Positions 1 through 38,318 of a DNA stretch of 38,318 bases are shown one piece after another. The stretch lies in assembly GCA_020072965.1 (NCBI GenBank), contig JAIQFY010000064.1, forward strand, positions 1 through 38,318. The letters are read 5' to 3'. Below the pieces are notes generated by a model. It was not told the origin of the DNA, made no database searches, and worked only from the letters and a program-made list of their open reading frames with translations. The position numbers and the translations under genes were made by a program. Source of the DNA: Terriglobia bacterium. GTDB taxonomy: Bacteria; Acidobacteriota; Terriglobia; JAIQFV01. Numbering within the stretch: the stretch's first letter is position 1; each line of letters starts with the position of its first letter.

Positions 1-130
1 GCACCTTCGGATTGTGCTTCTGCAGCACCTTCGTGATCGCCGATGTCAACGTCGTCTTCCCGTGATCAATGTGCCCGATCGTCCCAATGTTGACGTGCGG
101 CTTGGATCGATCAAATTTCTCCTTCGCCAT
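1..130 (-). CDS. tuf: Elongation factor Tu, N-terminal part (gene runs off the window start)
   Basis: EF-Tu is the GTPase that carries aminoacyl-tRNA to the ribosome. Only the first 43 codons are present, starting at the ATG whose complement is at 128-130. The product begins [20 protein letters not shown] and contains the P-loop GHIDHGKTT at about residues 19-27. The isoleucine in GHIDHGK replaces the GHVDHGK of many other bacteria. The gene is the last visible member of a leftward tRNA-tuf cluster, 170 bp beyond tRNA-Thr(GGT). The identification is secure from the N-terminus. Whether this is tufA or tufB cannot be read from sequence, although the tRNA context matches tufB of enterobacteria. 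Confidence 0.96.
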
Positions 131-300
131 GGCGGTCTCTCCTCAGTCAACTCGACTTTAAATTTATATTAGAGTGATTCGATCTTACCCCGAAGCTGGC
201 ACCCACTGTGATGCCGTGTCTCGCATTTGTCGTGGGGTGGATCCGATTCGCACCCACGACAAATCGCATCCTGTGTGCGCCACCCGTGAACTTCAAATCC

Positions 301-376
<76 letters not shown>

Positions 377-448
377 CCAATATCCGCCGATTCAAACGTC
401 ATCCCAATTCCTCAGAGACGACCCGCCGGGTCGTTTTCGCTCAAATCC

Positions 449-524
449 TGGAGCGGGAGACGGGACTCGAACCCGCGACCAACAGCTTGGAAGGCTGTGA
501 CTCTACCAACTGAGTTACTCCCGC
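449..524 (-). tRNA. tRNA-Gly (anticodon TCC)
   Basis: This is a 76-nt cloverleaf on the minus strand with encoded CCA. The acceptor stem is GCGGGAG/CTCCCGC. The anticodon stem ACAGC/GCTGT encloses CTTCCAA, giving anticodon TCC. It lies 72 bp upstream of tRNA-Thr(GGT) and should be cut from the same precursor. Confidence 0.97.
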
Positions 525-586
525 CTGCTTTTTCGTCACCCACTCCCAGTCCACATTCCGCAATCTAAAATCCGCAATCCTAGAGC

Positions 587-674
587 TGGTGGACAGGGGA
601 GGATTCGAACCTCCGTAGCTCCAGAGAGCGGCAGATTTACAGTCTGCTGCCATTAACCACTCGGCCACCTGTCC
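587..674 (-). tRNA. tRNA-Tyr (anticodon GTA)
   Basis: This 88-nt class II tRNA has a long variable arm and an encoded ACCA end. The acceptor stem is GGACAGG/CCTGTCC. The anticodon stem GCAGA/TCTGC encloses CTGTAAA, giving anticodon GTA. It belongs to the same leftward cluster. Confidence 0.97.
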
Positions 675-995
675 CCTTGGTCCGGGAGTGCCGCTCCGAC
701 ACCACAACTCATCTCCAATCGCTCGAACAAAAAACAGACGTGGGATGATGAGGTCCAAAACCGCTTGGGAATGGGTTCGACAAAAAAACGGTGATTGATC
801 CCTGTGAGGGCTCTTAAGAAGTAAGGCACTCGATACCGCAACACGTGCTTCTTCAAAAACCAAAGCGTAACGACCGTTACCGCCGCCCGAGGAAAAAAGT
901 TAGAAGCCCATTCATCGAAAAAGAACCGTAATGGGCCTTTCAATCCACCCCTTATCAAACCATTGCGTCTGCCGCCCAAATCGCTCGCGAAAACT
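675..995. other. Long spacer between tRNA-Thr(TGT) and tRNA-Tyr
   Basis: These 321 bp separate two tRNAs that are usually tens of bases apart. Open frames on the minus strand run through it, but they overlap tRNA-Tyr, lack a ribosome binding site and do not look like protein. I see no terminator or promoter here. It is probably transcribed and discarded during tRNA processing. Confidence 0.5.
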
Positions 996-1071
996 TGGAG
1001 CTGGCGAAGGGATTTGAACCCCCGACCCTCTGATTACAAATCAGATGCTCTACCAGCTGAGCTACGCCAGC
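996..1071 (-). tRNA. tRNA-Thr (anticodon TGT)
   Basis: This is a 76-nt cloverleaf with encoded CCA and acceptor stem GCTGGCG/CGCCAGC. The anticodon stem TCTGA/TCAGA encloses TTTGTAA, giving anticodon TGT. It is the first tRNA of the leftward tRNA-tuf cluster. Confidence 0.97.
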
Positions 1072-1167
1072 AGTCAACTCCAACTCATCGCGAGCGCTCG
1101 ACCCCGCCGCTTTTCGTCGGTCCCCCTACCGACACCTCTCCGTGGGTAGGGACAAAGCAAATAAATT

Positions 1168-1195
1168 ACCATACACAAAGATTTTTTGTAAACAA
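1168..1195 (-). promoter_or_regulatory. Candidate promoter of the tRNA-tuf cluster
   Basis: Reading leftward, TTGTTT (complement of 1190-1195) and TATGGT (complement of 1168-1173) are separated by 16 bp and lie about 100 bp upstream of tRNA-Thr(TGT). The stretch is distinctly AT-rich next to GC-rich flanks. Both boxes only partly match the sigma-70 consensus, so the call is tentative. It sits just beyond the end of rlmB. Confidence 0.4.
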
Positions 1196-1216
1196 CATTT
1201 TTGGGGGACCCTGCGG

Positions 1217-1984
1217 TTACCCGGGGGTGACCGGGGGGAGACTTTGGCCTTTCTTCTCCCGACGCTGTCGCACGACCTCATACATCAGGATCCCGGCAGC
1301 CACGGACACGTTTAGCGATGCGATGACCCCGGGGCGCTGCACGGGCAATGAAACCGTCAAATCACAGTGTTCCCGCACAAGGCGGCGTATCCCCTCGCCC
1401 TCGCTCCCAAACACCAGGGCGACCGGCAGGGTCAGGTCCACTTCAGTCCATCCCATCTTTGCTTCGGCTTCAACCCCGATAATCCAGATATTGGACTTCT
1501 TGAGTTCTTCCAAAGCCTGAACCAGATTGCCGACCCGAACCACCGGTACCAGTTCCAACGCCCCCGACGCGGCCTTGGCGACCGTGGGCGTAAGCCCTAC
1601 GGCCCGCCGTTCCGTGATCACGATGCCGTCCGCACCTGCACACGCCGCTGTGCGGACCACCGCACCCAGATTGTGAGGATCTTCGACCTGGTCCAGCACC
1701 ACGAAAAAGGCGGGGTCTTCCTTCGCGGCGAGCACATCCTCCAAGGAGGCGTACTTCTTGGTTCCACAAACTGCCACCACACCCTGATGTGCTTTCGACT
1801 GCGCCAATCGGTCAAGTGCAAAATTCTTCTCAAACCGCAGCGCGACTGATTGATCCCGTGCCAGGCCGAGAATCACCTGCAGCCGGGCTGAACGCGACCC
1901 CTGGGCCACATGCAATCGTTCAACGGGACGGCTGCGGGAACGCAACAGCGTCTCAACCGCATGAATTCCATATACTACTTCCAT
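1217..1984 (-). CDS. rlmB: 23S rRNA 2'-O-ribose methyltransferase RlmB (TrmH/SpoU family)
   Basis: The 255-residue product matches SPOUT-class RNA ribose methyltransferases, which use S-adenosylmethionine to methylate a ribose in 23S rRNA (G2251 for E. coli RlmB). The N-terminal substrate-binding domain begins MEVVYGIHAVETLL. The C-terminal knotted domain holds motif 1 (LDQVEDPHNLGAVVRTA), motif 2 (VFGSEGEGIRRLV) and motif 3 (ASLNVSVAAGILMYE). I chose the ATG at 1984 because family members start at this GIHAV segment and are about 245-255 residues long; the open frame extends further upstream without homology-like sequence. It lies upstream of the tRNA-tuf cluster on the same strand. TrmH family members are hard to separate, so another rRNA or tRNA target is possible. 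Confidence 0.9.
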   Translation of the reverse strand: MEVVYGIHAVETLLRSRSRPVERLHVAQGSRSARLQVILGLARDQSVALRFEKNFALDRLAQSKAHQGVVAVCGTKKYASLEDVLAAKEDPAFFVVLDQVEDPHNLGAVVRTAACAGADGIVITERRAVGLTPTVAKAASGALELVPVVRVGNLVQALEELKKSNIWIIGVEAEAKMGWTEVDLTLPVALVFGSEGEGIRRLVREHCDLTVSLPVQRPGVIASLNVSVAAGILMYEVVRQRREKKGQSLPPVTPG

Positions 1985-2156
1985 GGTAGTCCTGAAAAAC
2001 CCTTTTCGCGGCGATCCACTCAAATAAAGCATGTTAACATATCGCATGCCACTGACGAAGTTCGCCGGCTTCGACTGGAGAGAGCTGCGCCGACTCTCAA
2101 AAGGCCTCCGTTTTTTTCCCACCCGCTCAACGAGGCATGAAAGAGATCGCTTCCGC

Positions 2157-2939
2157 GTGGCACGGTGCCTCGTCATGACCGGGATGCTCGTCTCTTGCCC
2201 GTTCCGCCTCCCCGCCTCCGACAAATCCCCTTTCACAAACCAGGAACAGCTGGAATACGTCGTCAAATGGGATCCGCCGGGATGGATGTTCTTCATACCC
2301 GAAGTTACGGCAGGCAAACTTGCCTTTACTGTCAAAGAAGGTGCTGCTGACGAAGGCAGCCTTGTCCATCGCTTCCAAGGCTCCGCCATCTCGACGTCTT
2401 CCCTGCTCAAAGTAAACGACATTTTTGATTCCGCCAGCCAGGGAACGGATTTGTGCTCCCTCCGCATGTTGAAGCGCACTCATGAAGGAAAGCGTCATCG
2501 CGAAGTTGAAGTTCAAATCGACAGGGAGAAGAAAACTGCCCGGGTCGTTGAAAAGGATTTGGGCGTGGACCCTCCCAAGACCCTCAGGGACGATACGATC
2601 AAGGATTTTCCGGTTTGCGCAACAGATCTGCTGGGGGCTCTTTACCGGGCAAGGTTATTCCCCTTCCAGCCGGGCGGAGTCTACCAGATTCTCCTGACCG
2701 ACAATGGTCGCACCCAGGAAGTCACGCTCAAACCGATCCAGAAGGAATATATCAAGAATGAGGCCGGATCCTTTTCAACGCAAAAAGTTGAAGTGCAATC
2801 TTTCTTCGGCGGGCTGTTCAAACAGAGGGGGGCGTTCTACATCTGGTTTACTGAAGACGCGCGCCATCTTCCAGTGAAGTTCGAAATGAAGGTGAAGCTC
2901 GGAAAAGTATATGGAAATCTCGTTAAGGTCCAGGAGTAA
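2157..2939 (+). CDS. DUF3108 family exported protein
   Basis: The product resembles DUF3108 proteins, predicted periplasmic beta-rich proteins of unknown function. The family pattern is visible in the C-terminal half: DLLGALYRARLFPFQPG, a valine-rich strand region, FFGGLFKQRGAFYIWFTEDA and a PVKFEMKVKLG ending. Near the N-terminus, VARCLVMTGMLVSC could be a signal peptide. For that reason I place the start at GTG 2157 (260 residues); ATG 2031 in the same frame would give 302 residues, and ATG 2175 is also possible. None has a convincing ribosome binding site. It is divergent from rlmB. Family assignment is fairly safe, function is unknown, and the start is uncertain. Confidence 0.75.
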   Translation: MARCLVMTGMLVSCPFRLPASDKSPFTNQEQLEYVVKWDPPGWMFFIPEVTAGKLAFTVKEGAADEGSLVHRFQGSAISTSSLLKVNDIFDSASQGTDLCSLRMLKRTHEGKRHREVEVQIDREKKTARVVEKDLGVDPPKTLRDDTIKDFPVCATDLLGALYRARLFPFQPGGVYQILLTDNGRTQEVTLKPIQKEYIKNEAGSFSTQKVEVQSFFGGLFKQRGAFYIWFTEDARHLPVKFEMKVKLGKVYGNLVKVQE

Positions 2940-2973
2940 AGGGTCGATTCATCGCGCCTGCTGATGAGTCGAA

Positions 2974-2997
2974 TTCCACCACCAGAAGGTGGCGGAA
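2974..2997. repeat. Palindrome 1 of a local hairpin family
   Basis: TTCCACCACC (2974-2983) pairs with GGTGGCGGAA (2988-2997) with one mismatch around the loop AGAA. It shares the C-run/G-run layout of the three hairpins downstream. Confidence 0.6.
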
Positions 2998-3038
2998 CCT
3001 TCAGACTCAGCCTACCAACAGGCAATCCTCAACATGGA

Positions 3039-3065
3039 AATCCCCCCACCGGCAGATGGTGGATT
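3039..3065. repeat. Palindrome 2 of a local hairpin family
   Basis: CCACC (3046-3050) pairs with GGTGG (3058-3062). It is flanked by AATCCCC on the left and GGATTG on the right, the same right flank as palindromes 3 and 4. Confidence 0.55.
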
Positions 3066-3216
3066 GTTCAATTCCCACCTCTCGGGAAGGCCGGATGTTA
3101 AGACGTGTCGCTTGTGAGCAATGGAATCAGAAGAAAGTCCCATGTTCCTCCGAAAAGGATTGGCTGAGACTCCTCAAGAAGGAGCGGCGACTGGGCTTGG
3201 AGGCGGTATTTGAACT

Positions 3217-3244
3217 ATCCCCCGACTGTCGTCGGGGGGATTGA
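3217..3244. repeat. Palindrome 3 of a local hairpin family
   Basis: ATCCCCCGAC (3217-3226) pairs with GTCGGGGGGAT (3231-3241) with a one-base bulge and a 4-nt loop, followed by TGAAAAC. Confidence 0.65.
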
Positions 3245-3285
3245 AAACAACTGAAGGGGCGGCTCCATTAGGCCGAATCTGAAGG

Positions 3286-3312
3286 TTCCCCCAACTACCG
3301 TTGGGGGGATTG
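3286..3312. repeat. Palindrome 4 of a local hairpin family
   Basis: TTCCCCCAAC (3286-3295) pairs with GTTGGGGGGAT (3300-3310) around TACC. Where it differs from palindrome 3 in the stem (GAC/GTC against AAC/GTT), the change is compensated on the other side, which supports a maintained hairpin. Confidence 0.65.
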
Positions 3313-3547
3313 TCGGGTTTAGCGTCATCTACTACATCATTGTGTCAGGAGGGGTTACTGCCCCCGGTACCAGGCCGGGTATCCTCAAGGAAATCGAAGG
3401 GAGGCATCCTGCAACAGCCGGATGAGAGAAGGAGGTACCCACATTTTTGCCGCCTCCCAAGAAGAACTTCAATGAATCGGAGTCAAGCTCTTTGAAGCTT
3501 CCAAGCTCCCCAGGACCTCCTCCAGATGTTGGACTCTCCCCTATCGC

Positions 3548-4285
3548 TTATTTCGTCAGCAGTTTAAACATCCATCCGCCGTAGACGTCTGACCAGGCAT
3601 GGGCGATCATGCCGGGCCGCAGGTTCTTGCGCCAAGCCGCGAGCACGCCATACAGCACGCCGAGCCCCGTGATGACAACGACCTGTTTTGTCCCCTGATA
3701 CGCATGACCGATTCCGAAGACAACGGCTTGCGCCAGCACGGCCAGCACGATGCTGCCCGTCAACGCCTGAAACTGCTTCTGGAAGTAACCCCGAAAGACG
3801 ATCTCTTCACAGACACCCGCCGACACCGACAAGACGCACCACAGCATGATCTCCAGCGCGCCTTGAGGGAGGAGGGCGTCGATGGGTTTCGCATGACTCG
3901 CCCCCAGCACGTTGTGCATCAATTGGGCCGCCTCTTCCCAGACAAACCAGAAAGGCGCGGCAATAACGAGGTCAAGCCAGACGTCTTTCCAGCTTTTCCA
4001 TCTCCCCCCGGCGAGTTCAAGGATCCCAATCCTTTTCTGCTGGTGCAACCCCACCCAAACGTAGTAGACCAGAGCCCATTCGAGGACAATCATAAATACG
4101 TAGACCGGAGCCATGGCTGGATGCTCCGGCGTCGCGCTCGGGCCGGTGCCTGGCCGGTGTTGCATGTACGCCCCGCCGGCAGCCAAGCCCACCTGAATCA
4201 GGAGAAATATCAGCGTATGGCGCAAGGGGGCGACCAGGGGACGGTCGGGCGTGGGGCGTGAGGGTTCAAGTGCGTCGGTGGCCAT
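3548..4285 (-). CDS. CPBP family intramembrane metalloprotease
   Basis: This 245-residue membrane protein belongs to the CPBP (CAAX protease / bacteriocin-processing, Abi) family, glutamate-dependent intramembrane proteases. All three motifs are present: EEIVFR (E160, E161, R165), FGIGH (F190, H194) and HAWSD (H229, D233). Several hydrophobic segments are visible, for example around residues 24-40, 60-80, 104-118 and 146-158. The ATG at 4285 is preceded by AAGGAGA. The gene lies 9 bp after the PadR gene on the same strand, so the two should be co-transcribed and this protein is the likely target of PadR control. Its substrate is unknown. Confidence 0.88.
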   Translation of the reverse strand: MATDALEPSRPTPDRPLVAPLRHTLIFLLIQVGLAAGGAYMQHRPGTGPSATPEHPAMAPVYVFMIVLEWALVYYVWVGLHQQKRIGILELAGGRWKSWKDVWLDLVIAAPFWFVWEEAAQLMHNVLGASHAKPIDALLPQGALEIMLWCVLSVSAGVCEEIVFRGYFQKQFQALTGSIVLAVLAQAVVFGIGHAYQGTKQVVVITGLGVLYGVLAAWRKNLRPGMIAHAWSDVYGGWMFKLLTK

Positions 4286-4294
4286 GGATTCTCC

Positions 4295-4975
4295 TTAAGG
4301 TCGGGCTCGAGGTGTCTGGGATTTGCGATCTGGGGGCCGAAGAGCCAATTTATGGCGCGGTGGGGCGTGAGGATTCTTGCGGCGGGTGGATTTGGAAACC
4401 CCTGGACGCGTGTGCTTTTCTCTATCCATGCGCGCGCGCAGCCTCCGGATTGATTCGTCGCACGATCTCACGTGACCCCCCAGGGAGAGGATGCCCATCC
4501 GCAGGGTAAGGTGAACGTGAAAATCCGGGGGTGGCAGCTCATCGGGATAGTGCGGATCCGCCTCTACCCAGTAACGCTCCAGCCGGCGCAACGCCTCCAG
4601 TTTCCGGTTGAAATCGTCCCGCAGAACGGTGAAGAACCGCAGGGTCTGTTTCAGATCCCCCAGTTCGTCCATCAAATAGATCTGCGCCAGATAGGCAAAC
4701 CGTTCGTCCCCGATTTCCGGCCCCTTGGCGAGCCAGTCCCGGAGCGCCCGCCGCCCGGCCGTCGTCGTTTCATAAACGCGTCGCCCCGGCCCACGGCTCG
4801 AGACGGCCTGGCAGCAGCGGGCCCAGCCGCGTTTTTCGAGCCGCTTGAGAGTGGGGTAGATCTGGCTCAGTTCCGCGGCCCAGAAGTAGTCGATCCGCTC
4901 GTCAAACACCTTTTTCAAATCGTACCCGCTCGCCGGCTGGCGGAGGAGTCCAAGCAGAATGTGTTCCAGGCTCAT
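4295..4975 (-). CDS. PadR family transcriptional regulator
   Basis: The 226-residue product begins with a PadR winged helix: LEHILLGLLRQPASGYDLKK, then a recognition-helix and wing region (ELSQIYPTLKRLEKRGW, GPGRRVYETTTAGRRAL) at about residues 35-80. A helical PadR C-terminal dimerisation region follows to about residue 180. The last 40 residues are basic and proline-rich and look disordered, longer than in typical family members. PadR proteins are usually repressors of membrane or transport genes beside them, here the CPBP protease. A perfect inverted repeat lies just upstream of its start, suggesting autoregulation. Confidence 0.88.
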   Translation of the reverse strand: MSLEHILLGLLRQPASGYDLKKVFDERIDYFWAAELSQIYPTLKRLEKRGWARCCQAVSSRGPGRRVYETTTAGRRALRDWLAKGPEIGDERFAYLAQIYLMDELGDLKQTLRFFTVLRDDFNRKLEALRRLERYWVEADPHYPDELPPPDFHVHLTLRMGILSLGGHVRSCDESIRRLRARMDREKHTRPGVSKSTRRKNPHAPPRHKLALRPPDRKSQTPRARP

Positions 4976-4983
4976 GAAACCAC

Positions 4984-5001
4984 TATATAACTATTTATAT
5001 A
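4984..5001. promoter_or_regulatory. Candidate PadR operator
   Basis: TATATAA (4984-4990) and TTATATA (4995-5001) form a perfect 7-bp inverted repeat with a 4-bp centre. It starts 8 bp upstream of the padR-like start codon, in an AT-rich island within GC-rich DNA. PadR operators are typically short AT-rich palindromes overlapping their own promoter, and the AT-rich repeat could itself contain the -10 element. Binding is inferred. Confidence 0.5.
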
Positions 5002-5002
5002 A

Positions 5003-5675
5003 ATGTCAACTGTTTTTGAATGTGTCGTCCACCACGCGGGACAGCACTCCAAAGCACTTTGACAGGCGGAATGCAGCTCAGCCGGAGAACGCGTAGTTCT
5101 TCTTGCGGGGGGCGGGCAGCGGGTCGATTCAAACTGCGTGGGAGCTCATGGCGAGAGTAAACAGCAAAAACTGGGAGTGTTTTGGGATGAGGGGGGGGTT
5201 ACACCATGAGCGGGCAGCGCGTCGAGAGGATGGTCCCTATGCTCTGAGCACTCTTACCTGAGTGTGAAATACCGGTCGGCCGATGGGTTGGATTCTCTTG
5301 TTCCGCCGGGGTCAGAAATGATCGGGTGATTTCTAGTACGGGCTTCCCTCGGGCCAGGTCGACAGCGGCAGACAATCGCTTTGGCGGCGTCTTTAGCCAG
5401 TACCTGAGGAGGGAGGGAACGTTCATCGTCCGCGTCTATTCCTCCTTCGTCTCAGGTTTGATTGATTCGGGTGCACGTTAATCTTCATGCGTCGCTTGTT
5501 CCGATTCCCTTTCCGGACGTTGGGCCCACACCCGTTCACATTCATAAAGGCGGTCGCCCGCTGCATCCAGCCGGTCCACTTTGCTTCCGGGCTTTTTTAG
5601 GGCTTGCACTCTCGTAGGCTTTCTCCCTCCTGGAAGATCCGCAAGCGCCAGTCTGGGCCGACAACGTACTCTGAT
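5003..5675. other. Gene-poor stretch upstream of the PadR operon
   Basis: Nothing here is convincingly coding. A minus-strand frame at 5199-5426 (75 codons) has an AAGGAGGA about 13 bases before its ATG. It resembles no family I recognise, and its C-terminal half is low in protein-like character. It may be a small gene or a relic. Confidence 0.4.
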
Positions 5676-5900
5676 TCAGGGCTTTCGCTTCGCATCGCGC
5701 TGCGTAAATGTTTCTACGTTGGCCTGCTCCAGCGGCACCTGAGCAAATGGAAATACCGATTCTTCGGTCGGGGTCAGCCGGGACAGGATGTCAGCGGCCG
5801 AATTCGATAGAAAGTAATCCAGGGATCTCTTCAAAAATTCCTCCTGCTGGGCTTTAAGCTTTTCCGCCATAATTCGCAACTCGATTTCCTCACGATGCAT
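5676..5900 (-). CDS. Small hypothetical protein, predicted helical
   Basis: A 74-codon frame starts at ATG 5900 behind AAGGGGGTGA, a good ribosome binding site. The N-terminal half (residues 1-30) is rich in Glu, Lys, Gln and Leu with helical periodicity (EEIELRIMAEKLKAQQEEFL), as in a short coiled coil. The remainder contains LDYFLSNSAADILSRLTP. I do not recognise a family. It stands alone in a gene-poor region. The binding site and composition make it more credible than neighbouring frames. Confidence 0.5.
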   Translation of the reverse strand: MHREEIELRIMAEKLKAQQEEFLKRSLDYFLSNSAADILSRLTPTEESVFPFAQVPLEQANVETFTQRDAKRKP

Positions 5901-5991
5901 GGTCTCACCCCCTTTCGAATAGATTCTGGGCTGATTTTGAGAACAGGTTCATGCTGCCGGAGCGCAATCCACCATCTGGAGCTATGCGATC

Positions 5992-6031
5992 GGCGGACAC
6001 CGGTCACTCATCAACCCCGGGAGTGTCCGCC
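5992..6031. repeat. Perfect 9-bp inverted repeat, 22-bp loop
   Basis: GGCGGACAC and its exact complement flank 22 bp. No gene reads into it directly. It could be an operator, a small RNA hairpin or the remains of mobile-element ends; the sequence does not decide. Confidence 0.45.
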
Positions 6032-6311
6032 CATGTCGCCCGTCTCCAGAATCTGCGACAATTCTAAGTCTATACCCGGTGCAGTAGATAGCTATGTGTC
6101 GCCCATCACATTCCGGCTGATCCCGGGAAGACCGCGCTTAGCCGCATCCTATATTGGACCTCAGGTTTGTTACAAGAAAGTGACATTGATGAAGGATTCA
6201 TGACCACGAATGGGGGGACGCATATTCGGATTTCATTCCAGTCAAACTGGCAGGGGCGTCTGCCTCGACATCTCGCCGGGCGTGAACGCTCAATCTGCCA
6301 CGCTTCTTCCC

Positions 6312-6354
6312 CAAAAACAAAACGCTCCGGGTTCTGGTAGCAGATCCGGAGCGT
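6312..6354 (-). terminator. Rho-independent terminator of nuoA-nuoB
   Basis: On the minus strand a 9-bp GC-rich stem (ACGCTCCGG/CCGGAGCGT, 6322-6330 with 6346-6354) is followed by GTTTTGTTTTT. It lies about 35 bp past the nuoB stop codon. Confidence 0.85.
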
Positions 6355-6389
6355 CTTACAATCATTGAGAATTGATGACTGAGATTATT

Positions 6390-6935
6390 TCATTTTGCCA
6401 TGGGCATGTATTCCCGGTCCAGGCGAAGCTCGGTGGGGGGCTTTTTGATCTGGCCGACCATGGTCATCCGGTCGATCTTATCTTGCAAGCGCATGATCCC
6501 GTAAAGCAAAGCCTCCGGGCGCGGCGGACAGCCGGGGATATAGACATCGACGGGAACGATCCGGTCCACCCCCTGCAACACCGCGTAAGTCGGGAAGGGG
6601 CCTCCACAGCTGGAGCAGGCGCCCATGGAGATGCACCACTTGGGATCGGGCATCTGGTCCCAGACGCGGCGCAGCACGGGACCCATTTTCAAGGCCACCG
6701 TTCCCGCCACAATCATCAGGTCGGACTGCCGGGGGGAAGGGCGAAAAACCTCAGCCCCAAAGCGGGCGATGTCGAACCGGCTGGCACCCGTCGCCATCAT
6801 TTCAATGGCACAACACGCCAGCCCGAAGGTCATGGGCCAGAGGGCGGACTTGCGCGCCCAGTTCACGACCTGGTCGACGGTCGTCACCAGGAAGTTTCTT
6901 TCCGCGGAAGGGTCTACATAAGAATACGGATCCAT
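6390..6935 (-). CDS. nuoB: NADH-quinone oxidoreductase subunit B
   Basis: NuoB is the hydrophilic subunit of complex I that holds iron-sulfur cluster N2, the last electron carrier before quinone. The four cluster ligands are present as C41-C42 (GLACCAIE), C107 (GACSSCGG) and C136 (PGCPPRPEA). The gaps of 65 and 29 residues equal those in the E. coli protein. Length is 181 residues, normal for the family. nuoA lies 72 bp upstream on the same strand, and a terminator follows. The other complex I genes are not here, so the nuo set is split in this genome. Confidence 0.97.
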
Positions 6936-7007
6936 TCGTTTAATAGCCTCAATTCTCTTCGCTTCGGGATCAATACATCCCGCCCCGCAATCATCCGCGC
7001 CGCTGTG

Positions 7008-7364
7008 CTACACCCATTCCAAGGCGCCTTGCTTCCAAAGCCAGATAAAACCCACTACCAGGATGCCCAGGAAAACGAGCATTTCCATTAATCCAAATAG
7101 GCCCAGAACGTCATACCGAATGGCCCAGGGAAAAAGGAACACAGTCTCCACGTCGAATACGACGAACAGGATGGCGACGATATAGTAACGGACCGTATAT
7201 CGCTCGCGAGGCTGGTAGACGGGATCGACACCACATTCGTACGGGCTGAGTTTTGCCTTATGAGGATCGCTCGGCCGGATCAACCGGAGTAGGGCCAGTG
7301 TGACGAGGGGAAAAAGGCAGCCGAGCGCCATGAACATCAGGATCGGGATATAATTCTTGGGCAT
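7008..7364 (-). CDS. nuoA: NADH-quinone oxidoreductase subunit A
   Basis: NuoA is a small membrane subunit of complex I at the junction of the peripheral and membrane arms. The 118-residue product has three hydrophobic segments at about residues 5-28, 62-82 and 88-112. It carries the family motifs KLSPYECGVDP (with the loop cysteine) and FDVETVFLFPWA. It starts at ATG 7364 with AAGGACCC upstream as a modest binding site and is co-directional with nuoB. Confidence 0.96.
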   Translation of the reverse strand: MPKNYIPILMFMALGCLFPLVTLALLRLIRPSDPHKAKLSPYECGVDPVYQPRERYTVRYYIVAILFVVFDVETVFLFPWAIRYDVLGLFGLMEMLVFLGILVVGFIWLWKQGALEWV

Positions 7365-7528
7365 TCAGGGTCCTTTCGGATAGAGGGTCCAGCCCGCGGA
7401 CACAAGTTCGCTATTCTAATTCTTTTTGCGGGATTTAGGCAATCTGAAATGTGGAAGCAGACATCCCGTTTGCCTTGGTTCGGCTTGCTCTAGGATTGCG
7501 GAAAGAAGAAAACCTCGTCTCGCTCAAT

Positions 7529-7549
7529 GGGCAGACGAGACGTCTGCCC
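7529..7549. repeat. Perfect short palindrome between nuoA and mogA
   Basis: GGGCAGACG (7529-7537) and CGTCTGCCC (7541-7549) form a perfect 9-bp stem with a 3-nt loop, just after the mogA stop codon. No T-run follows in the mogA direction, so it is not a classical intrinsic terminator, though it may protect or end the transcript. Confidence 0.5.
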
Positions 7550-7554
7550 CACCT

Positions 7555-8043
7555 TCAGTGGCCGGTCTTGCCGTGGATGAGATCCAGAGCATGCGGGAGC
7601 AGATCCTGGATGGCGTCGAGACACTCAGCCACTCCCTTCGGGCTCCCGGGTAGATTAACGATGAGAGTTTCCCCGCGGACTCCGACCAGGGCCCGTGAAA
7701 GAAACGCAAAGCGGGTTTGGTGGCTGGATTCGGCCCTCATCAACTCGGCCAGTCCCGGGACATTTTTGTCGATCACTGCCTGAGTGGCCTCCGGCGTCAC
7801 ATCCCGCGGCCCCAGACCCGTCCCGCCGGTAGTGACGATCAAATCGACGGTTCGAGAGCCGGTAATGGCCTTCAGTCGATCGGCAATGCGGCTGACTTCA
7901 TCCGGAACTACTTCGGTCGAGACGACCTGATACCCGAGTTTTTCGAGTTTCTCCTTTGCGGCGGCGCCCGAGAGATCCTGCCGGGTGCCGGCAGCGACAG
8001 AATCACTGATCGTGATGACGGCGGCGCGTCGCGTTGGATTCAT
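7555..8043 (-). CDS. mogA: Molybdopterin adenylyltransferase (MogA/MoaB family)
   Basis: MogA adenylates molybdopterin before MoeA inserts molybdate. The product has the MoCF-binding fold motifs: [37 protein letters not shown] and [10 protein letters not shown] chose ATG 8043 (162 residues) because similarity to the family begins at once after it. The frame continues upstream to a TTG at 8151 with sequence that does not look like protein. It is the last gene of a leftward cluster with moeA, moaC and a response regulator. Separating MogA from MoaB by sequence alone is not secure. Confidence 0.92.
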
Positions 8044-8154
8044 GAGAATTTTAAGCAGCGAATTACCGGCCGAGAATTTGAAGCCAAAAGGGATCACCAG
8101 GCTCGCTGGCCTGCCCTCCCATCGAGGGTCAATCGATAGGGGGAAGGGCAATCC

Positions 8155-8877
8155 TTAGCGTTTCCCCTCGTCGAGCTGGCGCATGCCTTCCATGAGCAGC
8201 CCCTGGGTGGAGTTCTGGACGCTTTGCTGTTTTGACTCGGCTCCGAATTGAATTTTGAAGTCGCCATCCCCCCAGGTCAATATGCGATACACGGCCGAGT
8301 CGCCCCGGAGGTTTCCGGACTCCGCGTCATAAATCTGCCCTTCGCGAAAATAAAGCACGGCGGATTCTCCCTGGCGCGCGAGCGAGAGGGCTCCGGTCTT
8401 CCTCCCGATTTCCAGAACTTGGATGAGGTCGACCGGACCCATATCGGCGAGTCGTCCGCCTATCGCCCCATCCTCAACCGACATGGACTCCAGGCGGTGT
8501 TGCTGCATGCGGGAGAGAATGGTCTTCAACCGCTGCCGCGCATCGGCCGCAAAGAAAGGCTTTTCGATGATTTCGTCGGGGACCAGATCAAGGGGTCGGA
8601 TTTTCTGTTCATATTCCGCCCGCGTGGCCAGCAACACGAACGGCACATCGCGGTGTGCGGGGTACTCCTGGAGCTTCCGAAAAAGCTGGATGCCATCCAT
8701 GATCGGCATACTGAAATCGGCCAGGACCAGGTCCGGGTGCGAATCTCGCACCTTGAGAAGCGCGTCCGCTCCGTCCGAGGCCGTGCTCACATCGCAGCCC
8801 AGACCCTGCAGGATGGAGTGGAGAATCCGGACAATCGAGGAGTTATCATCGGCCAGCAAAACTTTTGCTCGTGACAT
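8155..8877 (-). CDS. Response regulator with receiver and DUF4388 (PATAN) domains
   Basis: The 240-residue product starts with a CheY-like receiver: acidic pair in LLADDNSS (residues 8-10), phosphoacceptor aspartate in LVLADFSMPIMDG and the lysine of EIIEKPFF. A DUF4388 domain follows from about residue 140 (GGRLADMGPVDLIQVLEIGRKTGALSL... ILTWGDGDFKIQFG). DUF4388 proteins are common in Acidobacteria and Deltaproteobacteria and are linked to signalling and motility, with no DNA-binding domain. I chose ATG 8877 because MSRAKVLLADD is the usual receiver start and CAGGACA precedes it. It lies between moaC and mogA with no kinase in view. Confidence 0.9.
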   Translation of the reverse strand: MSRAKVLLADDNSSIVRILHSILQGLGCDVSTASDGADALLKVRDSHPDLVLADFSMPIMDGIQLFRKLQEYPAHRDVPFVLLATRAEYEQKIRPLDLVPDEIIEKPFFAADARQRLKTILSRMQQHRLESMSVEDGAIGGRLADMGPVDLIQVLEIGRKTGALSLARQGESAVLYFREGQIYDAESGNLRGDSAVYRILTWGDGDFKIQFGAESKQQSVQNSTQGLLMEGMRQLDEGKR

Positions 8878-8997
8878 GAATTTGTCCTGTGACTTGAATT
8901 CCAGCAGCGTTATCGGATCGATCAGTCCCCTCCCGCGCGCAGCGGTCAAGGAGTTCTACGGCCTTTTTTAACCCCCACTTCCCTCAAACCAGGACTA

Positions 8998-9483
8998 TCA
9001 CTTCCTGGGAGCCCCCCGGCGGTACACTCCACTCCGCCCCCCACGCTTCTCGATCAGATGGATTTCCCCGATCTCCATGGAGCGATCAATGGCCTTGCAC
9101 ATGTCGTAAATCGTCAGCGCCGCCACCGACGTGGCTGTGAGCGCTTCCATCTCCACCCCGGTTTCGCTCTTGGTCGTGGCGGAGCTCTCGATTTCAATTC
9201 CGCGCTTTTGAAACCGGCATTGGACATCGACCTGGGTCAAAAACAGCGGATGGCACATGGGAATCAGGTCCGAAGTCCGCTTGGCGGCCAGGATTCCAGC
9301 AATCCTGGCGACTTCAAGAGGATTTCCCTTGGGAGCCCTCAAGTTGCGGATGGCCGAGAGTGCGGCGGGTGAAATCTTAATAAAACCGTGTGCCCGCGCT
9401 GTCCGGAGGGTCACAGGTTTCTGGCCAACTTCCACCATGCGGGCCTGGCCGCGAGCATCGTAATGCGAAAGTCTCTTGGGCAT
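8998..9483 (-). CDS. moaC: Cyclic pyranopterin monophosphate synthase
   Basis: MoaC converts the MoaA product into cyclic pyranopterin monophosphate, the first stable molybdenum-cofactor intermediate. The 161-residue protein has the family blocks LSHYDARGQARMVEVG, AAKRTSDLIPMCHPL (with the catalytic-region His), GVEMEALTATSVAALTIYDMCKA and GGRSG near the end. It starts at ATG 9483, 42 bp after the moeA stop, so the two are probably co-transcribed. Confidence 0.96.
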   Translation of the reverse strand: MPKRLSHYDARGQARMVEVGQKPVTLRTARAHGFIKISPAALSAIRNLRAPKGNPLEVARIAGILAAKRTSDLIPMCHPLFLTQVDVQCRFQKRGIEIESSATTKSETGVEMEALTATSVAALTIYDMCKAIDRSMEIGEIHLIEKRGGRSGVYRRGAPRK

Positions 9484-9525
9484 GGGATGAAATGACTCCA
9501 GCGACCGATCGACGGAAAACTCCGC

Positions 9526-10776
9526 CTAAAACGAAGGCACCAGGATTTTCACACACTCTTCTTCTTTGAACTCTGCCTGTTTTTCCGGGGCAATCAAGAA
9601 ACAATTCGAACGCGCCAGGCCAGCGAGGTCAGAAGAGCCTCTCCAACGCACTGTGCTTACATAAACGTCACCATTCCGGATTTCGAAATGCGCGGGCAGG
9701 AAGCCGCGTCTTCCGGTCGGCTGTTTGAATGTATTTTCAAGGCGCGCATTCAGGATCGAAGGCACCCGGGGTTCCCCGCCTGAAAGCATGTCGACGAGCG
9801 GCGCCACGAACAGATGATAAGTAACAATGGCCGACACCGGATTGCCCGGAAGCGCAAAGACGAACCGATGACCCCGCGTCCCGAAGACGGCGGGTTTTCC
9901 CGGCCGGATGGCCACCGCGTCAAAACAAAACTCCACCCCGGATTCCTTCAACACCGGCTCAACAAAATCATATTTTCCGGCAGAGACTCCTCCCGTCAGC
10001 AGCAGGCAATCACTCGATTCAAGGCCGTCGTGTATCTTCTGCCGGAGATCTTGAAGGTCGTCCCGCGCAATTCCCAACAGATTTGCGGCGGCACCCGACT
10101 TCCGGGCCATCGCCAGGAGAGCATAACTGTTCGAATTACGAATTTGATTCTGTCCCGGTTCATTTTCAAAGGACACCAGTTCATCGCCGGTCGCGAGGAT
10201 CCCCACTCGCGGTTTGTTGAACACCCATGGTCTTCGAACGCCAATACTCGCGGCGAGCGAGATCTCATGAACCTCGATCGAGCGGCCGCGCGGCACGAGC
10301 ACATCCCCCTTTCGTGCTTCATTGCCGCGGAACGAGACATTCGTGCCGGCGCTCAGACTCTTTTTGATTCTGATCCTGCCTGAATCGAAGGCGTCGGCCC
10401 GAAGGTTCGCCGGAGCGGGGCCAAGGGATTCGACTTCCTCCACCATGACCACCGCATCCGCGCCGGGGGGAATGGCCGCCCCGGTCATCACCTGGGCAGC
10501 TTCCCGCGCACCGATCCGGGGAGGACTGGCATCGCCGGCCTTGCTCTCACCGATGACACGCAATTCCACGGGGACATCCTGGACGTCGGCGCTTCGAAGG
10601 GCGTATCCGTCTTTGGTGGAGCGGTCAAAAGGCGGCTGATCGGTGTCGGCACAGAGGTCTTCGGCCAGCACCCTGCCCAGCGCTTCTTCGAGAGCCACCC
10701 GCTCCAGTCCCAGCTCGCCCCGCTTTGCTAGGCAGGTATCGATAACCTTCTGTCTGGCTTCGTCAACGGAAATCAT
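9526..10776 (-). CDS. moeA: Molybdopterin molybdotransferase
   Basis: MoeA inserts molybdate into adenylated molybdopterin made by MogA, releasing AMP. The 416-residue product shows the family order: N-terminal VALEEALGRVLAED, FDRSTKDGYALRS, AQVMTGAAIPPGADAVV, then the central MoCF domain with VGILATGDEL, SNSYAL and LLTGGVSAGKYD. The C-terminal domain includes GNPVSAIVTYHLFV. It is the first gene of the leftward cluster moeA-moaC-regulator-mogA. Confidence 0.96.
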   Translation of the reverse strand: MISVDEARQKVIDTCLAKRGELGLERVALEEALGRVLAEDLCADTDQPPFDRSTKDGYALRSADVQDVPVELRVIGESKAGDASPPRIGAREAAQVMTGAAIPPGADAVVMVEEVESLGPAPANLRADAFDSGRIRIKKSLSAGTNVSFRGNEARKGDVLVPRGRSIEVHEISLAASIGVRRPWVFNKPRVGILATGDELVSFENEPGQNQIRNSNSYALLAMARKSGAAANLLGIARDDLQDLRQKIHDGLESSDCLLLTGGVSAGKYDFVEPVLKESGVEFCFDAVAIRPGKPAVFGTRGHRFVFALPGNPVSAIVTYHLFVAPLVDMLSGGEPRVPSILNARLENTFKQPTGRRGFLPAHFEIRNGDVYVSTVRWRGSSDLAGLARSNCFLIAPEKQAEFKEEECVKILVPSF

Positions 10777-11058
10777 GCTTCAACCCGAGTAAATAGTCCC
10801 AATAATGATAGCATTTTTTATTGTTTGGAACGCGAACGAACACTAATGAACACCGAGAAGACATTGAGTGAGTTCATTCTACCCCAGAATTGGGCAGAAA
10901 TTATCAAAAGCGCGGAGACTTCTTCTTTGCTTGCTTAGAATCTTCCCACGCGGTTACAGCTCACGACTGAACGACCCTTGCCTGATTTCTTCTTTCGAAT
11001 ATCCCCTCTCCCAATGCATGGATGGAGCACCCAGTCCAACCACGGTTCATCTCGGCAT

Positions 11059-11496
11059 TCACGCTCGATGGTTACCATTCAATTCCCAAGTCTTGGTCGC
11101 CTTTCGATCGTTATCAAACACCTTTCGGCAGAATTCAGGTTTCGGACCGAAGTTTAACAATAGCCCAACCTCGTATGGGGTCGACCGTAGATAGTTTAAC
11201 AATTGCGCCTCGTCTTCTTCCATTAGACAGCGCTTGGCCTTAAGTTCGACAATCACCGCGTTCTCGACCACGAGGTCGGCATAGTATTCTCCAACGATTT
11301 CTCCTTTGAAGAAGACGTCGATCTTAGCTTGCTTTTCAACTTTGAGACCTGCCCGCCGAAGTTCCGTAGCCATCGCGTTCAGATAAACTTTCTCAAGAAA
11401 CCCATACCCCAGCTTGTGGTAAACCTCTTTGAAAAATGCACGAAGTATTCTGCTGGTGACCTCTTGAAGTTTCAGGTTGGATTGAAACTTACACAT
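11059..11496 (-). CDS. GxxExxY family protein
   Basis: The 145-residue product carries the signature G32-F-L-E35-K-V-Y38 of the GxxExxY family. It also has a YADLVVENAVIVELKAK segment with the D...ExK spacing of PD-(D/E)XK nuclease-like folds. The biological role of the family is not established. I start it at ATG 11496, preceded by the strong site GGAGG at the right distance, although the open frame runs to 11553. Such genes are often scattered singly in the genome, as here between purA and moeA. Confidence 0.88.
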   Translation of the reverse strand: MCKFQSNLKLQEVTSRILRAFFKEVYHKLGYGFLEKVYLNAMATELRRAGLKVEKQAKIDVFFKGEIVGEYYADLVVENAVIVELKAKRCLMEEDEAQLLNYLRSTPYEVGLLLNFGPKPEFCRKVFDNDRKATKTWELNGNHRA

Positions 11497-11716
11497 AGCG
11501 ACCTCCGCGATTCGACAAAGAAGGGCGCAGAAACTCCCTTTGCGCTCCTTCAACTGAGTTCTGAAATGGCAGGTGCATGGAAAGATCGCTTCTCAATTCG
11601 ATGAAGAATGGGCTTCAAACCCCAGCGATTAAGAAGGTCAGATCTGCACTCCGTCTAATTCGCGTTTGTCAGTGTCAAAGGGGGGTAGATAAAATCGCAG
11701 AAAAATTATATCACTC

Positions 11717-13021
11717 TTATACCATCAGTCCAAAAATCTTTGCCTCGTGCAAGAGGATGGTTTGGTTCCGTTCGGGGCCGGTTGAAATCATGGCGATTTC
11801 CATTTCGGTCAGCTCCGAGAGGGCGAGGAGATAGTCCTGGGCCTTTTGGGGCAGGGCTTCGCGGGAGGTCAGACCCAGGGTCGGCGACTGCCATCCTGGA
11901 AATACCCTGTAAACGGGTTCGACATTTTCGAGCACGCTTGATTCGCACGGCATCTCCTTGAGGTCAGAGTTCCTGTAGCGATATCCCGAGCAGATCGGAA
12001 TCTCCTCCAGCGTGTCGAGGACATCAATCTTTGTTATGGCCAAGGCATCAATCCCGTTGATGCGCCCGGCGTACCGCGCCGCCGGCACATCAAACCAGCC
12101 GCAGCGGCGGGGCCTGCCGGTCGAAGCCCCGTACTCGCCGCCCCGCTGACGGATTTGCTCTCCCAGGGGAGTCTTGATTTCCGTCGGGAACGGACCGCCC
12201 CCGACTCGTGTGGCGTAGGCCTTGGCCACTCCGATCACTCCGTCAATCCGGGTGGGGGGAACGCCGGTTCCCGTGCACGCACCGCCCGCTCCGGCACTCG
12301 AGGAAGTGACGAAGGGATAGGTTCCGTGGTCCAGATCCAGCATAATGGCCTGAGCGCCTTCAAACAAGATCCTCTTTCCTGCTTTCATCGCCCCCGCCAG
12401 CCAGGCCGCCGTGTCGGTGGCGTAGGGTTTCAATTTCTCAACGAGGGCCATGACCTGATCCAGGATCGCCTGAGCATCGAGCGGCTCAGCCTGGTAGAGC
12501 GTCGTCAGCAGTGCATTCTTGGTCTTGACGTTCTCAAAGATACGCTCTCGCAAGACTTCCGGATGAAAGAGGTCACAGACACGGACCCCACTGCGGGCGG
12601 CCTTGTCTTCATAGCAAGGACCGATGCCTCGAAAGGTGGTCCCGATCTTCTTGTCGCCGAGCGCCCTTTCAGTGGCTACCTCAATGGCGCGGTGATACGC
12701 CAAGATCAAGTGGGCCCGGGTCGAGATGAATAGCCGTCCTCGCAACGAAATTCCCAGGGCCTCCAGTTGTGAAATCTCGTTGAGCAGATATTCCGGATCG
12801 ATGACAACTCCGTTGCCGATGACACACTCTTTGTCGGGATGAAGGATGCCGGTGGGGATGAGATGCATGACGAACTGCCGGTCGCCAATCCTCACGGTGT
12901 GCCCGGCATTATGTCCCCCCTGGTAGCGCGCCACCACGTCAAAGCGGTCGCAGAGGAGGTCCACCATCTTCCCCTTACCCTCGTCGCCCCATTGTGCGCC
13001 GACAATCACCATATTCGACAT
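11717..13021 (-). CDS. purA: Adenylosuccinate synthase
   Basis: PurA joins IMP and aspartate with GTP to form adenylosuccinate, the first committed step to AMP. The 434-residue product begins MSNMVIVGAQWGDEGKGKMV with the GDEGKGK phosphate loop. Other family blocks include YQGGHNAGHTV, TFRGIGPCYEDKA, FEGAQAIMLDLDHGTYPFVTSS, TRVGGGPFPTE and GRPRRCGWFD. An in-frame ATG at 13048 would add nine residues, but the family normally begins at this glycine-rich strand. It is upstream of nothing obvious in purine synthesis; trxA lies 145 bp upstream. Confidence 0.97.
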   Translation of the reverse strand: MSNMVIVGAQWGDEGKGKMVDLLCDRFDVVARYQGGHNAGHTVRIGDRQFVMHLIPTGILHPDKECVIGNGVVIDPEYLLNEISQLEALGISLRGRLFISTRAHLILAYHRAIEVATERALGDKKIGTTFRGIGPCYEDKAARSGVRVCDLFHPEVLRERIFENVKTKNALLTTLYQAEPLDAQAILDQVMALVEKLKPYATDTAAWLAGAMKAGKRILFEGAQAIMLDLDHGTYPFVTSSSAGAGGACTGTGVPPTRIDGVIGVAKAYATRVGGGPFPTEIKTPLGEQIRQRGGEYGASTGRPRRCGWFDVPAARYAGRINGIDALAITKIDVLDTLEEIPICSGYRYRNSDLKEMPCESSVLENVEPVYRVFPGWQSPTLGLTSREALPQKAQDYLLALSELTEMEIAMISTGPERNQTILLHEAKIFGLMV

Positions 13022-13166
13022 AGGTTCCAAGCCTCGCTTCTGGTCCACTCACCCTCGGCCGCGTTCCACACCCCACGCTCACCCTGTAATCAAACGGACC
13101 TTCCCCCGGGGGAAAAAGTCTAAGCAACACGAGACCTGGGGAACACCAACTACCCGCGCCGTCCCC

Positions 13167-13502
13167 TCAATTGAGGTGGCGCTCCAGCATTCGGACGACA
13201 TTATCTTTACTCGTATTTCCGACGATCTGATCCTTGACCTGTCCACCCTTGAAAAGAATGAGCATGGGGATGCCGCGAACATTAAACCGCTGCGAGATCG
13301 CCATGTTTTCATCCACGTTCACCTTGCCTACCTTCACTTTGCCCTGATACTGATCCGCAACGGCCTCTACTGTCGGAGCCAGCATCCGGCAGGGGGCGCA
13401 CCACTCAGCCCAGAAGTCGACCAGGACCGGCACATCGGCTTTCAACACTTCGTCATCAAAACTCGTATCAGTGAAGTGAAGGATATTAGGATTGTCAGAC
13501 AT
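13167..13502 (-). CDS. trxA: Thioredoxin
   Basis: This 111-residue cytoplasmic disulfide reductase has the WCAPC active site (C35, C38), preceded by VLVDFWAE, and the cis-proline of RGIPML (P79). Length and motif spacing are those of classical TrxA rather than a membrane-tethered relative; no signal peptide is present. Confidence 0.95.
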   Translation of the reverse strand: MSDNPNILHFTDTSFDDEVLKADVPVLVDFWAEWCAPCRMLAPTVEAVADQYQGKVKVGKVNVDENMAISQRFNVRGIPMLILFKGGQVKDQIVGNTSKDNVVRMLERHLN

Positions 13503-13617
13503 CAGTTCCTCCCAATGAATTCATAAGAAGACCAAGAATCAACGCATTAGTCTTTTCCTGGACTGAACCCGGGTCAACCCACGCCGGTGCTCAAGGGTTC
13601 CAGATCTCAAAATGTCT

Positions 13618-15075
13618 CTACGGGGCGCGCCGCGACAGTAAGGATTCGTAGAGTTTGACGTACTGGCGGGCAGAGGCACCCCACGAGAAGTCCTTGGTCA
13701 TCCCCGCGCGCATTAACCGGTGCCAGGCCTCACGGTCCTTGTAAATCTCCAAGGCATCGCGAACGGCCGCCGCCATGGCAGAAGCAGTGTACTCGTGGAA
13801 CTTGAATCCAGTCCCCTGGCCTGTGGAGGGACTAAAGGGCTCAACGGTATCGTCCAGTCCGCCCGTGGCACGTACCACAGGAACGGTGCCATATTTTAGA
13901 CTATAGAGTTGGTTCAGTCCACAAGGTTCATACCGCGAGGGCATCAGGAAGAGATCCGCTCCGGCCTCAATTTTGTGAGCCAATTTGTTGTCGAAAGCCA
14001 GCTTCAAGCCAAACTGCTGAGGGTGGGTGGTGGCAATCCGCTGCAACAAGGATTCATACTTCGGCTTGCCGGAACCCAACACGACGAACAATGGGTTCAT
14101 CGCCAAAATCGATTCAATTCCCTCCGAGATCAAATCGAAACCCTTCTGGTCATCCAGCCGGGAGATGATGCCAATCAAAGGACGATTCAGTTGCCCTGGC
14201 AGGCGGAACTCCTGGAGCAGATCGAGCTTGCATTCGAGCTTGCCATCCAGGGATTCGGGTGTGTACTTCTTGACGATGAAAGGATCAATGGCTGGAGACC
14301 AATCGGCGTAATCGATCCCATTCAGAATCCCATGGACATCCGCCGCCCGGCTTCGAACGACACCCTCCAGCCCGTGCCCGAACTCGGGGGTTTGAATTTC
14401 CCGACTGTACCTCGGGCTCACCGTGGTAATGGCATGGGCCAGCGCAATTCCGCCCTTCAAATAGTTCACCTTTCCGTAGTACTCGAGCTCTCCGATATGA
14501 AACGACGACTTCGGCAATCCGGCCGTTTTCATGACGGCGGCATCGAAGAGGCCCTGATAACCCATGTTGTGAATGGTAAAAACCGTCTTTAGGTTCTTTA
14601 AGGACGGGGCGTCGCGGGATTCGTACTTCAGGATCACCGGGACCGGGGCAGACTGCCAGTCATGACAGTGGATGAGGTCGGGGGGTGTTGAGGATCGTCC
14701 GGCAAATTCAATGGCGGCTCGGGAGAAAAGCGCAAACCGCTCCGCGTTGTCCGGAAAATCCACACCCTTCTCGCCGTAAAATTCTTCGCGGTCGAAGTAT
14801 TCCGGGCAGTCCACAAAATAAATCGACTCGCTGTGGGTAGGGGACTCGGGGGCCCGCCAAATGGAGCAGATCTTCGCCCGGCCTCCCATCGGAATGGAAA
14901 ATTCCGGCGCGACTCTTAAGAGCCGGTCGAGAGAAATCTTGCGATAGCGCGGGATCAAGACATCTACTTCATGCCCCATTTTTGCAATAAATTTCGGCAG
15001 GGCCCCCATCACATCCGCCAGCCCGCCGGTCTTTGCGAAGGGAACACACTCAGAAGCGACCAATAAGATCCGCAT
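13618..15075 (-). CDS. glgA: Glycogen synthase (ADP-glucose type)
   Basis: GlgA extends alpha-1,4-glucan chains from ADP-glucose. The 485-residue GT5 protein begins MRILLVASECVPFAKTGGLA with the ADP-glucose-binding K15-T-G-G-L. The C-terminal Rossmann domain includes IISRLDDQKGFDL and MPSRYEPCGLNQLYSLKYGTVPVVR with the catalytic-region glutamate. I chose ATG 15075 for its family-typical start; the open frame upstream of it (to 15267) is not protein-like. It is divergent from rsmA. No other glycogen gene lies here, apart from a phosphohexomutase 8 kb away. Confidence 0.95.
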   Translation of the reverse strand: MRILLVASECVPFAKTGGLADVMGALPKFIAKMGHEVDVLIPRYRKISLDRLLRVAPEFSIPMGGRAKICSIWRAPESPTHSESIYFVDCPEYFDREEFYGEKGVDFPDNAERFALFSRAAIEFAGRSSTPPDLIHCHDWQSAPVPVILKYESRDAPSLKNLKTVFTIHNMGYQGLFDAAVMKTAGLPKSSFHIGELEYYGKVNYLKGGIALAHAITTVSPRYSREIQTPEFGHGLEGVVRSRAADVHGILNGIDYADWSPAIDPFIVKKYTPESLDGKLECKLDLLQEFRLPGQLNRPLIGIISRLDDQKGFDLISEGIESILAMNPLFVVLGSGKPKYESLLQRIATTHPQQFGLKLAFDNKLAHKIEAGADLFLMPSRYEPCGLNQLYSLKYGTVPVVRATGGLDDTVEPFSPSTGQGTGFKFHEYTASAMAAAVRDALEIYKDREAWHRLMRAGMTKDFSWGASARQYVKLYESLLSRRAP

Positions 15076-15275
15076 AAGAATCCCGCTCAACTTTTCCGGG
15101 CAGAGGTCTCCGCTGGAATGGCAGGCCCGGTCCACTCCGATCGAATCCCCCGCACCCTGCTGTTGCACTGTGATCGGAGCCGACGTAAGGTACAGAACAG
15201 AAAAGGCACTGTCAAGATGAATGGTTCCCGCGGCTTCAACGGGCGCCATAAACTTTTGTGTTATCATGAATTTCG

Positions 15276-16121
15276 ATGGGGAAAAAATTCAGACCCTCGG
15301 CCCGGCCCAGGCTAGGCCAGCATTTCCTGACCGACACGCGGATGCGCGACCGGGTCGTCTCCAGCTTGCATTTGCAGCCTTCTGATACAGTAGTCGAAAT
15401 CGGCGCCGGCCGTGGCTTTCTCACCGAGGCCCTCGCCCCCCACGTTAAGAAACTCTGGGCCATTGAAATGGATCCGCGGTGGGTGGTAATGCTCAAAGCC
15501 GCATTCCTCGATTCCAAGCGCGTTGAAGTGATCGCTCAAGATATCTTGAAGGTAGACTTCCACCATTTTGAACCCGCCGGCGAACCTAAGGTCGGCTTTC
15601 GCGTGGTCGGCAATCTGCCGTATTACATCAGTTCGCCCATCCTCTTCCGTCTTTTCGAGTCCGCCGATCTCATTCGAGACGCCACTCTGATGGTGCAACG
15701 AGAATTGGCGGAACGTGTCACCGCCACGCCCACGAGTAGAGATTACGGCTATGCGTCCCTGGTCACCCAGCTCTTCAGCAGGGTCGAGATGCTGTTTCCT
15801 GTGCCGCCGTCATCCTTTTCCCCGCCGCCACGAGTGCACTCTTCCGTGATTCGTCTGGTTATGGGTCCTCGCGCCAAGTCCCTGACGATCGACGATACCG
15901 GCTTGTTTTTGAAATTCGCGCAGCAGATATTCCTTGAAAAGAGAAAGACGTTGCTCAACAACCTGAAGCGATTCATCGTAAGGAACTCCCCCGCCACTCC
16001 CGCGCAACTTCAAGAAATTCTGGGGGAATGCTCCCTTGACCTCAAAGTCCGTGCAGAAAACGTTCCTCTCGAGTCCACCGCGCTGCTCTATCGTACCTTG
16101 CGGCATCGAGGTCTCTTGTGA
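15276..16121 (+). CDS. rsmA: 16S rRNA dimethyladenosine transferase
   Basis: RsmA (KsgA) dimethylates two adjacent adenines near the 3' end of 16S rRNA late in small-subunit assembly. The 281-residue product has the entry motif RPRLGQHFLTD, SAM-binding VVEIGAGRGFLTEAL at about residues 39-53, the catalytic NLPYYISSPIL and the C-terminal FLEKRKTLLNNL. TATCAT at 15262-15267 lies only 8 bases before the start codon, so if it is a -10 box the message would be nearly leaderless; no clear ribosome binding site is seen. Confidence 0.95.
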   Translation: MGKKFRPSARPRLGQHFLTDTRMRDRVVSSLHLQPSDTVVEIGAGRGFLTEALAPHVKKLWAIEMDPRWVVMLKAAFLDSKRVEVIAQDILKVDFHHFEPAGEPKVGFRVVGNLPYYISSPILFRLFESADLIRDATLMVQRELAERVTATPTSRDYGYASLVTQLFSRVEMLFPVPPSSFSPPPRVHSSVIRLVMGPRAKSLTIDDTGLFLKFAQQIFLEKRKTLLNNLKRFIVRNSPATPAQLQEILGECSLDLKVRAENVPLESTALLYRTLRHRGLL

Positions 16122-16456
16122 TAATTTACTCAAGTGAAACCACAATCCAGTGGAATCGGCCAAGGCAATGACTTGAAGAGGGCTGATTAGATTCGGAGTT
16201 GAAGGCTCATCCTCCTGAACCTCAGAACAGATGATCCTCATTCAGGCAGACCGGGATCAAGACCTGAATCCATTCGGAAGCCAGGAGACCGGAGAGCGGT
16301 CGTTAATAGAACCCCCGCCTCGGCGGGATCATCAACTTCTCTTCACATTGAAAGCTCTTAACTCCCTGTTTTCCTGGCTTCCTAATGATGGTTTGTATGC
16401 TTTTGTCGGTACAAATTCTGTTGATAAGTTACTAAAATCTACCCTGGGATTAGACA
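16122..16456. other. Intergenic region holding an inverted-pair repeat
   Basis: No gene is supported. The region includes a pair of inverted copies of a motif around GGAAGCCAGGA (about 16277) and TCCTGGCTTCC (about 16372), with a CCCGCC/GGCGGG hairpin between them. A similar pair is found at 27381-27500. Confidence 0.5.
16271..16387. repeat. Inverted-pair repeat, copy 1
   Basis: GGAAGCCAGGAGAC (from 16277) and GTTTTCCTGGCTTCC (to 16382) are near-complementary arms about 80 bp apart, and the right arm ends CTAATG. The same right-arm text (TTTCCTGGCTT, C or T, CTAAT) occurs in copy 2 near 27482. Confidence 0.55.
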
Positions 16457-18127
16457 TTGATATCCAATCAAAAAGTTGACATCATTCCGCTCGGCGGCCT
16501 CGGCGAATTCGGAATGAACATGATGTTTGTTCGATGCGGTTCCTCCGCCGTGGTCATCGATGCGGGACTGATGTTTCCGGATGACGAACTGCTCGGCGTG
16601 GACGTCGTCATTCCCGACATTACCTTTCTCAAGCAGCACCGCGACGAGATTCAGGCCATCCTGCTGACGCACGGTCACGAAGATCATATCGGGGCGCTGC
16701 CTTTTGTGTTGGCCGAGGTGGACGTTCCGGTCTATGGCACTTCCTTCACCCTGGCGCTCGTGAAGCACCGGCTGGAAGAACATGGATTGCTGGACTCCAC
16801 GCGCCTGGTGGAGGTGGAGCCGCGTCAGCGGGTCACGCTGGGGGAGCTCGAAGTCGAATTTATTCAGGTGACTCATTCCATTGTGGATGCGGTGGCCCTG
16901 GCCATCACGACCCCCGCAGGGATCCTCGTGCATACCGGCGACTTCAAGATCGACCCCACCCCGATCGACCACAAGTGTTTTGACGCGGAGCGCTTTGAGG
17001 AGTACGGGCGCCGCGGCGTGCTGGCCTTGTTTTCTGACTCCACGAACGTCGAACGAAGCGGCAACACACCCTCTGAGCGGGCCGTTCATGCGCGGTTCGA
17101 CGAAATCTTCTCGAAGGCCGAGGGCGCCATTGTCGTCTCATGTTTCGCGACTTCGCTCCATCGCCTCCAGATTGTGCTCGACACCGCGCACAAGTTTCAT
17201 CGACAGGTTGCCTTCCTGGGGCGCGGGATGACGCAGATTTATCAGCTCGCGACGGAGATGGGGCTGCTGCATTTCGATCTTAACCTGTGCGTGCGTCCCG
17301 GCTATGAAAAGACACTGCGGCGGGAGCGGATGGTTTATGTGGCGACCGGCAGCCAGGGAGAACCCATGGCTGCCCTGGCCCGCATCGCGGTCGACGAAAA
17401 CAAGCATTTCAAAATTGAGCATAAGGACACGGTCATCATCTCGGCGCGCATGATCCCGGGGAATGAGAAATCGGTTCTGCGCATGGTTAATCATCTCTAT
17501 AAACGCGGCGCCGAGGTTTACTATGATGACGGCTCGCAGCCACCGATCCATGTGTCGGGTCATGCCAGCGCCGAGGAGCTCAAATGGATGATCCAGACCA
17601 CCCGTCCCAGGTTTTTCATCCCGGTGCACGGGGAATACCGGCAACTGATGCGGCATGCCCAGCTCGCCGAGGAAACGCAGGCCGTCAGCCATCAAATCAT
17701 CGTCATGGAGTCGGGGGACCATCTCGTCATCGAGGGGGACCAGGCGGTGTTGCTGGATAAGGTCGCGGTGGGACGCGTGTGCATCGACGAAGGTTCTCTC
17801 GAAGAAGTGGACGAGGTGGTGATGCGCGAGCGGCGACACATTTCGGAGGACGGAATCGTGCTCCCGATCATCGCCATCAACAAGCATACCGGGGCCCTGG
17901 AGCGTTCCCCGGAGATCGTGAGCCGCGGGTTCCTCATGATGGATCAGAACGAAGAGCTGATGACGAACGCCAGCGGGGTCGTCCTGAAAACCATCGAAGG
18001 TTCGAGCCTTGAGGAAAAAACTGATCAAACCGTGATTCGGAACAAGATTACGCGAGACCTGAAAAAATTCTTCTTTAAGCAGACTCAGAAGCGGCCCATG
18101 GTCCTGCCCGTCATCCTGGAAATATAA
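16457..18127 (+). CDS. rnj: Ribonuclease J
   Basis: RNase J is a zinc-dependent beta-CASP ribonuclease with 5'-3' exonuclease and endonuclease activity in RNA maturation and decay. The 556-residue product starts DIIPLGGLGEFGMNMM and carries the metal-binding HGHEDHIGA at about residues 72-80. It also has HTGDFKID, SDSTNVE and the beta-CASP histidine of VSGHAS followed by PVHGEYR, and a C-terminal domain. The start is TTG 16457, since no ATG or GTG lies in frame before the family start. The binding site is weak. Confidence 0.94.
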   Translation: MISNQKVDIIPLGGLGEFGMNMMFVRCGSSAVVIDAGLMFPDDELLGVDVVIPDITFLKQHRDEIQAILLTHGHEDHIGALPFVLAEVDVPVYGTSFTLALVKHRLEEHGLLDSTRLVEVEPRQRVTLGELEVEFIQVTHSIVDAVALAITTPAGILVHTGDFKIDPTPIDHKCFDAERFEEYGRRGVLALFSDSTNVERSGNTPSERAVHARFDEIFSKAEGAIVVSCFATSLHRLQIVLDTAHKFHRQVAFLGRGMTQIYQLATEMGLLHFDLNLCVRPGYEKTLRRERMVYVATGSQGEPMAALARIAVDENKHFKIEHKDTVIISARMIPGNEKSVLRMVNHLYKRGAEVYYDDGSQPPIHVSGHASAEELKWMIQTTRPRFFIPVHGEYRQLMRHAQLAEETQAVSHQIIVMESGDHLVIEGDQAVLLDKVAVGRVCIDEGSLEEVDEVVMRERRHISEDGIVLPIIAINKHTGALERSPEIVSRGFLMMDQNEELMTNASGVVLKTIEGSSLEEKTDQTVIRNKITRDLKKFFFKQTQKRPMVLPVILEI

Positions 18128-18176
18128 AGCACCCAATTTCGGATTCGGGATTGCGGATTTGAGATTGTAGATCCAG
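18128..18176. repeat. Low-complexity ATTCGGATT-type intergenic repeat
   Basis: Several imperfect copies of a 7-8 base unit (ATTTCGG, ATTCGGG, ATTGCGG, ATTTGAG, ATTGTAG) follow each other after the rnj stop codon. Similar strings occur at about 551-582 and 22508-22552. Confidence 0.5.
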
Positions 18177-18244
18177 TCTCAGTCTTTGGAGTTTGTCTGC
18201 CGAGGCGGATTGGGCTGTGGACCTTATCTGCGGGAGGAAATTTC

Positions 18245-19060
18245 TTGCCCATCGAGCAGGTCATTGTCTATGCGATCATTCAAGGTCTGACCGAGTTCCT
18301 GCCGGTCAGTTCCACGGCGCATCTGGTGCTGGTGCCCTGGCTGATGCACTGGCAGGACCCCGGGCTGACCTTTGATGTCGCTTTGCACCTTGGGACGTTG
18401 ATCGCCCTATTGATTTTTTATTGGCGGGACTGGATCGATATATTGGGGACCGCGTTCGGCCTTCGGAGAGCCGTCTTCGACAGCGACTATGCGGAGCGCC
18501 GAACCTTGCTCTGGTGGATGGTCCTTGCCACGATTCCGGCCGCGGTGGCCGGCGGGCTGTTCGAAAAATATTTCGAGCACGAGGTGCGTCAATACTATAT
18601 CATTGCAGGGTCACTGATCGGGGTGGCGGTGGTGATGTACTTCGCAGAACGATTGAGCGCCCAGCAGAAGAAGATCCACGCGATGACCTTCGGGGACACG
18701 ATCTTCATCGGCTGCTTCCAGGCGGTGGCGCTCATACCCGGGGTTTCACGGTCCGGGATCACGATCACCGCCGGATTGTTCCGCGGGTTGACCCGAGGCG
18801 CGGCTGCCCGTTTCTCTTTCCTCCTCTCCACACCCATCATTGCGGGTGCCGCCGCCAAGAAGGCATTGGAAATCCATCATACGGGAATCCCCCCCGAGAT
18901 GCGGATTCCATTCGCGGTCGGCATCCTGGTCGCAGCTGTGGCGGGCTGGATCACCTTGCGGTTCTTGACGTCGTTTTACGAGAGGCATTCCTTGAACAGT
19001 TTCATGGTTTATCGAATCGGTCTGGGAATTCTGATTCTGGTGATTGGATTGATGAGATGA
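18245..19060 (+). CDS. uppP: Undecaprenyl-diphosphatase
   Basis: UppP (BacA) dephosphorylates undecaprenyl diphosphate in the membrane, recycling the lipid carrier for peptidoglycan precursors and conferring bacitracin tolerance. The 271-residue polytopic protein has the conserved QGLTEFLPVSSTAHL near the N-terminus and IPGVSRSGITI in the middle, the two catalytic boxes, plus about seven or eight hydrophobic segments. It starts at TTG 18245 behind GGGAGGA, a strong binding site. Confidence 0.95.
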   Translation: MPIEQVIVYAIIQGLTEFLPVSSTAHLVLVPWLMHWQDPGLTFDVALHLGTLIALLIFYWRDWIDILGTAFGLRRAVFDSDYAERRTLLWWMVLATIPAAVAGGLFEKYFEHEVRQYYIIAGSLIGVAVVMYFAERLSAQQKKIHAMTFGDTIFIGCFQAVALIPGVSRSGITITAGLFRGLTRGAAARFSFLLSTPIIAGAAAKKALEIHHTGIPPEMRIPFAVGILVAAVAGWITLRFLTSFYERHSLNSFMVYRIGLGILILVIGLMR

Positions 19061-19229
19061 AAGTTGCCAGTTCCCAGTTGCTAGTAAAAGCCAGGACAAA
19101 AGTATGATTGGATTCGAAGATCGCTTGATTCTGGCCATAATCTTTACCTCCCACTCCCGGACGGGCACTCACTGGCAACTGGGAACTGGCAACTGGCAAC
19201 TATTTTCTGACAACTGATTCAAAGATTCT
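19061..19229. repeat. Intergenic inverted and tandem GGCAACT repeats
   Basis: AGTTGCCAGTTCCCAGTTGC (19063-19082) is complementary to GCAACTGGGAACTGGCAACT, found about 90 bp further on, and the right arm is extended by another CTGGCAACT copy. The whole gap before ftsK can fold as one long imperfect hairpin. No gene is present. Confidence 0.6.
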
Positions 19230-21524
19230 ATGTCTCTGCTATCGCCCACCCGACACCACCATCGCTTGAATGAGATTATCGGTCTGCTCCTGGCCACGCT
19301 GGCGATCCTCGCCTTGCTCAGCCTGGTCTCATACCATCCCACCGATCCCTCTTTGAACTGGTTTGGAAGCCAGAATCTCAGCCCAAAGCCCCAAAACTTC
19401 ATTGGAATTGTGGGAGCTTATTCGGCCGATCTGTTGTTTCAGACCCTGGGGTTATCTTCTTTGCTGTTGCCCATCGCCCTTCTGATCTTTAGCTGGCGCT
19501 GGTTCCGGTCCACGGCCATCGAGACTCCCCTTCTGAAGATCCTTGGCCTGTGTCTCCTCATTTTTTCACTTTCGACTCTGGCGGCGACGCTTCCCGGGGA
19601 CCTTTTTCTGCGGTGGCGGCTCAAGACGAACTTCGGTGGACTGATCGGGCAGTTGTTGGCGGAGCAAATTGAGACTATGTTCAATCCTGCCGGCCGATTC
19701 ATCGTGCTGGTAGCGACCCTTCTGGTGGCACTTTACATCACCACTTCGTTTTCGCTACACCGCTTGATGGACTGGCTTCACGCTCATCTCCTTGGTCTCA
19801 AGCAGCGCTATCGCGAGTGGCATGATCGCCGGGTCATTAGTGAAAAGGAAAAATTACGGGAAGCCATGGAGCGGGGTGACATTCCGGAAAAGGTCCCGGT
19901 GATCAACAACAAACTGCCACGCGTCTCTGAAGAGGCGATGGTCGAAGAGGAAATGGAGGAGTCCGCAGAGGGGACGCGGCCGCTGTTTCGGCGTCGGACA
20001 AGAAAGGCAAAGGCGGCCAAGGAGGGCCTCGAAGCGCGTGGGCCCAGCGCGGTCGAGGAGGGAGAGTTCCAGTTGCCCCCGCTCGAGCTGCTCAGCAAGG
20101 CGGCCCGGCATCTCAAGGTGGACGAAGAAGAGGTTAATGTGCGGGCCAAGCAGGTCAAGGAAAAATGCGCCGAATTCGATGTCCAGGGGGATGTGACGGA
20201 TGTGCATCCGGGGCCGGTCGTCACGACGTTTGAGTTTAAACCCGATGCGGGGGTCAAATACAGCCGCATCACAAATCTTGAGGATGATCTCTGTCTGGCG
20301 CTGGAAGCGGAGTCGGTTCTGATCGACCGCATGCCGGGAAAATCTACCGTAGGCATTGAAGTGCCGAATCATCAGCGGGAAACCATCGCGATTCGCACCA
20401 TCCTCGAATCCGAAGAATTTCAAAGCTCCGTTTCGCGGCTGACGCTGGGTCTGGGGAAGGATGTCACCGGTGAAATCGTCGTACAGGACCTCGCCAAGAT
20501 GCCCCATCTCCTGATCGCGGGGTCGACCGGCTCCGGCAAGAGCGTAGCCATCAATTCGATGCTGATCTCCATTTTGTGCAAATGCCGCCCCGATGAAGTG
20601 AAACTGATCCTGGTCGATCCCAAACGCCTCGAACTGGGACTCTACCGCGATATTCCTCATCTCCTGACTCCGGTCGTGGATGAACCCAAGAAAGCATCCA
20701 ACGCCCTGATGTGGGCCACTCGCGAGATGGAGAACCGTTATCGCCGCCTGGCCCAGCATGGCTGCCGCAACATTGACCAATACAACAAAATCGTGAGCGA
20801 GATGACCAGCCCGGCGCTTGATGAAAACACCGGGAACGGCGACCATACTCCCCTGCCGTACATCGTTATCGTCATCGATGAACTCGCCGATTTGATGATG
20901 ATCGCGGCCAAAGACGTCGAAGAATCGATCACGCGACTCGCCCAGATGGCACGGGCCGTGGGCATTCATCTCATCCTGGCCACCCAGCGCCCGTCGGTCG
21001 ATGTCATTACCGGACTGATTAAGTCGAATTTCCCCTGCCGAATCTCATTCCGGGTTGCCTCGAAGGTGGATTCCCGCACCATCCTCGACTGCAATGGCGC
21101 GGAACAGCTTCTCGGCAAGGGGGACATGCTGCTCCTGCCTCCCGGCTCGGCGCGGCTGGTGCGGGTGCATGGCGCCCTGGTGACGGAATCTGAAATCACT
21201 GCGGTCACCGAACACCTCCGGAAGCAGGCCGCCCCCACTTACAATGACACTGTCCTCGAAGATTTGAAGGAGAAAGAAGCGCTCGAGGAAGAGATGGGGG
21301 AAAAAGACGAGATGTATGATGACGCCGTGCGCCTGGTGGTGGAGCAGGGCAAGGCCTCTACTTCCACTTTGCAACGTCGATTACGCGTGGGATACAGCCG
21401 GGCCGCCCGCCTGATCGACATGATGGAGCGGGACGGCATCGTTGGCCCCGCGGACGGGAGTAAACCGCGCGAGGTTTTGGTCAAGAAAGACTACTTCCGG
21501 GAAATCGACGAGGCGTTGCGCTAG
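19230..21524 (+). CDS. ftsK: DNA translocase FtsK
   Basis: FtsK is the septal ATP-driven DNA pump that resolves and segregates chromosome ends at division. The 764-residue protein has four hydrophobic segments at about residues 13-35, 55-82, 92-115 and 147-170. An acidic linker and the alpha domain follow (to about 400). The motor has Walker A GSTGSGKS at about 430-437 and Walker B YIVIVIDELADL near 545. The C-terminal gamma winged helix (STSTLQRRLRVGYSRAARLID) would read polar KOPS-like sequences. It is complete and of normal length. Confidence 0.96.
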   Translation: MSLLSPTRHHHRLNEIIGLLLATLAILALLSLVSYHPTDPSLNWFGSQNLSPKPQNFIGIVGAYSADLLFQTLGLSSLLLPIALLIFSWRWFRSTAIETPLLKILGLCLLIFSLSTLAATLPGDLFLRWRLKTNFGGLIGQLLAEQIETMFNPAGRFIVLVATLLVALYITTSFSLHRLMDWLHAHLLGLKQRYREWHDRRVISEKEKLREAMERGDIPEKVPVINNKLPRVSEEAMVEEEMEESAEGTRPLFRRRTRKAKAAKEGLEARGPSAVEEGEFQLPPLELLSKAARHLKVDEEEVNVRAKQVKEKCAEFDVQGDVTDVHPGPVVTTFEFKPDAGVKYSRITNLEDDLCLALEAESVLIDRMPGKSTVGIEVPNHQRETIAIRTILESEEFQSSVSRLTLGLGKDVTGEIVVQDLAKMPHLLIAGSTGSGKSVAINSMLISILCKCRPDEVKLILVDPKRLELGLYRDIPHLLTPVVDEPKKASNALMWATREMENRYRRLAQHGCRNIDQYNKIVSEMTSPALDENTGNGDHTPLPYIVIVIDELADLMMIAAKDVEESITRLAQMARAVGIHLILATQRPSVDVITGLIKSNFPCRISFRVASKVDSRTILDCNGAEQLLGKGDMLLLPPGSARLVRVHGALVTESEITAVTEHLRKQAAPTYNDTVLEDLKEKEALEEEMGEKDEMYDDAVRLVVEQGKASTSTLQRRLRVGYSRAARLIDMMERDGIVGPADGSKPREVLVKKDYFREIDEALR

Positions 21525-21613
21525 CTGCCCGGGGAGTTGCTCGAATCGGAAAGCCCATAAGCCAATACTCTGCACTGGGACAGGTCCCAGCGCCATTCTA
21601 CCGAGGAGGAACC

Positions 21614-22315
21614 ATGTTGTTTGCGCGGAAACATCTTGTCTTTCTTTTGATGGTGATTTTCACGATAACCTTGCTCGTCTACTCCGCCGTTTCGTTCGCC
21701 CAGATGGGGGCGATGCGAGGGCCGTCCATCGCCGGATTGTTCCACCCCAAGGTTGGGGCCGGCGCGGCGTACGAGGTGACCGATCCCAAGGGCCAGAAAA
21801 GCGAGATGGAGATCTCGGTCGTGGGCCAGGAGAACGTAGGGGGAACTCCAGCCTACTGGCTGGAGATGTCATTTACCGGAGGTCCAAGCACCGGCTCGGT
21901 CATGAAGTACTTGATGGCAACCCAGGGAGAAGAGGTTCACGTCTACCGGATGATCATGAAAAGTCCTCAGATGAGGGCCATGGAAATGCCCGAGGCGATG
22001 ATGTCACGTATAAATGAAGGGGTCACCAAAGGTTTGAGTACCAGCGAAAGATCCATGGGAAAAAATCTGGGCACCGAAGTGGTCATGACCAAGGTCGGTC
22101 CCAAGCGCTGCACCCACTGGCAAAGCGTGTCGGAATCGGGCACTTCGGACTCCTGGGTCAATATGGATGTTTACCCGAACGCCATGGTCAAAAGCATCTC
22201 CAAGACGGCCGACGGCACCCATACCACGGAGTTGATCCGGACCATCACGGACGCCCGGACGAAGATCACCGAAGAACCTCAAAAGATGAACCTTCCCAAA
22301 ATGCCGCCCCGTTAG
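21614..22315 (+). CDS. Exported protein of unknown function
   Basis: The 233-residue product starts at ATG 21614 behind GAGGAGG. It has a clear signal peptide: FARKH, a hydrophobic core of about 20 residues and SFA|Q as the likely cleavage site near residue 29. The mature part alternates polar and hydrophobic residues like a beta-rich periplasmic domain (GAAYEVTDPKGQKSEMEISVV). It is rich in methionine in the middle (RMIMKSPQMRAMEMPEAMM). I do not recognise a named family; the layout recalls LolA-like or DUF-type envelope proteins. It sits downstream of ftsK and is followed by a terminator. Confidence 0.8.
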   Translation: MLFARKHLVFLLMVIFTITLLVYSAVSFAQMGAMRGPSIAGLFHPKVGAGAAYEVTDPKGQKSEMEISVVGQENVGGTPAYWLEMSFTGGPSTGSVMKYLMATQGEEVHVYRMIMKSPQMRAMEMPEAMMSRINEGVTKGLSTSERSMGKNLGTEVVMTKVGPKRCTHWQSVSESGTSDSWVNMDVYPNAMVKSISKTADGTHTTELIRTITDARTKITEEPQKMNLPKMPPR

Positions 22316-22351
22316 TGCGGGACGGCTGAATTTCGATCGATGATTTTCAGG

Positions 22352-22382
22352 AAGCGGGTTTGTCCTTCAAACCCGCTTTTTT
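22352..22382 (+). terminator. Rho-independent terminator
   Basis: A perfect 10-bp stem AAGCGGGTTT/AAACCCGCTT (22352-22361 with 22369-22378), 7-nt loop, continues into a T-run and lies 37 bp past the stop codon of the exported-protein gene. Confidence 0.9.
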
Positions 22383-22507
22383 GTTGGTGCTGGTTCTTAA
22401 GACTCAAAGTGTATTTCGAAGAAGGCGAGACGGTGCGAGTCCCGGCTCGAGTTCCTGGCTTTGGAGTTACCCTGAAAGCACTACTCAGGGTTCGTCTTCC
22501 TCTCCGT

Positions 22508-22552
22508 CGCAGGGCAATCTCAGATCTTAAATTTGAGATTTCAGATTTCGCA
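22508..22552. repeat. Low-complexity ATTTGAGATT-type repeat
   Basis: Repeated AATCTCAG, AGATCTTAAA, TTTGAGATT and TTTCAGATTT units include an AATCTCA/TGAGATT inverted pair. It resembles the intergenic strings near 551-582 and 18134-18176. Confidence 0.45.
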
Positions 22553-22592
22553 GGCTGGCCAGTGAAGGTTTGTGCGCCCGCTTCGATCGTGC

Positions 22593-23057
22593 CTAATGGT
22601 CTTTGGGATCTTCTTTAGGATTTTTACCTTGAGGATTGTTGGACGGATCCTTTGGTTTTGAGTTTTGATCGGCGGGTGAGGTCGTCCCTTTCGAATCCGG
22701 AAGGGTGACGATAATCTCACCCGGCTTGGCCAATTTGATTTCCTCGCGGGCAACGCGCTCGATCCCCTGCGGGGTCCGCAATTCATCCAGTTCCTTCTTG
22801 AGTCGCAGCTGCTCCGTCCTGGCGCGCTCCCTCTCCTGCTCCGCTTGCTTCAATTCTTCCTGCTGCTTTCGGAGCGCCATATAGCCGTGTTGACCAAAGA
22901 TGGCGCTTAACAAGATCAGGACGGAAAGAACCACAACGGCGGCAGAGATCAGTCGTCTCGGGTGGCTCAGCAAATCCCGGGGAAATCCAGTGCGTGTCCT
23001 GTGTACCGGGCGCCTGTTGCGTTGCCTTGAATTGCCCAGGCTCAATCGAATTCTCAT
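22593..23057 (-). CDS. FtsB/DivIC-like septum formation initiator
   Basis: FtsB-type proteins are single-pass membrane proteins that link the early and late divisome. The 154-residue product has a basic N-terminus of about 35 residues, one membrane segment at about 36-55 and a coiled coil at about 58-95 (QQEELKQAEQERERARTEQLRLKKELDEL). It also has the family's closing motif RTPQGIERVAREEIKLAKPGE. The last 35 residues are Pro/Asn/Lys-rich and look disordered. The unusually long, arginine-rich N-terminus could mean that the true start is further in, but no better ATG is seen. Confidence 0.85.
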   Translation of the reverse strand: MRIRLSLGNSRQRNRRPVHRTRTGFPRDLLSHPRRLISAAVVVLSVLILLSAIFGQHGYMALRKQQEELKQAEQERERARTEQLRLKKELDELRTPQGIERVAREEIKLAKPGEIIVTLPDSKGTTSPADQNSKPKDPSNNPQGKNPKEDPKDH

Positions 23058-23201
23058 CTAAGCATGCTTGAATGACAGAAGCTCGCGGCGGGTCCAGGGC
23101 CACCGGAATTGTGAATTCAAGCCTCCCCCTCTCAATAAACCAGCCTTCATCGGATCAATGAACCCCGGCAGTGGCGTGCCGGGAAGCGGCCCCTTCCGGC
23201 T

Positions 23202-24671
23202 TTATTCTCCGGCGCTCGTCAGCAGCCTCTCCACTTCCCGCCGCAGGATTTTGAGCCGGGTCTCGGTGTTCGCCTCACAATAGAGGCGAGCGACAGGCTC
23301 GGTTCCCGACAGCCGGATGAGCACCCAGGAGCCATCCGCGAAAATCACTTTCTTGCCATCCAGATTGTTCTCGCGCTCAACTTCCGGCAACTGCTTGAGA
23401 TTATTTAGCAGCGCCGGAAGATTTTCAATCTTTTTCTGGATTTCGTCCCTCCGGACAGAATCGACCGGCACATTGACGCGGACATTGTAAAACTCGCCGA
23501 CTCTTTTGAAGAGCTCCTGCCGTTGTCGCTTCAACGATTTTCCGCGCACGGCCACCATCTCGGACGCCAACAAACAGGCCAGAATCCCGTCTTTTTCGGG
23601 AACATGGCCGCGGATGGAAAGCCCGGCGCTTTCTTCCCCGCCAATGACAAGCTTATCCTGCTTAATCAGTTCCCCCACATACTTGAATCCGACGGGAGTC
23701 TCAAAGACTTCCCGGTGGTGATACGCTGCGACCGCATCAATGAGGTGAGTGGTTGCCACGGAACGGCACACCCCGCCCGGAAAGTTCCGCTCGGTGATGA
23801 GATAGTCCAGCCCCAGCGCGATGATATCGTTGGGAGTAATAAAAGTCCCGTCACGATCCAAAACGCCGAAGCGATCGGCATCGCCATCCGTCGACAGGCC
23901 GAGGGCGGCATGTTGCCTTCTCATTTCCCGCTTCAGTTCCCCGAGATGTTCTTCGGATGGATCGGGAGCGTGGCCGCCAAAGCTGGGATCAGGATGTCCA
24001 TGGATCATGGCGACCGGAATCCTGAATTCCCGGGCGATCCGGCTGACAATGGCCGCCCCAGTGCCGTATTGGGCATCGTAGGCCAACCGCATCCGGGCGC
24101 GTCGAATCGCGGCCAGATCAATCAATTCAGCAATCCGTCTCACATAGTCCTTATCGAGGTTGACCACTTTCAGCCGGGGATGATCGAGGCTGGGGACGCG
24201 CTTCACGTCCGAATCATTCAAGCCCTGAAGCAGCGTCTCGATGGCACGGGTCACCTCGGGCAATGCCGGGGCGCCATCCGATGATGAGAACTTGATGCCG
24301 TTGTACTGGGGAGGATTGTGGCTGGCTGTCAGATTCACCGCTCCCGCCATGGGCCGCCTCTTGTTCTTGAGAACTTCGTATGCTATCGTCGGTGTGGGTG
24401 TGGGGGCGTTGCAGAGATGAACCTCAAAATCGTGTGCCAGGAAGATGCGCGCCGCTTCCTCGGCAAATTCCCGGGATAGAAACCGCGTATCATAGCCGAC
24501 CAGGATGGGTACACCTGAACTGCTTCCCGGAACCGAATTCCCGTGGGGAGAGCGGCCTGAAGACTCCACATATCGAGCAATCGCTTCCACGACACGCCGC
24601 ACATTCGCAAACGTGAACTCCTCGGCGATGATCGCCCGCCATCCCGAGGTGCCAAATTTGATTGCCATCAT
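23202..24671 (-). CDS. Phosphohexomutase (phosphoglucomutase/phosphomannomutase family)
   Basis: Enzymes of this superfamily interconvert sugar 1- and 6-phosphates through a phosphoserine. The 489-residue protein has the family entry KFGTSGWRA and the active serine S117 in TASHNPPQYNGIK. It also has the metal loop STDGDADRFGV, the sugar-binding GGEESAGLS and the C-terminal phosphate loop RLSGTEPVARLY. Glucose versus mannose preference cannot be read, although the PPQYNG and GGEESAG forms resemble phosphoglucomutases. ATG 24671 and 24668 are adjacent; AGGGAG fits the second better. It is divergent from cutA, 50 bp away. Confidence 0.93.
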   Translation of the reverse strand: MMAIKFGTSGWRAIIAEEFTFANVRRVVEAIARYVESSGRSPHGNSVPGSSSGVPILVGYDTRFLSREFAEEAARIFLAHDFEVHLCNAPTPTPTIAYEVLKNKRRPMAGAVNLTASHNPPQYNGIKFSSSDGAPALPEVTRAIETLLQGLNDSDVKRVPSLDHPRLKVVNLDKDYVRRIAELIDLAAIRRARMRLAYDAQYGTGAAIVSRIAREFRIPVAMIHGHPDPSFGGHAPDPSEEHLGELKREMRRQHAALGLSTDGDADRFGVLDRDGTFITPNDIIALGLDYLITERNFPGGVCRSVATTHLIDAVAAYHHREVFETPVGFKYVGELIKQDKLVIGGEESAGLSIRGHVPEKDGILACLLASEMVAVRGKSLKRQRQELFKRVGEFYNVRVNVPVDSVRRDEIQKKIENLPALLNNLKQLPEVERENNLDGKKVIFADGSWVLIRLSGTEPVARLYCEANTETRLKILRREVERLLTSAGE

Positions 24672-24721
24672 GTTCTCCCTGCCTGGGTGAGCGCTCTGTT
24701 GTTGCGGGGGTGGAGGCCAAA

Positions 24722-25042
24722 GTGACCGACAAAATCATCGTCTATGTGACCACGGGAAAAATCTCCGAAGCTAAAAAAATCGCGCGGGCGGTGGTTGAGA
24801 AGCGACTGGCCGCGTGCGTGAATGTCATCCCGAAGATCACCTCCGTGTATCGGTGGAAGGATGAACTTGAGACCAGTGAGGAACTCCTGCTCGTGATCAA
24901 GACCCGCCGGGCGCGATTCGACGACCTCCGCAAATGCATCGAATCCTTGCACAGCTATGAAGTGCCGGAAGTGATCGCGACACCCATTGTCGAAGGATCG
25001 GCGAATTACCTGAACTGGATCGAGCAATCTGTGCCCGAGTAG
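24722..25042 (+). CDS. cutA: CutA-like divalent cation tolerance protein
   Basis: CutA proteins are small trimers with a ferredoxin-like fold linked to copper or other divalent-metal tolerance; their exact role is unsettled. The 106-residue product has KIARAVVEKRLAACVNVIPKITSVYRWKDEL and YEVPEVIATPIVEGSANYLNWI, the family core. I chose GTG 24722 because GGAGG lies 6 bases before it and the length becomes typical; the open frame reaches back to a TTG at 24662 inside the divergent gene's start. Confidence 0.93.
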   Translation: MTDKIIVYVTTGKISEAKKIARAVVEKRLAACVNVIPKITSVYRWKDELETSEELLLVIKTRRARFDDLRKCIESLHSYEVPEVIATPIVEGSANYLNWIEQSVPE

Positions 25043-25075
25043 GAAGAGCAGACTGCTCGTTCTACACCCGCTTCC

Positions 25076-26215
25076 CTAGATCTTTCCCAGCGCACTACTC
25101 AAATCCTCTTTGAGGTCCCTCACATCCTCCACGCCGACCGAGATCCGAACCAGCCCGTCGGTGATTCCCAGGCGTTGACGCTCCGCCGAGGGGACACTGG
25201 CATGCGTCATCGTGGCCGGGTGCGAAATCAGGCTTTCGACCCCCCCCAGGCTTTCCGCCAGCGAGAAGAGGCGGGTTGAGCCGAGCACCTTGCGGGCTCG
25301 GGAAATCGAACCGGTCTCAAACGCGATCATGCCCCCGAATCCCGACATCTGCCGGCTCGCCAGGGCATGCTGGGGATGCGATTTCAACCCGGGGTAATAC
25401 ACTTTCTTTACTCTGGGATGTTTTTCGAGAAACGCGGCGATCTTTCGCCCGTTGGAGTCGTGCTGGCGCATGCGCAGGCCGAGTGTCTTGGTGCCGCGCA
25501 AAAGCAACCAGGAGTCGAACGGAGAGAGAATGGCCCCGACCGCGTTCTGCAAGTACTGCACCCGGTCGGCGTCTTCCTTGTGTCGAAGGACCACCATCCC
25601 GCCGACCGAATCGCTGTGACCATTCAAGTACTTCGTTGTGGAGTGGACCACGATGTCCGCACCCAATGCCAGCGGCCGCTGGAAGTACGGAGACATAAAG
25701 GTATTATCCACGACCAGTCGAGCCTTATGGCGCTTCGCCAGGCCGGCGACTGCCCGAAGGTCGGTGATTCCCATGATGGGATTCGTCGGTGTTTCCACGA
25801 AGATCATCCGCGTGTTTTTCTGGAATGCCGCTTCCACTGCCGCAAGGTTAGAGGTATCGACATAGGTAAATTGCAGCCCGAAATTCTTCAGGACAAAGTT
25901 GAACAGCCGGAAGGTGCCGCCATATGTGTTATCTGAAACGACCACGTGGTCACCCGCCATCAACAGTTTCAGAACCGTATCGATGGCCGCCATCCCGGAA
26001 GCGAAGGCATACGCGGCCAGGCCTCTTTCCAGGGCGCACACGTTCCGCTCGACCGCCAAACGGGTCGGGTTCTGAGTTCGCGCGTATTCAAATCCTTTGT
26101 GCTTGCCCAGGGCTTCCTGCACGTAGGTCGAGGTTTGAAAGATGGGCGTAATGATTGCCCCCGTGGACGGATCGGGAATTTGTCCCGCGTGAATCGCGTC
26201 GGTATCAAAACCCAT
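25076..26215 (-). CDS. metB: Cystathionine gamma-synthase/lyase (Cys/Met metabolism PLP enzyme)
   Basis: This 379-residue PLP enzyme moves sulfur between cysteine and homocysteine. It has the family start TDAIHAGQIPDPSTGA, YARTQNPTR, SGMAAI, and the PLP lysine K195 in HSTTKYLNGHSD. C-terminal ESLGGVESLISHPATMTHA confirms the family. Synthase (metB) and lyase (metC/mccB) cannot be separated reliably by reading, so the symbol is provisional. It begins at ATG 26215 behind AAAGGAG. A cysteine synthase gene lies 78 bp upstream on the same strand, so the pair probably runs reverse trans-sulfuration or sulfur assimilation together. Confidence 0.9.
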   Translation of the reverse strand: MGFDTDAIHAGQIPDPSTGAIITPIFQTSTYVQEALGKHKGFEYARTQNPTRLAVERNVCALERGLAAYAFASGMAAIDTVLKLLMAGDHVVVSDNTYGGTFRLFNFVLKNFGLQFTYVDTSNLAAVEAAFQKNTRMIFVETPTNPIMGITDLRAVAGLAKRHKARLVVDNTFMSPYFQRPLALGADIVVHSTTKYLNGHSDSVGGMVVLRHKEDADRVQYLQNAVGAILSPFDSWLLLRGTKTLGLRMRQHDSNGRKIAAFLEKHPRVKKVYYPGLKSHPQHALASRQMSGFGGMIAFETGSISRARKVLGSTRLFSLAESLGGVESLISHPATMTHASVPSAERQRLGITDGLVRISVGVEDVRDLKEDLSSALGKI

Positions 26216-26293
26216 AAAGGCTCCTTTGCCTGAATAAAAAGATCGGCCGATTAAAAGGGACGCTGAGTCCCCGTCGTGTGGATGACACGCTGC

Positions 26294-27214
26294 TTACCCG
26301 AAGATGTTCTTGCTGAGGTATCGCTCGCCGCTGTCCGGAATGATGGTGACGACGTTTTTCCGGGGACCCAGGCGTTTGGCAATCTGGATTGCGGCAAAAA
26401 CATTGGCCCCTCCCGATCCGCCCGCCAGCACCCCCTCACGCTCCGCCAGTCGCTTGACGGTGGCCAGGGAATCACAGTCGGCCACGGTGATCACTTCATT
26501 CGCCAGGGCGAGTTCGAGAGTTTTTGGAATAAAACTGTTGCCGATCCCTTCCACCTTATGCGGCCCCGGCTTCCCCCCGGCAAAGATCGACCCTTCGGGT
26601 TCCACCACCGCGGCATGAAGGTAGGGGATCTTCTCCTTCAGATAGCGCGCCACGCCTGTGAACGTGCCTCCCGTACCTGCCCCGATGGAAATGGCATCAA
26701 TCGCCCCTCCCATCTGCTGAAAGATTTCCGGACCGGTGGTTTTATAGTGGATCTCAGGATTGGCAGGATTTTCGAATTGTTGCGGGACATAGGATCCGGG
26801 GATATCCCGGGCCAACTCAAACGCCTTGCGTATGGCCGCCTCCATGCCTTCGGGCCGCGGGGTTGTCACCACCTCGCCGCCCAGCGCCCGCATCAGTGTC
26901 ATTTTTTCCTGGCTGTAGCCTTCGGGAACAATCAGGATCACCCGGTAGCCCCGCTTGACGCCGATCAAGGCAAGCCCCACCCCGGTGTTGCCAGCGGTAG
27001 GCTCAATGATCGTTCCTCCGGGGGTCAGCCGTCGTTTTGCTTCAGCATCCTGGATCAAGCCGACGGCGGTTCGATCCTTGATGGATCCGCCGGGATTGTA
27101 GGTTTCAATCTTTGCCCAAATCTCAGCCGCTGGGCCCTCACAGATGTTTTTGAGGTGGAGGATGGGAGTATGGCCGATCAGTTCTTGAATATCTTCGGCT
27201 TTCAATAAGTGCAT
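26294..27214 (-). CDS. cysK: Cysteine synthase / cystathionine beta-synthase family
   Basis: The 306-residue fold-type II PLP enzyme joins sulfide and O-acetylserine to make cysteine, or serine and homocysteine to make cystathionine. It has the PLP lysine K46 in NPGGSIKDR, the substrate loop EPTAGNTGVGLA and the phosphate-binding GAGTGGTFTG at 178-187. I chose ATG 27214; a GAGGAG lies 13 bases before it, and an upstream extension to 27280 is not family-like. Coupling to a trans-sulfuration enzyme makes a cystathionine beta-synthase role a real alternative. Confidence 0.9.
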   Translation of the reverse strand: MHLLKAEDIQELIGHTPILHLKNICEGPAAEIWAKIETYNPGGSIKDRTAVGLIQDAEAKRRLTPGGTIIEPTAGNTGVGLALIGVKRGYRVILIVPEGYSQEKMTLMRALGGEVVTTPRPEGMEAAIRKAFELARDIPGSYVPQQFENPANPEIHYKTTGPEIFQQMGGAIDAISIGAGTGGTFTGVARYLKEKIPYLHAAVVEPEGSIFAGGKPGPHKVEGIGNSFIPKTLELALANEVITVADCDSLATVKRLAEREGVLAGGSGGANVFAAIQIAKRLGPRKNVVTIIPDSGERYLSKNIFG

Positions 27215-27585
27215 ATTAGGCAGCAACTCCTCAGGAAGGATAGGAAGAACGGACAAACCTTTGAAAATTAGCCGAATCAATGGGGACTGTCAATCCGAAA
27301 GTCTTTGGAAGAGCCGCCTGGAGGGTGTCCTTTCAGGCGCTTATCAGCAGAATTCATGCCGGCAAGGGCAAGGGAATTTTTCATGAGGAGGCCAGGAAGA
27401 CAGGAGGTTCAAAAACCTCGATCGGAGAGAAACCTGATGATCACGCTGCGCCGAGCTTCCTTTCGACCTCCGATCTCAGGGTTTCCTGGCTTTCTAATAA
27501 AATCTGGTTTTGGTCCGGCTCGTCCAGACTGGGGGAACAGGCATGTTTCCCGCCGGTGATCTGCTGGTGCTTTTCGCTTGCTGCC
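27215..27585. other. Intergenic region with inverted-pair repeat copy 2
   Basis: No gene is supported. It contains the repeat at 27381-27500 and a CGCCTG/CAGGCG hairpin near 27314-27340. Confidence 0.5.
27381..27500. repeat. Inverted-pair repeat, copy 2
   Basis: The left arm TCATGAGGAGGCCAGGAAGA (27381-27400) and the right arm TTTCCTGGCTTTCTAATAA (27482-27500) are imperfect reverse complements about 80 bp apart. An inner GATCGGAG/CTCCGATC pair (27420-27427 with 27468-27475) strengthens the fold. The right arm matches copy 1 at 16371-16385. Confidence 0.55.
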
Positions 27586-28296
27586 TCAGTCGAGGTGCTG
27601 ATGGAGGAACCCGGTCACGCGCCCCCACGCATCTGCGGCGGCATCAACACTGTATACTTCCGGACGCGTGTTGTTGAAGAAGGCGTGCTGGGCGCCGGGA
27701 TAGACGTGCACTTCGCCCGCGATGCCATACTTTTGAATCGCTGACTTGAGGCGGTTCATTTTGTCCACGGTGATCCACGCGTCCTTCTCCCCCCCAATAA
27801 ACAAAAGGGGGCAGCGAATACTCTTGATGGGATCATCGGGATCCGGGATATCGCCATAAAAAGGGGCAGCGGCTTTCAATTCTGGGATGTGGCAGGCCCC
27901 GAGCAAAGCGAAGCTCCCTCCCATGCAAAACCCGGTAATGCCTACACGGCCTGATTTCACATAGGACTGCGGGTGCAGGTACGAAAAGGCAGCCCGGATG
28001 GACCGGATTCCGGCCTCCGGCTTCAATTCACCCATCCAGCGAGAGGCCTGGTCCGCATCCTTGGCAACACGGCCGCCGTATAAATCGACAGCCAGCGTCA
28101 CAAAACCCTCCCTCGCATAGCGCCTCGCCACATCCTTGATGTGATCATTCAATCCCCACCACTCGTGGATCAGAAGAAGGCCGGAAAGAGCCTGGCTGGT
28201 TTTGGGATGGGCCAGATACCCTCCCAGTTCCAGCCCCTCCGATTTAAACTTCATGTCTTTCGCTTCGACTTCGGATTCGGGGTAATTCGGTGACAT
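27586..28296 (-). CDS. Dienelactone hydrolase family protein
   Basis: Dienelactone hydrolases are alpha/beta hydrolases with a cysteine nucleophile. The 236-residue product has the full set: E45 in HEWWGLN, nucleophile C124 in GFCMGGS, D172 in GGEKDAWI and H204 in GAQHAFFN. I chose ATG 28296 because AAGGAGA precedes it; a longer frame reaches 28374. The true substrate is unknown, since most family members are not in aromatic degradation, and no such pathway genes are nearby. Confidence 0.9.
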   Translation of the reverse strand: MSPNYPESEVEAKDMKFKSEGLELGGYLAHPKTSQALSGLLLIHEWWGLNDHIKDVARRYAREGFVTLAVDLYGGRVAKDADQASRWMGELKPEAGIRSIRAAFSYLHPQSYVKSGRVGITGFCMGGSFALLGACHIPELKAAAPFYGDIPDPDDPIKSIRCPLLFIGGEKDAWITVDKMNRLKSAIQKYGIAGEVHVYPGAQHAFFNNTRPEVYSVDAAADAWGRVTGFLHQHLD

Positions 28297-28621
28297 CAAA
28301 ATTTCTCCTTTTCGCAAGGTTTTCCTCAAGGATGATGGTCCTGATCTAAAATTCGTTGACAAACTGGAGGACAAGTAGTTTCATTCGCATAGCAGCATTC
28401 GTTGGCTCGACAGCACAGGCTGCAAGATGTCACTCAGTCCCCAATAAAAATTCCCAGTGCAAGATTGAATGACAAGGTTTCAGCTTTTGCTTCACTGATC
28501 AAGCAGAATTCTTTCTCTCCCGCGTCACTGATTGACTTTTTGGAGGCGCTATTTTACCACCCTCCCATGCCGATGTGAGAAATTGTTCCTTCCCACAATC
28601 CTTGAGCATCAAGTTGGGATT
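28297..28621. other. Divergent intergenic region before the cas operon
   Basis: This region must hold the promoter of the cas operon. TTGACT at 28532-28537 is a possible -35 box, but no -10 box lies at the right distance. TCACTGAT occurs twice (28492-28499 and 28525-28532), 33 bp apart, which could be operator half sites. No gene is supported. Confidence 0.4.
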
Positions 28622-28777
28622 ATGAAAGAAGAGCACGCCGGTCTAATTTACCGCTATTGGGGCAAAGCGAAATCTGCTGATGGCGCCTGGCTGTCTTATC
28701 ATGCGCTCGTCTATCACTGCTTCGATGTGTGGGGTATGGGTGGTCGACGAAGGGCATGTGGGATGGATGATGGATAA
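28622..28777 (+). pseudogene. Fragment resembling a Cas3 N-terminus, upstream of and overlapping intact cas3
   Basis: A 51-codon frame encodes LIYRYWGKAKSADGA, then YHALVYHCFDV, which parallels the first 40 residues of type I-E Cas3 proteins (E. coli Cas3: YWGKS, then LLIYHCLDVAA). After FDVWGMGG the similarity ends and a stop codon follows. The intact cas3 start (ATG 28767) lies inside its last codons, so translation could be coupled. The following cas3 has its own equivalent N-terminus (LASLWAKT, WHPLILHMLDVAA), so this is a second, partial copy rather than a frameshift in the gene itself. It could be a relic of a replaced cas3 or a small expressed peptide. Confidence 0.65.
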
Positions 28778-31430
28778 AGCACTGGCCAGTCTCTGGGCAA
28801 AAACGACCAAAAGCGGAGAATCGAGATGGCATCCCCTCATTCTCCACATGCTGGATGTCGCTGCCAGTGCCGATGCTATCTTGGCGCGTGAACCGCGATT
28901 GACACGCGGAAGGATGGCGGCAATTCTGGGAATGGAGTGGGAAGATGCTCGCGCGTGGCTTTTGCTCGTCATCGCCTGTCATGATCTGGGGAAGGCCTGC
29001 CCTGGATTTCAGTGCAAGTGGAAGAATCTGACTGGGATGGATTCTGGGCGCAGCCCAAATACAGAAATCAACCATGCCTTCGTGAGCCAGATTGCCCTGA
29101 CAGTATTGTTGCAAGAGAAGGGTTGGCCGGATGAATTGGCGGAGTTGGTGGCCGATGCAGTGGGATGTCATCACGGGAGCCGCGCTTCTCCGAACACCCT
29201 CGACCACCTCATGGGCGATAGGCGGGCCATGGGGAGAGACAATTGGACTGAAGCGCGCCGTGCCCTGTTGGAGGCATTACGAGAGGTCTTCAAGCCAGAC
29301 AAGATTCCTGTGAAACAAGACCTATCAGGCCCTGACTTCATGCTGTTATCAGGACTCACGAGCTTTGCCGACTGGATCGGCTCCAACGAGGACTGGTTTC
29401 CCTTCGGGAATCCTGAGGCCTGCGAAGACCTGAAGGAGTGGTTTCAAGAACGCCGAGATTCTGCCGATAAAGCCCTGAATGCAATAGGCTGGGAGCATCG
29501 AGTTCCGCTGTCCTCGGAGCGGAAATCCTTCGAGCAGGTGTTTCGTTTTCCTCCACTCTCTCCACGTCCATTGCAGCAGGCCGTCTCCAACGCTGTGACT
29601 GATTTACAGGGCCCCGCCATCCTCTTGGTGGAAGCACCTATGGGTGAGGGCAAGACCGAGGCGGCTTTCTTTGCGCATCTGGAATTGCAGCGACGTTTCG
29701 GCCACCGCGGTCTATACGTTGCTCTGCCGACCAAAGCCACCGGCAATGCAATGTTCAAGCGAACGCTCAAATTTCTGCGTGACCAAGGCACGGATCGACG
29801 GCTCGACTTGCAACTGCTGCATGGCGGGGCATTGCTGAACGATACATTTCAGGACCTGAAGGTTTCGGGCATACACGATCCCAAAGCGGGTGGCGAGGTC
29901 CGTGCTGCAGAATGGTTCACAAACAAGAAACGGGCGCTTCTTTCAGAATACGGTGTTGGCACCGTGGACCAGGCCCTGCTGCCCATTCTACCGGTGCGGC
30001 ACAACTTTGTCCGCCTATGGGGCCTTGCGAATCGGGTGGTAGTCTTCGATGAGATTCATGCATACGACGCTTACACAGGCACGCTCCTAGTTCACTTGCT
30101 GCGCTGGCTCCTGGCACTGGGCTCGTCGGTGGTGCTTCTCTCTGCGACCCTGTCGCCGTCTATTCGCCGCAAGTTGGGGGATGTAGTTGGTTCTGTCTTA
30201 CCGGAACCAGAGAAGCCATACCCCCGCCTTTCCGTTTTCTGCCCCGGCGAAGAGGTACGGGAAGAACATTTCGAGGCCGATCCCGCGCGTCGTCTGACCC
30301 TACGATTGCATGGAATCCCCCCGGATCTCCCGAGCATGCGTTTCGCATTGGAAGAACATCTTGCACGTGGCGGGATGGGGCTGGCGCTGGTCAATACGGT
30401 GCAGCGTGCCCAAGAGCTGTACCAGCTCTTTCCCCAGGGTGAGCCTCTGGAGCGCGAAGGGCAGCGTGTCGGCAAGCGCCTGTCCGATGGAACGGAGGTG
30501 TTTCTCTTTCACGCCCGCTTCCCGGCCGAAGGACGACAGGAACGCGAGGATCAGGCATTGGAGACCTTTGGGGAAAGTGCAAATCGGACCGGTCGCAAGA
30601 TCCTCATCGCCACTCAGGTTGCGGAACAAAGTCTGGATCTGGACTTCGACCTGATCGCAACCGATCTCGCGCCCATCGATCTCGTTCTCCAGCGGGCGGG
30701 GCGCTTGTGGCGACACGCGCGAAAATCCAGGCCTATTTCCGAACCGATCCTCATGGTGGCGGGACTTGCCGGCGACGAGCCGCCGTCCTTCGCAAAGCCT
30801 CTCTGGTGGGGCGCCGTGTACCGTGAGGATATTCTGTTGCGCACCTGGAGTTTGCTTCGAGACGGACAGAGAAGAAACCTGACGCTGCCGGACGAAATCG
30901 ACACCTTGGTGCAAGCGGTGTACGAAGAACAGGTGCGCGTGTCCGAATTGTTACGGGAGCGGATGGAGAAAGCGTTGAAGGATGCAGATGGAAAAGCCAT
31001 TGCCCACACGGGGCAGGCGAACCAAGCGATCATTGGTTTTCCCGACGATGCATCGTGGGACAATCCGTCGCGATTCGTTCTTTACGACGAAGATGAACCC
31101 GGCGTGCATCGAACCCTCATGGCCCAGACCCGACTTGGCGAGGACTCGATCGTTGCTATCCCGTTATGGCCGGAAGATGGATTCCGTCCTGAAGCGACGC
31201 TAGCGTTCGCTCAGGCGAAACAGTGGTTCCTGCGGGCCGTGAACCTTTCGCGCAAGGGTGTGGTCAAGAGACTCCGGAACGGGGGAGTGCCGGAGGGGTG
31301 GAAGAAATCACCGCTCTTGCGTAATTGTTTTCCTCTGGTTCTGGACCAGCCTGGTCGCTGGGCGGAGGATGCGACGGTGCGACTGGATGGCGACCTGGGG
31401 CTGGTGTACGAGACAAAGGAGGCCGGATGA
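28767..31430 (+). CDS. cas3: CRISPR-associated helicase/nuclease Cas3 (type I-E)
   Basis: Cas3 is recruited by target-bound Cascade and unwinds and degrades the DNA. The 887-residue protein is nearly the length of E. coli Cas3. The N-terminal HD nuclease has H27 (LILHMLDV), H72-D73 with K76 (CHDLGK) and CHHGSRAS further on. The superfamily 2 helicase has motif I APMGEGKTE near 290, DEIH at 428-431, SAT at 459-461 and motif VI QRAGRLWRH at 642-650. All key residues are present, so it should be active. I chose ATG 28767; the frame reaches 28680, but those residues belong to the overlapping fragment's DNA. Its stop overlaps the cas8e start as ATGA. Confidence 0.95.
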   Translation: MMDKALASLWAKTTKSGESRWHPLILHMLDVAASADAILAREPRLTRGRMAAILGMEWEDARAWLLLVIACHDLGKACPGFQCKWKNLTGMDSGRSPNTEINHAFVSQIALTVLLQEKGWPDELAELVADAVGCHHGSRASPNTLDHLMGDRRAMGRDNWTEARRALLEALREVFKPDKIPVKQDLSGPDFMLLSGLTSFADWIGSNEDWFPFGNPEACEDLKEWFQERRDSADKALNAIGWEHRVPLSSERKSFEQVFRFPPLSPRPLQQAVSNAVTDLQGPAILLVEAPMGEGKTEAAFFAHLELQRRFGHRGLYVALPTKATGNAMFKRTLKFLRDQGTDRRLDLQLLHGGALLNDTFQDLKVSGIHDPKAGGEVRAAEWFTNKKRALLSEYGVGTVDQALLPILPVRHNFVRLWGLANRVVVFDEIHAYDAYTGTLLVHLLRWLLALGSSVVLLSATLSPSIRRKLGDVVGSVLPEPEKPYPRLSVFCPGEEVREEHFEADPARRLTLRLHGIPPDLPSMRFALEEHLARGGMGLALVNTVQRAQELYQLFPQGEPLEREGQRVGKRLSDGTEVFLFHARFPAEGRQEREDQALETFGESANRTGRKILIATQVAEQSLDLDFDLIATDLAPIDLVLQRAGRLWRHARKSRPISEPILMVAGLAGDEPPSFAKPLWWGAVYREDILLRTWSLLRDGQRRNLTLPDEIDTLVQAVYEEQVRVSELLRERMEKALKDADGKAIAHTGQANQAIIGFPDDASWDNPSRFVLYDEDEPGVHRTLMAQTRLGEDSIVAIPLWPEDGFRPEATLAFAQAKQWFLRAVNLSRKGVVKRLRNGGVPEGWKKSPLLRNCFPLVLDQPGRWAEDATVRLDGDLGLVYETKEAG

Positions 31431-33025
31431 GCCAATTCAATCTGATTGATGAGAAATGGATCCCGGTGCGATTCCCCGAAGGAACGCGCGATGAACTGGG
31501 CATCCACGATACCTTGGTGCGATCCAAGGAAATCGTGGCCATCGAAGATCCGTCCCCACTGGTGGTCGCGGCCCTGCACCGCTTTCTGGTCGCGGTCCTG
31601 TACCGCGCCCTGGAAGGGCCGACCGACGTCGAACAGGCCAAAGCTTTGTTCAAGGAAGGGTTGCCGGGCGAAAAAATCACAACTTACTTGAACAAATGGC
31701 GGGATCGGTTCTGGCTGTTTGATGAAACGTATCCGTTTGGACAGATTCCAACATTTCAGCCGAAGGCTTGGAAAGCTTGGACGGTTCTTGCTGCCGAGCA
31801 CAATGCCGACAATGCCAAGGTTCTTTTCGATCATGTGGATGTCAATGCGTCTGGTAGCATCACTCCTGCTGCCGCCGTTCGGTGGTTGCTTGCCACCCAG
31901 ACCTTTGCCGTTTCCGCAGGGAAAAGTGAAATCTCGCATACCGGGACGGCTCCGTCGGCTGGCTCTGTAATGACAATTCCTGTCGGGTCAAATTTGCTGG
32001 ATACCCTTCTCTTCTGTCTTGTTCCTCAAAATCGCGTGATAGTGCAAGCCGATATTCCATTGTGGGAAAAGGAACCAGAGTCTCTGGAATATCTGAAAAC
32101 CGCGAATAAAGTGTCTGACAAAAAAACTGGCAAAGAAAAAGTTCGAGCCGTAGAAAGAGGGGCGACTGGGGTTGTCGATCTTTTTACATGGCGAAGCCGT
32201 TCCGTTATTCTTAAGGAATCACTTTCTGGCGGGGTTTCCGACTTGGGTTTTGCATCTGGCATCGGGTACAAGGAGTCGTCGGAGCTTGATCCGATGCTTG
32301 GATACGCTATCGTGGAGGTTGCAGAAGAAGGGACAAAGGAGAAGGTGAAAAAGAGGGTTCCTATTCACTTTGCGGAGAGGGGATTTTGGAGAGATTTTGA
32401 TTCGCTCCTCCCAGATGATGCGCACCTTGCTCCGAGGGTAATTGAACATGCCGTAACACTGACTAAAAAGGACCGCAGGAGGTTGCCAGGGGGTGTGATG
32501 ATCCTTGGACAGAGATATTTTCCCCCTAGACCCAATATCGCTTTTTGGAGAGAAGAGTACTTTGCGCTTCCGGAAGCAATTTCAGGAGATCACTTCATTC
32601 GGACGGAGATTAAACAACTCCTAATGGATGCAGAGGAGGCCCAAAAAAACCTCTGGTTGGCCTGTCGATCCTTTGCACGAGACCTTTTGACCCGAGGGGA
32701 GCGAGAACCTGCTGGCAAGGACATTGGTGCCTTCATAGAACAGATGCCGGTGAATTCATGGTACTGGTCCACTCTTGAATCTCGCTTCCATGAAATCCTG
32801 CACGAGTACACTCTCGAACGAGATTTCGAGGACATCCGCTGCCAGTGGCTGAAGTCCGTACGGGACACCTTGCAAGCCGCCTGGGAGCAGCATCGTGCAT
32901 CGATTTCCACGGGCGATGCCTGGGCTATCCGCGCCTTGGTGAAAGCCGAAGGGCAGGTGCGAAGCAAAGTGAAGGAACTCAGCGATGAGATTATCAAACT
33001 CCAACCACGGAAGGAGGACTCATGA
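31427..33025 (+). CDS. cas8e: Cascade large subunit Cas8e (Cse1/CasA)
   Basis: Cas8e recognises the PAM and recruits Cas3. The 532-residue product opens MSQFNLIDEKWIPVR, the hallmark start of Cse1, followed by WLFDETYPFGQIPTFQP. A four-helix-bundle-like C-terminus includes NSWYWSTLESRFHEIL. It is preceded by AAAGGAGG and overlaps cas3 by 4 bases, so translation is coupled. It is about 30 residues longer than in E. coli. The middle of the gene (about 32030-32640) is visibly more AT-rich than cas3. Confidence 0.94.
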   Translation: MSQFNLIDEKWIPVRFPEGTRDELGIHDTLVRSKEIVAIEDPSPLVVAALHRFLVAVLYRALEGPTDVEQAKALFKEGLPGEKITTYLNKWRDRFWLFDETYPFGQIPTFQPKAWKAWTVLAAEHNADNAKVLFDHVDVNASGSITPAAAVRWLLATQTFAVSAGKSEISHTGTAPSAGSVMTIPVGSNLLDTLLFCLVPQNRVIVQADIPLWEKEPESLEYLKTANKVSDKKTGKEKVRAVERGATGVVDLFTWRSRSVILKESLSGGVSDLGFASGIGYKESSELDPMLGYAIVEVAEEGTKEKVKKRVPIHFAERGFWRDFDSLLPDDAHLAPRVIEHAVTLTKKDRRRLPGGVMILGQRYFPPRPNIAFWREEYFALPEAISGDHFIRTEIKQLLMDAEEAQKNLWLACRSFARDLLTRGEREPAGKDIGAFIEQMPVNSWYWSTLESRFHEILHEYTLERDFEDIRCQWLKSVRDTLQAAWEQHRASISTGDAWAIRALVKAEGQVRSKVKELSDEIIKLQPRKEDS

Positions 33026-33540
33026 ACGGATTCATCAAATGGCTGGAAGGCCTGAGTGAAAGAGACACCAAAGTGCGGGCGGTGTTGCGTCGAAGTCTCG
33101 CATTCGACCCGGGAAGATTTGCTCCAGCCTATCCCTACGTCGAACCCTTCGTAAAGGATGAAGATAATTACTGGCGGCGGGAGATGTTCTACCTTGTGGC
33201 CGGCCTCTGGGCCGCACACTGGCGCGAAGGCCGGAGCGGAGCGGCAATGCCCATCGGGAAGGCCTGTGCGGCTTACCAAATGGCCAACGGATCCCCGAGT
33301 ACCGAACGCCGCTTCATCAATCTACTGGATGCCGATTACGATCAGTTGTCACAGCGCCTGCGCCAGATGCTTAGTCTTCTCAAGGACCAAGCCATCGACT
33401 TCGACGACCTATTGAAGAGGCTCCTGTACTGGAACGATGATCAGAAACGCACCCAGAATGCCTGGGCCCGCGACTTCTACCGCACCCTGAGCAGGAAAAC
33501 CGATACCGAGAATTACACTAATAAGGAGACCAGCGAATGA
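33022..33540 (+). CDS. cse2: Cascade small subunit Cse2 (CasB, Cas11e)
   Basis: Cse2 forms the dimer that lines the belly of Cascade and stabilises the displaced strand. The 172-residue helical protein has the family's YLVAGLWAAHWREG and ERRFINLLDADYDQLSQRLRQMLSLLK segments, the latter near residues 94-121. It overlaps cas8e by 4 bases (ATGA) and has a GGAGG upstream. Position and length agree with the assignment; this family is otherwise poorly conserved. Confidence 0.93.
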   Translation: MNGFIKWLEGLSERDTKVRAVLRRSLAFDPGRFAPAYPYVEPFVKDEDNYWRREMFYLVAGLWAAHWREGRSGAAMPIGKACAAYQMANGSPSTERRFINLLDADYDQLSQRLRQMLSLLKDQAIDFDDLLKRLLYWNDDQKRTQNAWARDFYRTLSRKTDTENYTNKETSE

Positions 33541-34661
33541 AAACAATTATCGAGATTCATGCCCTTCAAAACTTTGCCCCGTCAAATCTCAACCGTGACG
33601 ACACAGGAGCACCCAAAGACGCCATCTTTGGTGGTAGTCGGCGCGCCCGAGTATCCAGTCAGTGCTCCAAGCGAGCGGTACGGGAGTACTTCAAGGAACA
33701 CAATAAGGAATGGGTGGCCAGTAGAACGAAGCGTATTGTGGATGATCTCAAGAAACGCGTGTCCCCGAAGCTGAAGAATCATACGGACTTCTCGGAGGAA
33801 AATTTGGCAAAGGCAATAGAAGTTGCCGTGTGCAACCTCGGGAGTGACAAAAAGGTCAAGGTAGACAAGGAAAGGAAGACGGACGTATTACTATTCCTGA
33901 GCCCAAGGGAAATCGATGCACTGGAAAGCGTCATTACAGAATCCTATGGCGATCTTCTCAAAAAAAGACCTTCGGACGAAGTTGTGAAAAAACTGAATGA
34001 TGCAATCGATGGAGAAAACAAGTCGCGGTTGAGCGTGGATGTTGCGTTGTTCGGACGCATGTTAGCTGTAATGCCCGAAAAGAACCAGAACGCCGCTTGC
34101 CAAGTAGCCCATGCCATTTCGACTCATGCCGTCGAGCGGGAATTTGATTTCTACACTGCCGTCGACGACCTCAAACCCGAGGATACTGCCGGCGCTGACA
34201 TGATGGGCACGGTTGAATTCAATTCGGCCTGTTTCTATCGCTATGCCGTTGTCGACTGGGACAAGCTCGTGAAAAATCTCCAGGGCGATACGGAACTTGC
34301 AGCAGGGGGACTCCGGGCTTTTCTGGAAGGTTTCGTGGTGGCTGAACCTACCGGCAAGCAGAACACTTTTGCGGCTCACAATCCGCCCGAGTTTGTGGCC
34401 ATTTCGGTGCGGCACAGCAGCGCGCCTCGAAACCTTGCTAATGCATTTGAGAAAGCCATACGCGTGAAAAAGGATGAATCGCTGACCAGAAGATCAGCAG
34501 AGGAGCTTGCCAAGAAAGCCAAGGCTCTGCAGGATGCATTTGGTGGTGAGGAAAGGACCTTTGTCCTTAACCTGGCTGAGGCAGAGCTCAACGGATTTGG
34601 GGACTCCGCTCCGTCCCTGAAGGAGCTTCTTGACAAAACCCTTTCGGTAGTAAAGGAGTGA
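33537..34661 (+). CDS. cas7e: Cascade backbone subunit Cas7e (Cse4/CasC)
   Basis: Six Cas7e copies form the crRNA-binding backbone of Cascade. The 374-residue RAMP protein starts IIEIHALQNFAPSNLNRDDTGAPKDAIFGG with RARVSSQC, as in CasC of E. coli. It also has ALFGRMLAVMPEKNQNAACQVAHAISTH and GADMMGTVEFNSACFYRYAVVD. It overlaps cse2 by 4 bases and GGAGA lies before its ATG. The first half is more AT-rich than the cas3 gene. Confidence 0.95.
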   Translation: MKTIIEIHALQNFAPSNLNRDDTGAPKDAIFGGSRRARVSSQCSKRAVREYFKEHNKEWVASRTKRIVDDLKKRVSPKLKNHTDFSEENLAKAIEVAVCNLGSDKKVKVDKERKTDVLLFLSPREIDALESVITESYGDLLKKRPSDEVVKKLNDAIDGENKSRLSVDVALFGRMLAVMPEKNQNAACQVAHAISTHAVEREFDFYTAVDDLKPEDTAGADMMGTVEFNSACFYRYAVVDWDKLVKNLQGDTELAAGGLRAFLEGFVVAEPTGKQNTFAAHNPPEFVAISVRHSSAPRNLANAFEKAIRVKKDESLTRRSAEELAKKAKALQDAFGGEERTFVLNLAEAELNGFGDSAPSLKELLDKTLSVVKE

Positions 34662-34664
34662 CCT

Positions 34665-35360
34665 ATGCCTACCTTGCTGCTTCGTCTGGTCGGTCCAATG
34701 CAATCGTGGGGAACCACCAGTCGATTTGATCAACGAGATACAGGGAAGGAGCCGAGCAAGTCCGGGGTGATTGGACTCTTAGCCGCTGCAATGGGGATCG
34801 ATCGCGAGAACTGGATCGATTTGGAAGCGCTCGCGCACTTGTGTATGGGGGTTCGTCACGATCGGTCGGGGGTGCCCAAGCGGGACTACCAGACAGCAGG
34901 ATGCGCCGAAAGTGACACCATCATCAAGGCGGATGGAACCCAAGCCAAGGATGGTGTTGTTTCTCAGCGATTCTATCTTGCCGATGCGGCTTTTCTTGTC
35001 GGTTTGGAATGCAAGGAGCGCCCATTCCTGGAACAGGCTCACACCGCCCTGCGCAACCCTGTATGGCCTCTCGCCTTGGGACGTAAATCCTACGTCCCAT
35101 CCGAGCAGATCTGGATTGAAAACGCCTTGCAGGACGCTCCGTTGCGGGACGTCTTGGCACGGTGGCCATGGATTGCGTCACCGCGAAAATGGGAAGAGCT
35201 CCCAGAGAAACTATTGGTCTCCTTTGAATCCGAGGATGGGTCGGGCGTGCTCAAGATGGACCAACCCCTATCATCATTTGCCGAACGACGCTTTGGGGCG
35301 CGGTTCGTGCGCTCGGAGTGGATCCTTTTCCCTCAGGAGGGGACAAATGTTCCTGCATAG
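34665..35360 (+). CDS. cas5e: Cascade subunit Cas5e (CasD)
   Basis: Cas5e caps the 5' handle of the crRNA and contacts Cas8e. The 231-residue product starts PTLLLRLVGPMQSWGTTSRFDQRDTGKEPSKSGVIGLLAAAMG, the typical CasD opening. It also has GVRHDRSGVPKRDYQTAG and PLALGRKSYVPSEQIW. The start at ATG 34665 follows AAAGGAGTGACCT, just after the cas7e stop. It overlaps cas6e by 14 bases. Confidence 0.95.
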   Translation: MPTLLLRLVGPMQSWGTTSRFDQRDTGKEPSKSGVIGLLAAAMGIDRENWIDLEALAHLCMGVRHDRSGVPKRDYQTAGCAESDTIIKADGTQAKDGVVSQRFYLADAAFLVGLECKERPFLEQAHTALRNPVWPLALGRKSYVPSEQIWIENALQDAPLRDVLARWPWIASPRKWEELPEKLLVSFESEDGSGVLKMDQPLSSFAERRFGARFVRSEWILFPQEGTNVPA

Positions 35361-36021
35361 AATTCATCTTGATCCGCGATGTCGGGAGGCTCGACGTGAC
35401 CTGGCAGACCCCTACCAGCTTCATTCGACATTGTGTCGGGCATTCAGCAAGCCGGACACGAAGTGCCCTGAAGGTCAATTTTTGTGGAGGCTGGAGCCGG
35501 AGATAGACCCAACCGGGTGTCCGCGCATTCTTTTGCAAAGCCGAACGATGCCGGACTGGACAGGCATTGGCGTGAAGGGATGGCTTGCCAATGCTGATCC
35601 GGCTATCGATCTGAACGAGAGACTTAAGATCAATTCGTTCAGGGTCGGACATCGTTTTCGATTCAGGCTTCGCGCCAACCCCTGTGTGACCCGCAATGGC
35701 AAGCGTTTGGGGTTGCTACGGCTGGAGGAGCAAGAAACATGGGTTAAGCGAAAAGGGCAGCAGCATGGTTTTTCGTTACCGCAATCGGCATCCTTCGATC
35801 TTTCAGAATCGCCGCAGGAGCGAGTTGATGTCCGGATTTCCCAGGAGCAGATGCTCCGAGGGAACCAGCACTCTAGTAATGCAATAGAGATTTTTTCAGT
35901 GCTGTACGACGGGATTCTCACAATTACGGATCCAGACAATTTCAGAATGGTGCTGCAATTAGGCATCGGGCATGGCAAGGTAATGGGTCTTGGGCTGCTC
36001 TCGGTGGCGCGTGTAGCATGA
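35347..36021 (+). CDS. cas6e: crRNA-processing endoribonuclease Cas6e (Cse3/CasE)
   Basis: Cas6e cuts the CRISPR transcript in each repeat and stays on the 3' hairpin of the crRNA in Cascade. The 224-residue product has H26 in DPYQLHSTLCRAF, the position of the catalytic histidine in known Cse3 proteins. The C-terminal glycine-rich loop is GIGHGKVMGLGLLSV. ATG 35347 is preceded by AGGAGG at the ideal distance. The expected cut, after the 21st base of the repeat, would leave the handle AUGAACCG. Confidence 0.94.
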   Translation: MFLHRIHLDPRCREARRDLADPYQLHSTLCRAFSKPDTKCPEGQFLWRLEPEIDPTGCPRILLQSRTMPDWTGIGVKGWLANADPAIDLNERLKINSFRVGHRFRFRLRANPCVTRNGKRLGLLRLEEQETWVKRKGQQHGFSLPQSASFDLSESPQERVDVRISQEQMLRGNQHSSNAIEIFSVLYDGILTITDPDNFRMVLQLGIGHGKVMGLGLLSVARVA

Positions 36022-36250
36022 GGGAGTTTTGGCATGGGACCCGCCAAAGCATTCGAGTGCGGTCTGATGTTGGTGCGACACGCTTGAATTAGAGAAACAA
36101 GAGTCCACAATTGATTGTGTCGACGATTCTCACACAAGCCAGTTCGATGCCGACTTTCAAATGATGATTAAAACGAATGGTGGACTCAACTCTAGTCGGG
36201 CATCGATCGCAAATGACATGATAAAAACACATGGGACCGGAGGAGTGGGA
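36022..36250. other. Gap between cas6e and the HicB-like gene
   Basis: I see no gene, no HicA-like toxin frame and no CRISPR-repeat-like sequence in this stretch. TTGTGT (36115-36120) and ACACAA (36132-36137) form a weak inverted repeat that could be an operator. Confidence 0.4.
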
Positions 36251-36598
36251 ATGGGCGAAATCATTTTACTTGTGGAGGAAGGCCCTAAAGGGGGATTTAT
36301 GGCCAGAGCCCTTGGAGAGTCCATCATCACTGATGCCGACGATATCGAGCCTATTCACCGGCAAGTCCGCGATTCGGTGAATTGCCATTTTGATGAGGGC
36401 GCGTCACCTGACTCATCCGCCTGCAACTTCTACGGGAAGAATTCATCCCATCATGAATCCCCGCGGAGTGTTGTAGGCCGGGTCCCCCGACCCGGCGTCG
36501 TCAAAACTCATAGAAACACGCCGCCTGAGGGCAGGCGGCCTACAACTGGCAGACAACAAATCCAGGGCGTGATTTTGCCCTTGTCAGTGGCAACCTAA
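36251..36598 (+). pseudogene. Decayed HicB-like antitoxin gene between cas6e and cas1
   Basis: From ATG 36251, behind GGAGTGGGA, the frame encodes GEIILLVEEGPKGGFMARAL, then GESIITDADDI and a QVRDSVNCHFDEG segment. This fits the roughly 70-residue HicB-like proteins (often misnamed 2-oxoisovalerate dehydrogenase), which usually end in RLHF plus a short acidic tail. Here the ending is degraded to SACNFYGKN. The frame then runs on for about 50 codons through a double-hairpin repeat whose translation is not protein-like. No HicA toxin is adjacent. HicB-like proteins neutralise or repress; an orphan here may be dead or may act as a regulator. The open frame can be extended to 36161. Confidence 0.6.
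36470..36546. repeat. Double-hairpin (BIME-like) repeat element
   Basis: GTTGTAGGCCG (36470-36480) and CGGCCTACAAC (36536-36546) are perfect inverted ends. Inside lie two hairpins: CCGGGTC/GACCCGG (36478-36484 with 36489-36495) and GCCGCCTG/CAGGCGGC (36520-36527 with 36532-36539). This is the layout of paired REP palindromes. It sits within the extended 3' part of the HicB-like frame, just upstream of cas1. Confidence 0.75.
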
Positions 36599-36605
36599 AG
36601 TACCC

Positions 36606-37806
<1,201 letters not shown>

Positions 37807-37892
37807 ACTGCAATGGTCGTTCCTAGTCACAAAACGTTGGTAAATTCGGGCCTGGGTAACTGATACCCACGAATCAGTGGGTTGCGAGAAGT
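37807..37892 (+). promoter_or_regulatory. CRISPR leader
   Basis: The 86 bp between cas2 and the first repeat should contain the array promoter and the spacer-integration signals. GTTGGTAAATT (37836-37846) resembles GTTGGTAGATT in the E. coli I-E leader and ends exactly 46 bp before the first repeat. Close to the array two overlapping inverted repeats occur: ACCCAC/GTGGGT (37865-37870 with 37877-37882) and CTGAT/ATCAG flanking the same core. The AT-rich IHF-binding tract of the E. coli leader is not evident. Confidence 0.75.
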
Positions 37893-38318
37893 GTGTTCCC
37901 CACGCGCGTGGGGATGAACCGAACTTCTTCCGCTCTTCGATGATCGTCTTTTTGTGTTCCCCACGCGCGTGGGGATGAACCGACTTTCCGGCGCCCTTGG
38001 AGAATTAGGACTTGGTGTTCCCCACGCGCGTGGGGATGAACCGATAGATCGTATGGTAATTACGAATCATTTCCTGTGTTCCCCACGCGCGTGGGGATGA
38101 ACCGATTATGTCCCCGATTACGAAGGACCAAATCAAGTGTTCCCCACGCGCGTGGGGATGAACCGAGCCAGCAAACGCGCCGCTGATCCTTGCGCGGGTG
38201 TTCCCCACGCGCGTGGGGATGAACCGATCCTCGCTGCTTCCGTCACCGTAATGAACATGTGTTCCCCACGCGCGTGGGGATGAACCGTCCTTCGCCATTG
38301 TCGGCTACCACATCAGCG
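37893..38318 (+). CRISPR. Type I-E CRISPR array, leader end (continues past the window)
   Basis: Seven identical 29-bp repeats start at 37893, 37954, 38015, 38076, 38137, 38198 and 38259, with six complete 32-bp spacers and a partial seventh (38288 on). The repeat starts GTGTTCCCC, has the 16-nt palindrome CCCCACGCGCGTGGGG at its centre and ends ATGAACCG, the expected 8-nt crRNA handle. It belongs to the E. coli I-E repeat class. No repeat carries a substitution, as expected at the leader-proximal end. All spacers differ from each other; their targets are unknown. Confidence 0.99.

Follow-up and report, generated by a model that had tools for sequence, protein, structure and literature searches.

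Results and Discussion

The window (the whole 38,318-nt stretch that was analysed; all bare coordinates count from its first letter) holds a type I-E CRISPR operon in which a new effector cassette lies between two remnants, an old cas3 head and an old cas6e tail, both of one effector lineage. It is very probable (about 0.9) that a foreign I-E effector cassette replaced the resident one in place and left these two ends behind. The earlier occupant of the locus would have been a YWGK-lineage type I-E system, and a foreign I-E cassette of the LWAK lineage, from cas3 to cas6e, would have been swapped in at the same place. The left join would have set the incoming cas3 start within the first ~36 codons of the resident cas3. 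The right join would fall in the final ~16 codons of the resident cas6e, immediately past the incoming cas6e stop, and the resident cas1, cas2 and array would have been retained. The old cas3 head is probably still the source of the resident signals, namely promoter, ribosome-binding site and start codon. The frame of the head stays open as far as the new cas3 start, and ribosomes that end the 51-codon peptide there could therefore restart on cas3 by translational coupling. The sequences show the two scars and their lineage, the edges of the cassette, the conserved adaptation module and, in Nitrospira, the same process with both flanks; the mechanism of recombination, the capture of the promoter and the coupling are steps that we infer.

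The first-pass annotation had proposed that an incoming operon replaced an older one and left about 40 codons of it. The replacement stands on the cas6e tail, the mismatch of Cas3 lineages, the retained cas1-cas2-array and loci from Nitrospira, but the unit exchanged was the cassette from cas3 to cas6e and not the whole operon.

The cas3 head

The stub is an open frame of 51 codons (28622..28777, + strand) that translates as MKEEHAGLIYRYWGKAKSADGAWLSYHALVYHCFDVWGMGGRRRACGMDDG up to the stop codon. The stop (28775-28777) sits within the start region of the intact cas3, overlapping its start, and the frame thus ends 8 bases into that gene (ATG at 28770), as had been noted. Residues 1-36, MKEEHAGLIYRYWGKAKSADGAWLSYHALVYHCFDV, are Cas3-like and form the head of an old cas3 of the YWGK I-E lineage (28622..28729, + strand; 36 codons from its start codon). 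Residues 37-51 are a linker without Cas3 similarity.

The first-pass annotation had read the frame as opening like a I-E Cas3, and a profile search of the 51 residues against Cas3 families bore this out by matching Cas3 at its N-terminus. The match to the NCBIfam Cas3 profile PRK09694 covers positions 6-34 (E=2e-5). The match to Pfam Cas3_HD (positions 1-25, E=0.006) is under the curated cut-off, as expected for one only 27 residues long. We also built our own HMM of the Cas3 N-terminus to score the stub and upstream regions. The stub scores 29.6 bits with this model. The controls reached no more than 9.1 bits, with each surveyed upstream region (450 nt) shuffled 20 times by dinucleotides, and 3.2 bits on the reverse strand. 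A phmmer search of the stub peptide against the PDB gave only chance matches to antibody chains.

Like type I-E Cas3 (PRK09694, Cas3_HD), the stub aligns to the Cas3 start over its first 36 residues. Unlike it, the stub covers just Cas3_HD positions 1-25 of 207, ends ahead of the HD motif and has no helicase domain. It is a remnant and not a functional Cas3. The stub scores 102 against a full-length YWGK-lineage Cas3 (L078) and 43 against the window's own Cas3, which is of a different I-E lineage (LWAK); it is therefore not a copy of the adjacent gene. Searches of the window's own genome found the stub as a single occurrence, with no second copy, and no second cas3. No remainder of the old cas3 was found downstream.

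The region upstream of the stub (28297..28621, + strand) is presumed, from its position alone, to hold the resident promoter and ribosome-binding site. A scan of the upstream sequence for promoters and terminators gave + strand promoter signals no better than chance.

The incoming cassette and the cas6e tail

The operon reads cas3-cas8e-cas11-cas7-cas5-cas6e-cas1-cas2-CRISPR array, all on the + strand. The intact incoming cas3 (28770..31430), of the LWAK I-E lineage, encodes 886 residues from the ATG at 28770. A length of 887 residues had been given previously, and holds for a possible alternative in-frame ATG at 28767. It is followed by the incoming cas8e (31427..33025), cas11 (33022..33540), cas7 (33537..34661), cas5 (34665..35360) and cas6e (35347..36021; PF08798, E=9.5e-50; TIGR01907, E=1.8e-25). 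The left and right edges of the replaced cassette are at cas3 and cas6e. DNA homology between the window and L166, a locus in a genome (G533) that also holds L083, runs from 28769, adjoining the cas3 start codon, to 36077, just beyond cas6e, with internal gaps, and returns at cas1. For the window's cas3, the closest relatives found belong to other groups, namely a Verrucomicrobiales MAG (82%) and a Nitrospirae MAG (75%).

Reading on from the intact cas6e stop (36019-36021), positions 36022-36087 translate as GSFGMGPAKAFECGLMLVRHA up to a stop codon. Within this lies the tail of an old YWGK-lineage cas6e (36031..36087, + strand; GMGPAKAFECGLMLVRHA and stop; last 16 residues). The C-termini of YWGK-lineage Cas6e proteins for comparison are GIGPAKAFGCGLMMVRRL (L167), GIGSAKAFGCGLMLVRRV (L224) and GIGPAKAFGCGLLLVRRC (L225). 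The tail scores 72 against the YWGK lineage and 27 against the window's own Cas6e, and the best score among 1000 dinucleotide shuffles of the gap was 40. It matches the very end of both Cas6e profiles (PF08798 positions 207-222 of 223, E=0.001; TIGR01907 positions 191-206 of 208, E=0.02). L166 and L022 likewise carry a cas6e tail. A conserved noncoding motif 3' of cas6 was considered and rejected, as the sequence codes for the end of the old Cas6e. The cassette has a cas3 head on one side and a cas6e tail of the same lineage on the other, which argues that cas3-cas8e-cas11-cas7-cas5-cas6e was replaced in place.

Between cas6e and cas1 there is a 145-codon frame (36161-36598) with a HicB-like look (EIILLVEEGPKGGFMARALGESIITDADD) and no Pfam match. 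Part of it is common to G001, a same-genus genome, at 75%. Small unrelated genes also lie between cas6 and cas1 in L162 and L164.

The retained adaptation module

The resident cas1 (36606..37517, + strand) and cas2 (37498..37806, + strand) were assigned with the Cas1 and Cas2 models, and their proteins are 98% and 97% identical to those of G001, a sister species. Only the start of the CRISPR array (37892..38318, + strand) is present, since the contig ends there. Related genomes were compared at the junction, as the first-pass annotation had suggested. G001 has the upstream neighbour gene, which in the window occupies 27586-28374, at 88% DNA identity up to window position 28281 and the cas1-cas2-array at 89%, but has no effector genes at the site and carries unrelated genes in their stead. 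At this locus (L279:8366-14889) the unrelated genes are on the minus strand, and the cas1-cas2-array forms a stand-alone adaptation module. No intact resident YWGK system was found at this site in the relatives compared (one same-genus and one same-family genome). The former system of the window, as we infer from its two ends, was type I-E and belonged to the YWGK lineage.

Cas1 is 67-81% identical to loci of both effector lineages. The effectors are about 50-83% identical within a lineage and 26-40% between lineages, with the exception of cas6 of L165 and L024 (36-39%). Both lineages thus have the adaptation module in common, as would be the case if effectors alone were exchanged.

Cas3 heads at other loci

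We searched the 1500 nt upstream of cas3 at 147 I-E and I-C loci with full-length and N-terminal HMMs. Cas3 N-terminal heads were present at 19 of the 147. These comprise the window itself and 7 of 18 close relatives of its cas3, 3 of 24 I-E loci of the Stutzerimonas class and 8 of 55 I-C loci of the Nitrospira phylum; there were none among 46 loci in the phylum of L016 or 3 others. Six of the 19 (L014, L021, L025, L083, L144 and L155) are weak alone and rest partly on reading of the sequence. The shuffle control of this search (5 shuffles of each locus) reached a maximum of 7.7 bits. The close relatives were picked by similarity to the window's cas3, and draft metagenome assemblies are among the genomes. 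Counts of events are approximate, as L014 and L018 share a junction and L143 and L146 probably do.

Nearly all heads start at or near the Cas3 start, end at residues 12 to 74, and end ~75 nt or less from the N-terminus of the intact gene; L091 and L155 have inner parts of the head region only. At L014, L015, L018 and L091 a I-C head stands before an intact I-E gene, and the piece in L015 matches Cas3c at 5e-8. Searches with full-length HMMs and tblastn found no longer remnants of the old cas3 at the head junctions. Longer or more distant remnants are rare: a tandem cas3 in L178, pieces ~1 kb off in L132, and a complete other cas3 upstream in L025. In the last of these (Stutzerimonas), the complete cas3 is of another lineage (1625-4417), and the head and second cas3 (4986-7670) follow it at a distance of ~570 bp, with an antitoxin-like gene (4414-4770) between the two cas3 genes.

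Replacement is seen with both flanks in a Nitrospira family, where L218 is an intact I-C system and L160 a I-E system with a common upstream flank. L160 keeps ~25 codons of the I-C cas3 start (L160:4576-4648 corresponds to L218:8611-8683, 86%), and the two loci also have a common flank past the array (L160:13994-14534 and L218:17864-18404, 82%). Between L169 and L218 the effector genes alone differ, and cas4-cas1-cas2-array is 88% identical. Compared as sequences, these three loci directly prove in-place replacement. The flanks are common, the systems inside differ and a head is left, so the heads are leftovers of the in-place replacement of a resident system. Two limits apply to this reading of the window: its cas6e tail is only 16 residues long, and the two-flank case comes from another phylum.

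Possible translation through the head

The head may above all be a functional translated leader, kept by selection because it delivers ribosomes to cas3. A translated leader coupled to cas3 was the alternative offered by the first-pass annotation. This is compatible with replacement, and we regard it as possible though somewhat doubtful. At 15 of 17 independent junctions the head frame is open and its stop lies at -15 to +12 of the new start, against 8.1 expected from shuffled linkers (P=5e-5), where the range was set after the data were seen and the start codon of L194 is uncertain. The window has the overlap; L013 and L269 do not fit the geometry. Relatives carry differing heads and hence have no single conserved peptide. 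Where heads have a junction in common, pN/pS is 0.13-0.26, a synonymous bias confounded by recombination inside the head. We dropped pN/pS as evidence of selection, as loci with the same junction turned out to have unrelated leaders.

Short upstream open reading frames can be coupled to the next gene, with a stop that overlaps the next start codon. The stub resembles these in that its stop overlaps the cas3 start codon. It differs from them in that it originates as a gene remnant, with no conserved regulatory peptide. That translation of the stub is coupled to cas3 has, in our estimate, slightly less than an even chance.

Possible exchange within the head

A leftover head may also act as a recombination joint, a short homology arm for the later swapping of defence systems and their spread from strain to strain. 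We judge this less likely than not, and slightly less likely than the translated leader. The evidence for it is from the family of G1120 (175 genomes; Nitrospira), where the I-C cas3 head occurs many times without its gene, often twice per locus. The genes that follow it there are those for type I R-M methylases (L262, L266), a HmaA-like helicase (L264), Cas8c and Cas5c from other I-C operons (L263, L276), and Cas7g (L271) and Cas3g (L272) of type I-G.

Pairwise DNA identities were calculated for the leader, the 72-nt stub and the following DNA; the median for shuffled leaders is 0.45. In this order they are 0.45, 0.86 and 0.83 for L014-L018, and 0.84, 0.89 and 0.43 for L014-L143. The values are 0.47, 0.82 and 0.88 for L266a-L267a, 0.48, 0.83 and 0.74 for L262b-L266b, and 0.92, 0.82 and 0.52 for L266b-L267i. 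One leader is thus found with differing downstream systems, and one downstream system with differing leaders. These identities point to recombination inside the stub. This reassortment is the main reason to think that a leftover head aids later exchange by homologous recombination. It is seen with Nitrospira I-C heads, however, and not in the window or in I-E heads elsewhere, and the ends of the heads vary over residues 12 to 74.

Taken more widely, the first 25-75 codons of cas3 could be a recurrent bacterial joint for the exchange of whole defence systems. The old head would keep the resident expression signals and hand ribosomes to the first incoming gene, and then serve as a short homology arm that spreads the new system to other strains. 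Stacked heads (CRISPR I-C, I-E and I-G, type I R-M, Hma-like) would be successive replacements. We put this forward tentatively, with the odds somewhat against it.

The stub adjoins cas3 and is of the same family, as would be a piece of the window's own cas3 start that arose by tandem duplication or frameshift, but its score of 43 against its own Cas3 and 102 against the other lineage led us to reject this origin as highly improbable; some relatives have a I-C head before a I-E gene, and the cas6e tail, too, belongs to the other lineage. For a short segment in a draft genome of 108 contigs, chance similarity or an assembly artefact might be suspected, but is equally improbable given a score of 29.6 bits where shuffles reach no more than 9.1, unrelated genomes with the same arrangement and a junction that lies inside the contig.

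Relation to known exchange

In situ exchange of effectors with the adaptation module and array fixed is already on record, with the arms race against viruses given as its cause. It was reported both among the variants of a single subtype and from one subtype to another, with cas6 and cas1 as attractor genes (PMC6452270). As in that exchange, the effector genes of the window were replaced, and cas1-cas2 and the array kept. Unlike in that exchange, the window's cas6e was swapped along with the effectors, the joints are readable on both sides (cas3 head, cas6e tail), and the head recurs across phyla. For the window, a relative (G001) has the conserved adaptation module and array at the same site, and the effectors are of a lineage other than the former one (YWGK scars, LWAK cassette). 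An intact former system at the same site in a relative was found in Nitrospira but not for the window.

Our literature searches, with many journals outside their coverage, returned no description of cas3 remnants or operon-replacement scars. Within the same partial coverage there was none of cas3-head/cas6-tail scars, cross-phylum recurrence, or stacked heads before other defence systems. The scars appear to be new, as do the recurrent joint at the cas3 head and the apparent coupling of translation. Earlier exchange inferences rested on gene order and phylogeny (PMC6452270), whereas here the scars reveal the identity of the lost system. With the joints visible on both sides and the lost system readable, it becomes testable across genomes how fast, in which direction and by what mechanism defence systems turn over. 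The findings point to the cas3 start as a preferred joint. They are also a warning for annotation, which will overlook such short frames or treat them as spurious genes.

Further observations at Nitrospira loci

Stacked heads with two leader types are present at L262 (4152 and 5214), L266 (5346 and 6270), L263 (4535 and 6682), L264 (5370 and 7519) and L265 (5683 and 6655), numbered in the orientation of each fragment. They precede type I R-M, Cas8c or helicase genes and read as a record of successive replacements.

In alignments, many heads of the Nitrospira family end at the RAVG codons (DNA GCGGTGG), which form the end of the conserved block. The Chi octamer of E. coli is GCTGGTGG. GCGGTGG is somewhat Chi-like and is a possible recombination hot spot.

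From L265:6661 onwards, a I-C head is followed by a I-E cas3 that ends after ~25 codons and is fused to CRISPR-repeat-like sequence (RVPRASGDEP). Here a whole I-E operon was apparently deleted into its array.
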